DNA of 64,000 nt from an uncultured Bacteroidales bacterium (lineage in GTDB: Bacteria; Bacteroidota; Bacteroidia; Bacteroidales; Muribaculaceae): contig CAMWPM010000005.1 of NCBI GenBank assembly GCA_947176235.1, positions 20,312 through 84,311 of the forward strand, written 5' to 3'. Shown piece by piece: positions 1 through 64,000 of the stretch. Positions within the stretch are counted from its first letter, which is position 1, and the number at the start of each line of letters is the position of its first letter. The notes beneath the pieces were generated by a model that saw only the letters and a program-made list of their open reading frames with translations, was not told where the DNA came from and ran no database searches. Made by a program: the position numbers and the translations under genes.

Positions 1-71
1 ATAGGCTGTCTCGGGAGCGACACGTAGTTGAAGGTTGCTTACAGGCATGGAATTACGCTATTGGTTAATGG

Positions 72-1457
72 TTATTTCCCGGCGGCATGGAGCTTGCGGG
101 TGTGGCGCTTCACCATCACCACGGCTGTCACGGCTGCAAGCACGAACGCCAGGAAGTCGCTGCCCGCCATGCTTGCCCACACGCCGTCAATGCCGTAGAT
201 GTGGGGCAGGATAGCAAGAAGCGGCAGGAGGAATATGAGCTGACGCGTGAGCGACAGGAATATCGAAAGGGCAGGTTTGCCGATCGACTGGAAGAAGTTT
301 TGGATGATGATCTGTATGCCTACAACGGGGAAGCAGACGTAGTAGACGCGGAATCCGTGGCGGGCGATGTCGGTGAGCGTGGGATCAGTGGTGAAGAGCC
401 CGCTCAGACGGTCGGGCAGCAGTTCGGCGATCGCCCAGCCAACCGTCGTGATGGCAAAGCCGAGATAGATGCCGATTCGCAGCGTCTTTTTCACGCGGTC
501 CCAGTTGCCGGCGCCGAAGTTGAAGCCAAGGATCGGCTGCATACCCTGAGTCACACCGAACACGATCATCACGAAGAACATCGTGATACGGTTGATGATT
601 CCGTAGGCTCCCACTGCAAGATTTCCCATCTCCGCTCCACCGCAGTCGAGCAGCGACTTGTTGAGGAACACCACGACCACGCATGCCGTGACATTCATAA
701 GGAACGGTGACAGACCGATGCCGTACATCCTTTTGATCAGCGACCACTGTAGCCAGCGGGCGTGGATATTGAGATGCACGTAGCTTTTACGTGAAAGGAA
801 GTGACAAAGCACCCAGATGAACGCCACAAACTGGGCGCAGATCGTGGCAAAAGCCGCTCCCGCGATACCCCAGTCGAACACGAAAATGTAGATGGGTGCA
901 AGGATAATGTTTATACCCACAGATATAAATGCCGAGATCATCGCCTTGGCAGGATAGCCGGTGGCGCGCATCAGGTTGTTAAGTCCTAAGAACACATAGG
1001 AGATCGGGGTGCCGTAGAGTATAACGGTCATAAATTCCCTCGCGTACTCGATCGTCTCAGGCGTGGCGCCGAAGAAATAGAGGATCGGATCAAGGAAAAT
1101 AAGCGTCAGTCCGCCGAACACGGCCGCATGGATCAGGCAAAGCGTAAGCACGTTGTTCACGACGTCGGTGGCGCGTTTCAGGTTGTTTTGCCCCATGAAG
1201 ATCGACGAGATCGTGGCGCCGCCCACTCCGACAAGCGTACAGAATGCTATCACGAGATTCATCAGAGGGAAAGTGATGGCGAGTCCGGAGATTGCCAGCG
1301 GCCCGACACCGCGCCCGATGAAAATCGAGTCAATGATATTGTAGAGCGACGTCGCCACCATCGCTATGATAGCAGGCACTGAATATTGCACCAGCAGACG
1401 CCCGATCGGGAGCGTCCCCAGCGTCGTGGGGTTGCTTGATTTTGACTTGCTGTTCAT
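72..1457 (-). CDS. MATE family efflux transporter
   Basis: 461-aa multi-TM ORF with MATE-like N-terminus (PIGRLLVQYSVPAIIAMVATSLYNIIDSIFIGRGVG). Confidence 0.93.
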   Translation of the reverse strand: MNSKSKSSNPTTLGTLPIGRLLVQYSVPAIIAMVATSLYNIIDSIFIGRGVGPLAISGLAITFPLMNLVIAFCTLVGVGGATISSIFMGQNNLKRATDVVNNVLTLCLIHAAVFGGLTLIFLDPILYFFGATPETIEYAREFMTVILYGTPISYVFLGLNNLMRATGYPAKAMISAFISVGINIILAPIYIFVFDWGIAGAAFATICAQFVAFIWVLCHFLSRKSYVHLNIHARWLQWSLIKRMYGIGLSPFLMNVTACVVVVFLNKSLLDCGGAEMGNLAVGAYGIINRITMFFVMIVFGVTQGMQPILGFNFGAGNWDRVKKTLRIGIYLGFAITTVGWAIAELLPDRLSGLFTTDPTLTDIARHGFRVYYVCFPVVGIQIIIQNFFQSIGKPALSIFLSLTRQLIFLLPLLAILPHIYGIDGVWASMAGSDFLAFVLAAVTAVVMVKRHTRKLHAAGK

Positions 1458-1503
1458 TTATTGACCTTAGTGGAGGAATTGACGTGGGGAATTTTTGGGA
1501 TTA

Positions 1504-2694
1504 TCAGCGGGGAAGCACGTTGACGCGCAACTTTTCGTAGGCGCGTTCGGCTTTGGCGCGTGCTTCATCCACGGTGTCGGCTGTGGCGAGAATCACGCCC
1601 ATGCGGCGGTGACCCTTGATTTCGGGCTTGCCGAAGATGCGCATCTGCACGCCCTCTTCCTCAAGCACCTTTTCCAGATTGTCCATCTCGATTTTGTCAG
1701 TGTCACCCTCAACCACGATGGCACGCGAAGCCGACGGACCGTAGAAGCGGATGCCGGGTACCGGCAGACCGAGCAGGGCTCGTGCGTGCAGTCCGAATTC
1801 GCTCATGTCCTGCGAGATCATCGTCACCATGCCTGTGTCGTGGGGGCGGGGTGACACTTCGCTGAATATCACGTCATCCCCCTTGATGAAAAGCTCCACA
1901 CCGAAGATTCCGTATCCTCCGAGGGCATCTGTCACGGCTTTGGCTATCTCACGTGCGCGTCGAAGAGCCTTTTCGCTCATCGGTTGGGGCTGCCAGGAGT
2001 AGCGGTAGTCGCCGTTTACCTGAACGTGACCTACAGGTTCGCAATACGTGGTGCCAGATACGGAACGGACGGTGAGGAGTGTGATTTCATAGTCGAAATC
2101 CACAAATCCTTCCACGATCACTCTGCCGGCCCCCGCACGTCCGCCTTCCTGAGCTTCGCGCCATGCATCTTCGATCCGGGAGGCATCGCGCAGCGTGCTC
2201 TGTCCGTGTCCCGACGAACTCATGATCGGTTTTACCACGCAGGGTAGTCCGATTTCTTTCACGGCTTCCAGAAATTCGTCGTGGGTGGAAGCGAAGCGGT
2301 AGCGCGACGTAGGCAGTCCGAGCTGCTCGGCAGCCAGACGGCGTATGCCCTCGCGGTTCATCGTCAGCAGGGCGGCATTGGCTGTCGGAGTCACATTGTA
2401 GCCCTCCTTCTCGAGTTCGACGAGGGTAGGAGTGGCGATGGCTTCCACTTCGGGAATGATATGATCAGGCTTCTCAAGTTCGATTACTTCGCGGAGCTTG
2501 TTGCCGTCGAGCATGTTGAACACGTGGCAGCGGTGAGCCACCTGCATTGCCGGTGCGTCGGCGTACTTGTCGCATGCCACCACTTCCACGCCCATGCGCT
2601 GGAGTTCGATTGCCACTTCTTTACCAAGCTCGCCGCTGCCGAGCAGAAGGGCTTTGCGCCCTACGGGAGTCTTCACTGAACCTATTTTAGCCAT
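1504..2694 (-). CDS. purT: Phosphoribosylglycinamide formyltransferase 2 (ATP-grasp)
   Basis: ATP-grasp ORF with PurT hallmarks ([41 protein letters not shown]). Confidence 0.96.
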
Positions 2695-2763
2695 AATTGT
2701 CTGTAATTAGATGATTTATGTGATGATTTCTTGTTGAATTTCTCGATAAAAGCATTGTGGAGG

Positions 2764-3510
2764 TCAGATCACCTCCATGTCGGCGTTGAGGCGCTGGCGC
2801 ACTACCTCGTACATCATGATGCCTGCCGCTACCGACACGTTGAGCGAACTGATGTGACCGAACAGCGGAATCGACACGAACGTGTCGCAGAGGCGGAGCA
2901 CCTCCGCCGAGATCCCGACATCCTCCGCACCCATCACCAGAGCCACCGGTGTGGTGTAATCCGCCTGCGTGTAATTGATGTCAGCTTTCTCGCTTGCTGC
3001 CACTATCTTATAGCCGTTATCTTTCAATGTCCTGACAGCTCCCGTCAGGTTGTATTCGCGGCAGACGGGGATATGGTGGAGTGCACCTGCCGATGTCTTT
3101 ACGGCGTCGGCGTTGACGCTCGCGCTCCCGCGTTCCGGGATTACTATGGCATTTACCCCCGCGCACTCGCATGTGCGGGCTATTGCGCCGAAATTTCTCA
3201 CGTCGGTTATACCGTCAAGCACCACCACGAAGGGCATCACGCCTTCTTCGTAGAGTGCCGGAATCACCTCGTCGAGCTTGTGATAGGTCACGGCGGAGAG
3301 GAATGCCACAACTCCCTGATGGTTCTTGCGCGTGATGCGGTTGATGCGCTCTATGGGCACTCGCTGGGTCACGATGTGGCGCTTGTGGATGAGTTCGAAG
3401 AGTTCCTTGGCGAGATCGCCCTGCAGGTCCTTCTTGATGTAGATTTTGTCGATGTCTTTGCCTGCCTCGATGGCTTCGATTACGGCGCGAATACCAAAAA
3501 TATAGTCCAT
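2764..3510 (-). CDS. rlmB: 23S rRNA (guanosine-2'-O)-methyltransferase RlmB / TrmH family
   Basis: SpoU/TrmH motifs (LDGITDVRNFGAIARTCECAGVNAIVIPERGSA; LVMGAEDVGIS; IPLFGHISSLNVSVAAGIMMYE). Confidence 0.93.
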   Translation of the reverse strand: MDYIFGIRAVIEAIEAGKDIDKIYIKKDLQGDLAKELFELIHKRHIVTQRVPIERINRITRKNHQGVVAFLSAVTYHKLDEVIPALYEEGVMPFVVVLDGITDVRNFGAIARTCECAGVNAIVIPERGSASVNADAVKTSAGALHHIPVCREYNLTGAVRTLKDNGYKIVAASEKADINYTQADYTTPVALVMGAEDVGISAEVLRLCDTFVSIPLFGHISSLNVSVAAGIMMYEVVRQRLNADMEVI

Positions 3511-3519
3511 ACGTGTTCG

Positions 3520-5190
3520 TTAATTTTTCTTTTGATTTAGTAGGGAGCGTGCATTGGCGCGGGCTGCATCGTCGATAGCGGAACCGCTGAGCATGAGGGC
3601 GAGCTCGTCCACGCGCTCTTCATCCGATAGTCGGCGCAGACGGGTGTGGGTGCTCGTCTCGTCATCTTCCTTGTACACTTTGTAGTGACTGACGCCTTTC
3701 GCTGCCACCTGGGGCAGATGGGTGATAGCCACCACCTGAATGTTGCCGGCGATGTTGCGCATCATCTCGCCCATGCGGTTGGCGACGTCGCCCGACACGC
3801 CGGTGTCCACTTCGTCAAATATGATCGAAGGGAGTTGCATTTTGTCGGCGATGATTGACTTGATGGAGAGCATCAGTCGGGATATTTCTCCGCCGGAAGC
3901 CGTGTTGCCCACGGGAAGGGGCGTCTGGTTCTTATTGAATGCGAAGCGGAATTCCACGGAGTCGATTCCGGAAGCTGACATATCAGCCTGGCTTACGTCA
4001 ATCACCGGATTAAGGTTCTTCATCCCGAGTGGCACGGCGCGCTCCTTAAGCAACGCGGCAAATTCCTGGGCTTGTGCGTGGCGGCGCCCGGAGATGGTGC
4101 GGGCGAGTTCCAGGGCTGCATGGCGGGCGCGTTTTGCCTCACGTTCGAGTTGGGCCATCGTCTCATCGGCGTTGTCGATGCCATCGAGGCGTGAGCGAAG
4201 ATTTTCCCGTATGTCGATCAGTTGCTCGATGCTTTCTGCCTGATTGCGTCGCTTAGCGTCGGATAATGCTGCGAGCCGTGAGTCGATGCGTTCCAGTTCA
4301 TCGGGATCGGCATTCAGGTCATGATCGATGGCGAGGTAGCTCTCGGCTATGTCATTTAGCTCGATTCTGACGGTTTCGAGTCGTTCTGCCAGATCTGCCG
4401 CCTCGTCCGAAAGGTCAGCCAGATCGGAGGCTGCTTCAGAAGCTGAGCGGAGAAGGGACCCTGCATTGGCTGACCCCGAATGGAGGGCTTCGGTGATCGT
4501 GTCCAGATTACTCTTTATGTCAGTAAGGTTGGCTTGTATCTCGCGGTCATGTTCGAGCTGTTCCTCCTCGCCCTCGGTGAGCTGCAGATCGTCAAGCTGG
4601 GAGAGGCGGAATCGCATGAACTCCTCGTCGGCACGGGTCTGCTCGATGTCACGCTTCGCCTTGTGATAGGCACGGGCGGCGTGACGGTAGGCGTTGTACC
4701 TCCCCTCGTATTCCTGCAGGAGTTTAGCGTTGTCGGCGAGTGAATCGATGATGCGGAGTTGGAATGATGGGTCGGCGAGGAGCATGTTCTGGTGCTGGGA
4801 ATGAAGGTCGACAAGCTGCATCGCCACCGCACGTAACTGGGTCAGGTTGACCGGGGAATCATTGATGAACGCGCGCGAACGTCCGTTAGGTGAGATTTCG
4901 CGACGCAGTATTGCAAGTCCGTCATCACTCCATTCGATGTCGGCGTCGGCACAGAATGACCTCAGCCGCGGATAGGCCTCGACGTTGAATGTGGCTTCGA
5001 TCACCGATTTCCTTTCGGGGTCGGTCACCACCCGTGTGTCGGCGCGTCCTCCGAGCAGAAGCGACAGTGCGCCCAGCATGATTGATTTGCCGGCACCCGT
5101 TTCGCCCGTGATGATGTTCAGACCCTCCGACAGATCGAGTTCCACCTCGTCGATAAGGGCGTAGTTGGATATATGGAGCGATTGTATCAT
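3520..5190 (-). CDS. recN: DNA repair protein RecN
   Basis: SMC-like ATPase: ALIDEVELDLSEGLNIITGETGAGKSI and C-terminal SGGEISRLMLSIKSI / IIFDEVDTGVSG. Confidence 0.97.
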   Translation of the reverse strand: MIQSLHISNYALIDEVELDLSEGLNIITGETGAGKSIMLGALSLLLGGRADTRVVTDPERKSVIEATFNVEAYPRLRSFCADADIEWSDDGLAILRREISPNGRSRAFINDSPVNLTQLRAVAMQLVDLHSQHQNMLLADPSFQLRIIDSLADNAKLLQEYEGRYNAYRHAARAYHKAKRDIEQTRADEEFMRFRLSQLDDLQLTEGEEEQLEHDREIQANLTDIKSNLDTITEALHSGSANAGSLLRSASEAASDLADLSDEAADLAERLETVRIELNDIAESYLAIDHDLNADPDELERIDSRLAALSDAKRRNQAESIEQLIDIRENLRSRLDGIDNADETMAQLEREAKRARHAALELARTISGRRHAQAQEFAALLKERAVPLGMKNLNPVIDVSQADMSASGIDSVEFRFAFNKNQTPLPVGNTASGGEISRLMLSIKSIIADKMQLPSIIFDEVDTGVSGDVANRMGEMMRNIAGNIQVVAITHLPQVAAKGVSHYKVYKEDDETSTHTRLRRLSDEERVDELALMLSGSAIDDAARANARSLLNQKKN

Positions 5191-6149
5191 TTCTTTGTCG
5201 TTGTCTCTTTTATTGCGTTGATGCGTTCGGCGTCAGTAGGGTAGATTTCTGATAGCTGTTTAGCCACGGCAGTACGCTCAGCCTGTTGTCCGCGCGAGTA
5301 GATGTTGAGCACTTCGTCGAGCTTCGAATCATGGAAGAGTGTCAGCGCCACCGACATCGGGGCAGCCTGATTTATCTTGTCAAGCTCCTTGAGCGCCTCG
5401 GTGATGCGTGCGCGTCCCTTGTCGGGAGCACCTGCCATCTCGTCGAGACCCTGACGGTGGTAGGTGTAGAGGAGATTGTGGACGCCTGAAGTCACTCCGT
5501 CATTGAATACAGACGAGACAGCCGCACGGTTTTTTGTATCGTCGAAGGCTCTCCAGCCTCCTTGCCCCGCTCCCTGCGCCATTGCCACTATCTGGGCTGC
5601 CTGCTCGAAGTAAGGCCTGCCCCCCTGCGGAGAGAAAGAGTCGAAGTCAAGTCCGAGAATCGTATAGACCCAGAAGTTGAGAATGGATGTCAGCTGGCTC
5701 TCGTAGTTTGTCGCCGAGAACACCAGAGGTTCCCCCGGACGCCAGGTGAAGCTCACGTTGGTGTCGCGGTGGTTGAGCAGGGTGGTGGTGTAGGTGGAAT
5801 TGAACACCGGACGCGACGACTGCACCTGAAGTTCGCCGGTGAACGTATCATCGTTCCACTCCTTCACCACCAGAAGCATCCTGCATTCGATTTTCTCCCC
5901 GGTGCCGATCTGCGCCGGAGTGAAGCGCGTGGTGTTCACGTAATCGGCTATTGCCTGTTGCAGACTCTCCATCACGTCCTTTGTCGTTCCCTCCACCTGG
6001 TCGCCGTTCACCTCCACCGTGCAGTTGAGCTCCTGGGCTTCGGCATGAGCGGGTGCGATGAGTGAAGCCGTCAGCGCCAGAAGCCATGCGGCGGCCCGAC
6101 GTACAACGCCGGGCGTGAAGGCGGGGGAGTGGATGGGGCGACGTGTCAT
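5187..6149 (-). CDS. DUF4835 family protein (PorD-like), secreted
   Basis: Signal peptide then ELNCTVEVNGDQVEGTTKDVMESLQQAIADYVNTTRFTPAQI, typical of DUF4835 beside recN/coaBC in Bacteroidetes. Confidence 0.8.
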   Translation of the reverse strand: MTRRPIHSPAFTPGVVRRAAAWLLALTASLIAPAHAEAQELNCTVEVNGDQVEGTTKDVMESLQQAIADYVNTTRFTPAQIGTGEKIECRMLLVVKEWNDDTFTGELQVQSSRPVFNSTYTTTLLNHRDTNVSFTWRPGEPLVFSATNYESQLTSILNFWVYTILGLDFDSFSPQGGRPYFEQAAQIVAMAQGAGQGGWRAFDDTKNRAAVSSVFNDGVTSGVHNLLYTYHRQGLDEMAGAPDKGRARITEALKELDKINQAAPMSVALTLFHDSKLDEVLNIYSRGQQAERTAVAKQLSEIYPTDAERINAIKETTTKK

Positions 6150-6153
6150 GGGA

Positions 6154-7374
6154 TCAGCGGCTGGCGGAATTGATGAGGGTGGTGAGCCGGGCTATGATGT
6201 CGGAGGCAACTTCGGTCTTGGGTTTAAGCCCGAAGGCATTCACGCTTCCGTCGCGGTGATAGATGGTCACTTTGTTAGTGTCGGTGCCGAATCCCGCACC
6301 GGCATCTCTCAGTGAGTTCATCACGATCATGTCGAGATTCTTTCTCTCCATCTTGCCCAGTGCGTTGGCTTCTTCGTCGTTTGTCTCAAGTGCGAACCCT
6401 GCCAGGACCTGTCCTTCGCGCTTCATTTTGCCGAGCGCGGCGGCTATGTCGGGATTTTTCACGAGGCGGATTTCGGGGATTTCATCCTTCTCGCGCTTGA
6501 TCTTCCTGTCGGCGACTGTGGCGGGGGCATAGTCAGCTACGGCAGCGCACATCACGGCGGCATCCTGGGCACCGAATTCAGCCACGCAGGCATCGTGCAT
6601 CTCCCGCGCCGACTCCACATCGATCACTCTTACTCCGGGCATTGTCGGGCGTGTGTTGACCGGTCCGAGCACCAGCGTCACTTCCGCTCCCTTTCGGGCT
6701 GCTTCGTCGGCGAGGGCTATTCCCATCTTGCCTGTCGAATAGTTGCCGATGAATCTCACCGGGTCGATGCGTTCGCGGGTGGGACCGGCGGTGATCAGAA
6801 TCTTTTTACCTGCAAGAGGTCCGCTCTTGGCAAAATAATCCTCGAGCGCAGCCATTATCTGTTCCGGCTCTGCCATCCGTCCCTTGCCGGTCAGATGACT
6901 TGCAAGCTCTCCTTCGGTCGAGTCTATGATTATGTTGCCACGACGGCGCAGAAGTTCGATATTTTCGGTGGTGGACGGGTGCGCCATCATGTCAAGGTCC
7001 ATGGCGGGAGCAAGAAGCACCTGCTCTTTGGCTGACAGATAAGTGGTGACGAGCATATTATCGGCGATGCCGTGTGCCATTTTTCCGATGGTCGAGGCAG
7101 TGGCGGGGGCAATCACCATAGCGTCAGCCCATAGTCCCAGATCGACGTGGGAGTGCCATTCGCCGGTGTTGGCGGAGAAAAACTCACTCACCACAGGTTT
7201 CCCGCTGAGTGCCGACATCGTCACGGGAGTGATGAACTGCTTTGCCGCCGGCGTCATCACCACCTGCACCTCCGCTCCCGCCTTGATCATCAGGCGGAGG
7301 AGGTAGGCGCTCTTGTAGGCGGCGATTCCGCCGGTCACTCCCAGCACGATATGTTTTCCTTCAAGAGGTCTCAT
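6154..7374 (-). CDS. coaBC: Bifunctional phosphopantothenoylcysteine decarboxylase / phosphopantothenate-cysteine ligase
   Basis: LGVTGGIAAYKSAYLLR ... APAMDLDMM ... ILITAGPTRERIDPVRFIGNYSTGKMG. Confidence 0.97.
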   Translation of the reverse strand: MRPLEGKHIVLGVTGGIAAYKSAYLLRLMIKAGAEVQVVMTPAAKQFITPVTMSALSGKPVVSEFFSANTGEWHSHVDLGLWADAMVIAPATASTIGKMAHGIADNMLVTTYLSAKEQVLLAPAMDLDMMAHPSTTENIELLRRRGNIIIDSTEGELASHLTGKGRMAEPEQIMAALEDYFAKSGPLAGKKILITAGPTRERIDPVRFIGNYSTGKMGIALADEAARKGAEVTLVLGPVNTRPTMPGVRVIDVESAREMHDACVAEFGAQDAAVMCAAVADYAPATVADRKIKREKDEIPEIRLVKNPDIAAALGKMKREGQVLAGFALETNDEEANALGKMERKNLDMIVMNSLRDAGAGFGTDTNKVTIYHRDGSVNAFGLKPKTEVASDIIARLTTLINSASR

Positions 7375-8171
7375 TGGCGGTTGGCTGTGCGGTTGGCTTT
7401 CTTTTTTGCGTTGAATCGCTCGTAGATCTTCGTGAGCTCGAGCTTGGTGTTGTAAGGGAAGTCTCCGTCCATCATCCAGCGGTAGTAGGTGGGTTCGGAA
7501 GCGAGTACCGATTCCACCGTTCTCCCTTTGTGCTTTCCGAAGTTGAACACTTCTTCGCCTTTTTCGTTACGTATTATCCGTCCCATCAGGTCGACGTTGC
7601 GGTTCTGGGAGGAGTACTCGGACAGAGCCTTGACGTCGTTGGGCAGGTCGTTGTAGCGGTCGAGCTGGGCGAGAAGCACCTCATAGGTGGCGCGTGTGTC
7701 GGCTTTCGCCGAGTGGGCGGCTGTCAGGTCGGCGTCGCAGTAGAATTTGTAGGCTGCCACAAGTGTGCGCTGCTCTTTTTTGTGGAAAATCGTCTGCACG
7801 TCGATGAGGTTGGCTGCCGAGACATCGAAGTCAATTCCTGCACGATGAAATTCCTCGGTGAGGAGCGGGAGATCAAACTTGTTGGAGTTGAAGCCGCCAA
7901 TGTCGCATCCTTCGAACGACATGCGGAGTTTTTCGGCGATGTCGCGGAAGGTGGGCTTGCCGGCCACGTCGGCGTCGGTGATATGGTGGACGGCGGTGGC
8001 TTCGGCAGGAATGGGCATTTCGGGGTTGATGAGCATCGTGCGTTCACGCGGCTCTGCTTCGCCCGGGACGATCTTGAGCATAGAGATCTCCACAATGCGG
8101 TCGCGTGTGATCGACGTTCCCGTGGTCTCGAGGTCGAAGAATATGATCGGGCGCTGGATTGTCAGGTTCAT
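7371..8171 (-). CDS. 3'-5' exonuclease, DnaQ/epsilon-like
   Basis: FFDLETTGTSITRDRIVEISMLK (ExoI) with downstream HSAKADTRATYEVL (ExoIII). Confidence 0.93.
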   Translation of the reverse strand: MNLTIQRPIIFFDLETTGTSITRDRIVEISMLKIVPGEAEPRERTMLINPEMPIPAEATAVHHITDADVAGKPTFRDIAEKLRMSFEGCDIGGFNSNKFDLPLLTEEFHRAGIDFDVSAANLIDVQTIFHKKEQRTLVAAYKFYCDADLTAAHSAKADTRATYEVLLAQLDRYNDLPNDVKALSEYSSQNRNVDLMGRIIRNEKGEEVFNFGKHKGRTVESVLASEPTYYRWMMDGDFPYNTKLELTKIYERFNAKKKANRTANRQ

Positions 8172-8199
8172 GATTTGTGTTCAGGAAAATTGGTGGGGA

Positions 8200-9333
8200 T
8201 TAGAATTCCTGCACGGTCATCGGGCTGAGCAGCATCAGCAGGTCGCTGTCGGCGTCGTTCTCGCTCGGCACGAAGAGTGCGGGGCGGGAGGGATCGCTGA
8301 GCTTGATGATGATGTCGGGGGATGAAATTGTCGATGCGATCTCGATCAGGTAGGCTGCGCTGAATCCGATCACCATTTCCGTGCCTGTGAACGAACAGTC
8401 GAGGGTTTCCATGCCGGAGGTGCAGAGGGCGTTGTCAAGCGCCTTGAGCTGAAGCTGGCTGGGAGTAAGACGGAATCTGACGAGTCCGCTACCCTCTTCC
8501 ACGAAGATGGCCACGCGGCGGAGGGCGTTGATGAATGCCACTCGGTCAAGCGTCACCTCGTAGGGGTTGGAGGTGGGGATCACGCGGGTGTAATCGGGGA
8601 ATTTCCCTTTGATGAAGCGGCTGTTGAAGGAGAAAATGTCGGTCTCGAACGTTACGCATTTGGGCTCGATTGTCACGGTGACGTCCGATTCGCTAAGTCC
8701 GAGAATGTTCTTGAGAATAGAGGCGGGCTTCACGGGAAGGATGAATGAGCCCTGTGTGCCGGGAGCCGACATGCGGTTGACGTATTTCACGAGCTTGCGG
8801 GAATCGGTGGCGACGAATGTGATGTCGTCCTGGTGGATGTCCCAGAGGATGCCCATCATCTGAGGCCACAGATCATCATTGCCTACGGCGAAGATGGTGC
8901 GGTCGATGCCTTGGATCACCTGTTTTGCCGGACATTCGAATTTCAGGAATTCTCCCTCGGCAGGCTGCTCGCGGTCAGCGGGATATTCGGCTCCGTTGTT
9001 GCCGATCACGTTGTATTTGCCGCTGAGGTAGGAGATTTCGATGGCGTAGTTGTCATCGTTAATGTCGAAGGTGATGCCCTGGTCAGGAAGCTCCTTGAGC
9101 AGCTCTACGAGGCGGCGAGCGTCGACACAGAATGAGCCGTTGCCCTCTGCTTCGGTGACAGGCACGCGCGCGGATAGGGTGTTTTCGATGTCGCTCGCTG
9201 TGATGGTGAGCATGTCGCCTTTAAGTGAGAAGAGAAACTTGTTGAGGATCGTCATCGTGTTTTTCGAGTTGATGACTTTGCTCACTGCCGATGCGCGGCT
9301 GTAGAGAAGCTTGGAAGGTACGTTGAATTTCAT
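8200..9333 (-). CDS. dnaN: DNA polymerase III subunit beta (sliding clamp)
   Basis: 377-aa beta clamp fold sequence (MKFNVPSKLLYSRASAVSKVINSKNTMTILNKFLFSL ... VMLLSPM-type C-terminus). Confidence 0.96.
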   Translation of the reverse strand: MKFNVPSKLLYSRASAVSKVINSKNTMTILNKFLFSLKGDMLTITASDIENTLSARVPVTEAEGNGSFCVDARRLVELLKELPDQGITFDINDDNYAIEISYLSGKYNVIGNNGAEYPADREQPAEGEFLKFECPAKQVIQGIDRTIFAVGNDDLWPQMMGILWDIHQDDITFVATDSRKLVKYVNRMSAPGTQGSFILPVKPASILKNILGLSESDVTVTIEPKCVTFETDIFSFNSRFIKGKFPDYTRVIPTSNPYEVTLDRVAFINALRRVAIFVEEGSGLVRFRLTPSQLQLKALDNALCTSGMETLDCSFTGTEMVIGFSAAYLIEIASTISSPDIIIKLSDPSRPALFVPSENDADSDLLMLLSPMTVQEF

Positions 9334-9426
9334 GCTGTGAATATTTTTTTTTCTTGTTTTTTTCGCTTTTATGTTGCCAGCACCGGCGATGTCACTGCAT
9401 CCGTCGCCCGCGCGTTATATAGTGTG

Positions 9427-9457
9427 CAAAGATAATACATTTTCGATGCTTTTGCAA
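9427..9457 (-). promoter_or_regulatory. Bacteroidetes-type promoter for dnaN
   Basis: Minus-strand TTG-N20-TATCTTTG (plus-strand CAAAGATA at 9427-9434, CAA at 9455-9457), matches the -33 TTTG / -7 TAnnTTTG consensus. Confidence 0.6.
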
Positions 9458-9727
9458 GTCATTTCTACCGGGCTTTCGGTAGTGGCTTGATAGTGTCGGG
9501 GTTATCACGTCAACTTTCTCCCGGCTGGCTCGTGCAGCTGCCTTCCCGTCCGGCGAACGGTATGTTTTTAAACATACGGTTTCCTCCCAACCAATCCCCT
9601 CCGGATGGCGTTATAGGTAAAATTCAGAATATCCGGGAATGTCATTGCGCAAGGCTCCCCAGCTATCCTCCATTTCATCGTGACCTGTTCTAATTACCGT
9701 TCATTTTTTATCAAGCGTTCTATCATC

Positions 9728-10870
9728 ATGAAATCGCGCATTCTCACAATGCTCTTATCCGGACTCTGCACTCTGGCTTCTGTTGCTCAGGACGAGCCCA
9801 AACTTTCCCTCGCTCCCACTGGCCGTGTCCTTATGGACGGCGCTCTCTATGGCAGTAATGACAGTCGGTTTACCGACGGTGTGGCTATCCCCGATGTCCG
9901 CCTTGGACTTAAGGCTGGATATGGTATGTGGAAAGCCAAGATCGACATCGGTTTTGCCTATGGCAAGATCGGGCTTAAGGATATTTATCTGCAGGCGGAT
10001 CTCAATCCGTCGACGTTCATCCGCGTCGGAAATTTCATTCATCAGTTCGGACTCCAGAGTGCCACAAGTTCCTCGATGAAGGAAGGTATGGAGGAACCCA
10101 CAAGCAATGAAGTGTTCAACTATTCCCGCCAGATCGGTGCCATGGCTGAGTTATCAAGAGAGAAATATCTCGGGACATTCAGCGTTCACGCCGAAGGTCA
10201 GGATGCGCTGCTCAATCGATCCAATGTCGTTGGTAAGGAACGTTTCGGCTTCATGACCCGTCAGGTGTGGCGACCTTCCACCGATCCTTCGACGGTCATT
10301 GCACAAGTTGGCATATCAGCGGCTTACGATAAGCCGGACAAGACTAATGTCTACACTCTCAACGGTAATTTCCCCACACGTGTCGCCCAGGTTTCGGCTA
10401 TCGGAGCGTCAGTGTCCGATGTCAGATGCATGTGGCGTTTCACCCCTGAATTGCTCCTTGCCCGAGGTCCCGTAGCGCTCGAATCTCAGTATTTCTACTA
10501 CCACGCCGTGCGTCGTGGGTCACAGCCCGGTTATACCGGCTCGGGGGCTTATGCTCTGGTGCGTGGACTCGTGATGGGCGGCTCCTACGCTTATTCCCCA
10601 CTCGACGGTGGTCTGGCAACTCCCCGCCCCAAATCACTTGAAATCGTAGGCAGCTACAATTACACTAACCTCACCGATGCAGGTGCGGCTATCTTCGGCG
10701 GACGCCTCAACGACGTGGCGGTCTGCGTCAATTATTACATCAACAAGTACATGATGTGCCGCCTCCGTTACTCCTACACCTATGCCTGGAACCGCATGGA
10801 TGAGGAGGGGAAGATGGTCGATCCGATTCATCTCAACACTGTCGAGGCGCGCATTCAGATCCTGTTCTGA
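9728..10870 (+). CDS. Outer-membrane porin-like protein
   Basis: ATG at 9728 (MKSRILTMLLSGLCTLASVAQ signal peptide), Phe-terminated beta-barrel-like sequence (EARIQILF*). Confidence 0.75.
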   Translation: MKSRILTMLLSGLCTLASVAQDEPKLSLAPTGRVLMDGALYGSNDSRFTDGVAIPDVRLGLKAGYGMWKAKIDIGFAYGKIGLKDIYLQADLNPSTFIRVGNFIHQFGLQSATSSSMKEGMEEPTSNEVFNYSRQIGAMAELSREKYLGTFSVHAEGQDALLNRSNVVGKERFGFMTRQVWRPSTDPSTVIAQVGISAAYDKPDKTNVYTLNGNFPTRVAQVSAIGASVSDVRCMWRFTPELLLARGPVALESQYFYYHAVRRGSQPGYTGSGAYALVRGLVMGGSYAYSPLDGGLATPRPKSLEIVGSYNYTNLTDAGAAIFGGRLNDVAVCVNYYINKYMMCRLRYSYTYAWNRMDEEGKMVDPIHLNTVEARIQILF

Positions 10871-10940
10871 TTTTGTAAAAAATTCTCGTATTGATTATAA
10901 GCTGATTAACTGATAAATTCACCGAAAAAACACTGATACT

Positions 10941-12257
10941 ATGAAACGCTTAGGAACATTGCGTTGTCTCGCCGCTGCAGTAATCGCAGTCATCTGTTTC
11001 CCGCAGGCTGACGCCCGCACTCATTTCACTGACCGCCGGCAGGCGGCAAGCAACTATTACGCTTATCCTTATCCCGAAAATCCTCTTCCTGTCCTCACCC
11101 CCGCTCCCGCAGGCTATCATCCCTTCCACATCGAGCATTACGGACGTCATGGAAGCCGATGGATCATGGATCCTGCCACTTACGCCACTCCCGTCAGCGA
11201 ACTGGAAAAGGCAGAGGCTGCCGGAAAGCTTACTCCAAAGGGTGTGGAAGTACTGTCACAGCTACGCGCCATCAACGACGCTTCGCAGAAGAGGGTGGGA
11301 GAGCTTACACCCGTCGGTGCCGATCAGCATCGTGGCATAGCACGCCGCATGACCTCAAACTTTCCGGAAGTGTTTGCGGATAGCGGCAGGATCGATGCCC
11401 GTTCTACGATAGTGATCCGTTGCATCCTCTCCATGGACAATGAACTTCAGGAAATAAAAGCTTATAACCCCGATCTCAACATCACGTCCGACGCCTCCTA
11501 CGCGACGATGTACTACATGAATAACACTGACACGGATTCCGCTGCCAATGCCGAGATTAATGCCGCGCAGAAGCTGCTTGCCGACTTCCGGGAGGCTCAT
11601 CCCATGAGCAATGCGGTGGTGGCGGAGCTTGTCACCGACACTGTCTGGGCGAAGCGCAACATGGATATTCCGGCATTCAAGAGCACTCTCTTCGAGGTCG
11701 CAGCCAACACGCAGAGTCATTATGACCAGCCTGATCTTCTTGCGTTGTTCACCGACGAGGATCTTGAGCAGCGATGGCTCGGTGATAATGCCAACTGGTA
11801 CTTGCGTGCCGGTAATTCCCCCATCACTCACTATCAGACGCCCAAGGCTCAGCGCTATCTGCTCGCCAACATTATCGCAAGTGCCGATACAGCCATTGCT
11901 CAGCCGGGGCATGGCGCCAACATGAGGTTCGGTCATGAATCGGTCCTTATCCCCCTCGCTGTCTACATGGATCTCAATGATTACTCCCGCTCATTCGGAA
12001 ATCTCGAGCTTGTCGCTGACCAGTGGCGCAATTATGAGATTTTCCCTATGGCATGTAATCTCCAGATGGTGTTTTACCGTCCGGACGGATCCGTCAATCC
12101 CGATGACGTAATTGTGAAAGTTCTGCTCAATGAGGAGGAAGTTGTTTTACCTCTCGAGCAGGTGGCTCTCTCGTTCTATTCATGGAAAGATCTGCGGTCA
12201 TATTATGCCGATAAGCTGGCACTCAGTGGTATAGATGTCAATAATCTCACCGAATGA
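10941..12257 (+). CDS. Histidine-type phosphatase, MINPP/phytase-like, secreted
   Basis: Signal peptide and catalytic HIEHYGRHGSRW motif; C-terminal MRFGHESVLIPL. Confidence 0.85.
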   Translation: MKRLGTLRCLAAAVIAVICFPQADARTHFTDRRQAASNYYAYPYPENPLPVLTPAPAGYHPFHIEHYGRHGSRWIMDPATYATPVSELEKAEAAGKLTPKGVEVLSQLRAINDASQKRVGELTPVGADQHRGIARRMTSNFPEVFADSGRIDARSTIVIRCILSMDNELQEIKAYNPDLNITSDASYATMYYMNNTDTDSAANAEINAAQKLLADFREAHPMSNAVVAELVTDTVWAKRNMDIPAFKSTLFEVAANTQSHYDQPDLLALFTDEDLEQRWLGDNANWYLRAGNSPITHYQTPKAQRYLLANIIASADTAIAQPGHGANMRFGHESVLIPLAVYMDLNDYSRSFGNLELVADQWRNYEIFPMACNLQMVFYRPDGSVNPDDVIVKVLLNEEEVVLPLEQVALSFYSWKDLRSYYADKLALSGIDVNNLTE

Positions 12258-12340
12258 ATCAGTGGACGTGCTATTGACTGCCTATGAATTTTACCTGCCC
12301 GATTAAGCTGAATTATAAACAGCCGTTAAATTTGTTAAAT

Positions 12341-12380
12341 GCCTCCGGAATGCTGAACACTCGGCGCTCCGGAGGCGTTT
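12341..12380 (+). terminator. Intrinsic terminator after the histidine phosphatase gene
   Basis: GCCTCCGGA (12341-12349) / TCCGGAGGC (12368-12376) followed by GTTTTAA. Confidence 0.7.
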
Positions 12381-12463
12381 TAATGGTGAATTTAGCCCGA
12401 AGGAAGGGCGATTCCAAGAGATTTTCAATCCCTCGTTAACCACTTCAACCTTTTAAAAGAATT

Positions 12464-13039
12464 ATGGAATACACCCAGCCCAAGTTACCTTACGCCAACG
12501 ATGCCCTCGAACCAGTGATCAGCCGCGAGACCGTTGACTACCACTATGGAAAGCATGAGAAGGCCTACATCGACAATCTCAATTCGCTCCTGCGTGGCAC
12601 CGACATGGAGGATGAGCCTCTTGAGGAAATCATCCGCTCGGCTAAGGGTCCGCTGTTCAACAACGCTTCACAGGCATGGAATCATATCCTCTATTTCTTC
12701 TCATTCTCGCCCGATGGCGGCGGTGAACCTGAAGGCGAACTTGCGGACGCTATACGTCAGCAGTTCGGATCGTTCGAGGAGTTCAAGCGCCTTTTCGAGG
12801 AAGCAGGCACAAAGCTTTTCGGATCCGGTTGGGTATGGCTCTCGCGTGATGAGGATGGTAAGCTCTATATCACTCAGGGATCGAATGCAGAGAACCCGTT
12901 GACACAGGGTCTCACTCCGATCTTTACATTTGATGTCTGGGAGCATGCCTACTATCTTGACTATCAGAACCGCAGGGCTGAGTATCTCCACCGACTATGG
13001 GATATCGTCGACTGGGATATCGTGAGCGCCCGCTATTGA
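12464..13039 (+). CDS. sodB: Superoxide dismutase (Fe/Mn)
   Basis: YTQPKLPYANDALEPVISRETVDYHYGKHEKAYIDNLN ... FTFDVWEHAYYLDYQNRRAEYL. Confidence 0.97.
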   Translation: MEYTQPKLPYANDALEPVISRETVDYHYGKHEKAYIDNLNSLLRGTDMEDEPLEEIIRSAKGPLFNNASQAWNHILYFFSFSPDGGGEPEGELADAIRQQFGSFEEFKRLFEEAGTKLFGSGWVWLSRDEDGKLYITQGSNAENPLTQGLTPIFTFDVWEHAYYLDYQNRRAEYLHRLWDIVDWDIVSARY

Positions 13040-13162
13040 TCGCGCGCCGCATCCACGTCGGGCAGCATCCCCTTTTTAAGATTTAACACCTACTACCATA
13101 CAAAAACACAGTAATTACAACGATTTTTAGCACTTAATTGTAAGCATAATGTGATGAATGGA

Positions 13163-13200
13163 GAGAGGGGTGCTCGTGAGAGTCCCCCTTTTTCTTTTTT
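13163..13200 (+). terminator. Intrinsic terminator downstream of sodB
   Basis: GGGGtgctcgtgagagtCCCC followed by a long T-rich tract (TTTTTCTTTTTTTT). Confidence 0.65.
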
Positions 13201-13364
13201 TTGTTTCATGGCTGGCACAATCCGATGAGGATCGCGCCGGTTTTTTTTATTACCCGGGGATTGCTTTTTATTGAGGAGTTGTTATGAAAGCCAAAAAATA
13301 TTGTTAAATTTGTAGCGTAAACTGCTAATTATTTTGTCAAACCCCTTTAATTCCCATTCCAAGG

Positions 13365-13913
13365 ATGAAAAAGAGAATCTTCAAAGTCAGCATGATTCTG
13401 GCTATTACGGCATCGTTCATGTGCACGTCCTGTATCGGTAGCTTCACCACGTTCAACAAGCTTAAGGACTGGAACCAGACCGTAGGCAACAAGTTTGTCA
13501 ACGAACTCGTGTTCTTCGTGTTCTGGATTATCCCTGTTTATGAAGTGGCAACTCTTGCCGACCTTGTGGTGTTCAACTCCATTGAATTCTGGACCAACGA
13601 GAATCCTATGGCAAAAGGCAAGAAGATGATTCAGGGTGAGAATGACCGCTATCTCGTGGAATGCGACGGCAAGGGCTACACCATCACGGCGATGACCGAA
13701 GGCCGCTCGATGCGTCTGGATTTCGACGCTACCGACAAGTCCTGGAATGTGGCACTCCCCGAAGGAGAATCATATAAGCTCATGACATTCGTCGACGACA
13801 CTCACGTGGCTCTTCCCACCCCGGACGGCGGATCGACCGTAGTAGAGCTTTCTCAGGCGGGTCTCTACGCCTATCAGGCTGTGGTGGCTAATCCTCTCAT
13901 GGCTATGAAATGA
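13365..13913 (+). CDS. DUF3332-like lipoprotein
   Basis: Lipoprotein signal (SFMCTSCIGSF) and FTTFNKLKDWNQTVGNKFVNELVFFVFWIIPVYEVATLADLVVFNSIEFWTNENP; TAAATTTG -7-like box at 13305-13312. Confidence 0.8.
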   Translation: MKKRIFKVSMILAITASFMCTSCIGSFTTFNKLKDWNQTVGNKFVNELVFFVFWIIPVYEVATLADLVVFNSIEFWTNENPMAKGKKMIQGENDRYLVECDGKGYTITAMTEGRSMRLDFDATDKSWNVALPEGESYKLMTFVDDTHVALPTPDGGSTVVELSQAGLYAYQAVVANPLMAMK

Positions 13914-15604
13914 TCGGAAAACCTCTCGCCCTTGCGGCTTCCGTAGCCTCCCTATTGTTTTTCGGCATCCCTGCGGGTGCCGAAAAACCTTTTTTGCGCT
14001 CTCCCCTCGATATCCCCCTCACACTCAGCGGTAACTTCGGCGAACTTCGACGCAACCATTTTCATTCAGGTGTCGACTTTAAGACACAGGGACGTACCGG
14101 GCTTCCGGTCCATGCTGTGGACGATGGCTATGTGGCGCGAGCATCCGTCTCGCCATGGGGATTCGGCAGAGCCGTCTACGTTGTCCATCCCTCTACCGGA
14201 CTGACCACTGTCTACGGTCATCTTGAAGCATTCAATCCTGAGATTGACAAGCGTGTGCGCGATGAGCAGTACAGGCGTGAGACGTTCACGATCGACCTTG
14301 AGTTCGGACCCGACGAGATTCCGGTGAAGCGAGGTGACGTAATAGCACGCAGCGGTAATGCAGGATCATCCGGCGGTCCGCATCTGCACTTTGACGTGCG
14401 CGACACGGCATCCGAGGATCCGCTCGATCCACTTGCTTATTATCGTGACCGCGTGGCTGACAAAGTGGCTCCCTCCGCACGCCTCCTCGCCCTCTATCCG
14501 GCGGGAGGAGAAGTGGAAGGCAGTGCAGTTTTCCCCTCGCGCGTCACCCTCGATCCGAAATCCCCCGCCCCCACCTTCCATGCTTCGGGACGTGTGATCC
14601 CGGGGATTAAGGCTTACGACCGTATGTCGGGGACTTCCAACATTTACGGGATCAAGCATCTGTCGCTGAAGATCGACGGTAAGGAAGTGTACCGCCGCAC
14701 AATTGACCGTTTCGGATTCGACTACACACGCGGAGTTCACACCCTTGTCGATTACCCTGATCTCGTCAACTCAAATTCATGGGTCATGACCACACATATT
14801 CCTCCCTCACGTCCCCTCGGCGACATGGAGTGGAGTTCCCTCCCCGACGGAATTCTTGACATTGAGCCGGGCAAGACCTATCGCGGTGAGTGGGTGATGG
14901 AGGACGAGCATGGCAATCGTGCCATTCAGCCATTCACTATTGTCGGGGTCAAGGGGGAAGTGGTGCATGGAGAGGACCCGAAAGGAGCCCTACTCGAATG
15001 GAATGAGCATCACGTGGTCAGTTCGCCCGATGAGGATATTGTGGTTGACATTCCCAATGGCGCTCTATATGACGACATACGATTTGACTTCGAGGTGGCG
15101 GATGACTCGCGCTTCGTGACGCCTCTCTATTCGGTGGGTGATCCGGGTGTACCTCTTGCCAAGGGTGTGGAGCTGCGCATAAAATTGCCGTCGGACACAC
15201 TCCTCCATAAGCGTCATTATTGTCTGGTCAGCGTTAATCCCGCAGGCAAAATGTCGGCGGTAGGATCCAACTACTCGCGTGGAAGCATTGTCGGGAAAGT
15301 CACCTCATGGGGCAATTACGCCGTAACCACCGACCGCCGTCCTCCCGTCATCACTCCACAGCGTCCTGCCGGATGGCGAAAGGCGGGGAAAATCTCTCTG
15401 AAAATCACTGATAATCTCAGCGGGGTTCAGACGTTTGCGGGTACACTCGATGGTAAGTTCGCACTCTTCGAGCTTGATGGTAAGACCGCCACGCTTTCCT
15501 ACGACTTCGCTGACGGCAGACATGACCGCAACCGACCTCACGACGTTCGCGTGGTAGTGACCGATGCATGCGGCAATACCTCCGTCTACGAAGGAAAATA
15601 TTGA
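13910..15604 (+). CDS. M23 family metallopeptidase
   Basis: RNHFHSGVDFKTQGRTGLPVHAVDDGYVARASVSPWGFGRAVYVVHPSTGLTTVYGHL ... GSSGGPHLHFDVRD; 4-bp overlap with upstream gene. Confidence 0.92.
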   Translation: MIGKPLALAASVASLLFFGIPAGAEKPFLRSPLDIPLTLSGNFGELRRNHFHSGVDFKTQGRTGLPVHAVDDGYVARASVSPWGFGRAVYVVHPSTGLTTVYGHLEAFNPEIDKRVRDEQYRRETFTIDLEFGPDEIPVKRGDVIARSGNAGSSGGPHLHFDVRDTASEDPLDPLAYYRDRVADKVAPSARLLALYPAGGEVEGSAVFPSRVTLDPKSPAPTFHASGRVIPGIKAYDRMSGTSNIYGIKHLSLKIDGKEVYRRTIDRFGFDYTRGVHTLVDYPDLVNSNSWVMTTHIPPSRPLGDMEWSSLPDGILDIEPGKTYRGEWVMEDEHGNRAIQPFTIVGVKGEVVHGEDPKGALLEWNEHHVVSSPDEDIVVDIPNGALYDDIRFDFEVADDSRFVTPLYSVGDPGVPLAKGVELRIKLPSDTLLHKRHYCLVSVNPAGKMSAVGSNYSRGSIVGKVTSWGNYAVTTDRRPPVITPQRPAGWRKAGKISLKITDNLSGVQTFAGTLDGKFALFELDGKTATLSYDFADGRHDRNRPHDVRVVVTDACGNTSVYEGKY

Positions 15605-15652
15605 TTGTCCAAGGCGGCAGACTTTTGCCGAACCAAATTTGAATTAATTATG

Positions 15653-15685
15653 GCAGGAGGATCGGCTGATTCTCCTGCTTTCGTT
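15653..15685 (+). terminator. Putative intrinsic terminator after the M23 gene
   Basis: GCAGGAG (15653-15659) / CTCCTGC (15672-15678) followed by TTTCGTT. Confidence 0.5.
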
Positions 15686-15840
15686 CAATTACGCGTGTGT
15701 TAACATTTTTTGTGGAATAGCCCGTAGGCGCACGCGCGTGGTTTTTGTTGAAAAATTCGTAACTTTGTGGCTCGTATTCATGCTTTTATTGCCTGACTTT
15801 AAGAAATAACAACATAAACCTCCAATCATTACACTTTACG

Positions 15841-17955
15841 ATGATGAAAATCCCATTTATCGCCCTCGCCGCAGTAGCATGTCTGGCAGGTGGTTGCTCC
15901 CAGAAAGAGCATGTCAATCCTTTCCTCGCCGAAAGCTTTGGCACTCCGTATGAAATCCCGCCGTTCGAGCAGATCACTTTTGACGACTATCTCCCCGCAG
16001 TAGAGGCAGGCATCGCCGCTCAGAAAGCTGCTATTGACTCAATCGTGGCTAACCCGGACACTCCCACCTTCGAAAATACAATTCTCGCCATGGACCATTC
16101 CGGCGACCTTTTGCAGAAGGTTATGCTCGTGTTCAGCGGTCTCGACGAATCACTTTCTTCGCCCGAAATGGTCGAGCTTGCCGAAAAGATCTACCCCATG
16201 ACTTCGGCTCACTCTGACGAAATAGCGATGAATGACGCGCTTTTCCAGCGTGTGAAATACCTCCATGACAACATCGACAGTCTTGGGCTCGGCACACCCG
16301 AACGCCGCATGATCGAAGAGAGCTACAAATCGTTCACGCGCAACGGTGCCCTTCTGGATGCCGACAAGAAAGCGCGTCTGAAGGAGCTTAACACCACTCT
16401 GACCGACCTCTATCTGAAGTTTAACAAGAATCTGCTCACTGCCACCAATGCATTTGAGATCGTGGTGGAGGATTCCGCACGCCTTGCCGGACTCCCCGCA
16501 TCAAGCGTGGCTGTAGCTGCCGAGGAAGCATCGGCACGCGGGCTGGACGGCAAGTGGGTGTTCACTCTCCATGCTCCCAGCCGCCTTCCCCTCCTCCAGT
16601 ACGCTGCCGACCGTGATCTTCGCCGTCAGATGTACGAAGGCTATGCGTCGCTGGCATCAAGCGGCGACACTGACAACCGTCCCGTCATCAACAAGATTCT
16701 CCGTGCTCGTGCCGAGAAAGCTGATCTCCTCGGATTCAAGGATTTCGCCGCTTATCAGACTGACAATGTTATGGCTAAGACTCCTGAAGCAGCCGAAGCC
16801 CTGCTGATGAAGCTGTGGGAGCCCTCTGTAAAACGTGTCCACGAGGAAGTGGCTGAGATGCAGGCTATCGCCGACCGCGAAGGCGGTGACTTCAAGATTG
16901 CGCCCTGGGACTATTACTACTATGCAGAGAAGGTGCGTAAGGACAAATATGACTTTGACGAGAGCGAAGTGCGCCCCTATCTTAGCGTGGACAGCGTGCG
17001 CAACGGAATTTTCTACATGGCTAACCGCCTTTATGGAGTTAACTTCAAGGAGATGCCTGATGCACCCAAGTACCATCCCGATGTCAATGTCTATGACGTT
17101 ACCGATTCGCTGGGCAATCATCTTGCGGTGTTCATGACCGATTATTTCCCGCGCGCCTCCAAGCGACAGGGTGCATGGATGTTCCAGTTCAGCAACGCTT
17201 ATGAGGATGCCGACGGCAATTCCGTGCGTCCGGTTGTCTATAACGTCGGTAACTTCTCCAAGCCCACTGCCGACGCTCCCTCCCTCCTCACTATCGATGA
17301 GGTCGAGACGATGTTCCATGAGTTTGGTCACGGTCTGCATGGTATGCTGACTAAGGCAAAATATCAGGGTCAGAGCGGCACGGCAGTCGACCGCGACTTC
17401 GTAGAGCTTCCCAGCCAGATTCACGAGCACTGGGCGTTCGAACCTGAGATGCTCCGCAATTATGCCCGCCACTACGTCACCGGCGAGGTTATTCCCGATG
17501 CACTCGTCGAAAAGATGGAACGTGCTTCCACACACGGTCAGGGCTTTGCAATGGCTGAGCGCGTGAGTGCGGCCCTTCTTGACCTTGCCTACGGACATCT
17601 GAAGCCTGCCGACGGAGAGGAAATCGACATCGAGGCATTTGAGAACGAGGTGGGCGCGAAGCTCGGACTTCCTGCCGAACTTACTTATCGCTATCGCTCG
17701 CCTTACTTCAAGCATATCTTCGGCAGCGACGAGTATTCTTCAGGCTACTACACCTACATGTGGGCTGAGGTGCTTGACTGCGACGGCTTCGAGCTCTTTA
17801 AGGAGCGTGGTATCTTTGATCCCGCCACCGCCAAGTCGTTTAAGGAGAATATTCTTGAGACGGGCGGTAGCGAGGATCCCATGACGCTCTATGTCAGATT
17901 CCGCGGTCAGGAGCCGACTCCCGATGCTGTGCTACGCAAGCATGGTCTGCTTTGA
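15841..17955 (+). CDS. M3 family metallopeptidase (peptidyl-dipeptidase Dcp / oligopeptidase-like), lipoprotein
   Basis: MFHEFGHGLHGML zinc motif and M3 architecture; TAACTTTG -7-like box at 15760-15767; lipobox LAGGC. Confidence 0.94.
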   Translation: MMKIPFIALAAVACLAGGCSQKEHVNPFLAESFGTPYEIPPFEQITFDDYLPAVEAGIAAQKAAIDSIVANPDTPTFENTILAMDHSGDLLQKVMLVFSGLDESLSSPEMVELAEKIYPMTSAHSDEIAMNDALFQRVKYLHDNIDSLGLGTPERRMIEESYKSFTRNGALLDADKKARLKELNTTLTDLYLKFNKNLLTATNAFEIVVEDSARLAGLPASSVAVAAEEASARGLDGKWVFTLHAPSRLPLLQYAADRDLRRQMYEGYASLASSGDTDNRPVINKILRARAEKADLLGFKDFAAYQTDNVMAKTPEAAEALLMKLWEPSVKRVHEEVAEMQAIADREGGDFKIAPWDYYYYAEKVRKDKYDFDESEVRPYLSVDSVRNGIFYMANRLYGVNFKEMPDAPKYHPDVNVYDVTDSLGNHLAVFMTDYFPRASKRQGAWMFQFSNAYEDADGNSVRPVVYNVGNFSKPTADAPSLLTIDEVETMFHEFGHGLHGMLTKAKYQGQSGTAVDRDFVELPSQIHEHWAFEPEMLRNYARHYVTGEVIPDALVEKMERASTHGQGFAMAERVSAALLDLAYGHLKPADGEEIDIEAFENEVGAKLGLPAELTYRYRSPYFKHIFGSDEYSSGYYTYMWAEVLDCDGFELFKERGIFDPATAKSFKENILETGGSEDPMTLYVRFRGQEPTPDAVLRKHGLL

Positions 17956-17986
17956 TTTCTCTCATTCAATCCATAAAGAAAAAATC

Positions 17987-20098
17987 ATGAACAAATATAT
18001 TGCGACAGCTATGACAGCAGCTGCAATGACAGCTTTGGCGTCGTGCGGGGGAGCGTCGACCGAGTCGACCGACCTGACGATGATTGATAAGCCCGATTTT
18101 ACCTCGGTGGACCGTGTGTTTGGCGTTGAGGCTCTCGAAGCTCTCGGACGTGTCACCGAACCGCAGGTGTCGCCCGACGGCAAGAAGGTGCTCTACGGTA
18201 TCTCGTACGAGAGCGTGGACGAAAATCGTTCCAACCGCGATCTCTATGTGATAAATATCGACGGCACAGATCCCGTCCGCATCACCAGCACCCCCTCAAG
18301 CGAGAACAATGCATGCTGGCTCGACGAGGGCAAGCGAATAGCTTACCTTTCGGGTGGACAGCTCTGGATCATGAACGCCGACGGCACAGCCGCCCAGCAG
18401 ATCGGCAATATCGAGGGAGGCATCGACGGATTCCGGATCTCCCCCGACGGACTCCACGTAGTGATGATAAAGCAGGTGAAGTATGGCCGGACGGCTCAGG
18501 AGATTTACCCTGATCTGCCCAAGGCTACGGGGCGTGTGATCGACGATCTCATGTACAAGCACTGGGATGAATGGGTCACCACCGTTCCGCATCCCTTCGT
18601 GGCGGACATCGATGGCAATGAACTCATCAATATCCGTGACATAATGCAGGATGAGCCTTACGAGGCTCCCATGAAGCCGTTCGGCGGCATCGAGTCGCTT
18701 GCGTGGGCGCCTGACTCGAAGAGTCTGGTCTACGTGTCGCGCAAGAAGACCGGCATGGAATACGCGCTCTCCACCAACAGTGATCTCTACCGCTACGACC
18801 TCGCCACCGGAAAGACGGATAATCTAACCGAGGGAATGATGGGCTATGACACTGCCCCCGTATTCTCCCCCGACGGCACCAAGCTGGCATGGCTCAGCAT
18901 GGAGCATGACGGATACGAGAGTGACAAAAACCGAATTTTTGTCCTTGATCTCGCTACGGGAGAAAAGACTGACCTTACAGCCGACTGGGACTATACGGTC
19001 GACGCCATAGCATGGCATCCTTCCTGTAAGTCGCTTTTCTTCCTCGCTCCACTCGGGGGTGTGATTCCCGTGTTCAGTATCGACGTCGAGAGCCATGAAG
19101 TGAAAGTGGTGGCAGAAGCTCAGGCTGACTATGCAGACCTCTCCGTGGCTCCTGACGGCACACTCGTCACCATGTGCCACTCGATGATCGCCCCCAACGA
19201 CATTTATTCCATCAGTCCCGCTGGCGAGCAGAAACGACTGACCGACGTTAACGCCGACGTGCTTTCGCAGGTCGATATGCCCAAAGTGGAGAAGCGCATG
19301 GTAAAGACCACTGACGGCAAGGAGATGACGACATGGGTGATCTATCCTCCTCACTTCGATCCCGCCAAGACCTATCCTGCCATTCTTTACTGTCAGGGTG
19401 GTCCTCAGCAGGCTGTAAGCCAGTTCTGGAGCTATCGCTGGAATTTCGCACTCATGGCTTCGCAGGGTTATATTGTAATTGCCCCCAACCGTCGCGGTCT
19501 TCCCGGCTTCGGAACGGAATGGAATGCCCAGATCTCGGGAGACTATCCCGGACAGAACATGCGTGACTATCTTAGCGCTGTCGACGACATGAAGCGCGAG
19601 AGTTATGTCGATGCCGATCATATTGGTGCAGTAGGCGCAAGCTATGGCGGATTCTCCGTCTACTGGCTTGCAGGACACCATGACGGGCGCTTCGCAGCGT
19701 TTATCGCCCACGCAGGAATCTTCAACACCGAGGCACAGTATCTTGAGACGGAAGAGATGTGGTTTGCCAACTGGGACCTCGGCGGTCCCTTCTGGGACAA
19801 AGACAACGCTGTAGCTCAGCGTTCGTTTGCACTTTCTCCCCACCGTGCAGTGGACAAGTGGGACACTCCCATCATGATCACTCACGGCGAATACGATTTC
19901 CGCATCCTGTCGTCACAGGGTGAAATGGCGTTTAACGCAGCCCGTCTGCGTGGCGTTCCTGCCGAGATGGTGATCTTCCCCGATGAAAATCATTGGATAT
20001 TAAAGCCCCAGAATGCAGTGATGTGGCAGCGACTCTTCTTCCGCTGGCTTGACCGCTGGCTTAAGACCGACGCCACGACTGCCGAAACTTCAAAATGA
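17987..20098 (+). CDS. S9 family peptidase (prolyl oligopeptidase/DPP-like)
   Basis: ATG at 17987 (lipoprotein signal MNKYIATAMTAAAMTALASCGG), WD-type repeats, GASYGGFSVYWLAGHHDGRFAAFIAHAG, ENHWILKPQN. Confidence 0.93.
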   Translation: MNKYIATAMTAAAMTALASCGGASTESTDLTMIDKPDFTSVDRVFGVEALEALGRVTEPQVSPDGKKVLYGISYESVDENRSNRDLYVINIDGTDPVRITSTPSSENNACWLDEGKRIAYLSGGQLWIMNADGTAAQQIGNIEGGIDGFRISPDGLHVVMIKQVKYGRTAQEIYPDLPKATGRVIDDLMYKHWDEWVTTVPHPFVADIDGNELINIRDIMQDEPYEAPMKPFGGIESLAWAPDSKSLVYVSRKKTGMEYALSTNSDLYRYDLATGKTDNLTEGMMGYDTAPVFSPDGTKLAWLSMEHDGYESDKNRIFVLDLATGEKTDLTADWDYTVDAIAWHPSCKSLFFLAPLGGVIPVFSIDVESHEVKVVAEAQADYADLSVAPDGTLVTMCHSMIAPNDIYSISPAGEQKRLTDVNADVLSQVDMPKVEKRMVKTTDGKEMTTWVIYPPHFDPAKTYPAILYCQGGPQQAVSQFWSYRWNFALMASQGYIVIAPNRRGLPGFGTEWNAQISGDYPGQNMRDYLSAVDDMKRESYVDADHIGAVGASYGGFSVYWLAGHHDGRFAAFIAHAGIFNTEAQYLETEEMWFANWDLGGPFWDKDNAVAQRSFALSPHRAVDKWDTPIMITHGEYDFRILSSQGEMAFNAARLRGVPAEMVIFPDENHWILKPQNAVMWQRLFFRWLDRWLKTDATTAETSK

Positions 20099-22155
20099 TC
20101 TCAATACAGAATCTTTCCGTAGAGTTCAGCGCCAAGTCGCTGTTTGACAATATCAACTATGTAATCAACCGCAAGGACCGCATAGCTCTTGTGGGTAAAA
20201 ACGGCGCGGGGAAGTCGACGATGCTCAAGATCATCGCCGGGCTTCAGCAACCGACCCACGGGTCGGTTGCCGTTCCCCCCGACGTCACCATAGCTTATCT
20301 GCCCCAACAGATGGTGCTCGATGACACGCGCTCTGTCCGTCAGGAGGTTGCGCTTGCGTTCAGCCAGTTTGACGAGATGAAATCGGAGATAGACAGGCTT
20401 AATGCAGAGCTTCTGGAACGCACTGACTATGAAAGCGGTTCCTATCAGGCTTTAATTGAGCAACTGAGTAATCTGACAGAGCATCTCGCCATGCTGGAGA
20501 CGGATAACCGTGATGCCGAGATGGAGAAAACGCTTCTCGGACTCGGATTCAAGCGTAGTGACTTTGACCGTCCCACCGCTGAGTTCAGTGGCGGATGGCG
20601 AATGCGTATTGAGCTTGCGAAACTTCTGTTACGTCGTCCTGACGTTCTGCTGCTCGACGAACCGACCAACCACCTTGACATCGAGTCGATCCAATGGCTT
20701 GAAAATTTCCTTGCCACAAAAGCCAACGTAGTCGTGCTCGTCAGTCATGACCGCGCATTTATCGATAATGTCACCACCCGAACGATCGAAATCTCCCTCG
20801 GCAAGATCTACGACTACAACGTCAACTATTCCCGCTACGTGGAATTGCGCAAGGAGAGGCTCGAACAGCAGATGCGAGCCTATCAGAACCAGCAGAAGCA
20901 GATTCAGGATACGGAGGATTTTATCGAGCGTTTCCGCTATAAAGCCACTAAGTCGGTGCAGGTGCAGAGCCGCATAAAGCAGCTTGCAAAAATCGAGCGC
21001 ATCGAGGTGGATGAGGTGGATCGCTCGCACCTATCGCTGAAATTCCCCCCCGCGCCCCGCTCCGGCGACTATCCCGTGATAGCTGACGGAGTGGCAAAGG
21101 CTTACGGTGATCATCAGGTGTTCAAGGATGTGACTTTCACATTGAAACGTGGCGAGAAGGTGGCATTTGTCGGGAAAAACGGTGAGGGAAAATCCACTCT
21201 CGTCAAGTGTATCATGAACGAGATACCGTTTGATGGTATGCTGAAAATCGGGCATAACGTCAAAATTGGATATTTCGCACAAAATCAGGCTGATCTGCTT
21301 GACGGGGAACTTACGGTGTTTGACACTATCGACCATGTGGCGGTAGGGGATATCCGCACCAAGATCCGCGATATTCTCGGCGCATTCATGTTTGGCGGAG
21401 AAGCGTCGGACAAGAAAGTGAAAGTGCTGTCGGGGGGAGAACGCTCACGCCTTGCCATGATCCGTCTGCTGCTCGAGCCCGTCAATCTGCTCATACTTGA
21501 CGAGCCAACCAATCACCTCGACATGACCACCAAAGATATTCTTAAACAGGCGATTAAAGACTTCACCGGCACTGTTATCGTAGTTAGCCATGACCGCGAA
21601 TTCCTTGACGGACTGGTAGATAAGGTTTATGAGTTTGGTGGGGGGGAAGTGAAGGAATGTCTGGGAGGAATCTACGAATTTCTGGAGAAAAAGCGCATTT
21701 CTTCGCTTAATGAACTGGAACGCAACAAAATAACATCTGTTAAAGAATCGTTAAAGTCAAATTCTGCTGTTTCGAAGGGGCAGAATGGGACCGTTTCGGA
21801 AAAGTGTGCGCCGGCTCCGGAAAGGGGTGGAAAATCGTCAGGAAAAGGTGAAATGGCGGCAGATAGCGGGATGAAAACTGCTGGTAATCAGGGAAGTGAA
21901 AAACCGCGGCTAAGCTATGCGGAGCAGCGCGAGAGGGAGAAGATGGCGCGGAGGGCGCGGAAGCGGGTGGAAGAGGCTGAGGCGGGAATTGCCCGTATCG
22001 AGCAGGAAATCAAGGCAATAGAAGACAAAATTGCCGCGGGTGACGTAGCCGGTGATAATGACATCTATGCTCAGCATCAGGCACTTACGAAGCAACTTGA
22101 GAATGCGATGAGTGTATGGGAGCTTGCAGTGATGGATGCGGAATCGTTTGATTGA
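20095..22155 (+). CDS. ABC-F family ATP-binding cassette protein
   Basis: Two ABC cassettes (GKNGAGKSTMLKIIAG; GKNGEGKSTLVKCIMN) with LSGGERSRLAMIRLLLEPVNLLILDEPTNHLDM and linker region; coiled-coil C-terminus. Confidence 0.95.
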   Translation: MISIQNLSVEFSAKSLFDNINYVINRKDRIALVGKNGAGKSTMLKIIAGLQQPTHGSVAVPPDVTIAYLPQQMVLDDTRSVRQEVALAFSQFDEMKSEIDRLNAELLERTDYESGSYQALIEQLSNLTEHLAMLETDNRDAEMEKTLLGLGFKRSDFDRPTAEFSGGWRMRIELAKLLLRRPDVLLLDEPTNHLDIESIQWLENFLATKANVVVLVSHDRAFIDNVTTRTIEISLGKIYDYNVNYSRYVELRKERLEQQMRAYQNQQKQIQDTEDFIERFRYKATKSVQVQSRIKQLAKIERIEVDEVDRSHLSLKFPPAPRSGDYPVIADGVAKAYGDHQVFKDVTFTLKRGEKVAFVGKNGEGKSTLVKCIMNEIPFDGMLKIGHNVKIGYFAQNQADLLDGELTVFDTIDHVAVGDIRTKIRDILGAFMFGGEASDKKVKVLSGGERSRLAMIRLLLEPVNLLILDEPTNHLDMTTKDILKQAIKDFTGTVIVVSHDREFLDGLVDKVYEFGGGEVKECLGGIYEFLEKKRISSLNELERNKITSVKESLKSNSAVSKGQNGTVSEKCAPAPERGGKSSGKGEMAADSGMKTAGNQGSEKPRLSYAEQREREKMARRARKRVEEAEAGIARIEQEIKAIEDKIAAGDVAGDNDIYAQHQALTKQLENAMSVWELAVMDAESFD

Positions 22156-22252
22156 CAGTCGATTGGAAATTGTTAAATTCCGACGTAAAATATGTTAACG
22201 AGAAATCGGTGATTTATCGATACTATAATTTTTAAACCAAAACAAGAATATT

Positions 22253-22978
22253 ATGTGTAGCAAATCTATTTCATGTAACGCGGGGGAGAGACGTTTCCCT
22301 GCATTTGGCTGCTGGTGGTTGAAGAATGTGACATCGGTGATGTTGATGTTCTTGATCTCAGCCGAGGTCGCTTTAGGTCAACCGGGGAAAGGTGTCAAGA
22401 CCGGTGCTGATACTATCGCACAGACGGAGATCGATCATTCGGAACACGGTTACAATCTTTACGGGCAATTGTTCGGGACAGCGATCGGTGCGGGAGTCGG
22501 TTTTGACTCACGGTTCAGGAGCGGGGGTGTCTTAGGATATTCCGTGGGGCTTGCCTACACGAGTATTTCGTGGAGCGACGACCTGAGCTATGGCAGATCG
22601 TACAGGGATGTTGACAGTAAAGGTGTCTGTGTTCCTTTTGAGGTGAATGCAATCCTCGGTAAACGAGCCAGCAAACTTGAATTCGGACTCGGGATAACGG
22701 CGTACCTGATAAATCGAGATGAGACTACGGTGAATACGGTCGAATTGCCTTCTGACCGTCATATACTTTTCGGTTATCTGCAAACTTCCACCCATAGGAG
22801 TGTCTTCCGTCCCAACATAGTGGGCACAATAAGCGTGGGATACCGTCTGCAAAGGAAAAGCGGATTCTTCATGAAGCTGGGTCTGGCGCTTCATGTGGGA
22901 GATCTGAGGTGCTCGCCTATAGATGGTGTCGTGCTTCTACCGAATCTCTGTCTGGGGTATACGATCCCGCATTTTTAG
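22253..22978 (+). CDS. Hypothetical outer-membrane beta-barrel-like protein
   Basis: 241 aa; alternating hydrophobic/Gly-aromatic pattern, terminal Phe; no family recognised. Confidence 0.5.
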   Translation: MCSKSISCNAGERRFPAFGCWWLKNVTSVMLMFLISAEVALGQPGKGVKTGADTIAQTEIDHSEHGYNLYGQLFGTAIGAGVGFDSRFRSGGVLGYSVGLAYTSISWSDDLSYGRSYRDVDSKGVCVPFEVNAILGKRASKLEFGLGITAYLINRDETTVNTVELPSDRHILFGYLQTSTHRSVFRPNIVGTISVGYRLQRKSGFFMKLGLALHVGDLRCSPIDGVVLLPNLCLGYTIPHF

Positions 22979-23107
22979 AGCAGGATTGTCATAAAATGAC
23001 TTTCCGCGGATAATTTTCGCACAAGATTGTGATGATATGAAATTCCCATGGATAAAATAGTATTATAATAGGGTAAAATATATGTGTGGGGGAGTGGGGG
23101 ATTTGTG

Positions 23108-23115
23108 TAATTTTG
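23108..23115 (+). promoter_or_regulatory. Candidate -7 box upstream of the GH5 gene
   Basis: TAATTTTG matches TAnnTTTG; no clear -33 TTTG seen. Confidence 0.4.
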
Positions 23116-23188
23116 CAGGTGTAAACCAACCAAAAACGGACTGAAATCCGGATATAATGCACTTAAAATCTTACCTTTCAATACCATA

Positions 23189-24499
23189 ATGAAAATAAAC
23201 GGCTATCATGCGGCATTAAGTGTAGTAGTTACACTTTTATTACTTTCGGCTTGCGGTCAATCCAAAACGAAAACGGAGGCTGAAACTCCGGCTGACTTCG
23301 TAACGGTGAAGGACGGACAATTCTACATAGGCGACTCCGTGTACAAGTATGTAGGCACGAATTTCTGGTACGGAGCGATCCTTGCAAGTGAGGGGCGCGG
23401 GGGAGATAGAGCGCGTCTGGCTAAGGAACTCGATCTGCTTCAGTCGATTGGCATCGATAATCTGCGTGTTTTGGTAGGCGGAGACGGCGATGAAGGCATT
23501 CCGAGCCACATCGAGCCGGTGCTGCAGACGGCGCCCGGTGTCTATAACGATACAATCCTGGACGGTCTTGACTATCTCATGGCTGAGCTTGAACGCCGCG
23601 ACATGAAAGCAGTGCTCTTCCTCAACAATGCATGGGAGTGGAGCGGAGGCTACGGCAGCTACCTGCAGTGGGCGGGAGAGGGCAAGGCTCCTGTTCCGTC
23701 GGTGGACAGCTGGCCCGCATATATGAACTACGTGTCGCGCTTCGTGACGAATGACAGCGCGAAGGCGATGGCGCTGAATCATGTGAAAAACATCGTGAGC
23801 CGCACCAACCGCTACACCGGCAAGCCTTACAGCGAGTCACCCGCAATCATGTCGTGGCAGGTGGCTAACGAGCCGCGCGTGTTCAGCGAGGATCCGGAGG
23901 CAAAACGTGCGTTCAGCGAGTGGATCCACGAGACAGCCCGCACCATCAAAGCCATTGATCCGAATCACCTTGTGTCGACCGGAAGCGAGGGTCGCCACGG
24001 ATGCGAGCAGGACATGGATCTCTGGAACGAAATACATTCTTTCCCTGAAATCGACTACGGAATCGTGCATCTCTGGCCTTACAACTGGAGCTGGGTGCAT
24101 AAGGAGACGCTGACTGACTCAGTGGGGCAGGCGTGCGAATTCACATCCCAGTACATCCGCCCGCACTATGAGCTGATGGCAAAGATCGGGAAGCCCCTTG
24201 TGCTTGAGGAATTCGGCTATCCCCGCGACGGTTTTGTGTTCACACCGGGCAGTCCCACGACAGGCCGCGACGAGTTCTACCGTTATGTGTTCAACATGAT
24301 AGCCGAAAGCGGCATGATAGCCGGCTGCAACTTCTGGGGCTGGGGAGGATATGCCGAGCCGCAGCATGAGATGTGGGAGCGTTGGGACCCGTACGTGTGT
24401 GATCCCGCACAGGAAGAACAGGGACTTAATTCTGTGTTCGCAGCCGATTCCACCACTCTCGCAATAATCAGTGAGATGACTCAGAAGATTACCCGCTGA
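23189..24499 (+). CDS. Glycoside hydrolase family 5 (GH5_7-like) beta-mannanase, lipoprotein
   Basis: LLLLSACGQ lipobox; YVGTNFWYGAILAS, MSWQVANEPRVF, VSTGSEGRHGCEQDMD, LVLEEFGYPRDG. Confidence 0.88.
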   Translation: MKINGYHAALSVVVTLLLLSACGQSKTKTEAETPADFVTVKDGQFYIGDSVYKYVGTNFWYGAILASEGRGGDRARLAKELDLLQSIGIDNLRVLVGGDGDEGIPSHIEPVLQTAPGVYNDTILDGLDYLMAELERRDMKAVLFLNNAWEWSGGYGSYLQWAGEGKAPVPSVDSWPAYMNYVSRFVTNDSAKAMALNHVKNIVSRTNRYTGKPYSESPAIMSWQVANEPRVFSEDPEAKRAFSEWIHETARTIKAIDPNHLVSTGSEGRHGCEQDMDLWNEIHSFPEIDYGIVHLWPYNWSWVHKETLTDSVGQACEFTSQYIRPHYELMAKIGKPLVLEEFGYPRDGFVFTPGSPTTGRDEFYRYVFNMIAESGMIAGCNFWGWGGYAEPQHEMWERWDPYVCDPAQEEQGLNSVFAADSTTLAIISEMTQKITR

Positions 24500-24531
24500 T
24501 AGAATATATCGTTTTAAATCGTTAAATATCA

Positions 24532-25803
24532 ATGAATAAACTTGGAATCGCACTCAGTGCAGCTCTTACGGTGACTGCAATGATGCCTATGACGGCGCGC
24601 GACATGAAGGTGACGGTACCTGTGGAACATGACTGGTGGTGGAATGCCCCGGAGAAGCCCTCTATGACGGTTCTTGTCACGGATACTCTGGGGACTGCTG
24701 GCAACAGCAACCTGAGGTTCACGCTTGCAACCGACCGTGAGCCATCCCGTTATCTCGCGGACTTCACACAGACGGTGAATGTGGCAGCCGGCGACACGGC
24801 ATATATCACAATCATGCCTCCGATAGCCGATCCCGGATTCTATACGGTCACGCTTTGGGACGACGGCGTGGAAGCAGCAAAGGTGAATATCGGCTACGAG
24901 CCCGAAAATGTGGTGTCATTGCCTGATTATCAGCCGGATTTCAATGAGTTCTGGGCGCAGGCGCTGCAGGAGCTTGAAGCCGTGGCTCCGGAATACAGGA
25001 TGACCGAGCTCAAGGAGAAAAGCGGGAAGAAGCGCAGGATTTATCTGTGTGAATATCTCTCGCTTGAGGGCGATACCGTAAAAGGCTATCTGGCGATGCC
25101 TGTGAAGCCGGGCAAATATCCCGCCCACATATATTATAACGGGTACGGCGCGGGGGCGTGGGAATTTGACGCGGACGGGCGCCCGGATTGGATAGAATTT
25201 CTTCAATTCGGTAGAGGTCAGGGGCTTAACACCCCTTACAACCGCTTCGGAGACTGGTTGCAGTGGAATCTTAATGATCCTGCAACTTATTACTACAAAG
25301 GAGCTTATATGGATTGTGTGAGAACGATAGATTTTATCGAACAGCTTGAAAAGACGGACAAGAACAATATCTTTGCAGAGGGAGGAAGTCAGGGAGGCGC
25401 GTTCACACTTGCCGCCGCCGCTCTCGATCCCAAGCACCGCCTGAAAGCTATCGCCCCCTACGTGCCTTTCCTGAGCGACTTCCCTGACTATTTTAAGGTG
25501 GCACACTGGCCAGGACAGACATACCTCGCTAAAGCAAAGGAGCTTGGCATGAGCGAAGATCAACTTTACCGTAACCTGAGCTATTTTGACATCAAAAATC
25601 TGGCACGCCGCATTAACATACCTGTTCTGATGGGCGTAGGATTGCAGGATCCGACATGTCCCCCGCATATCAACTTCTCATCGTTCAATCTGATTGACAG
25701 CGATAAGGAATTCGTGATCTATCCGGAGTGCGGGCATACAGTAATATATGAAGACTGGAACCCCCGTAGAGAAAATTTCTTTAAAAAATACTTAAAAGAT
25801 TAG
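24532..25803 (+). CDS. Acetylxylan-esterase-like (CE7/AXE1) carbohydrate esterase
   Basis: FAEGGSQGGAFTLAAAALDPKHRLKAIAPYVPFLSDF and PVLMGVGLQDPTCPPHINFSSFN. Confidence 0.85.
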   Translation: MNKLGIALSAALTVTAMMPMTARDMKVTVPVEHDWWWNAPEKPSMTVLVTDTLGTAGNSNLRFTLATDREPSRYLADFTQTVNVAAGDTAYITIMPPIADPGFYTVTLWDDGVEAAKVNIGYEPENVVSLPDYQPDFNEFWAQALQELEAVAPEYRMTELKEKSGKKRRIYLCEYLSLEGDTVKGYLAMPVKPGKYPAHIYYNGYGAGAWEFDADGRPDWIEFLQFGRGQGLNTPYNRFGDWLQWNLNDPATYYYKGAYMDCVRTIDFIEQLEKTDKNNIFAEGGSQGGAFTLAAAALDPKHRLKAIAPYVPFLSDFPDYFKVAHWPGQTYLAKAKELGMSEDQLYRNLSYFDIKNLARRINIPVLMGVGLQDPTCPPHINFSSFNLIDSDKEFVIYPECGHTVIYEDWNPRRENFFKKYLKD

Positions 25804-25844
25804 TTAAAGATAAAAAAGTATTATAATAAATAGAAATATCTCAC

Positions 25845-26287
25845 TACTTTTGCAAATGAGATTTTTAATTATGAGTATTTGAAGGACGAAATATCCTTTT
25901 TACCAATTGCAACTAATTGAAAAACAACGCGATTGAAAGAGTGGTGTTAATCCTGAGACCTAATGATTGAAAAACTTATTGTAGACCTACCGATCACTTA
26001 CGTGATAAAAATAGCGAGTCACTACTTGAATCTTGACCTTAAAACGAATAAATTTTAACATAAAAACATTCCAATCATTGTCAAAAAAGAACATCAAACA
26101 AAGCTAACCTGAAACTGAAGTCCCCGTAAGGGACCAATCTTGAAAAATCCCCACGTAACTCTCTCTCTCAACGTAGCCGGTAAAGCGACCGGATGCGCGT
26201 AACCCGCCAAGGCTATTGATCCGCCGAGGCAAACAACCTTAAAGCTAAAATAAACAAAACCAATCTATTAAACCTTAACAATTGCTA
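25845..26287 (+). promoter_or_regulatory. Long 5' leader of susC with candidate promoter and hairpins
   Basis: TACTTTTG at 25845-25852 (TAnnTTTG; no clear -33); hairpins GTCCC/GGGAC (26120-26134) and CCGGT/ACCGG (26177-26192). Confidence 0.4.
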
Positions 26288-29200
26288 ATGATGACAAGTA
26301 AATGCTTGAACCTCAAGACATTCTTTTTAGCTATCTTTGCAACGATAGCTTTAGGACTGTCGGCACAGACACAAGTAAAAGGTGTCGTCCTGGATCCGGA
26401 AGGTGAGCCCGTAATCGGAGCTACCGTACGTGAGAAAGGAACTCAGGCAGCAGCGGCCACTGACTTTGACGGCAATTTCACGCTCAAGGTCAAGAACCTC
26501 AATGCCACTCTCGTAGTGTCCTTCGTGGGCCTCGAGACAGCTGAAGTACCCCTGAACGGGCGCAGTGACGTTACCATCAACATGAAGGAGTCGAGCCTCA
26601 ACCTCGACGAAGTAGTGGTGGTTGGTTACGGCGTGATGAAGAAGAGCGACCTTGCAGGCGCATCTTCGTCACTTAATGAAGAAGCGATGAAGGGTACGAT
26701 CATCACGAATATGGATCAGGCTCTTCAGGGCCGTGCCACCGGTGTGCAGGCTCTCACCACTTCGGGTGCTCCCGGTTCCTCCTCATCAATCCGCGTGCGC
26801 GGTCAGGCTACCATCAACGCCAACGCCGAACCTCTCTACGTAATCGACGGTGTGATCGTGCAGGGTGGCGGTAACTCCGGTGCCGACTTCGGTCTGGGTG
26901 ATGCCCTCGGTAACGGCCGCACCTCGACGGTGTCGCCGCTTTCGACTATCAACCCCTCCGACATCGTGTCGATGGAAGTGCTGAAGGACGCATCCGCCAC
27001 CGCCATCTACGGTGCGCAGGGTGCCAACGGCGTAGTGCTCATCACCACAAAGCGTGGTAAGGCAGGCGAAGCCAAGTTCACCTACGACGGTATGGTGGCA
27101 GTACAGCACCAGCAGAAGCGCCTCGACATGATGAACCTCCGTGAGTTTGCATACTATTACAATGATCTGGTTGCCACCGGTCAGCAACAGAACAACAACT
27201 ACTACGCAGATCCTTCGCTTCTCGGCAAGGGCACGAACTGGCAGGACGCCATCTTCCGCACAGCACTCCAGACCCAGCATCAGGTGTCGGCTCAGGGCGG
27301 TACGGACAAAGTGCAGTACTACGTATCGGGCAGCTACATGAACCAGGAAGGTACACTTATCGGATCGGACTTCGAGCGATTCAGTGTACGCGCCAACCTT
27401 GACGCCCAACTTAAGAGCTGGCTGAAACTCGGACTCAGCGCCACCTACAGCGACATCAATGAAAACCTGAAGCTCGCCGACGGTGAGGCCGGTATCATCA
27501 ACTACTCGCTGACCACTGTTCCCGATATACCTATCTATGATATCGACGGTAACTATTCGACTGTAGTGCGTGAGGGTTACACCAACCCGAACCCCGTGGC
27601 ACTCGCCATGCTCGATGAGATCAAGCTCGGTCGCCAGAAGCTGACGGGCAACATCTTCTTCGACGTAACCCCCATCAAGAACCTTACATGGCACGCTGAA
27701 TTCGACTACGATGTCAGCGCCGCAAAATCTGACCGCTTCAAACCGACCGTCGACCTCGGCGGCTGGGTGCGCGGTACTAATGACTCTTCTGTCCAGAAGA
27801 ACTCTTCATGGTTCTGGGCTCTCAAGAATTACGTGACCTACACCGGTCAGGTGAGCAAGCTCAACTTCAATGCCATGGTGGGTCAGGAATGCTGGGAGTC
27901 GAACTACAACTACGAAGGCGTCAGCAACACCAACCTCCCCTCCAACGAGGTGCACAACCCGACGCTTGGCTCCGGCACTCCGACCATCAACGTGGGCTGG
28001 GGCTCTTCGGCAATGGCTTCTTTCTTCACCCGTGAAACCCTTAACTGGGATAACCGTTATCTTCTCACCTATACCTATCGCTACGACGGCTCGTCGAACT
28101 TCGGTCCGAAGAACCGCTGGGCAGGCTTCCACTCACTGGCAGGCGCATGGCGCTTCACCAACGAGAAGTTCCTGAAGTCGACGGCAGAATGGTTTGACAA
28201 CGGTAAGCTTCGTCTCGGCTGGGGTCAGACGGGTAACGCCAATATCGGCGGCTACGCCTGGGGTTCGGCTATCTCCCGTATGCCTTCTGCACTCGGTAAC
28301 GGCTACCGTCCCGCCAACATCGCCAACACCGCCATCAAGTGGGAAACTCAAGAGCAGTGGAACGTTGGTCTCGATCTCAACTTCCTGAACAACCGACTGA
28401 ACTTCGTGTTTGACGCCTACGTCAAGACCTCGAAAGACATGCTTATGGCAATGCAGCTTCCCTCCTACATGGGTACACAGGGTAACGGCTCATCTGCACT
28501 GGCAGCACCGAAGGGCAACTATGGTGAAATCCAGAACAAGGGTCTGGAATTCGAACTCACGGGACGTCCGTTCGTAGGAGCGTTCGAGTGGGAGTCGAGC
28601 TTCCAGATCTCCTTCAACCGCAACAAACTGAAAGCTCTGAGCGGTACCGCAAACGCAAGTCTCGTGGGCTACGGCCAGTGGAGCGACGTAGTGTCGGTGA
28701 CCAATATCGGTCAGCCTCTCTACAACTTCTACGGCTACGTAGTGGAAGGCGTATATCAGGATCTCGAAGATATCATGAACTCTCCGAAGAGCGACAAATA
28801 TCCGGCAGACGGCGTGTTCAACGCCTACAACACCGTATGGCCCGGCGACCTTAAGTTCAAGGACGTAAATGGCGACGGCAAGATCGACGAAAACGACCGC
28901 ACGGTGATCGGTAACCCGCTTCCCGACTTCACCTTCGGCTGGAACAATACTTTCCGCTACAAGAACTTCGACCTCAACATCTTCATCAACGGCAGCTACG
29001 GCAACGACGTGATGAACTACCTCGACATGAAGATCACCCACATGAACTCGGCATGGGCTAACCAGCTGAGCAAGGTGAACTACCGCGCACAGCTTGAGCC
29101 TATCGACCCGAATAAGACCGGTGACGGCTACTGGTGGTATAGCGACATCAACAACGTGCGCGTTGCCAATCCGGATGCCCGTCTTCCCCGCGCGACGACC

Positions 29201-29500
29201 AATGACCCGAACGACAACGACCGCATGTCGAGCCGCTACATAGAGGACGGCAGCTATATCCGCCTTAAGAACATCTCACTTGGCTATACCTTCCCGAAGA
29301 AGATCACCAACAAGCTTCACATCGAGAATCTCCGTCTCTACTGCAACATGCAGAATGTATGGACCATCACCGGCTACAGCGGTTACGATCCCGAAGTAGG
29401 CGCCAACACACAGGATTCGACCGGTCTGACCTACGGACTTGACTTCGGTCGCTATCCTTCGCCTTTCAGCTGCACGTTCGGCCTCAATCTCTCTTTCTAA
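26288..29500 (+). CDS. SusC/RagA family TonB-dependent transporter
   Basis: CarboxypepD_reg-like N-terminal domain (VKGVVLDPEGEPVIGATVREKGT), TonB-box-like LDEVVVVGYGVMKKSDLAGA, ~1070 aa, terminal Phe. Confidence 0.97.
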   Translation: MMTSKCLNLKTFFLAIFATIALGLSAQTQVKGVVLDPEGEPVIGATVREKGTQAAAATDFDGNFTLKVKNLNATLVVSFVGLETAEVPLNGRSDVTINMKESSLNLDEVVVVGYGVMKKSDLAGASSSLNEEAMKGTIITNMDQALQGRATGVQALTTSGAPGSSSSIRVRGQATINANAEPLYVIDGVIVQGGGNSGADFGLGDALGNGRTSTVSPLSTINPSDIVSMEVLKDASATAIYGAQGANGVVLITTKRGKAGEAKFTYDGMVAVQHQQKRLDMMNLREFAYYYNDLVATGQQQNNNYYADPSLLGKGTNWQDAIFRTALQTQHQVSAQGGTDKVQYYVSGSYMNQEGTLIGSDFERFSVRANLDAQLKSWLKLGLSATYSDINENLKLADGEAGIINYSLTTVPDIPIYDIDGNYSTVVREGYTNPNPVALAMLDEIKLGRQKLTGNIFFDVTPIKNLTWHAEFDYDVSAAKSDRFKPTVDLGGWVRGTNDSSVQKNSSWFWALKNYVTYTGQVSKLNFNAMVGQECWESNYNYEGVSNTNLPSNEVHNPTLGSGTPTINVGWGSSAMASFFTRETLNWDNRYLLTYTYRYDGSSNFGPKNRWAGFHSLAGAWRFTNEKFLKSTAEWFDNGKLRLGWGQTGNANIGGYAWGSAISRMPSALGNGYRPANIANTAIKWETQEQWNVGLDLNFLNNRLNFVFDAYVKTSKDMLMAMQLPSYMGTQGNGSSALAAPKGNYGEIQNKGLEFELTGRPFVGAFEWESSFQISFNRNKLKALSGTANASLVGYGQWSDVVSVTNIGQPLYNFYGYVVEGVYQDLEDIMNSPKSDKYPADGVFNAYNTVWPGDLKFKDVNGDGKIDENDRTVIGNPLPDFTFGWNNTFRYKNFDLNIFINGSYGNDVMNYLDMKITHMNSAWANQLSKVNYRAQLEPIDPNKTGDGYWWYSDINNVRVANPDARLPRATTNDPNDNDRMSSRYIEDGSYIRLKNISLGYTFPKKITNKLHIENLRLYCNMQNVWTITGYSGYDPEVGANTQDSTGLTYGLDFGRYPSPFSCTFGLNLSF

Positions 29501-29524
29501 ACTCAATCAACAGGAAACAAAGTC

Positions 29525-31255
29525 ATGAAAATCAACAATATCAAGAATTTCATCCTGATCGGAGCCCTCGGGGTGTCGATGGCATCGTGTGAGGACTTCC
29601 TCGACCGTCCTGCCGAAGACAACTACAACACCGACAACTTCTATCAGAACGACGAACAGTGCTATCAGGGAGTGAACTACCTCTACAATTCACCCTGGTA
29701 TGACTTCCAGCGCGGCTTCATCCGCGTGGCTGAAACAATGTCGGGCAACGAGTTCGAAAGCCAGAATCCCTATATGAACTTCTCGGTGAACGGCACGAAC
29801 GAGGACCTGATCAACATGTCGTACTCGCTGTGGGCAGTGATCGGTCACGCCAACACCGTCTATAACAGCCTCAAGGGCGCGAGCGGCACAGCATCGGAGA
29901 CGGTGAAGAACGCCTGCATGGGCGAGTGCCTGACCTGGAAGGCAATGGCATATTTCTATCTGGTGCGTACCTTCGGCGATGTGCCCATCATCCACGACAA
30001 CTCGGAGGTGCTCGGCTCGGGTAACTACAACAGTGTGTTCAAGGTGCAGAAGGCTGACGTGTACGAGTACATCATCATGACCCTTGAAAAGGCACTCGAG
30101 CTTCTTCCGAAGTCGACCACCCAGAAGGGACGTATCGACTACTACTGCGCCGAAGGTCTGCTTGCCAAGGTGTACCTGACCCGTTCGGGTCTCGGGATGT
30201 CAGGCTCCCGCAATGATGCTGATCTCGCTGAAGCTGCAAAACTTGCAAAGGACGTGATCGACAACTCAGGTCGCAGCCTGATGGAGAATTACTCCGACAT
30301 CTTCCGCATGCAGAACAACGAGTGCGAAGAGTCTCTTATCGCATGGCGCTGGAGCGCAGGCCGCTCACCCTGGACTCAGCAGAATACCCTTCAGAGTGAC
30401 CTCGCAATGGGTGGCTTCTCGGAATTCGGTGACACATGGGGCGGCTGGCGCGGACCGTCGGTTGACCTTCAGGACGCATTCGGGGTAAGCTCGCTTGACA
30501 ATCCTGCTACGCGCATCGACGTAGATACCCGCCGCAAAGCGACGATGATGCTCCCCGGTGACGTCTATGAATACTTCTGGACTGACAAGGGCGGCTTCGA
30601 CCTCCTGAAATTTGTCTACGATCCCGAATATGGCAAGGGGGGCCCCGGCGGCACATGGCAGTGCGGTACCGGCGCACAGCACGTGAAGCACCTCTACGGT
30701 GACACATACGACCACGAGCAGGCTCTCGGCACTTCGCCAGAGAACATGGCTTACGGTCTCGCCACCCATATTCTCCGTCTTGCCGACGTCTATCTGATCT
30801 ATGCAGAAGCTGCCCTCGGCAACAATGCATCGACTTCGGACGCCAGCATCCTTGCAGCCTTCAATGCAGTTCGCGAGCGCGCCCATGTCTCCACAAAGAC
30901 CTCCATCACTTTCGATGACATCTGGAAAGAGCGTCGTCTGGAACTTGCCATGGAGGGTGACCGCTGGTACGACTTCGTACGCCGCAGCTACTACGACGTA
31001 CAGTCATGTATCGACGAACTGAAAGGTCAACGTCGTGCAGGTTACGACGGCTTTGATGACGTGGCAAGCAGATATTATGAGTCAGGACAGTGGACGGTAG
31101 ATCCCAACACCACGAAATACAATACGGATCAGCCCGTGCCGAACGTGACCGCAGCATCGTTCACACTTCCCTTCCCGACGGAGGATGTAGTGTTCAACCC
31201 CAACCTCCTCGCCGAGCCAATCCACGAGGAAGTGCGCGAACTCTATGCATATTGA
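29525..31255 (+). CDS. SusD/RagB family outer-membrane glycan-binding lipoprotein
   Basis: MASCEDFLDRPAEDNYN lipobox, immediately downstream of susC, WKERRLELAMEGDRWYDFVR. Confidence 0.97.
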   Translation: MKINNIKNFILIGALGVSMASCEDFLDRPAEDNYNTDNFYQNDEQCYQGVNYLYNSPWYDFQRGFIRVAETMSGNEFESQNPYMNFSVNGTNEDLINMSYSLWAVIGHANTVYNSLKGASGTASETVKNACMGECLTWKAMAYFYLVRTFGDVPIIHDNSEVLGSGNYNSVFKVQKADVYEYIIMTLEKALELLPKSTTQKGRIDYYCAEGLLAKVYLTRSGLGMSGSRNDADLAEAAKLAKDVIDNSGRSLMENYSDIFRMQNNECEESLIAWRWSAGRSPWTQQNTLQSDLAMGGFSEFGDTWGGWRGPSVDLQDAFGVSSLDNPATRIDVDTRRKATMMLPGDVYEYFWTDKGGFDLLKFVYDPEYGKGGPGGTWQCGTGAQHVKHLYGDTYDHEQALGTSPENMAYGLATHILRLADVYLIYAEAALGNNASTSDASILAAFNAVRERAHVSTKTSITFDDIWKERRLELAMEGDRWYDFVRRSYYDVQSCIDELKGQRRAGYDGFDDVASRYYESGQWTVDPNTTKYNTDQPVPNVTAASFTLPFPTEDVVFNPNLLAEPIHEEVRELYAY

Positions 31256-31291
31256 TTTTCCCACCAGTGAAAAGCTAATAACAACGAGACA

Positions 31292-32605
31292 ATGAACAAC
31301 TCAAGATACACGAAATGGGCACTTGGCGTCGCAGTAGCGGTGCTCGGGATCACTGCAGTGAGCTGCGATGACCAGCCCGACAAATTTGAGATGACCGGCG
31401 GCGTGCCTACGATCAAGTATGTGCGCGTGACGACGCCGGAGTCAGGCGACTCGCTCATCACGGGCGCCTATATGGAGAATACGATCTGCCTGGTGGGTGA
31501 CAATCTTCGTTCGATCCACGAGATGTACTTCAACGACCAGAAGGCAATCCTCAACACCTCACTGATCACTGACCACACGCTTATCGTGGACGTGCCGAAG
31601 AACATCCCTGAAGATGTGACTGACAAGATCTACATGCACACCCGCGACGGTGAAATCGTGACTTACGACTTCAACGTGCTTGTACCGGGACCGGCGGTAC
31701 GCTCCATCTCCTGTGAGTGGACCAAACCGGGCAATGAAGCCACCATCTACGGTGACTATTTCATCGACGATCCCAACAAACCGCTGAAGATCACTTTCTC
31801 CGGCAATGTGGAACTTCCTTACGAGAACATCAAGAAAATCACAAAGACAGCCATCACATTCGAAGTGCCTGAGAACTGGACCGAGGGCTACATGAACGTC
31901 ACCACACTCTACGGTACGTCGCGCTCATCGTTCAAGTTCCACGACACGACCAACATCCTCTTCGACTGGGATGGCAATAACGGTGGACTCGCAACCGGTC
32001 ACGGCTGGCGCGGCGGCGTCATCCATCAGGACGGTGATGATGAAGGCGTTGAAGCACTTGATGGCGGCTACCTCTTCTTCTCGGCAGATCTCAGCGGCGA
32101 AGCCGGAGCAACCTGGGCAGAAGATGGATTCTCCTTCAACTACTGGCCTGACGCGTCGGGAGAATTCGGTCCTCTGAGCAGCCGTCCGGAGTTTGCAGAT
32201 CTGATTTCGGATTATGGTGTAGACGGACTTCAGATTAAGTTCGAGATGTGCATTCCGGCTTCCAATCCCTGGAGTTCCTGCGCCATGCAGATAATCTTCA
32301 CAGGTGATGATGCCGTGACTTACGATACAGCCAACAACACTTACATAAGCGATGAAAACGTTCCGCGAGGCCTTTATAATCCCTGGAAGGCAGTAGGATC
32401 CTACGACACCGGAGGCAATTGGACCACAGTGTCGATGCCGCTCAGCCAGTTCACGTTCAAGCCTGACGGCGGTGTCTGTGGCAACAAGCTGAATCAGAAC
32501 ATGCTCACCGGTCTGACTTTCTTCGTGTGGAGCGGCGGTGTGTCAGGAACCGATTGTACGCCTGTCATACTCCTTGACAACATACGAGTAGTACCAGTTG
32601 AATAA
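31292..32605 (+). CDS. Surface glycan-binding lipoprotein (SusE/F-positioned, IPT/TIG-like)
   Basis: AVSCDDQPDKFE lipoprotein; IPT-like segments and C-terminal CBM-like domain; located after susD. Confidence 0.82.
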   Translation: MNNSRYTKWALGVAVAVLGITAVSCDDQPDKFEMTGGVPTIKYVRVTTPESGDSLITGAYMENTICLVGDNLRSIHEMYFNDQKAILNTSLITDHTLIVDVPKNIPEDVTDKIYMHTRDGEIVTYDFNVLVPGPAVRSISCEWTKPGNEATIYGDYFIDDPNKPLKITFSGNVELPYENIKKITKTAITFEVPENWTEGYMNVTTLYGTSRSSFKFHDTTNILFDWDGNNGGLATGHGWRGGVIHQDGDDEGVEALDGGYLFFSADLSGEAGATWAEDGFSFNYWPDASGEFGPLSSRPEFADLISDYGVDGLQIKFEMCIPASNPWSSCAMQIIFTGDDAVTYDTANNTYISDENVPRGLYNPWKAVGSYDTGGNWTTVSMPLSQFTFKPDGGVCGNKLNQNMLTGLTFFVWSGGVSGTDCTPVILLDNIRVVPVE

Positions 32606-32627
32606 TAAACAGTAAACTTATCCAACA

Positions 32628-34979
32628 ATGAAATATGTACAAAAACTGATTGCTGCGTTATTAGCAGTCATCATGATAGCTCCGGCAGTCGTGTTGACAT
32701 CGTGCAACGACGATGACGACTTCGGCACCGAGCAATACAAAGGAGGCATCAACCTCAATGTGTGGGGACCCTCACCCGTGATGCGCGGAGGTCAGCTCCG
32801 CTTCCTTGGTTCGGGTCTGGATCAGGTGACAGGCATCACTCTTCCCGGCGCGGGTGAAATCACCGACATTATGGTGGTAAGCCCCGAGGAGATCCAGATC
32901 ACCGTCCCTCAGAATGCCGAACCGGGCTATGTCACCCTCCACACTCCGAAGGGAGACATCACCACAATCACCGAACTTACCTTCACCGAGCCGATCGTGC
33001 TTGAATCGATGACTCCGCTGAGCGTGAAACCGGGCGACGTGATCACTCTCAAAGGTGACTATCTGAATCTTATCCATGAGATCATCTTCGCAGATGATGT
33101 GACAGTGGGTGAGGCTGACTTCACGAGCCACAGCCGCTATGAAATCAAGGTGGCAGTCCCCGCAGAGGCACAGACCGGCAAGATCATCCTCAGCGACGCT
33201 GACGAGGAAATGCCCAACTGGGTTTACTCGGACGAGGAACTCGTGGTGGCACTTCCCACGGTGGCAGAGCCTCTCGACCTGACTAATGCGAAGCCCGGCG
33301 ACGTGGTGACAATCAGCGGTCAGAACCTTGACCTTACGGTAGACGTGCAGATGGCTAACGGCGAAAGTCTTCCCTTCGAACTCACTGAGGACGGCAAGCT
33401 GGTGTTCACGCTTCCCGAAAATGCAGTGGACGGCGCTATCGTGGCTATCGCCGCATCGGGCGTGAAGGTGGTGATCGCCAATATCGGCATGGTAGAACCG
33501 ACCGAGATGGTAGCAACCCCCGCTACCGAACTCCGCGGCGGTGACATCGTGACAATCAAGGGTCTGAACCTCGATCAGGTTGTGAGCATCGTATTCCCCG
33601 GCGTAGCTGACGCAGTGGAACCCGCAACCATCAGCAACGGCGAACTTACGGTAGCATTCCCCGAAAAGGCACAGTCGGGTGCCATCACCCTTAATCTCAA
33701 GAGCGGCAAGACAAATGCTAATGTGGAGCTTGCAACGGCGAAGCCCATGAATATCTCATACGCTCCCGCTCCCGTACCTTCAGGCGGCGAACTGACCGTG
33801 AAGGGCAGCAATCTTGACGTTGCTTCGGCAATCGTGTTCGGCGGCGACGTAGAAGTGGCTATCGAGAATCCGACGGCTACAGAGTTCAAGGTAATGGTTC
33901 CGCTGAGCGCACAGTCGGGCGCACCCGTTATCAAGATGGCAAACGGCGAGAGCGTAGAGGCTCCCGAACTTGAAATCGCCCTCCCGACGATCGCTTACAT
34001 CACCGAGATGCCCGCAGAGGATGCTGAAATCCATGCAGGAACAGTGTTCAGCGTGCAGATCGCCAATGAGAAACTCCTCACAGGCGTGAAGGTGAACGGC
34101 GAAGACGTGCAGTACATCCTCAATGGCACAACGCTCTACATCAATCTTCCCGAAACGTGCGGCAGCGGAACAACCGTAACGCTCGTGTCAGGCGACGAAT
34201 CGCTCGACTATGTGTTTGACTTTATTCCTCAGACCCACGTGGGCATCACGCTTTGGGAAGGAATGTTTGAGAACGGAGGCTGGGCCGGTATGCAGGATCT
34301 CGCATGGGGCGGCTACGACTGGTCGAATATCCCCGCGGGAGCTATCATCACGCTGTATGTAACTCCGACGGTAGCCGACGGTGAATGGTGGTGCGTATCG
34401 CTGCGCCACGGCAACGACTGGGGTAACCTACCCGCACCGATACCCGGTCAGTATGACAATCCGGCAGACGGCATGGTACAGTTTGAACTGACCGAGGAAG
34501 TGAAAGCCGATATTATCGCCAACAACGGATTTGTGGTGAGCGGTACGGGCTATATCATGACGAAGATTACCGCAGAGTGGGAGATTTCGCTTGAGACTCA
34601 GGTCATGTTTGACTGGGATTATCCGGTAGACATGGGTAATTACAGTATCAATCTTGAGGGTAAGCCCGGATCTGCCTTAATTGATGCAGGTGTCAAGAAG
34701 GGACAGACACTCACTATTTACTGTACGCCTACCGCTGATTATAACACAGCAGATCCTCAAGTCCATATTCAGATTTTTGATGGTCACTGGGGTGCTCTTA
34801 CTTTCCCTGAAATTAATGGTGGAGGTCAGTTTAATGAAGCCACTTGGGGTGATATGAGCAAAATCGAAATCAAGGTTACTGACGAACTTTACGAGAAGTT
34901 CACTACTCTGACAGACTGGGGATACTGCATTATCTTCCAGGGTAATAATATCCTTATTAATAAGGTGACGCTGAAATAA
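32628..34979 (+). CDS. Surface glycan-binding lipoprotein with tandem IPT/TIG-like repeats
   Basis: LTSCNDDDDFGTE surface lipoprotein signal; repeated 'PGD/GGD-(V/I)(V/T)I.G..L' segments; two similar C-terminal modules. Confidence 0.82.
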   Translation: MKYVQKLIAALLAVIMIAPAVVLTSCNDDDDFGTEQYKGGINLNVWGPSPVMRGGQLRFLGSGLDQVTGITLPGAGEITDIMVVSPEEIQITVPQNAEPGYVTLHTPKGDITTITELTFTEPIVLESMTPLSVKPGDVITLKGDYLNLIHEIIFADDVTVGEADFTSHSRYEIKVAVPAEAQTGKIILSDADEEMPNWVYSDEELVVALPTVAEPLDLTNAKPGDVVTISGQNLDLTVDVQMANGESLPFELTEDGKLVFTLPENAVDGAIVAIAASGVKVVIANIGMVEPTEMVATPATELRGGDIVTIKGLNLDQVVSIVFPGVADAVEPATISNGELTVAFPEKAQSGAITLNLKSGKTNANVELATAKPMNISYAPAPVPSGGELTVKGSNLDVASAIVFGGDVEVAIENPTATEFKVMVPLSAQSGAPVIKMANGESVEAPELEIALPTIAYITEMPAEDAEIHAGTVFSVQIANEKLLTGVKVNGEDVQYILNGTTLYINLPETCGSGTTVTLVSGDESLDYVFDFIPQTHVGITLWEGMFENGGWAGMQDLAWGGYDWSNIPAGAIITLYVTPTVADGEWWCVSLRHGNDWGNLPAPIPGQYDNPADGMVQFELTEEVKADIIANNGFVVSGTGYIMTKITAEWEISLETQVMFDWDYPVDMGNYSINLEGKPGSALIDAGVKKGQTLTIYCTPTADYNTADPQVHIQIFDGHWGALTFPEINGGGQFNEATWGDMSKIEIKVTDELYEKFTTLTDWGYCIIFQGNNILINKVTLK

Positions 34980-34991
34980 ATTCACCAATAC

Positions 34992-35036
34992 ATCACAGGG
35001 GATTTTCTCTCATGTAAATCCCCTGTGATTTTTTTA
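34992..35036 (+). terminator. Strong intrinsic terminator between SGBP and GH26 genes
   Basis: Perfect 14-bp inverted repeat ATCACAGGGGATTT (34992-35005) / AAATCCCCTGTGAT (35016-35029) then a 7-nt T tract. Confidence 0.85.
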
Positions 35037-35060
35037 CTATAACACTACCAATTCACATCA

Positions 35061-36488
35061 ATGGAAAGCATTAAGAAAACATTTGGCAAGTGCCTGATAG
35101 CCATTGCCTGTGCGCTGACCATCACGTCGTGCGGCAGCGACAGTAAAGACGACGAACCCGTAGGACCTCAGCAGAAGCTGACGCTGCGGACACAGTCGAT
35201 AGCCGACAATTCATCAGTGGACGCTGCGAGCACAAAGTCGATCGTCCTCTCGTACAACAATCTCATAGAAATCAAGGATGCCGCAGGAATCACCCTGAAC
35301 GGCGCAAAAGCAGATGCCTCAGCCAGCGGCATGGATCTGACAATAGATCTGAATCTGGAACCCTGGAAGGAATATTCGCTTGAACTCAAAGCCGGAGCCA
35401 TCGCCGTGAAGGGCAATGACAAAGCCGTGTCGGAGAGCAAGACCATCATATTTGACACAAAATACGGCAAGGACCCGAATGCCGACCCGACGGCAACGGT
35501 GGCAAAGACGCTTGTGAACAGCAAAGCCACGAAGGAGACAGTGAACCTCTACAATCTGCTGCTCGAGAACTACGGGAAGAAGATCTTCTCGGGTACGATG
35601 GGCGGTGTGGCTCTGGAGACGGGCTACTATGACATGGTGGCAAACGGAACAGGGCTGAATCCGGCAATCATCGGATTTGACTTCATTCACTTAGGATGGT
35701 CGCCCGCCAACTGGATCGACTATACGAAAATCAATGTGGTGAAGGAATCGTGGGACAAAGGGCGCATCATATCGTTCTGCTGGCACTGGAATGTGCCCGA
35801 CAGCGAAGCCAACGTGGGGAATCCGAGCAATTACAATGCCCGCAACAAGTTCAGCGCCAAGAATGCCGTGACTCCCGGAACGTGGGAGAACGACTTCATC
35901 AACAAGGATCTGGAGAAGGTGGCTGAGACGCTGAAAATGTATCAGGACTCAGGTATCCCGATTCTGTGGCGTCCGCTGCATGAAGCAGCCGGCGACTACA
36001 AGTGGGGCGCATGGTTCTGGTGGGGATTCGAAGGCGTTGAGGCTACGAAGGATCTATGGAAGTACATGTATAACAAGCTCACGAATGAGTATGGCATCAA
36101 TAACCTGATCTGGGTGTGGACGATGCAGTGCTCGGACGAAGGACGTCCGGCAAGCATTGACAAGCTCAGAGGCGCATATCCGGGCGACGAATACGTGGAC
36201 ATCGTCGGTGCCGATATCTACCCGCAGAAGGTGGGAGAGTCGACCAACGCACAGTTCAATCTGATGAATGAGGCAATCAACGGCAAGAAGATGCTGACGC
36301 TGAGCGAGGTCGGGCTGTTCCCAAGCTTTGAACTCGCCGAGAAGGACGGTTGCCTGTGGTCGTACTTCATGCAGTGGTATGACGACGACGCAAATCAGGA
36401 CGGTTACCAGCCGGGCGTGAGTGACTTCAACACGCTTAAAACGTGGAAAGACGTGATGAGCGAGCCGATAGTGATCAACGCCAGATGA
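35061..36488 (+). CDS. Glycoside hydrolase family 26 mannanase, lipoprotein
   Basis: ITSCGSDSKDDEP lipoprotein; IISFCWHWNVPDSE, PILWRPLHEAAG, GAWFWWG, LSEVGLFP. Confidence 0.93.
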   Translation: MESIKKTFGKCLIAIACALTITSCGSDSKDDEPVGPQQKLTLRTQSIADNSSVDAASTKSIVLSYNNLIEIKDAAGITLNGAKADASASGMDLTIDLNLEPWKEYSLELKAGAIAVKGNDKAVSESKTIIFDTKYGKDPNADPTATVAKTLVNSKATKETVNLYNLLLENYGKKIFSGTMGGVALETGYYDMVANGTGLNPAIIGFDFIHLGWSPANWIDYTKINVVKESWDKGRIISFCWHWNVPDSEANVGNPSNYNARNKFSAKNAVTPGTWENDFINKDLEKVAETLKMYQDSGIPILWRPLHEAAGDYKWGAWFWWGFEGVEATKDLWKYMYNKLTNEYGINNLIWVWTMQCSDEGRPASIDKLRGAYPGDEYVDIVGADIYPQKVGESTNAQFNLMNEAINGKKMLTLSEVGLFPSFELAEKDGCLWSYFMQWYDDDANQDGYQPGVSDFNTLKTWKDVMSEPIVINAR

Positions 36489-36554
36489 AAAGGGCGTGAG
36501 ATGACTACGCACTGACATAACGACAGCTTCAACATAGACAAGGAAAGAGCAGAA

Positions 36555-39008
36555 ATGGAGAAATACGGATACTTTGATGACGCGCGCCGCGAATACGTCA
36601 TCACGGAGCCCCGCACACCGTGGCCCTGGATCAATTATCTGGGAACGAAAGACTTTTTCTCGCTGATATCGAATACGGCAGGCGGCTACTCGTTCTACAA
36701 GGACGCTAAGTTCCGCCGCATCACGCGCTACCGCTACAACGGGGTGCCGATGGATGCTGGTGGTCGTTACTTCTACATCAAGGATGGCGATGGGAAGGCA
36801 TGGAATCCCGGTTGGAAACCATGTAAGACCGAGCTTGACCGCTATGAGTGCCGTCACGGCATGAACTACACGGAGATCACGGGAGAAAAGGATGGTCTGG
36901 AAGCCCGAACGCTCTTCTTCGTTCCGCTCGACACGCATGCTGAGGTGACGCTGCTGACGCTGACCAACAAGACCGATGAGGTGAAGAGCGTGAAGCTGTG
37001 GTCGTTCCAGGAATGGTGTCTGTGGAACGCGCAGACCGATATGGAGAACTTCCAGCGAAATTTCTCAACCGGCGAGGTGGAGATAGACGGGTCGACGCTC
37101 TACCATAAGACAGAATACAAGGAGCGCCGCGATCACTATGCGTTCTATCACGTTAACCGCGAGATTCAGGGCTTCGACACTGACCGCGAGACTTTCCTGG
37201 GACTGTATAACGGATTTGACGATCCGGATGCCGTCAGAGCCGGACATGCGTTTGGCTCGGTGGCTCACGGGTGGAGTCCGATAGCGTCGCATTTCATGGA
37301 ACTCACCCTGCAACCGGGCGAATCGACCAATATGGTTTTTGTGCTCGGATATGTGGAGAACGCTCCGGAGGAGAAGTGGGAGAGCAAGGGCGTGGTGAAC
37401 AAGACCAAAGCCCGCGAACTGATAGCCCGATTCTCGACGAAGGAGCAGGTGGAGGAGGCTTTCGGCGATCTTAAGGCTTACTGGGACCGCCTGCTTGACA
37501 AGTACACGGTGAAAAGCGGTGACGAGCGGCTTGACCGCATGGTGAACATCTGGAATCAGTACCAGTGCATGATAACGTTCTGCTTCTCACGTTCGGCATC
37601 GTTCTTCGAGAGCGGCATCGGGCGTGGAATGGGATTCCGAGATTCAAACCAGGATCTGATTGGCTTCGTGCATCAGATCCCGGAGCGTGCGCGGGAGCGA
37701 ATCATCGACATCGCTTCGACGCAATTTCCGGACGGCGGCTGCTACCACCAGTATCAGCCGCTTACGAAGCGCGGCAACAACGACATAGGCGGCGGCTTCA
37801 ATGATGATCCGATGTGGCTGATATTCGGCACGATCGCCTATATCAAGGAGACCGGCGACATGTCGATACTCGACGAGCCGGTGCCGTTTGACAACGAGCC
37901 GGGCACGGAAGTGCCGCTGATGGAGCATCTGCGCGTGTCGTTCAACCACGTGATAGAGAATCTGGGTCCGCACGGGCTACCGCTGATCGGACGTGCCGAC
38001 TGGAACGACTGTCTGAATCTCAATTGCTTCTCGACCGATCCCAACGAAAGTTATCAGACGACGGAGAACAAGACCGAGGGATCGAAGGCGGAGTCGCTGA
38101 TGATTGCAGGTCAGTTTGTGATCTACGGCGAAGAGTACGTTAAACTCTGCCGTCAGCTGGGCATGAACGAGGAGGCGGACCGCGCCGAATCCCATGTGGA
38201 GGCGATGCGCGAAGCTGTGAAGCGTGACGGCTGGGACGGCGACTGGTACTTGCGTGCTTACGACTATTACGGACGCCCGGTTGGCAGCCACGTCAACAAA
38301 GAGGGTAAGATCTTCATCGAAAGTCAGGGCTGGTGCACTATGGCAGGAATCGGTCTTGAGGACGGCATGGTGGAGAAGTCGCTTGACTCGGTGAAGAAAT
38401 ATCTTGACTCGGAGCATGGAATCGTACTCAACAATCCGGCGTTCACCGAATATGTGGTGGATTATGGCGAAATCTCGTCGTATCCGGCAGGCTACAAGGA
38501 AAATGCCGGAATTTTCGCCCACAACAATCCGTGGATAATCATAGGTGAAACTGTGCTTGGCAGAGGTGACGAAGCCTGGCGCTACTATGAGAAGATCTGC
38601 CCCGCCTACGTAGAGGAGCGCAACTCCCATCTGCACAAAGTGGAGCCTTACGTCTACTGCCAGATGACAGCCGGCAAGGATGCTTTCCGACCCGGAGAAG
38701 CCAAAAACTCATGGCTTACGGGCACCGCGGCGTGGAACTGGTATGCGATCACGCAGTTTATCCTTGGTGTGAAGCCGGGATATGACGGGCTCGAAATCGA
38801 TCCCTGCATTCCCCGCGACTGGGACGGATACGAAGTGAAACGCGAATTCCGAGGCGCCGAGTACATCATCAAAGTGAAAAATCCCCATCATCTCAACAGT
38901 GGCGTCACACACCTGACAGTCAACGGCGAACGTGTCGAGGGCAATATCGTGCCGATGGCTCCCGCCGGAAGCGTGAACACTGTGGAAGTCACACTTGAAG
39001 AAAAATAA
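36555..39008 (+). CDS. GH94 family phosphorylase (cellobiose-phosphorylase-like)
   Basis: [58 protein letters not shown], catalytic region [17 protein letters not shown]. Confidence 0.92.
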
Positions 39009-39013
39009 AACGA

Positions 39014-40174
39014 ATGAAAAGATATGCAATTTCGGCTGTCGCGGCACTGATGCTTATGTCGTGCGGCACGAAAACAGGCAATAAGGCGGTCGAGACGGCT
39101 GAAGAAACCGCTACACCCGCGTCCGCCCTCCTCGCCCTGATGAGTGAGGCTGCCAAGCAGGGCAAATATATGGTAGGTCATCACGATGACACTGCCTATG
39201 GATATGAATGGCAATACGAGGAGGGTCGCAGCGACGTCAAAGAGACGGCCGGTGACTACCCGGGCGTGATCAACTGGGATCTGGGTCTGATAGAGCTTGA
39301 CTCGGCGAAAGAGCTTGACGGCGTGCCGTTTGAGTTTATTGCCGAAGAGGTGGCGAAGCAGAACGCACGCGGCGGTGTCAACTCCTTCAGCTGGCATCTC
39401 CGTCATCCTGGTACACGTGCAACCTCGTGGGACGTACAACCTCCGGTAGTAGCCGAAATCGTGACCGAAGGGACAGCGATGAATGACACGATGGTGACGT
39501 GGATAGGACGCGCCGCCGATTTCATCGGCAGTCTGCGCGATGCGGATGGCAACCGCATCGGCGTGCTGTTCCGTCCCTGGCATGAACACACCGGCAGCTG
39601 GTTCTGGTGGGGCAAGGATCTGTGCTCCCCGGAGGACTACAAGGCACTGTGGGCTCTCACCCGGAAAGTGTTTGATGAAAAAGGCATTGACAATGTGGTA
39701 TGGGTCTACTCTCCCGGTCAGATAACAGATGAGGCAGAATATCTGGAGCGTTATCCCGGTGACGAATATGTGGACGTGCTCGGATGCGATATCTATCACT
39801 ACGGTGGAGAGCCTGCTACCGACGACTACCGCATGAACGTGAACAATACTCTCGGCATAGCAAAGAAACTTGCCGACGAGCGAGGTAAATTGATAGCACT
39901 CAGTGAGACAGGGCTTGAGGCTCTTCCGATGGATGGATGGTTTACGGAAGTGCTCGGCCCGCTCTGCGACGCTTATCCCATAACGTCCGTGACGCTATGG
40001 CGCAATGCTGAGAAGAACAGCAAGCATGAGCATTTCTATGCTCCATACAAAGGACATCCGTCAGAAAAGTCGTTTGCGGAGTGGACAGCAGGATCGAGCC
40101 CCATGCTGGCATCAGATGTAGCCGCCCTGCGCAAATCCATGAACGACACTACGAAGACTGCCGGCACCAATTGA
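39014..40174 (+). CDS. Glycoside hydrolase family 26 mannanase/mannobiosidase-like, lipoprotein
   Basis: [14 protein letters not shown] lipobox; [47 protein letters not shown]. Confidence 0.92.
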
Positions 40175-40239
40175 ATCGGAATACCATTTACCGCAATTAT
40201 CAATACCAACTAACCCAATCTTTATCACTAATAAGCATC

Positions 40240-41418
40240 ATGACAAAAAACGATACATTCGAGACAAGAAAGAAACTTGTGGAGGGACGCTACACAGCCC
40301 TTATCACGCGCCCGAACGTGAAGCTCGAGGGTAACGGCGTGTATGAGCGTTATGCCAACCCTGTCGTCACAGCCGAGATGGTTCCGCTCGAATGGCGATA
40401 TGACTTCAACCCTGCCACCAATCCTTACTTCATGGAGCGTATCGGCGTGAACGCCACGCTGAATTCCGGAGCTATAAAAATCAACGGTAAATATGTGCTC
40501 GTAGTGCGCGTGGAGGGTAATGACCGCAAATCATTCTTCGCTGTAGCCGAGAGTGACAACGGCGTGGACGGCTTCAAATTCCGCGAACGCCCGATCACGA
40601 TGCCGGATGACGCAATCCCCGGAACGAACGTCTACGACATGCGACTTACTGCGCATGAGGATGGTTGGATCTACGGTCTGTTCTGCGTGGAGCGCCATGA
40701 CGACACCTGTCCGGGCAATCTCTCCGCCGCCACTGCGACGTGTGGAATCGCCCGCACCAAGGACCTTGAAACGTGGGAGCGCCTGCCTGACCTTAAAAGC
40801 AAGTCGCAGCAGCGTAACGTAGTGCTTCATCCCGAATTCGTCAACGGCAAATATGCCCTTTACACACGCCCGCAAGACGGATTTATCGACGCAGGCAGCG
40901 GCGGCGGAATCGGCTGGGGATACGTGGATGACATGACCTGTGCCGAGGTGAAGGACGAGCAGATAATTGACGCCCGCTATTACCATACCATTAAGGAAGT
41001 GAAGAACGGCGAGGGTCCACATCCCATCAAAACACCCCGTGGATGGCTGCATCTCGCACACGGTGTGCGCGGGTGTGCCTCCGGTCTCCGCTACGTGCTC
41101 TACCTCTACATGACGGCACTCGACGAACCCTGGAAGCCGGTGGCGACTCCCGGCGGCTACTTCATGGCTCCGGTGGGAGAGGAATACATGGGCGACGTGA
41201 TGAACGTGCTATTCAGCAACGGCTGGATCTGCGACGATGACGGAACCGTCTACATCTACTATGCTTCGAGCGACACGCGCATGCACGTAGCCACATCGAC
41301 AGTCGACCGTCTTGTGGATTATTGCCTCAACACCCCTTCCGACGGGCTCACCACGGTGAAGAGCGTGGAGACAATCAACGCACTCATCGACCGCAACAGG
41401 GAATATTTCAATAAATAA
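40240..41418 (+). CDS. GH130 family phosphorylase (4-O-beta-D-mannosyl-D-glucose phosphorylase-like)
   Basis: ATG at 40240; [81 protein letters not shown]. Confidence 0.93.
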
Positions 41419-41446
41419 TCGCAAAACAAATCTAATCATCAGGAAA

Positions 41447-42883
41447 ATGGCTCTGCTTAAAGAGAAAATCGGCTACGGTTTCGGCGACATGGCATCGTCG
41501 ATGTTCTGGAAGGTGTTCAGCTATTATCTGCCCTTCTTCTACTCAAATATTTTCGGACTAAGCCTTGTCGATACCGGCGTGCTTCTTCTGGTGACCCGCA
41601 TCTGGGACGCCGTGTCGGATCCGATGATGGGGGCAGTGGCTGACCGCACCCGCACGCGGTGGGGTAAGTACCGCCCTTATCTGCTTTGGGTGGCGGCACC
41701 TTTCTCGATCTGCGGAATCCTTCTGTTCACCACTCCTGACTGGGGCTATGCCGCCAAACTTGTCTGGGCATACGTGACCTATATCCTGATGATGACAGTC
41801 TACACCGGCATCAATGTGCCCTACGGTGCAATGCTCGGAGTGATGACTGACAACTCGAAGGAAAAGACGGTTTTTTCGTCGTTCCGCATGTTCTTCGCCT
41901 ACGGAGGATCGTTCATCGCGCTCTTCCTCTGGGATCCTCTGTGCGCAATGTTCGGCGAAAAGATGGGAATGTCGCCTTCAACAAGCTGGCAAATGTCCAT
42001 GGTGGTGATCGCATCATGCTGCTTCGTACTCTTCCTGCTCTGCTTCAAGATGACACGCGAAAGAATACAGACAGTGTCGGATGCATCGCTCGGGAAAGAT
42101 CTTAAAGCTCTGGTGACCAACAAACCCTGGTGGCTGCTGAATGGCGCATCGCTCTGCTTCAACCTTTTCAACACGGTGCGTGGCGCTACGGTGGCTTACT
42201 TCTTCGTTGACATCATCCAGAGAACTCCCGATGATCACATCATGCTCTTCGGGCTGTCACTGCTTTTCTATTCCGGTCTGTTCCTCGGCGTAGGCGAAGT
42301 CGCCAACATGCTCGGTGTGGCACTTGCCGTACCCATTACCGCACGCCTTGGCAAGAAATCGACGTTCATCATGGTGGATGCTTTGCTGATCGTGTTCAGC
42401 ATCATATTCTTCATGTGTCCTGTCAACCCGACCGGCTTCTGGATGATGCTTCTGCTTCAGGTGGTCATCTCGATCCTGACCGGAGTGATGTCGCCTCTCG
42501 TCTGGTCGATGTATGCCGACGTGAGCGATTATTCGGAACTTAAATACCGCACAGCCTCGACAGGTCTGATCTTCTCGTCGGCTTCGATGGCACAGAAATT
42601 CGGCGGAGCTATCGGTGGGGCTGCGGTGATGTGGCTCCTCGACGGAGTCGGTTATATCGCACGCGGAGATAGCGATGCCAGTGCCGCTGTAATTCAGCCG
42701 GAGGGTGCTATAAGCTGCCTGTGGTATCTCATGACGTTCATTCCCGCCGGTGTGGCGCTTCTTTCGATGCTGATAGTATGGCTTTATCCCCTCACTACCG
42801 AACGTGTGGATGCTATCGTGGCAGAGCTCAATACTCTGCGCGGGGAAAGCCGGCTCCCGATTCTCCCGAACAGGACGAGATGA
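41447..42883 (+). CDS. MFS/GPH-family sugar:cation symporter
   Basis: KIGYGFGDMASSMFWKVFSYYLPFFY...DAVSDPMMGAVADRTRTRWGKYRPYLLW, typical GPH motif. Confidence 0.93.
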   Translation: MALLKEKIGYGFGDMASSMFWKVFSYYLPFFYSNIFGLSLVDTGVLLLVTRIWDAVSDPMMGAVADRTRTRWGKYRPYLLWVAAPFSICGILLFTTPDWGYAAKLVWAYVTYILMMTVYTGINVPYGAMLGVMTDNSKEKTVFSSFRMFFAYGGSFIALFLWDPLCAMFGEKMGMSPSTSWQMSMVVIASCCFVLFLLCFKMTRERIQTVSDASLGKDLKALVTNKPWWLLNGASLCFNLFNTVRGATVAYFFVDIIQRTPDDHIMLFGLSLLFYSGLFLGVGEVANMLGVALAVPITARLGKKSTFIMVDALLIVFSIIFFMCPVNPTGFWMMLLLQVVISILTGVMSPLVWSMYADVSDYSELKYRTASTGLIFSSASMAQKFGGAIGGAAVMWLLDGVGYIARGDSDASAAVIQPEGAISCLWYLMTFIPAGVALLSMLIVWLYPLTTERVDAIVAELNTLRGESRLPILPNRTR

Positions 42884-42921
42884 CAGACTTTGCCAATCAG
42901 ATGTAAGAAAACCTGTCAACT

Positions 42922-44142
42922 ATGATCGATAAAGAAAAATTCATGCAGGAGGTGGCGGATTGCGCCACCTCCAACATTTTGCCCTACTGGATGAACCGGA
43001 TGGTGGATCCGGAGGGAGGATTCTACGGACGCCGTGACGGAAATGACATACTTGATCCGTCAGCTCCCAAGGGTGCGATACTAAATGCAAGACTCCTGTG
43101 GACGTTTGCTGCCGCGTACCGTGTGTTAGGCGACGAGCGTTATCTTGAGATTGCTGAGCGTGCCCGTGACTTTATCATCGACAAATTCTACGATAAAGAA
43201 TACGGAGGAATCTATTGGTCGCTAAACCCTGACGGAACTCCCCTCGACACAAAAAAACAGTTTTACGCCATAGGATTCGCCATATACGGACTATCGGAAC
43301 TTGCGCGTGCCACCGGCGACAAGATGGCTCTTGAATACGCATTGCGTCTTTTTCATGACATAGAAAGTCACAGCCGTGATCATGAAAAAGGCGGCTATGT
43401 GGAGGCCATGACGCGCGACTGGCAGCCGATAGCCGATATGCGCCTGAGCGAGAAGGATGAAAATTCATCCAAGACGATGAACACCCATCTGCACATCATT
43501 GAGCCGTACACGAATCTGCTCCGCGTGGTACCAGAGAATAAAGAACTTCGTGATGCGACAGAAGAATTGCTGAAGATATTCTTTAATCGGATGGAAGATC
43601 CGAGAAGCCACCATCTCGGACTTTTTTTCGATGACGACTGGCATCGTCAGGATTCTGAAATCAGTTACGGACATGACATAGAGGCTTCGTGGCTGTTGCT
43701 TGAGACGGCACAGGTGCTGGGTGGCGAGGATCTAATCGACATGGCGCTTGAGCATACCCGCAGGATAGCAGTCGCCGCGCTTGAGGGAAGATGCTACGAC
43801 GGATCCATGGTGTACGAGCGTCATGGTTCTGGACGTTACGATGATGACAAGCACTGGTGGGTGCAGGCAGAGAATGTGATCGGACAGCTCTATCTTTACC
43901 GGTATCACAACATGCCTGAGATGCTTGATGCCTCTTACAAAACGTGGGAATATATACGCGACAATATCGTGGATCATGAGGGGGGAGAATGGCACTGGAG
44001 CCGGAAAGGGCGAGACGGAAGCATCAACCGCAAAGATGATAAAGCCGGATTCTGGAAATGTCCGTATCACAACACGCGAATGTGCCTTGAGGTGATCGAA
44101 CGGCTTAAAGAAACTACAGCCAGAGAAGAATCAGGCATGTAG
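42922..44142 (+). CDS. AGE-family epimerase (cellobiose/mannobiose 2-epimerase-like)
   Basis: NILPYWMNRMVDPEGGFYGRRDG, KTMNTHLHIIEPYTNLLRV, HDIEASWLLLETA, DDKHWWVQAENVIG. Confidence 0.92.
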   Translation: MIDKEKFMQEVADCATSNILPYWMNRMVDPEGGFYGRRDGNDILDPSAPKGAILNARLLWTFAAAYRVLGDERYLEIAERARDFIIDKFYDKEYGGIYWSLNPDGTPLDTKKQFYAIGFAIYGLSELARATGDKMALEYALRLFHDIESHSRDHEKGGYVEAMTRDWQPIADMRLSEKDENSSKTMNTHLHIIEPYTNLLRVVPENKELRDATEELLKIFFNRMEDPRSHHLGLFFDDDWHRQDSEISYGHDIEASWLLLETAQVLGGEDLIDMALEHTRRIAVAALEGRCYDGSMVYERHGSGRYDDDKHWWVQAENVIGQLYLYRYHNMPEMLDASYKTWEYIRDNIVDHEGGEWHWSRKGRDGSINRKDDKAGFWKCPYHNTRMCLEVIERLKETTAREESGM

Positions 44143-44225
44143 CTATCCCCAAAATCAAACTCCGAGTCGTAAATTGCCATAATAATGGTCAAAAAAGGCT
44201 TTTTGTGAAAAAAGTTGCGAAAATA

Positions 44226-44257
44226 TTTGGTGTGTTCAAAAAAAACGCCTACCTTTG
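44226..44257 (+). promoter_or_regulatory. Bacteroidetes-type promoter of tRNA-Pro
   Basis: TTTG (44226-44229)-N20-TACCTTTG (44250-44257). Confidence 0.8.
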
Positions 44258-44277
44258 CATCGCTTTTCAGAAATAAT

Positions 44278-44351
44278 CGGGGTGTAGCTCAGTTGGTTAG
44301 AGTACGCGTCTGGGGGGCGTGAGGTCGCTAGTTCGAGTCTAGTCACCCCGA
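44278..44351 (+). tRNA. tRNA-Pro (anticodon GGG)
   Basis: Acceptor CGGGGTG/CACCCCG, D-arm GCTCAGTTGGTTAGAGT, anticodon loop CTGGGGG, T-arm GCTAGTTCGAGTCTAGT; no encoded CCA. Confidence 0.93.
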
Positions 44352-44364
44352 CAAAGAGAAAGCC

Positions 44365-44400
44365 AAAGCGGTGTAACTCAACAAGTTACACCGCTTTTCT
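44365..44400 (+). terminator. Intrinsic terminator after tRNA-Pro
   Basis: Perfect 14-bp inverted repeat AAAGCGGTGTAACT/AGTTACACCGCTTT with 5-nt loop, T tract. Confidence 0.85.
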
Positions 44401-44480
44401 TAAATTTACCGGGACAGAATCGGGACAAGCCGTGTGACGTCCTAATGTAGAATCCAACAATTGACGTAACGACGTAAAGA

Positions 44481-46892
44481 ATGTTTTCATTTGCCCATAT
44501 AGCTGTGGACGGCTCGAAAGCCAAGGAGGCTGAGCCAAACCTTAAGGATCTTCCAATTATTCCGACGCGGAATCTCGTGCTGTTTCCGGGCGTGACTATC
44601 CCGCTGTCACTCGGACGTCAGACTTCAATAGAGGTGGCGCGTGAGGCTGCCGAGAAACATATACCTGTAGGAATAGTGTGTCAGAAGAATCCTGACGACG
44701 AGTTTCCCGAACTTCAGGATTTATATGGCTATGGGGTGATTGCGGATGTGCTCAATGTGTTCAAGCTCCCTGACGATTCCTATACGGCTTTATTGTCAGC
44801 CCGTGGCAAAATGAGAATAACCGGCAAGGGCGAAGGTGCGACGATACCGGCTTCGCGCCTGTCGGCAATGGTGAAGGCTGTAAGGGATGTAAAACCCCGC
44901 GCCAAGGATTTTGACTTCATCACCGTGCTTGAGACTATTGACGAGACTGCCAGAAAAATTCTGGCGCAGCAGACCAATGACGCACTCTCGGAAGCGATGA
45001 AGCAGGGGAGCGGACTTGACTGCCATGAAAATCCTGAACTGTTCGTGAATTTCCTCGCCACGAATCTGCCGATTCCTGTGGAAACGAAGATGGAGATGCT
45101 TGCAGAGAATCATCTGCTCTCGCGTGCCTACAGCCTTGCCACCGCCTTGTTCAAGGAGACGGAGAAGATGGTGCTCGTCAACACTATTCGTGAGCGTGCC
45201 CGCGAGTCAATGACGGAAAATCAGCGTACGGCATTCATGCAGCATCAGATGGAGGAACTGCGTCGTGAGATCTACGGAGACAGTGACGATGCCGATAATC
45301 TGGAGGAGCGTGCCAACTCAACGGCTTTCACTGAGGGAGCGCGAAAAATATTTAACCGCGAACTTGATAAACTGCGCCGTCTGGCACCTCAAAGCCCTGA
45401 CTATGCGGTGCAATACACTTATCTCGACACGATGCTCCAGTTGCCCTGGAACAATCCCACACCTGTCAACAATGACTTTCTTCAGGCTGAACGTCAGCTT
45501 GATGAAGATCACTACGGACTTGAGAAGGTGAAGGAGCGCATACTGGAGCAGCTTGCCGTCATGATACACAATCCTGAAGGAAAGTCACCGATAATCTGTC
45601 TGGTAGGCGCACCCGGTGTGGGCAAGACTTCGCTCGGACGCTCGGTGGCGGCTGCTTTGGGAAGGAAATATGAAAGAGTGTCGCTGGGCGGTGTACACGA
45701 TGAGAGCGAGATACGCGGTCACCGCCGCACGTATCTGGGCTCCATGCCCGGACGAATCATCGAGGCAATGCGCAGGGCAGGAACGTCAAATCCGGTCCTG
45801 CTCCTGGATGAGGTGGACAAGATGGGGCAGGACTATAAGGGGGATCCCTCGGCAGCTTTGCTTGAGGTGCTTGACCCGGAACAGAACAGTCATTTCCATG
45901 ACAACTATATCGATGTGGATTATGATCTCTCGGACGTGCTGTTCATAGCCACAGCCAATACGCTCTCGACGCTGCAACAGCCTCTGCTCGACCGTATGGA
46001 AATAATAGAGATTCCCGGATATCTGCGAGAAGAGAAGGTGGAGATTGCCGTGCGTCATCTATTGCCAAAGGTGTGCAAGGAACTGAATGTGAAGCGTAGT
46101 GAAATGACGATTTCGCGTGAGGCGATAGAGGCAATAATTGACAAATATACTTCGGAGAGCGGAGTGCGTCAGCTTGAAAAAACGATTTCATCAGTGATGC
46201 GTAAGCTGATCACACGACGTCTGAGCGGCAAAAAATATCCTAAGAAGGTGATGCCGTCGCATCTGTCCGAGCTACTGGGCGTGGAGAAATTCCAGCGTGA
46301 CAAATACGAGGGTAATGAGTTTGCCGGACTTGTCACGGGACTTGCGTGGACACAGGTGGGTGGTGAGATTCTTGCAGTGGAGTCATCACTATCCGCCGGT
46401 AAGGGCGACAGAGTCACGCTCACCGGTAATCTGGGAGACGTGATGAAGGAATCGGCTACGATCGCACTGCAATGGGTGAAAAGCCATGCATCGTTGCTTG
46501 GAATTGATCCCGGGCTTTTCGAGCGCTACAACCTGCACATACATTTTCCGGAAGGCGCGGTGCCGAAGGATGGTCCGTCGGCGGGCATTACGATGGTGAC
46601 TTCAATCGTCTCGACATTCAGGCAAAAGCGGGTGAAATCTGCGATAGCCATGACTGGAGAGATGACGCTCAGGGGAAAGGTGCTACCCGTAGGTGGCATA
46701 AAGGAAAAGATCCTTGCGGCACGCCGTGTGGGTATCAACGAAATAATTCTGTCGAAGGACAACCGGAAAGATATTGAGGAAATTCCTGCAAGATACATAG
46801 ATGGCATGACGTTCCATTACGTCACTTCAGCTATGGAGGTGATAGAACTTGCCATAACGGATGAGGATGCTGTGGACGCAGTGACACTGTGA
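44481..46892 (+). CDS. lon: Endopeptidase La (Lon protease)
   Basis: LON N-domain, AAA+ GAPGVGKTSLGRSVAAALGRKY, catalytic PKDGPSAGITMVTSIVS and K in GEMTLRGKVLPVGGIKEKILAARR. Confidence 0.98.
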   Translation: MFSFAHIAVDGSKAKEAEPNLKDLPIIPTRNLVLFPGVTIPLSLGRQTSIEVAREAAEKHIPVGIVCQKNPDDEFPELQDLYGYGVIADVLNVFKLPDDSYTALLSARGKMRITGKGEGATIPASRLSAMVKAVRDVKPRAKDFDFITVLETIDETARKILAQQTNDALSEAMKQGSGLDCHENPELFVNFLATNLPIPVETKMEMLAENHLLSRAYSLATALFKETEKMVLVNTIRERARESMTENQRTAFMQHQMEELRREIYGDSDDADNLEERANSTAFTEGARKIFNRELDKLRRLAPQSPDYAVQYTYLDTMLQLPWNNPTPVNNDFLQAERQLDEDHYGLEKVKERILEQLAVMIHNPEGKSPIICLVGAPGVGKTSLGRSVAAALGRKYERVSLGGVHDESEIRGHRRTYLGSMPGRIIEAMRRAGTSNPVLLLDEVDKMGQDYKGDPSAALLEVLDPEQNSHFHDNYIDVDYDLSDVLFIATANTLSTLQQPLLDRMEIIEIPGYLREEKVEIAVRHLLPKVCKELNVKRSEMTISREAIEAIIDKYTSESGVRQLEKTISSVMRKLITRRLSGKKYPKKVMPSHLSELLGVEKFQRDKYEGNEFAGLVTGLAWTQVGGEILAVESSLSAGKGDRVTLTGNLGDVMKESATIALQWVKSHASLLGIDPGLFERYNLHIHFPEGAVPKDGPSAGITMVTSIVSTFRQKRVKSAIAMTGEMTLRGKVLPVGGIKEKILAARRVGINEIILSKDNRKDIEEIPARYIDGMTFHYVTSAMEVIELAITDEDAVDAVTL

Positions 46893-47027
46893 CCTCCGTG
46901 AAGTTTTTTTTTCTTTTACAGGACGCGATGAAGGTTGAACTGCAGTGGCTGTCGGTAGCCGGGATCTCTACTGAAATTCTCCTAAGAGCAGATTTTCCCT
47001 GAAAATTGAAAAAAGATGGCAAAAGAC

Positions 47028-47058
47028 TTTGCAGAATGAAAAAAAGATATTACCTTTG
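47028..47058 (+). promoter_or_regulatory. Bacteroidetes-type promoter of tRNA-Gln
   Basis: TTTG (47028-47031)-N19-TACCTTTG (47051-47058). Confidence 0.8.
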
Positions 47059-47133
47059 CACACGTTAAAACGGGACAAACATATCCAAGGTCGTGAGAGA
47101 CCAACGATGTTCACGAGATTAACGAATGAAGAT

Positions 47134-47204
47134 TGCCTTGTGGTGTAATGGTAGCACGTCGGATTCTGGTTCCGCCTGTGAGGGTTCGAATCCTTCCAAG
47201 GCAA
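47134..47204 (+). tRNA. tRNA-Gln (anticodon CTG)
   Basis: Acceptor TGCCTTG/CAAGGCA, D-arm GTGTAATGGTAGCAC, anticodon loop TTCTGGT, T-arm GAGGGTTCGAATCCTTC. Confidence 0.9.
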
Positions 47205-47211
47205 CACAATG

Positions 47212-47250
47212 AAAGAGCTAAATCAATTATTTGATTTGGCTCTTTTTGTA
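47212..47250 (+). terminator. Intrinsic terminator after tRNA-Gln
   Basis: AAAGAGC(T)AAATCAA .. TTGATTT(G)GCTCTTT imperfect hairpin followed by T-rich sequence. Confidence 0.7.
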
Positions 47251-47363
47251 TTCATAGTCACGCCGGTGAGGAGATTGGAGGGGAGAAATAAGGTGAAAGA
47301 TGGGGGAGGGGGTTGGCGATGTGGATAGGTTGAGTTAATTTCGGGGGAAATTCTTTATAAACT

Positions 47364-48608
47364 ATGACATCGATAAAAGTAAAATTCAGAGCCGCGGCAG
47401 AAACCGGCCGCGAAGGTACGATCTATTATCAGATTATACATAACAGATGTGCACGACAGTTGATGACAGTCCACAAAGCGCTTCCGGAAGAATGGGATGA
47501 GCGACGGTCGGGGTTGAAGATTCCGAAGCTTGGAGTTCGTCAGAGAAAGGTCCGTCAGGTCAGGGAGATGGTCAGGCGGGATGTGGAGCGCCTGTGGAGA
47601 ATCGTCAGACGGCTTGATGACGAGGGGACGGAGTACACGGCTGATGACGTGATGGAAGAATACAGCCGCTATGTCCACGACTATTCGCTGCATAATTTCA
47701 TGAGCAGGATCATCGGAAAGCTGAGGATAAACGGAAAAGTCCGAACTGCCGAGACATACAGGGTGACGATGAGCAGTTTCCGAAAGTTTATGGAGTGTAG
47801 GTTAGGGGATAGTCAAACCGGAATGAATGGGACGGGATGGTCGGAACTCATGATAGATGATCTGGACGGGGAAATGATGGAGGAATACGAGGGTTGGCAG
47901 AGGGCGAGAGGAGTGACCCCAAACACGACATCGTTCTATCTGAGAATACTACGGGCGGTGTATAACCGCGCCGTTGAGAGCGGGGCTGTGGAGAACTGCC
48001 ATCCTTTCCGTCATGTGTACACCGGGATTGACAAAACGGTGAAGCGCGCGCTGCCGATTCATACTATAAAACGGATCCGCCAGCTTGATCTGCATAGTGC
48101 TCCGTCGCTTGATTATGCCCGTGACATGTTTATACTAAGTTTTTTTCTGAGAGGGATGAGTTTTGTGGACATGGCTTACCTGAGGAAGTCGGACTTAAAG
48201 AATGGTCACGTGATCTACCGCCGAAGGAAGACGGGACAGCAGCTCATGATAGGGTGGACGAAGGAGATGCAGAATATTCTCGACAAGTATCCTGAAAATC
48301 CTACGGATTATCTGCTTCCGATTATCCGCAGCCGAAGCGGGAACGAGCGATGCACCTATCGTAACGTGGGCTATAACATCAACCGGAGCTTAAAGAAAAT
48401 TGCGGAACTGGTGGGGGTGGATATGCCGCTGACGCTCTACGTCGCACGCCACAGCTGGGCTTCGGCTGCACGGACTAAGGGGATACCTCTGAGCGTGATA
48501 AGCGAGGGGATGGGGCATGACTCGGAGGCGACAACCCAGATCTATCTGGCATCGCTTGACACTTCCGTTGTCGACCGTGCCAATTCGCTGATTATGGCTT
48601 CAGTATGA
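47364..48608 (+). CDS. Tyrosine-type site-specific recombinase/integrase
   Basis: IKVKFRAAAETGREGTIYYQIIHNR arm-binding-like N-terminus; catalytic FLRGMSFVDMAYL, RRKTGQQ, YVARHSWASAARTKGI, GHDSEATTQIYLASL (R..K..R/H..H..Y). Confidence 0.93.
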   Translation: MTSIKVKFRAAAETGREGTIYYQIIHNRCARQLMTVHKALPEEWDERRSGLKIPKLGVRQRKVRQVREMVRRDVERLWRIVRRLDDEGTEYTADDVMEEYSRYVHDYSLHNFMSRIIGKLRINGKVRTAETYRVTMSSFRKFMECRLGDSQTGMNGTGWSELMIDDLDGEMMEEYEGWQRARGVTPNTTSFYLRILRAVYNRAVESGAVENCHPFRHVYTGIDKTVKRALPIHTIKRIRQLDLHSAPSLDYARDMFILSFFLRGMSFVDMAYLRKSDLKNGHVIYRRRKTGQQLMIGWTKEMQNILDKYPENPTDYLLPIIRSRSGNERCTYRNVGYNINRSLKKIAELVGVDMPLTLYVARHSWASAARTKGIPLSVISEGMGHDSEATTQIYLASLDTSVVDRANSLIMASV

Positions 48609-48638
48609 GACTGTGGTTGGCTTGGCTCCGCAACGGGC

Positions 48639-48703
48639 AAAAAAAAATTACTCGTCATCACGACGAATAATCTTCTTACCTTAAATCTAATACCATGAAA
48701 AAC
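48639..48703 (-). ncRNA. Putative small non-coding RNA with its own promoter and terminator
   Basis: Minus-strand TACTTTTG box (plus CAAAAGTA 48709-48716) ~37 nt upstream of the hairpin ATTATTCGTC-GTGAT-GACGAGTAAT (48647-48671) that runs into a 9-nt T tract; no ORF; -33 element weak. Confidence 0.5.
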
Positions 48704-48816
48704 TGATGCAAAAGTAGTGTTTTTATGTTTTACAGCATAATTTTGGGGCATAAAAATGCATAGTATTAACACTATTTAACTTATAAAGGGTAAATATTCG
48801 TTGTAAAATAAAGATT

Positions 48817-48852
48817 CGAGGTCGTTTCTGCACTCTGGCAGAAACGACCTCG
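48817..48852 (-). terminator. Intrinsic terminator of the rubredoxin transcript
   Basis: Perfect 15-bp inverted repeat CGAGGTCGTTTCTGC/GCAGAAACGACCTCG, 6-nt loop; minus-strand continuation AATCTTTATTTTA. Confidence 0.7.
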
Positions 48853-48891
48853 TAAATGGGGACGGGTATTTTTTGTTGAGGGTGCCGGGAG

Positions 48892-49059
48892 TCAATCCTT
48901 GACTTCGGAGAACTGATCCTTGCCGACTCCACAAATCGGGCATACCCAATCGTCGGGAATATCTTCAAATGCAGTGCCGGGGGCGATTCCGCCATCAGGG
49001 TCACCTACTGCCGGGTCATATACCCAGTCGCAAACGTCGCAAATGTATTTCTTGTCCAT
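48892..49059 (-). CDS. Rubredoxin
   Basis: Translated by hand: [55 protein letters not shown]; two CxxC(G/D) metal-binding pairs; 55 aa, absent from supplied ORF track. Confidence 0.97.
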
Positions 49060-49180
49060 AGAGCAAAGTTTATTAAGTTGTTAGTAAAATTATTGATTTA
49101 CTTATGAAACGAGTGGGTGAGGTGAAATGTTCGGAGAGAGATTACGATTTTTTTCAAGCTAAAAAAAGGAGAAGAAATGA

Positions 49181-49210
49181 TTGGCGGATGCGACGAATTG
49201 TGTAAATTTG
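49181..49210 (+). promoter_or_regulatory. Candidate promoter of the downstream esterase
   Basis: TTG (49181-49183)-N19-TAAATTTG (49203-49210), 16 nt before ATG at 49227. Confidence 0.55.
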
Positions 49211-49226
49211 GGGAAAAGAATAATTG

Positions 49227-50369
49227 ATGACAATAAAAGGACTTAGGAGAGCAGTTGCGGTGGTGGCGTGGATGATGCTGACACTCAACGCCTTCGGGCA
49301 GCTTCCTGCCTACGTGATGGCACCTGCGGATGCCACTCCAAAGCCGGGGTTCGGTTCGCTGTCGCGCTACACAGTGACGTCGGAGTCGCTTGGAGCCGAC
49401 ATTGTTGTAGACGTATGGCTACCGGAAGGCTATGGAAGCAGCGAAGCTGTGCGCTATCCGGTGATCTATGCCCAGGACGGTCAGAATCTTTTTGATCCGG
49501 ACTACACGTTTGCGGGGGTGGCATGGGAGCTGGACCAGACATGCGATCGTTTGTATGCCAGTGGTGATATTGACATTCAGCCTATTATCGTTGGAATTAA
49601 TAATCGTGGTTCGGAAGGTCTGCGACCGTCAGATTATTTCCCGGAGAAGTCGTTGGAGTACATTCCTGAATCAGAAATGCCGTATACTCATATTTACACG
49701 ACGTGTGGAGGCGCCTTTCTCGGCGATGAGTATGCGCGGTTTGTGGCTGAGGAGCTTAAGCCGATGATCGATGCTCTCTACCGCACGAACCCCGCTCCCT
49801 CCCGTACCTTCGCGATGGGGTCGAGTATGGGTGCTCTCGCGTCGCTTTACCTCATGTGTGAGTATCCCGAGACGTTTGGGGGCGCAGCATGTTTATCCAC
49901 ACACTGGATAGGGTCGCTCGATCTCAACCCTGACTATTCGATGAATGATGATGAGGTCTGCGCCACGGCTATTCTTGATTATCTGCGTGATGCCTTGCCT
50001 TCGGCCGGGAGCCATCGCCTCTATTTGGATCAGGGCACCACGGGATGGGACGCTTCCTATCTCGTCTACGAGGCAGAAGCGCGCAGGATAGCCCGTGCGC
50101 ATGGCTACTCGGAATCAGAAGGCTCTCTGCTGATTTATGATGCCAAAGGAGCAGGACACAATGAATGGTTTTGGCAGCAACGTGTCGACCGCCCCTTGCG
50201 ATTCCTGCTCTCCTTCCGCAACTCAGCTCTAAGCGATGTGATTTTTGATAATGCCGCCGATTGCCGTCGCGTCTATGACTTGAATGGGAATGTGTTTTCT
50301 CTCGACGCTATGGTATCTCTTCCTTCGGGCATCTACATCGTTAATGGCAGGAAAGTTTGGCACCGGTGA
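49227..50369 (+). CDS. Secreted alpha/beta-hydrolase, esterase D/feruloyl-esterase-like
   Basis: VWLPEGYGSSEAVRYPVIYAQDGQNLFDPDYTFAGVAWELD and nucleophile elbow FAMGSSMGALASLYLMCEYPETFGGAACLS, C-terminal H in GAGHNEWFW. Confidence 0.88.
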   Translation: MTIKGLRRAVAVVAWMMLTLNAFGQLPAYVMAPADATPKPGFGSLSRYTVTSESLGADIVVDVWLPEGYGSSEAVRYPVIYAQDGQNLFDPDYTFAGVAWELDQTCDRLYASGDIDIQPIIVGINNRGSEGLRPSDYFPEKSLEYIPESEMPYTHIYTTCGGAFLGDEYARFVAEELKPMIDALYRTNPAPSRTFAMGSSMGALASLYLMCEYPETFGGAACLSTHWIGSLDLNPDYSMNDDEVCATAILDYLRDALPSAGSHRLYLDQGTTGWDASYLVYEAEARRIARAHGYSESEGSLLIYDAKGAGHNEWFWQQRVDRPLRFLLSFRNSALSDVIFDNAADCRRVYDLNGNVFSLDAMVSLPSGIYIVNGRKVWHR

Positions 50370-50449
50370 CAGGAATGATGGTCGGTCATGAGTAATTGGC
50401 AGGGGCGTCCTGCCAGGGAGATTGGCGAGTGAGTGCCTTATATACAAAA

Positions 50450-50481
50450 ATTCCGGCCTGACATCGCGTCAAAGCCGGAAT
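50450..50481. terminator. Hairpin between esterase and capsule operon (possible terminator)
   Basis: ATTCCGGC (50450-50457) / GCCGGAAT (50474-50481) with nested TGAC/GTCA. Confidence 0.4.
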
Positions 50482-50537
50482 CAAAATATAAAGGAATCGT
50501 ATGTGAATTTGACCAGAAGTATGTTACCTCTGATTTT

Positions 50538-50777
50538 TTATTTGCGTGCGATGTGACGTCGATCGTAGTAGATGTGGTCGCCATCGGAGTCGAGGAGGTC
50601 GTTGTTGGCTTCGTCAATACGTCGCCAGTTGGATACTATAAGCACGTAATTTCTGGGTGAAATGTAAATAATACGACTGCTCAAAACAAATAGAGATTTC
50701 TTAACCATTTCAAGCAAGAAGCTCTCCTCTATGAAAAATAGAACTAATATGATCTTGTTGTGATAATTAATACGCAC
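50538..50777 (-). CDS. Small hypothetical ORF at the distal end of the capsule operon (may be spurious or chimeric)
   Basis: 79-aa ORF with GTG start 3 nt after the GT stop codon; composition changes abruptly within it. Confidence 0.25.
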   Translation of the reverse strand: MRINYHNKIILVLFFIEESFLLEMVKKSLFVLSSRIIYISPRNYVLIVSNWRRIDEANNDLLDSDGDHIYYDRRHIARK

Positions 50778-50780
50778 AGA

Positions 50781-52025
50781 TTATTGTCCTGATTTTGAGG
50801 TCCTGATCGCTTTTATACCTGTTGGATTAATAATTTCTTCAAGGTTGTCAATACATTTTCTGAAATCAAAATGTTCTTGACAATATTTCTTGCCATTTTC
50901 ACCCTTTCGAAATAATATCGTTTGTTCAGTTTTTGAGAGCTGTAATAATAATTTGGCGAGTGCGTCTGAATTCTCGGCGGGTACGCTCCATCCACAATCA
51001 GCCTCTTTTATCAAGTCAGCTCCTTCTCCATTAATCATTGCTACGATTGCTTTGCCTGACGCCATATATGCTTGTAGTTTTGCAGGCACAGTTAGCGCAA
51101 AAATTGGAGAATTTTTTAATGATAGAAACAGAACATCTGCATGTTCATAGAAGTAATGCATCACTTCCCGAGGGAACGCGCCTGGTAGATAGACATTTGA
51201 TAGTCTATTTTTATTAACAAATTCTTTGGCAAAATCTCGTTTCCGCCCATTACCAATTAAAATAATATTCACCTTTGCATTTATCAGAATTTTCGCGGCT
51301 TCCAATATATGTTCGATATCTTGAGCTTCTCCAATATTACCTGTAAATACTACATTAAAACCTTCGGGGAAATTAAACTCATAGTTAAATTCCTTGTTTT
51401 CGATATTATCAATCCAATTCGGGAAATACTTAATTTTTTTTTGAAAATCTCCCATTTTGGTAATTGATGAAACAAAGCCTTTTGAACTAATAAGTATAGA
51501 ATCTGAATTATTGTAAATCCAACGAGTAAGTTTATTAAAACATCCTAATATGAGTCTATTGTTGATGCCTCCGGCTGCTGACAAACTTTCAGGCCATAAA
51601 TCTAGTACCCAAAAATGAGACTGGACTTTATTTAATTTTTTTATGATGACAGCGGGAATACCAACCATCACTGGCGAAGTTTCGTGAACCAAAACTACAT
51701 CATATTTCTTTGTGAGTCCAAGCCATAATGCTTTAATACATGAGAATATAGTGTACGTTAAATAATTAAGTCCCAGCCATTTTGCAGAACCACTGCGGCG
51801 AGGCGAAACTAAAGTTCTGATAACTTTTACTCCATTAACGATTTCTCTGCGACGTTTAAAGAGTCCATAGCCATCATAAAATTTTCCATGCGGATAATCT
51901 GGTATTGGTGTTAATACAGTCACGTCATGGCCTCTTCGACCAAGTTCAAAAGCCATATCGTTTGCCTTAAAAGATTCAGGGAAAAAGTGTGTAGTTACAA
52001 GCAATATTCTCATCACTTTCTCCAA
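50781..52025 (-). CDS. Glycosyltransferase family 4, WbuB-like
   Basis: MRILLVTTHFFPESFKANDMAFELGRRGHDVTVLTPIPDYPHGKFY ... WVLDLWPESL. Confidence 0.9.
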   Translation of the reverse strand: MEKVMRILLVTTHFFPESFKANDMAFELGRRGHDVTVLTPIPDYPHGKFYDGYGLFKRRREIVNGVKVIRTLVSPRRSGSAKWLGLNYLTYTIFSCIKALWLGLTKKYDVVLVHETSPVMVGIPAVIIKKLNKVQSHFWVLDLWPESLSAAGGINNRLILGCFNKLTRWIYNNSDSILISSKGFVSSITKMGDFQKKIKYFPNWIDNIENKEFNYEFNFPEGFNVVFTGNIGEAQDIEHILEAAKILINAKVNIILIGNGRKRDFAKEFVNKNRLSNVYLPGAFPREVMHYFYEHADVLFLSLKNSPIFALTVPAKLQAYMASGKAIVAMINGEGADLIKEADCGWSVPAENSDALAKLLLQLSKTEQTILFRKGENGKKYCQEHFDFRKCIDNLEEIINPTGIKAIRTSKSGQ

Positions 52026-53188
52026 ACCATTTTGTTGACAACGGTGACGTAGGACTGTATGATTTTGACGACGATGTTACTCACGTTTTCACCAATGTAG
52101 ACGTCTACAGGTGTGCCGTTGTCGTGGTTGTCATTCATGGCTATGGCGGTTTCTACGGCTTGAAGGAGGGATTTTTCGTCTATTCCGGCAAGGATAAAGC
52201 CTGCATTATCAAGCGATTCGGGACGTTCAGTCGAGGTGCGGATACATACAGCCGGGAAGGGATGACCCACTGACGTGAAGAAACTTGATTCCTCGGGTAA
52301 AGTACCGGAATCGGAAATGACTGCCGCTGCATTCATCTGAAGACAGTTATAATCGTGGAAGCCGAGGGGCTCATGCTGGATAACTCTTTTGTCAAGTTTG
52401 AATCCGGATTGTTCAAGACGTTTGCGGCTGCGAGGATGGCAGCTGTAGAGGATAGGCATATCGTATTTCACTGCAATAGCGTTAATTGCATTGAAAAGGC
52501 TGAGGAAGTTCTTCTCTGTGTCGATGTTTTCTTCGCGGTGAGCAGAGAGAAGAATGTATTTACTCTTTTCAAGGCCAAGACGTTGGTGGATATCGCTGGC
52601 CTCGATGTCCTTGAGGTTTGCATGAAGAACCTCAGCCATCGGTGAACCGGTGACATATGTTCGTTCTTTCGGAAGTCCGTTATCCGCCAAATAACGACGA
52701 GCATGTTCCGAGTAACATAGGTTCACGTCGGAAATTATATCAACGATTCGGCGGTTTGTTTCTTCAGGCAAACACTCGTCTTTGCAACGGTTTCCTGCCT
52801 CCATATGGAAAATGGGGATATGAAGTCGTTTTGCTGGAATAGCCGACAGGCAAGAGTTAGTATCGCCAAGAATTAGCAATGCATCTGGTTTGATAGCTGC
52901 CATCAATTTATATGAACAATTGATGATATTGCCAATGGTTGCGCCAAGATCATCTCCAACAGCATCCATATACACTTCCGGGTCTGCGAGCTTCAGGTCT
53001 TTAAAGAATACGCCGTTGAGGTTATAGTCGTAGTTCTGGCCGGTATGGGCAAGGATTACATCAAAATATTTACGGCATTTGTTTATTGTTGCTGCCAGAC
53101 GGATTATCTCCGGCCTTGTACCAACGATTATAAGCAACTTTAGCTTACCGTTGTCTGCAAATTTTATATCAGAATAATCAGTTTTCAT
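52013..53188 (-). CDS. UDP-N-acetylglucosamine 2-epimerase family (WecB/FnlC-like)
   Basis: LLIIVGTRPEIIRLAATINKC, ILGDTNSCLSAIPAKRLHIPIFHMEAGNRCKDECLPEETNRRIVDIISD. Confidence 0.94.
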   Translation of the reverse strand: MKTDYSDIKFADNGKLKLLIIVGTRPEIIRLAATINKCRKYFDVILAHTGQNYDYNLNGVFFKDLKLADPEVYMDAVGDDLGATIGNIINCSYKLMAAIKPDALLILGDTNSCLSAIPAKRLHIPIFHMEAGNRCKDECLPEETNRRIVDIISDVNLCYSEHARRYLADNGLPKERTYVTGSPMAEVLHANLKDIEASDIHQRLGLEKSKYILLSAHREENIDTEKNFLSLFNAINAIAVKYDMPILYSCHPRSRKRLEQSGFKLDKRVIQHEPLGFHDYNCLQMNAAAVISDSGTLPEESSFFTSVGHPFPAVCIRTSTERPESLDNAGFILAGIDEKSLLQAVETAIAMNDNHDNGTPVDVYIGENVSNIVVKIIQSYVTVVNKMVWRK

Positions 53189-54390
53189 TTCTTTTCTACC
53201 GGGTCAAAATATGTGTCGGGATGATTGGGATCGAAGATTTCGTTGCAGTGCATCACTGTAACGAGGTCTTCAGTGTCAGAAAGATTTATGATATTGTGGG
53301 TATAACCAGGAAGCATAATTACAGACTGGATTTTGTCTCCGGAAACCTCAAAGTTGAGTACCTCATCTGTTCCTTCCTTGCGCATCTGGATAAGTCCGTG
53401 ACCTTTCACTACAATGAACTGTTCCCATTTTGTGTTGTGCCAGTGTTGACCTTTAGTTATTCCTGGCTTTGAGATGTTTATACTAACCTGTCCACAATTG
53501 GGCGTATGGACAAGTTCAGTAAAACTACCCCGGTCATCACAATTCATCTTCAGGTCAAATATTGCTTTCTCCTTTGGCAAATATGAAAGATAAGTCGAGT
53601 AGAGGCGCTTCGCAAAACTATCAGCCGGTATCGCTGGTATCATCAGCGTCTTCGGCATTTCTGCAAACTGATACAAGAGATCAACAATCTCTCCAAGAGT
53701 TATATGGAATGTCGTTGGAACAACGCAGTAACGGCCGTCTTCTTTCAATACAGTTTCTACCCCCTCAAACTCGCAGTGATGCTCATTGCCTTGCAGAGCA
53801 AGAATCATTTCCTCTACAAGGTCATCTATGTAAAGAAGTTCGAGCTCGACTGTGGGGTCATTGACCTGAATCGGAAGGTCATTGGCGATGTTGTTACAGA
53901 AGGTTGCGACAGCTGAGTTGTAATTTGGTCGGCACCATTTACCGAAAAGATTTGGGAAGCGATAAACGAGCACCCTCGCTCCCGTTTCTTTTGCGTAGTC
54001 GAAGAATAGTTCCTCCCCGGCTTTCTTGCTCTCGCCGTAAGGATGTCCGGCATAACGACCTATAAGAGTTGCCTGAATTGAGCTTGACAACATCACCGGA
54101 CACTTGTTATTGTGCTTCTTCAGTGTTTCGAGCAATGTAGACGCAAATCCGAAATTCCCTTTTTTGAAATCCTCAGGATTTTCAGGGCGATTGACTCCGG
54201 CAAGGTTAAAGACGAAGTTGGCTTCGTTGCAATAGCGGTCGAGTTCTTCCGGTGTCGATTCGATGTCGTATTCTAAAACCTCGTCAATTTTGACAGGATA
54301 ATTTCGCGCCTTCCCCTCTTTTATATTTTTGAGCTGAGCACAAAGATTCTTACCAACAAAACCTTTTGCCCCAGTTACTAATATTTTCAT
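53185..54390 (-). CDS. NAD-dependent epimerase/reductase with C-terminal cupin (FnlB/WbjC-like)
   Basis: MKILVTGAKGFVGKNLCAQL, SDR-type YxxxK (YGESKKAGE), C-terminal KPGITKGQHWHNTKWEQFIVVKGHGLIQMR. Confidence 0.9.
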   Translation of the reverse strand: MKILVTGAKGFVGKNLCAQLKNIKEGKARNYPVKIDEVLEYDIESTPEELDRYCNEANFVFNLAGVNRPENPEDFKKGNFGFASTLLETLKKHNNKCPVMLSSSIQATLIGRYAGHPYGESKKAGEELFFDYAKETGARVLVYRFPNLFGKWCRPNYNSAVATFCNNIANDLPIQVNDPTVELELLYIDDLVEEMILALQGNEHHCEFEGVETVLKEDGRYCVVPTTFHITLGEIVDLLYQFAEMPKTLMIPAIPADSFAKRLYSTYLSYLPKEKAIFDLKMNCDDRGSFTELVHTPNCGQVSINISKPGITKGQHWHNTKWEQFIVVKGHGLIQMRKEGTDEVLNFEVSGDKIQSVIMLPGYTHNIINLSDTEDLVTVMHCNEIFDPNHPDTYFDPVEKK

Positions 54391-54837
54391 TCAAATAACG
54401 ATATTGTTCCAGTCAACCCATAAATTATTATTATAGCGCCAACTATCATTTTTTGCCTCTTTTATGGTTTTATCAGATAGAACTAGCATGATTGATCCAG
54501 GAGAATGTGCTTTTAGACAATTTGCATATCCTGCTGGTACACATACTAACTGACTCTTTTCATCAGATAGATGGAAAATTTCTGGAATTAAGTCTTTTGA
54601 AGGACTGTCCCAATCGTCGATCCTTACTAAGGCAACTGTAAAACTACCTTTTAGACAGTAGAACCATTTTCTTTCATTTTTATGAGCATGCCATCCTCTA
54701 ATAATCGACGCATCTGGATGGTGAATAATGTAAGCACGTCTTATGCCATCGAAATAAAACGTGTTTAATGAACTTATTTGACCGCGGTAATCTCTGAAGA
54801 TCTCGCCTTCGATAACATTTATTTCATCCATTATCAC
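54391..54837 (-). CDS. WxcM-like / RmlC-like cupin sugar isomerase/epimerase
   Basis: EGEIFRDYRGQISSLNTFYFDGIRRAYIIHHPDASIIRGWHAHKNERKWFYCLKGSF. Confidence 0.8.
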   Translation of the reverse strand: MIMDEINVIEGEIFRDYRGQISSLNTFYFDGIRRAYIIHHPDASIIRGWHAHKNERKWFYCLKGSFTVALVRIDDWDSPSKDLIPEIFHLSDEKSQLVCVPAGYANCLKAHSPGSIMLVLSDKTIKEAKNDSWRYNNNLWVDWNNIVI

Positions 54838-55907
54838 TCACTTCTAATTTCACGTTTAGTATCGGCTTCAATCATTCCAAGGTCAGCCTTTATAAAACGT
54901 AGACGCATCAGTTGTTCTTTCATCCCTTCGACATTTAGACGTCGGGTATTATGACTGTGATAATCCTCGATCTTACTGACCTTCTCGTTTCCTTCCGAGA
55001 AAAATTTGTCGTAATTAAGGTCGCGTGTATCACATGGGATACGATAATAATTACCCATATCAACTGCCTTTGCCATCTCTTCACGGGTTACAAGAGTTTC
55101 ATAAAGCTTTTCCCCATGACGAGTGCCGATAACCTTTACTTCAGTTTCACCATATTTCGGATCAACCTTTGAATAAATCTGCTTCAATGCTTCTGCAAGA
55201 GTAGACAGCGTTGCTGCCGGAGCTTTCTGAACAAAAAGGTCACCATTATGGCCATGAGTGAAGGCGTAGATCACGAGGTCAACAGCATCATCGAGCGTCA
55301 TCATAAAGCGTGTCATCTCCGGGTCCGTGATTGTAATAGGTTTTCCATTCATCATCTGCTCGACCCAAAGAGGAATTACAGAACCACGACTTGCCATTAC
55401 GTTGCCGTAGCGGGTGCAACAGATAGTGGTAGGTGCTCCTTCTCCGAGTTCACGACCCTTTGCGATAGCGACCTTCTCCATCAGGGCCTTCGAAATACCC
55501 ATTGCATTTATGGGATATGCGGCTTTATCAGTAGAAAGCACAACCACATTCTTGACACCGTGCTCGATAGCAGAGAGTAGTACATTGTTGGTACCCTCGA
55601 CGTTGGTACGTGTCGCCTCCATCGGGAAAAACTCACAGCTTGGAACCTGTTTAAGAGCCGCCGCAGAGAATACATAGTCAACACCACGCATCGCAATATC
55701 AACCGATTCCTTATTGCGGACATCCCCAATGAAATACTTAACCTTAGGATTCTGAAGCCTATGCCTCATGTCATCCTGCTTCTTCTCATCGCGGCTGAGA
55801 ATACGTATTTCCTTGATTTCCGAGTCAAGGAAACGACGCAGAACCGCATTACCAAACGATCCTGTACCTCCAGTTATCAGGAGGGTCTTGTCTTTAAAAA
55901 TTGACAT
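54834..55907 (-). CDS. UDP-N-acetylglucosamine 4,6-dehydratase (FnlA/WbjB/CapE-like)
   Basis: LLITGGTGSFGNAVLRRFLDSEIKEIRILSRDEKKQDDMRH, SDR NAD site; ATG at 55907 favoured over upstream alternative at 55931. Confidence 0.92.
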   Translation of the reverse strand: MSIFKDKTLLITGGTGSFGNAVLRRFLDSEIKEIRILSRDEKKQDDMRHRLQNPKVKYFIGDVRNKESVDIAMRGVDYVFSAAALKQVPSCEFFPMEATRTNVEGTNNVLLSAIEHGVKNVVVLSTDKAAYPINAMGISKALMEKVAIAKGRELGEGAPTTICCTRYGNVMASRGSVIPLWVEQMMNGKPITITDPEMTRFMMTLDDAVDLVIYAFTHGHNGDLFVQKAPAATLSTLAEALKQIYSKVDPKYGETEVKVIGTRHGEKLYETLVTREEMAKAVDMGNYYRIPCDTRDLNYDKFFSEGNEKVSKIEDYHSHNTRRLNVEGMKEQLMRLRFIKADLGMIEADTKREIRSE

Positions 55908-55920
55908 ATATATAGATTTA

Positions 55921-57042
55921 TCAAATATCATTCAAGATTGACACATATTTCCCGGAAGTCTTGGAGGCATTAAATCGGTCTGTATCATACTGAGGTTTAG
56001 AGTCCATTTTCTTCTCGCATGATAAAAATATCGAAGTCAGTTCATCTGGATCCCTTGAGTCGAAATAAATTGCCATGTTTGAAGAAACCTCTTTAAAAAC
56101 AGCTGGCTCCTTTGGTAAAACTAAAATCAGTCCAAAAAACATAGCTTCAACGATCGGCATTCCTAAACCTTCAAAAAAGGAAGCAGAGACATAGACTGAA
56201 CTCTTGCCGTATTCCATAGCCAGCTCACTATTTGAGATTCCAGACTTGCATTCGATGCTTCCTGGGAACTCCTGAATTACCCTGTCAAACAAGTATTGCT
56301 CTTCGGATCCTACTCGCAAACCACCGATCATTACAAGGTTCATCCTACCTCCCCTAATCTTATATTGATAGAACCCCCTTAGTATAGTGATAGTATTTTT
56401 ATGGAAGTCTTTTGATGCGACTGATATTATGTTATTCTCTTTTTTTAGTTTAAACTCGATGTCACCGAATTTTTCAAAATTAAAATAGTTATAAACAGTT
56501 TCTATTTTTTCTTGAGAGTACGGAAAGCTGTCTATCACTTGGTCTTTCGTAAAATCCGATATTGCGATAATCTTATCAGCCATTCTAATTGATCTGGGAA
56601 TCATCAGTCTGCGCTGGTATCTGATTTTCTTTGATTTCAACCAGTCACTATGGAGATACAAGAGGTCATGGATGACCAACAGATGTTTGCTTCGTTTAAA
56701 AAAAGTGGAGTAATTAGCTGTTGACAGGATAACGTCATTCCTACGTACTGGAATAAAAAAATTCCATAGACCTTGCACCCACATACGCTTGAGGATATTC
56801 GAGAAAGAAAATGTGAGAATTTCCATTTTGTCTGAAAATCTAACGAAATCCTCTTTTTGAGACTTTTCGCAGACTATGATAATTTTTTCAAACTTAATCT
56901 CGTCTCTTTTTTCCAAGAAGTAGTTCAATAGGTTAAAGAGATATTCATTATACCCATAAGCCTTCTTTTTTTGATAAGTCAAAGCATCTATATATAAATT
57001 TCTTCCTTTTGATTTCATATTCTCGAGGGAGGTTAGTGACAT
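55921..57042 (-). CDS. Glycosyltransferase (GT4-like)
   Basis: C-terminal VYVSASFFEGLGMPIVEAMFFGLILVLPKEPAVFKEVSSNMAIYFDS. Confidence 0.85.
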   Translation of the reverse strand: MSLTSLENMKSKGRNLYIDALTYQKKKAYGYNEYLFNLLNYFLEKRDEIKFEKIIIVCEKSQKEDFVRFSDKMEILTFSFSNILKRMWVQGLWNFFIPVRRNDVILSTANYSTFFKRSKHLLVIHDLLYLHSDWLKSKKIRYQRRLMIPRSIRMADKIIAISDFTKDQVIDSFPYSQEKIETVYNYFNFEKFGDIEFKLKKENNIISVASKDFHKNTITILRGFYQYKIRGGRMNLVMIGGLRVGSEEQYLFDRVIQEFPGSIECKSGISNSELAMEYGKSSVYVSASFFEGLGMPIVEAMFFGLILVLPKEPAVFKEVSSNMAIYFDSRDPDELTSIFLSCEKKMDSKPQYDTDRFNASKTSGKYVSILNDI

Positions 57043-57053
57043 CTTACCGTGTT

Positions 57054-58205
57054 CTATTGGAGATTAGAATTAGTTAATTCAACTGCTAAAGAATTGAAAA
57101 GAGCGGTCCATTTCTCCATGACTGAATCCATATCAAAATTTTTGGCATCCTCAAACGCGTTTGCCCCCATGTTTTCCCTCAAATCAGCATTATTTATTAT
57201 GCTTTTTATGGCATTGGCCATATCGGTTATGTTTCCTTCTTCAACCAAAAGCCCGTTTACACCATCTTTGATAAGGTCTTTTGGACCGCATTGACAATCA
57301 AACGAGATTATTGGTAATCCAACGCTCATTCCTTCGAGGATCACCATCGGTAATCCTTCGTAACGAGACGATAGAATTAGTCCCGAATTTCTATAATATT
57401 CCTTAATTATTTCATTTGTTGGATTATGAATCTGTATTTGTTTTGAAAGATCTAATTCTGATATTTGTCTTATCAATTTATCCTTAAGTTCTCCTCCTCC
57501 AAATATGTTGAGCCTCCAATCAGGATAATTCATAGCAACTATACTCCAAGCGCGTATCAGTCTATCATATCCTTTCTGATAACTAAGTCGCCCTACAGCA
57601 ATCATTGATTTCGCTCTAAGTGGTGCAGGACTCATCGCTCTCGAGTCAATAAAGTTTGGTATAACCTCGATATTGGTGATCCCACTCCAGTTTTGCTTGT
57701 CTTCGTTAGTTAGACAAACAAATCGATTGTATTTTTTTAGGATTTTAAAGTCTGTATAAGTTAAATATTTATCAATTAACTTCCATATACCAGTACGGTT
57801 TAATTGTAGTCTATACCATCGTGAAAAATGTATTTCTGCTATCTTTATACTTCCATCTTTGATTGAAGGCAAAAATCCAACTTCATTGCCAAAAGTTGAG
57901 ATCACGATATTTGGCTTAATCGACAAGAGCAAATCCGTAAGTTTTGTCTTATGTTTTTTTTGAAGTCGATAACGTGAAACACCTTTTTTTATAACCTTGA
58001 AAGAATTTGTTTTTGAATATAATATGTTCAAATCTATTCTTTTAACATTTTTGTGCAGAGGGAAAAAGTCAAGACGACCATCCTGCTCAGTGGTAACTAT
58101 AGTAACATCATATCCTTGCAATGCCAACCAATTTGCTTTATTAATTACAATCCTCTCCATTCCACCGGAGTTATAAGTACCGGCAAGGCAATAAACGATT
58201 TTCAT
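57054..58205 (-). CDS. Glycosyltransferase family 4
   Basis: CLAGTYNSGGMERIVINKANWLALQGYDVTIVTTEQDG ... AVGRLSYQKGYDRLIRAWSIV ... SSRYEGLPMVILEGMSVGLPIISFDCQCGPKDLI. Confidence 0.92.
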   Translation of the reverse strand: MKIVYCLAGTYNSGGMERIVINKANWLALQGYDVTIVTTEQDGRLDFFPLHKNVKRIDLNILYSKTNSFKVIKKGVSRYRLQKKHKTKLTDLLLSIKPNIVISTFGNEVGFLPSIKDGSIKIAEIHFSRWYRLQLNRTGIWKLIDKYLTYTDFKILKKYNRFVCLTNEDKQNWSGITNIEVIPNFIDSRAMSPAPLRAKSMIAVGRLSYQKGYDRLIRAWSIVAMNYPDWRLNIFGGGELKDKLIRQISELDLSKQIQIHNPTNEIIKEYYRNSGLILSSRYEGLPMVILEGMSVGLPIISFDCQCGPKDLIKDGVNGLLVEEGNITDMANAIKSIINNADLRENMGANAFEDAKNFDMDSVMEKWTALFNSLAVELTNSNLQ

Positions 58206-59578
58206 TGGATATCAACTTTATGTCGAAATAAGGAATCCCTTTTATGGTGCTTAACTATATATAAAAGGAAACAGCACCAAACAACAGTTTTTGCAGGGTA
58301 AAAAAATTCGGCTCTTGCTAAATACACAGACATTCCTGTTAAAACCCCATATATTAAAAGATAGTATATATTATTTTTTGCATATATCAATAATTTCCGC
58401 ACAACTCTTCCAAGTGTTCCCATAAATAAAATAACTCCGATGCTACCAAAAGCAAGATATATATCTGCAATAATTGTAGTGCCAGTACCGGTTCCGTCTG
58501 TTGTACCTAGTGTTGACTGTGTTATTATCATAGCAGAATTGGCTGTATCCGGGTCAATCCCAGTTACCCCAAAAAAAAGACCTTGAAAAAAAGGAATTAT
58601 GCCGAGTATATAAGAAAGCATCGAACGTCCGTAAGAAAGTCCAGACGTATCCACTATTGTCATGCTTTCATAGGTGTTGTGGTTATTTATGATAAGATCC
58701 ATTGCAATTTCAGCAAGTGACCCGAAAGAGAAGACTCCACCCGATCGATAGATCATAATTGAGAACATCCCAACCATTCCAATTGCGCATAAAACAATAA
58801 CCTTTCGAAAAGAAAACGGTTTATATAAGTATGAGTATAACCCAAAAGTTAGTAGTATGATGTTTAAAACTTTACCTCGACTTCCGGCGCAGATTAAAAA
58901 AAATATATAAATAATAATATAAGCAATCTGAATTACTGGGAAGCAATTCATTTGCAATTTTTTTTTTGAAATTCGGTAGGAATTCATAAACCAAATGGTT
59001 ATCATACAAAAAATACATACATAAACAATGATGGAAAAATAGGTATACAAGCCGCCTTCATCACGTTCTCCACTTGAATATGTATTTTTTAATGCTGAAT
59101 AGCCTCCTAATAGAATATATATAATAAATGAAATGACACTAGTAATGAATAATCCATTTGTCTTTATGTTTTTGGAGTATTCATTCAATTTTACAATCTT
59201 TATGTTTCCATGATAAGTAATGCTCCCATACATATAAGCAATTATACCGACTAAACTTAGGGCAGATGCTTTTGAAATAATTGCTTCATCCGTATGGTAC
59301 TGAAACATCCAGAATATTTCTGGGTTAACTGGATATATAAAGGTTGGATAAAAGAAGCTTACAAAAAAATATGATATAAGGAATAACGTATCGAAATCAA
59401 AATAATTCGTTTTTGGTTCTTCCTTATAATAAAGGAAAATAACAGCAAAATATGAAATGGTACATATTATATTAAAATACAGTTGATAATATGTAGGTGC
59501 GAATATGAAAAGACATAAACCATACAACAACAGTAAACTCCAGATAATCTTTTTCGAGTGTTTTATTCTTTTTTGCAC
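58202..59578 (-). CDS. O-antigen/capsule polymerase (Wzy-like) integral membrane protein
   Basis: 458-aa, ~10+ TM, position within capsule operon; low-complexity AT-rich coding. Confidence 0.75.
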   Translation of the reverse strand: MQKRIKHSKKIIWSLLLLYGLCLFIFAPTYYQLYFNIICTISYFAVIFLYYKEEPKTNYFDFDTLFLISYFFVSFFYPTFIYPVNPEIFWMFQYHTDEAIISKASALSLVGIIAYMYGSITYHGNIKIVKLNEYSKNIKTNGLFITSVISFIIYILLGGYSALKNTYSSGERDEGGLYTYFSIIVYVCIFCMITIWFMNSYRISKKKLQMNCFPVIQIAYIIIYIFFLICAGSRGKVLNIILLTFGLYSYLYKPFSFRKVIVLCAIGMVGMFSIMIYRSGGVFSFGSLAEIAMDLIINNHNTYESMTIVDTSGLSYGRSMLSYILGIIPFFQGLFFGVTGIDPDTANSAMIITQSTLGTTDGTGTGTTIIADIYLAFGSIGVILFMGTLGRVVRKLLIYAKNNIYYLLIYGVLTGMSVYLARAEFFYPAKTVVWCCFLLYIVKHHKRDSLFRHKVDIQ

Positions 59579-59590
59579 TGTAACTCAAAA

Positions 59591-60712
59591 TTACTTCTCT
59601 AAAATCCTTGATATATACTGTTTAGTCTCATGCCTTTTAGTATCAAGAATTGAATTGCACTCTGAAAAATCGGGATGAGTAGACAATGTTTTCTCCATCA
59701 ATGCAGAAGTCGTTTCTCTGTTACCGAGTGCAAATGTTTCAAGCATATAACTTAGTTTATTCAGATTTGAAGGCCTGATAAGAGTGGCGAAATTCGATTT
59801 TGTAATTATCGAAAATATTGTTCCATGGAATGTGTCTGTTATAACACATTTCGCATATTTGAACCATCGCAGGACTTCTATAGGATGGCGTGGAACAACA
59901 TCCTTATCACACCAGTCATACCTACAAAATATACTGATTAACAATAGCTTGTTCTGTCTTGCGTAATTACAAATAGCATCAATTTCATTCTTGTCATTAA
60001 TCCTATCTTGATAGGAATAAACTATCATATACGGTTTCGTATAAGGAGAAGTCGTAAAAGATTCAATTTCTTCCTGATATCCATAAGCAAGGACAGGATC
60101 GATGTGTATGGCGGGACTAATACCAGTTAGAGACTCAACAATTGAGGCAGAATTTTCATCGCGAACAGATATTGCTGAAATTTTTTTGAGGTTTTCTCCA
60201 ATCTCTGAGTCAATCTTATATTTTTTTAGTTTATCTAAATCGGTATATCCGAAAGATCCCGCATACGAAAATATTTTCCGAGCAACTGAATACGGAATAT
60301 CGCCAAATAATTGCCTTGAATATCCCCATTTTACATCTTGGGTGCAATTAAAAACTTCATCACTGCCAATAACAACGAGATCATAGGGTTTATCTGGATG
60401 TTCTCCAATTTTCAATTCTGGCCATGCTTTCTTTATAGATCTTTCAACTTTCCGAAAGAAAATGAAAGTTTTCAATCCTGATATGAGCATGCCAGAGGCT
60501 TTGAGCTCTCTCAGGCGTATCCAATATCTTGTCCACCTATTTTTTTTTGCAACCGGGTTATCAACCAAAATCCGCCCTGGTATGATGTCTACGAAATAAA
60601 CCTCTCCAGCTCCGTGCATTTTCAATAATTCACGTAAGGCATATGCCTGAAGGAACGAGCCGTAGTTAATGACTCGCTGCATGGAGAGTATTCCGACTGT
60701 AGGTTTTGCCAT
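59591..60712 (-). CDS. Polysaccharide pyruvyl transferase family protein
   Basis: VGILSMQRVINYGSFLQAYALRELL ... DLVVIGSDEVFNC ... VITDTFHGTIFSIITKSNF. Confidence 0.93.
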   Translation of the reverse strand: MAKPTVGILSMQRVINYGSFLQAYALRELLKMHGAGEVYFVDIIPGRILVDNPVAKKNRWTRYWIRLRELKASGMLISGLKTFIFFRKVERSIKKAWPELKIGEHPDKPYDLVVIGSDEVFNCTQDVKWGYSRQLFGDIPYSVARKIFSYAGSFGYTDLDKLKKYKIDSEIGENLKKISAISVRDENSASIVESLTGISPAIHIDPVLAYGYQEEIESFTTSPYTKPYMIVYSYQDRINDKNEIDAICNYARQNKLLLISIFCRYDWCDKDVVPRHPIEVLRWFKYAKCVITDTFHGTIFSIITKSNFATLIRPSNLNKLSYMLETFALGNRETTSALMEKTLSTHPDFSECNSILDTKRHETKQYISRILEK

Positions 60713-60720
60713 ATTACAAT

Positions 60721-61929
60721 TTACTTCTTAATAATTCGCCTGAATTTGTTAAACGCTCGCTTGGGAATGATAGATGTTTGGTATATCCTGCACCATTTCA
60801 TTGCAATTGAACTGAGCGTTTTATCCGTTTTTAAAGATTTTAATATCGAGTCCTTTACCCACGGTTCATTTGCAGGAGCTTTCATTTGTCCTTCAGTAGC
60901 TGTGACAACTGGGATCTCTTGAACTGAACAAGTTGATTTTGCTAAATGAGATATGATTTCAAGTCCAATAGGCGTGAAAGCTACAACTGCACTTGTTCCG
61001 TTATTTTCATTTGAATATGTCTTTCCCCATAAGTCTCCTATCCTTATATCCGCTGCAGAGATGCACATCTTATATTTGCAATCCTTGTAACAGCATTCAT
61101 TGAGGCAATAATTACCAAGGAAAAATTTGTAGAAAAGATCACCCTCAGACATCCGAGATTGATATAGATGTTTTTTTCCCCTGATTTTCAGGTTATAAGA
61201 ATTGTGCCAATCTAATGATTCTGCATCAATATCAGCACACATAGACCAAGAATCCTGCCATCCAGTAGTTTTATTACGCCACGAGACAAACGTAGCTTCT
61301 CCAATTTTTGATTCTATCTCGGACAGGTATTTATTCCATAATAATAGGGATGGTACTCCATGACAAAAGAAATCCATTAAAACGAACTTATCTTCAACTT
61401 TAAAATGTTGAATCATTCTTCTAAAAGAATCAATCTGACAGGGAGTGCCTGTTACGAGGTTCTTTTCTTTTCTATTTATTTCTGAGAAAGCTTCCGATGA
61501 AAAGCTTGGAATGTATTTACTGCCAACCGAAGGTCGGAATTCATCAGTTGTTTCGGCTATAAAATGCTCTGCACGACGCAGAGTTGGATTATACCTTACA
61601 CCGCATGCCTTATAACCACGTTCAATCATAAGTTTGCCAATTTCGAAACCTATTCCTCCCGAAGAGCACCGTTGTCGTATCAACTCATTTTTGCTATAAG
61701 CCGCAAATGCACGTATGTCAACTTCATCTTCCGTAGCAATCTGTGCGTGATTAAACGCACAGATTTTCAGGCATAAGCCGCAATTTATACATTTTTCTGG
61801 ACTTTCAATATACGGAGAATAGAACCCCATCTCATTCTCCTTGAAGTCGATTATATTCACTGGACAAACGGCGACACATACGCCACAGCCATAGCAATGA
61901 TCAAATTTTGAAATATTGTCTCTATCCAT
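60721..61929 (-). CDS. Coenzyme F420 hydrogenase/dehydrogenase beta-subunit-like 2[4Fe-4S] protein
   Basis: CYGCGVCVAVCPVNII and CINCGLCLKICAF ferredoxin motifs; SSGGIGFEIGKLMIERGYKACGVRY; LVTGTPCQIDSFR; RIGDLWGK. Confidence 0.92.
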   Translation of the reverse strand: MDRDNISKFDHCYGCGVCVAVCPVNIIDFKENEMGFYSPYIESPEKCINCGLCLKICAFNHAQIATEDEVDIRAFAAYSKNELIRQRCSSGGIGFEIGKLMIERGYKACGVRYNPTLRRAEHFIAETTDEFRPSVGSKYIPSFSSEAFSEINRKEKNLVTGTPCQIDSFRRMIQHFKVEDKFVLMDFFCHGVPSLLLWNKYLSEIESKIGEATFVSWRNKTTGWQDSWSMCADIDAESLDWHNSYNLKIRGKKHLYQSRMSEGDLFYKFFLGNYCLNECCYKDCKYKMCISAADIRIGDLWGKTYSNENNGTSAVVAFTPIGLEIISHLAKSTCSVQEIPVVTATEGQMKAPANEPWVKDSILKSLKTDKTLSSIAMKWCRIYQTSIIPKRAFNKFRRIIKK

Positions 61930-63452
61930 TAAGCTAAATGCAATATTGAACGAGTTTTATCCACAATAAATTGACGTTCAGTTTTATTCATTAATATAAA
62001 TAAGCCTAATATAATCGATTCGCCAACTGTAAAACTAATGAGCAGTAAATTACCGACTATTGAATATGTATGTCGCGATATTAACAAAGGCACAGGAATC
62101 ACTAATAAAATATACAAGAATATCGGCACCATTACATTCCTCAAGTAAGTCAACGATGGAAAGTTGATCAGCCAATGCAAGTAACCTATACGAGTAAAAT
62201 GAATAATTACATTCATCAGTACTTTATATACCATAAGCCATATAGGCGACAATCCCAAATATAGAATGATATAAGCCGCAGGTACGTTAGTAAAAATCAT
62301 TGTCGCAATAATTAGCATATATGTCTTAATTTTACCTGAAGCCTGGGCGGCCGTCCATAACGGTCCTGAAATTGCGTCAATCATACAGAATATGATGATA
62401 AGCTGCGTGAATGGTACCGCATATTCTGGTGTTTCGGTGAGCCATATATTAAAAATTTCAGAGCAACACAATATAACTGGAAAACCTATTATAAAAATGA
62501 GCAAAAAAGAAAAGCGCGAAGCCCGAAATAATAAGGAAAGGAAATATTCTTTATCTTCAGCAGCGTATGACTTTATGATCTGAGGATTAAATGCCGTCTG
62601 CATATTCGACACGAACGACGACACTGCTCCCGCAACTTGATTTGAAACACCCATGGCAGCATTCAATGCTACTCCTTTGAAGATATTCAATATTATATTC
62701 ACGCCTTGGGTTGCACCTACATTGCCGATACCACCGAGCATATTCCACCCTGAAAAGGATATGATTTTTTTGAAAAGCGCAGAATCGTAAAAAAATATGT
62801 ATATACAATGGTCAAAATTCGACCGACAAAATATTCGGTATGAAAAAAAAGTACAGAAGGAGATACCGGCAAGTGCAGCGGCATAGATGACAACCTTATT
62901 CCCTGTGATAAATATCAGAAACAGGGCTGCCGAAAGTTTAAAAAAAGCTTCTATTATACTAAAATAAGCGTAAAACGACATTCGCTCATTTGAAATAATT
63001 GAGGCCTGATATGGAACTGTTAATATCTGGATGATAAAAGTGAGGATTGAGCACTGATAAACTCCATTAGCAGTATTGAGCATTCCATTTGGGAAACTCA
63101 TAAAGGTATTGAGAAACCAAAGCCCAACAGTTTCTGCTAATAACAATACTATGCACGCAATAACGATGTGAACATTGACACACATCGAAAATACTCGTTG
63201 TAATTCCGCATAATTTTGTCTTCCTATGTGATATGACAGAAAGCGTTGTGTGGACTGAGTCATCGCACTACTAAGGAATGAAAACAAAACAACAACTCCG
63301 GCAACGACGTTATAAATACCGTAACCATCTTCACCTAATTCTTTCAGTATGATTCTAAAAGAAAAAAGAGTTACTCCCATAATCAAGAACATCCTGAAGT
63401 ATAGCAGCAGAGTGTTCTTGGCTATACGCTTGTTATTGTCAGTGGTTCCCAT
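61929..63452 (-). CDS. Polysaccharide flippase (Wzx / MATE-MOP superfamily)
   Basis: RIAKNTLLLYFRMFLIMGVTLFSFRIILKELGEDGYGIYNVVAGVVVLFSFLSSAMTQSTQRFLSYHIG. Confidence 0.9.
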   Translation of the reverse strand: MGTTDNNKRIAKNTLLLYFRMFLIMGVTLFSFRIILKELGEDGYGIYNVVAGVVVLFSFLSSAMTQSTQRFLSYHIGRQNYAELQRVFSMCVNVHIVIACIVLLLAETVGLWFLNTFMSFPNGMLNTANGVYQCSILTFIIQILTVPYQASIISNERMSFYAYFSIIEAFFKLSAALFLIFITGNKVVIYAAALAGISFCTFFSYRIFCRSNFDHCIYIFFYDSALFKKIISFSGWNMLGGIGNVGATQGVNIILNIFKGVALNAAMGVSNQVAGAVSSFVSNMQTAFNPQIIKSYAAEDKEYFLSLLFRASRFSFLLIFIIGFPVILCCSEIFNIWLTETPEYAVPFTQLIIIFCMIDAISGPLWTAAQASGKIKTYMLIIATMIFTNVPAAYIILYLGLSPIWLMVYKVLMNVIIHFTRIGYLHWLINFPSLTYLRNVMVPIFLYILLVIPVPLLISRHTYSIVGNLLLISFTVGESIILGLFILMNKTERQFIVDKTRSILHLA

Positions 63453-63734
63453 TATTGGATAGCGTTGACTGATAAATACAAGTGGTTATAAATTGGAAGT
63501 GATAATGAACTGGAGTTAAATCAGTTGCTTGTTGTATTCAAAGGTGAGAGCAATGATTTGACTGAGTGAGAGGGGAAAGGCGATGCGCCATTAGAGCAAT
63601 TATAAGATAGGTATAGTAACCGATACGTGTATCAATTTGCTATGGATCTATTCCAATTTCAATAAACTATCTGTCGACGGCAAGCGTTTTATCGTGAAAT
63701 CAAAAAATCTGTCCGGGAGAGATAATTAATGGGA

Positions 63735-64000
63735 TCAGATTTTCTCGACGTCCAGAGGGTTGATCTTGACTGTCGCGCCTCCAAGCAGGTCAAGTCCCAC
63801 CGTCAGGGTGTGGCTGCCGTCGGCGTTTTCCATGATCATACCCTCGAGTCCTTTAAGCTTGCCGCGGATAACCCGCACATTATCATTGACGCGAAATACC
63901 GCGGGAACGAATTCTACGGCGTAATCCGTCTGACCAAGCATGAATTTCAGCGTCGACATCTGATGCTCCGGGATAGTCGCCACCGGCTTCCTGAGAGTAC
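63735..64000 (-). CDS. UpxY/NusG-like transcription antitermination factor, C-terminal part (truncated by window end)
   Basis: Open frame continues to window end (..TLRKPVATIPEHQMSTLKFML..) with KOW-like VNDNVRVIRGKLKGLEGMIMENADGSHTLTVGLDLLGGATVKINPLDVEKI*. Confidence 0.85.
   Translation of the reverse strand, partial: TLRKPVATIPEHQMSTLKFMLGQTDYAVEFVPAVFRVNDNVRVIRGKLKGLEGMIMENADGSHTLTVGLDLLGGATVKINPLDVEKI

Follow-up and report, generated by a model that had tools for sequence, protein, structure and literature searches.

The Intergenic Region between Integrase and Rubredoxin

The intergenic region between an integrase gene and a rubredoxin gene carries on its minus strand a compact unit composed of a palindrome, a -7 promoter box, a 5' stretch, a hairpin and a T tract. 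The window is the whole 64-kb stretch of DNA that was analysed, and the features of the locus within it are:

47364-48608, tyrosine recombinase (integrase) gene (PF00589)
48639-48646, minus strand, T tract of the terminator past the stem, read in the sequence
48647-48671, minus strand, intrinsic terminator hairpin with arms ATTATTCGTC (48662-48671) and GACGAGTAAT (48647-48656), compensatory changes in 7/10 pairs
48678-48703, minus strand, R1' seed GTTTTTCATGGTATTAGATTTAAGGT, predicted to be unpaired (20-sequence alignment and MFE fold)
48705-48672, minus strand, 5' region CAGTTTTTCATGGTATTAGATTTAAGGTAAGAAG, located in the sequence
48639-48705, minus strand, FopS sRNA (RF04319), predicted transcript of ~67 nt, cmscan match above the gathering cut-off
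48709-48716, minus strand, -7 promoter box TACTTTTG, fitting TAnnTTTG, located in the sequence
48724-48739, minus strand, palindrome TATGCTGTAAAACATA of the Cur/BT4338 type, covering the -33 region and separated by 7 bp from the -7 box downstream of it, one mismatch to the consensus
48892-49059, minus strand, rubredoxin gene (PF00301)

The initial annotation had placed the -7 box, the 5' region, the stem arms and the T tract correctly, and had assigned the terminator to the minus strand from its wobble polarity and T tract. That argument holds: one U.G pair of the stem in the minus-strand RNA is a C/A mismatch on the plus strand, and the stem is perfect on the minus strand only. The T tract counts 8 T beyond the stem, or 9 if the last stem base is included. 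The initial annotation saw no ORF in the unit. A 6-codon ATG ORF (MVLDLR) lies within the seed and a mechanical 76-aa GTG ORF spans the unit, but neither is a conserved coding feature, because FopS copies with CATAG in place of CATGG lack that ATG.

Membership of the FopS Family

The minus strand from 48705 to 48638 matches the family BTncRNA_FopS (RF04319) over the full model (1-71) with 59.8 bits against a gathering threshold of 56 and an E-value of 3e-6, calculated over the 64-kb window and all Rfam families (cmscan). This is the sole non-tRNA match above a curated cut-off in the whole window. The next best family, GibS (RF04182), reaches 26.1 bits against a cut-off of 115, and the weak Rfam matches to snoZ105, AbsR25 and EF0408_EF0409 are put down to chance.

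FopS was described as a "family of paralogous sRNAs" of Bacteroides thetaiotaomicron that pair near the start codons of PUL mRNAs, and in the 14 FopS RNAs of that species a single-stranded 5' part bearing the seed R1' precedes a terminator hairpin (PMC11697453). The window unit has a conserved 5' R1' in a predicted single-stranded region, a Rho-independent terminator hairpin that adjoins the 5' part, ~65-70 nt in total, and paralogues in its own genome, which holds three copies above the cut-off, the other two on contigs C22 and C29, and one below it, at 46 bits on C6. The unit is almost certainly a member of the FopS family, and the window RNA is a new member of an already known sRNA family.

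Folding and comparison agree with this assignment. The predicted RNA has an MFE of -16.1 kcal/mol (z = -4.0), which none of 200 shuffles equals, in a fold that lengthens the stem to 16 bp, into the A-rich and U-tract flanks, and leaves the R1' seed unpaired. The seed is near-invariant in an alignment of 20 FopS sequences. Across the 20 relatives 91% of the cells of the stem are paired, double-sided changes occur in 7/10 pairs, and the covariation score is reached by none of 500 shuffles. The initial annotation had proposed a stand-alone minus-strand transcription unit, to be compared with Rfam and with related Bacteroidales for conservation and covariation. Both comparisons came out positive, and the unit with its promoter, predicted ~67-nt RNA and intrinsic terminator is borne out by them; the family name FopS, the target-facing seed and the Cur-type box at 48724-48739 are additions to that account.

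FopS is present in 35/35 other Muribaculaceae genomes searched and in 8/24 genomes from other families of the order. At least 119 genome stretches of the contig collection contain an exact copy of the 26-nt seed, the holders including Muribaculaceae, Dysgonomonas, Bacteroides, Mediterranea, Prevotella, Tannerella, Barnesiella, Paludibacteraceae and others. A positional orthologue of the window locus was not found among 20 relatives with similar scores. Six weak matches in the window genome (L005-L010) lack the FopS seed and were rejected as FopS. Three of them (L006, C16:41623-41683; L007, C79:7184-7243; L009, C54:2264-2323) share TTGCAAGAAATGTGATAATGATTGGTTTATAA followed by a GGCTGTC hairpin and a T tract; this unit has three copies in the window genome, two of them at contig ends, and may represent either a different multicopy sRNA or a mobile-element end.

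The proximity of the integrase, whose stop codon is ~31 bp away, brings up the alternative that the unit is a mere convergent integrase terminator or a dead FopS copy derived from a mobile element. FopS has been seen in a phage (PMC11697453), and in locus L033 (G030:C7), unrelated to the window locus (47364-48705), FopS is likewise convergent with a tyrosine recombinase gene, whose product shares 42% identity with that of the window. However, a related integrase lies beside FopS in only 2 of ~50 relative loci, the U tract and the perfect stem belong to the minus strand, and the -7 box, seed, stem and Cur box are all intact. An integrative element was also considered and rejected, as a search of the window for a repeated tRNA-Gln 3' end found none. 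We regard a terminator or a dead copy as very improbable and treat the unit as a FopS gene.

A Cur-Type Box in FopS Promoters

The sigma-ABfr promoter of FopS has TTTG at -33 and TAnnTTTG at -7 (PMC11697453), and a TAnnTTTG box is located at about the same place in 164/168 FopS copies. The window promoter has the -7 box, while the -33 place is occupied by the palindrome TATGCTGTAAAACATA and has no TTTG. The consensus of Cur (BT4338) is TATGTTnTAnAACATA, written with its flanks as wwwTATGTTnTAnAACATAwww (PMC6989115). The window palindrome differs from TATGTTnTAnAACATA at one of the 14 fixed positions and fits the flanking w positions as well; the window FopS promoter thus carries the promoter motif of the Cur regulon.

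Alignment of the upstream regions of FopS copies shows that the palindrome is recurrent. With up to two mismatches, it starts between -46 and -34 from the seed TTTTTC in 65/162 unique copies, where base shuffling gave a mean of 0.12 and a maximum of 2 in 200 rounds. In 55 of these 65 a spacer of 7 or 8 bp separates the palindrome from the -7 box, and 26 copies have a perfect box at this position, with none elsewhere in 200 bp. As a result of the collection scan used, the 162 copies are enriched for the CATGG seed. The less biased count comes from 344 genomes drawn evenly across the order, of which 64 have the pattern of FopS start and -7 box promoter; 31 of the 64 carry the strict box at the right spacing in at least one copy, and the reversed-pattern control gave zero.

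Within a genome the box is confined to a minority of copies. It is found on 1/4 in the window genome and, among the copies examined, on 1/11 in B. faecalis, 1/7 in B. caecigallinarum and 1/9 in Mediterranea massiliensis. In B. faecalis and M. massiliensis the copy with the box has the same two neighbours, a methylase-like and a permease-like gene (names assigned by eye), and the two copies are therefore positional orthologues. In three Bacteroides/Mediterranea genomes (L226-L251) most FopS copies have a CATAG seed without the box, and CATGG is the seed of the single box-bearing copies. The base preferred before the target AUG would be U or C, according to the seed type. Three tandem copies ~450 bp apart in another genome (L195, G031:C25 at 18733, 19176 and 19641) each carry a Cur-type box.

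The Cur regulon as such appears to be present in the window genome, since Cur-type sites lie upstream of fusA2, of galM (galactose mutarotase) and of a gene of the Crp/Fnr family, as well as between a divergent pair of susC genes (apart from the Crp-family protein, the genes were named by eye). The window itself contains a near-consensus Cur-type palindrome, TATGTTTTTAAACATA, at 9561-9576, ahead of a gene for a porin O/P-like protein (9728-10867). Two genes of the Crp family are present in the assembly, both candidates for the Cur orthologue, and an NCBIfam search of the Crp-family protein returned no name.

From its sequence, the FopS promoter box is likely to be bound by Cur. It may instead serve another regulator of an otherwise ordinary FopS copy, for example the second Crp/Fnr-family protein, in response to bile or redox stress: bile salts induce FopS, through a regulator that is not known (PMC11697453), and there are two Crp-family genes to choose from. 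The agreement of the motif with the 14 fixed positions of the Cur consensus, perfect in 26 copies, and the same motif upstream of fusA2 and galM in the window genome make another regulator rather unlikely. The FopS paper raises the possibility of an unknown regulator enhancing transcription, and Cur and BT4338 are absent as words from its main text (PMC11697453). A paper search on the Cur regulon and sRNA turned up only the MasB paper and a Cur paper, and the papers searched yielded no link between Cur and FopS. The Cur-type box on FopS promoters goes beyond the FopS paper.

Sign of the Probable Control by Cur

The box is centred ~29 bp upstream of the predicted start and ~16 bp upstream of the -7 box, and therefore covers the -33 element. 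In fusA2 of the window genome the box lies ~33 bp upstream of a -7-like sequence, the usual spacing for an activator, versus 7-8 bp in FopS. The simplest reading is repression by occlusion, because the box covers -33, unlike that of fusA2, and this agrees with the lower level of FopS on host glycan, ~3-fold lower on high-mannose N-glycan than on glucose (PMC11697453). The published change in total FopS cannot be put down to Cur, because most copies lack the box. On balance, the position of the box favours Cur as a repressor of FopS rather than an activator.

The same sRNA could be activated by Cur in place of a weak -33 element, and would then act as an extra brake on particular PULs during starvation. 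Cur activates both fusA2, its best documented target, and the sRNA MasB, and the -33 TTG is missing in 37/67 box-bearing FopS copies versus 14/123 without the box, as would fit an activator-dependent promoter. A box centred near -29 overlaps the polymerase contact, however, and neither its spacing nor the drop of aggregate FopS on host glycan relative to glucose is what activation would predict. Activation is the less probable sign, and repression is the one adopted below.

Candidate Targets

The best candidate target within the window is:

23149-23213, plus strand, translation start of a GH5 mannanase-like gene (23189-24499), predicted duplex with FopS

The seed is complementary, in antisense, to start-codon regions of the type ACCTTAAATCTAATACCATGAAAAAC. 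In B. thetaiotaomicron, FopS-10, for which the role of the seed has been demonstrated, pairs with the translation start of the susC gene BT_3983 and with other PUL mRNAs and represses their translation; in two atypical PULs it pairs with a glycoside hydrolase gene that is first in the operon (PMC11697453). The complement of 25 nt of the seed, with up to three mismatches, was found in the window genome only at the FopS copies themselves, so that this genome has no full-length antisense target. The 16-nt core has five near-matches at two mismatches, among them the start of a gene adjacent to a capsule-export gene and one next to an anSME-like gene; the reversed-pattern control gave four, and the near-matches are not evidence of targeting. 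SusC starts, with a mean of -12.3 kcal/mol against -11.4 kcal/mol for the remaining gene starts, have only a small advantage and were not retained as a target class.

The duplex with the GH5 start, at -22.1 kcal/mol, is the best of the 43 ORF starts in the window, and the other FopS copies of the window genome reach -16.8, -16.7 and -11.4 kcal/mol on the same start. The window copy pairs better because its AAGGTAAGA pairs with TCTTACCTT. Since 2 of 1000 dinucleotide shuffles are as good and 43 starts were tested, with similar energies arising by chance elsewhere in the window, the predicted pairing is no more than suggestive of the GH5 mannanase-like mRNA as a FopS target. This gene is the first of a beta-mannan PUL (window 23189-42880, plus strand) with genes for GH5, an AXE1-type esterase, SusC, SusD, a surface glycan-binding protein (SGBP), GH26, GH94, GH130 and a sugar transporter. 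That the window FopS is an antisense repressor of PUL-type mRNAs is probable.

FopS without a Detectable RRM_1 Protein

In B. thetaiotaomicron FopS is associated with the RRM_1 protein RbpB, an association outside the Rfam definition of the family, and RbpB antagonises repression by FopS (PMC11697453). No match to PF00076 (RRM_1) was found in the window genome, which is 85% complete, or in 33/35 other Muribaculaceae genomes, most of them >90% complete. The same search gave strong matches (E ~1e-18 or better) in 16/24 genomes of other families and was positive in the control genome of Bacteroides ihuae. Because RRM_1 is undetected in 33/35 genomes of the family while FopS is present in 35/35, the published circuit probably lacks its RbpB part in the window genome, unless another RNA-binding protein takes its place. 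That almost an entire family has FopS but no detected RRM_1 protein, an observation that also goes beyond the FopS paper, points to an sRNA that is not everywhere dependent on RbpB.

A Proposed Circuit

These observations together lead us to propose, with good though not full confidence, a Cur-controlled FopS gene whose ~67-nt RNA blocks glycan-uptake mRNAs at their translation start without RbpB. RNA polymerase would start just downstream of the -7 box TACTTTTG and end at the hairpin and U tract. The unpaired 5' part, GUUUUUCAUGGUAUUAGAUUUAAGG, would pair antisense with the leader and start codon of mRNAs like ...UAAUACC-AUG-AAA-AA, chiefly those of the first genes of polysaccharide-utilisation operons, and block the initiation of translation. 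Cur, the CRP-like master regulator of carbohydrate use, presumably as the orthologue of BT4338, would bind the palindrome over -33 of this copy when preferred sugars are exhausted; the window FopS would then fall, releasing the glycan-uptake mRNAs. The circuit in the window genome would operate without an RRM protein of the RbpB type. For the window organism we infer the transcription of this copy, the binding of Cur, the sign of the control and the targets.

A wider proposal, somewhat more probable than not, is that a conserved subclass of FopS across Bacteroidales forms a direct arm of carbon catabolite control through Cur over -33, free of RbpB in Muribaculaceae. If true, the link between FopS and Cur ties the availability of preferred sugars to the translation of glycan-uptake genes. 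The choice of sugars by gut Bacteroidales has been known at the level of transcription, through Cur and PUL-specific regulators, and since 2025 at the level of translation, through FopS and RbpB. A Cur box conserved among FopS promoters would connect both layers of control and point to one regulator, and it is this box, together with the missing RRM partner, that gives the window sRNA its interest.

Comparison with Known Systems

The window RNA shares with FopS of B. thetaiotaomicron the R1' seed in a single-stranded 5' part, the terminator hairpin, a length of ~65-70 nt, a TAnnTTTG-type promoter and the occurrence of several paralogues. It differs in a 5' end of CAG rather than GTG, in AAGGTAAGAAG after the seed, in the Cur-type box and in a genome without a detectable RRM_1 (RbpB-type) protein; the copy number is 3-4 in the window genome versus 12-15 in Bacteroides. 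The R1 part of the seed is common to FopS and GibS (RF04182), but GibS differs by its greater length, a second seed (R2) and another promoter type (PMC11697453).

The likeness to MasB is one of regulation. MasB is a Bacteroides sRNA under direct, activating control by Cur and offers a precedent for an sRNA in the Cur regulon (PMC10994844); its target is BT_1675, and what sets FopS apart from it is the box over the -33 element. If Cur represses FopS, the logic is also that of an enterobacterial sRNA. Spot 42 of E. coli is repressed by CRP-cAMP and in turn represses secondary sugar-uptake genes. Spot 42 is an unrelated, Hfq-dependent RNA and not a member of the family, and the resemblance would be one of circuit design.
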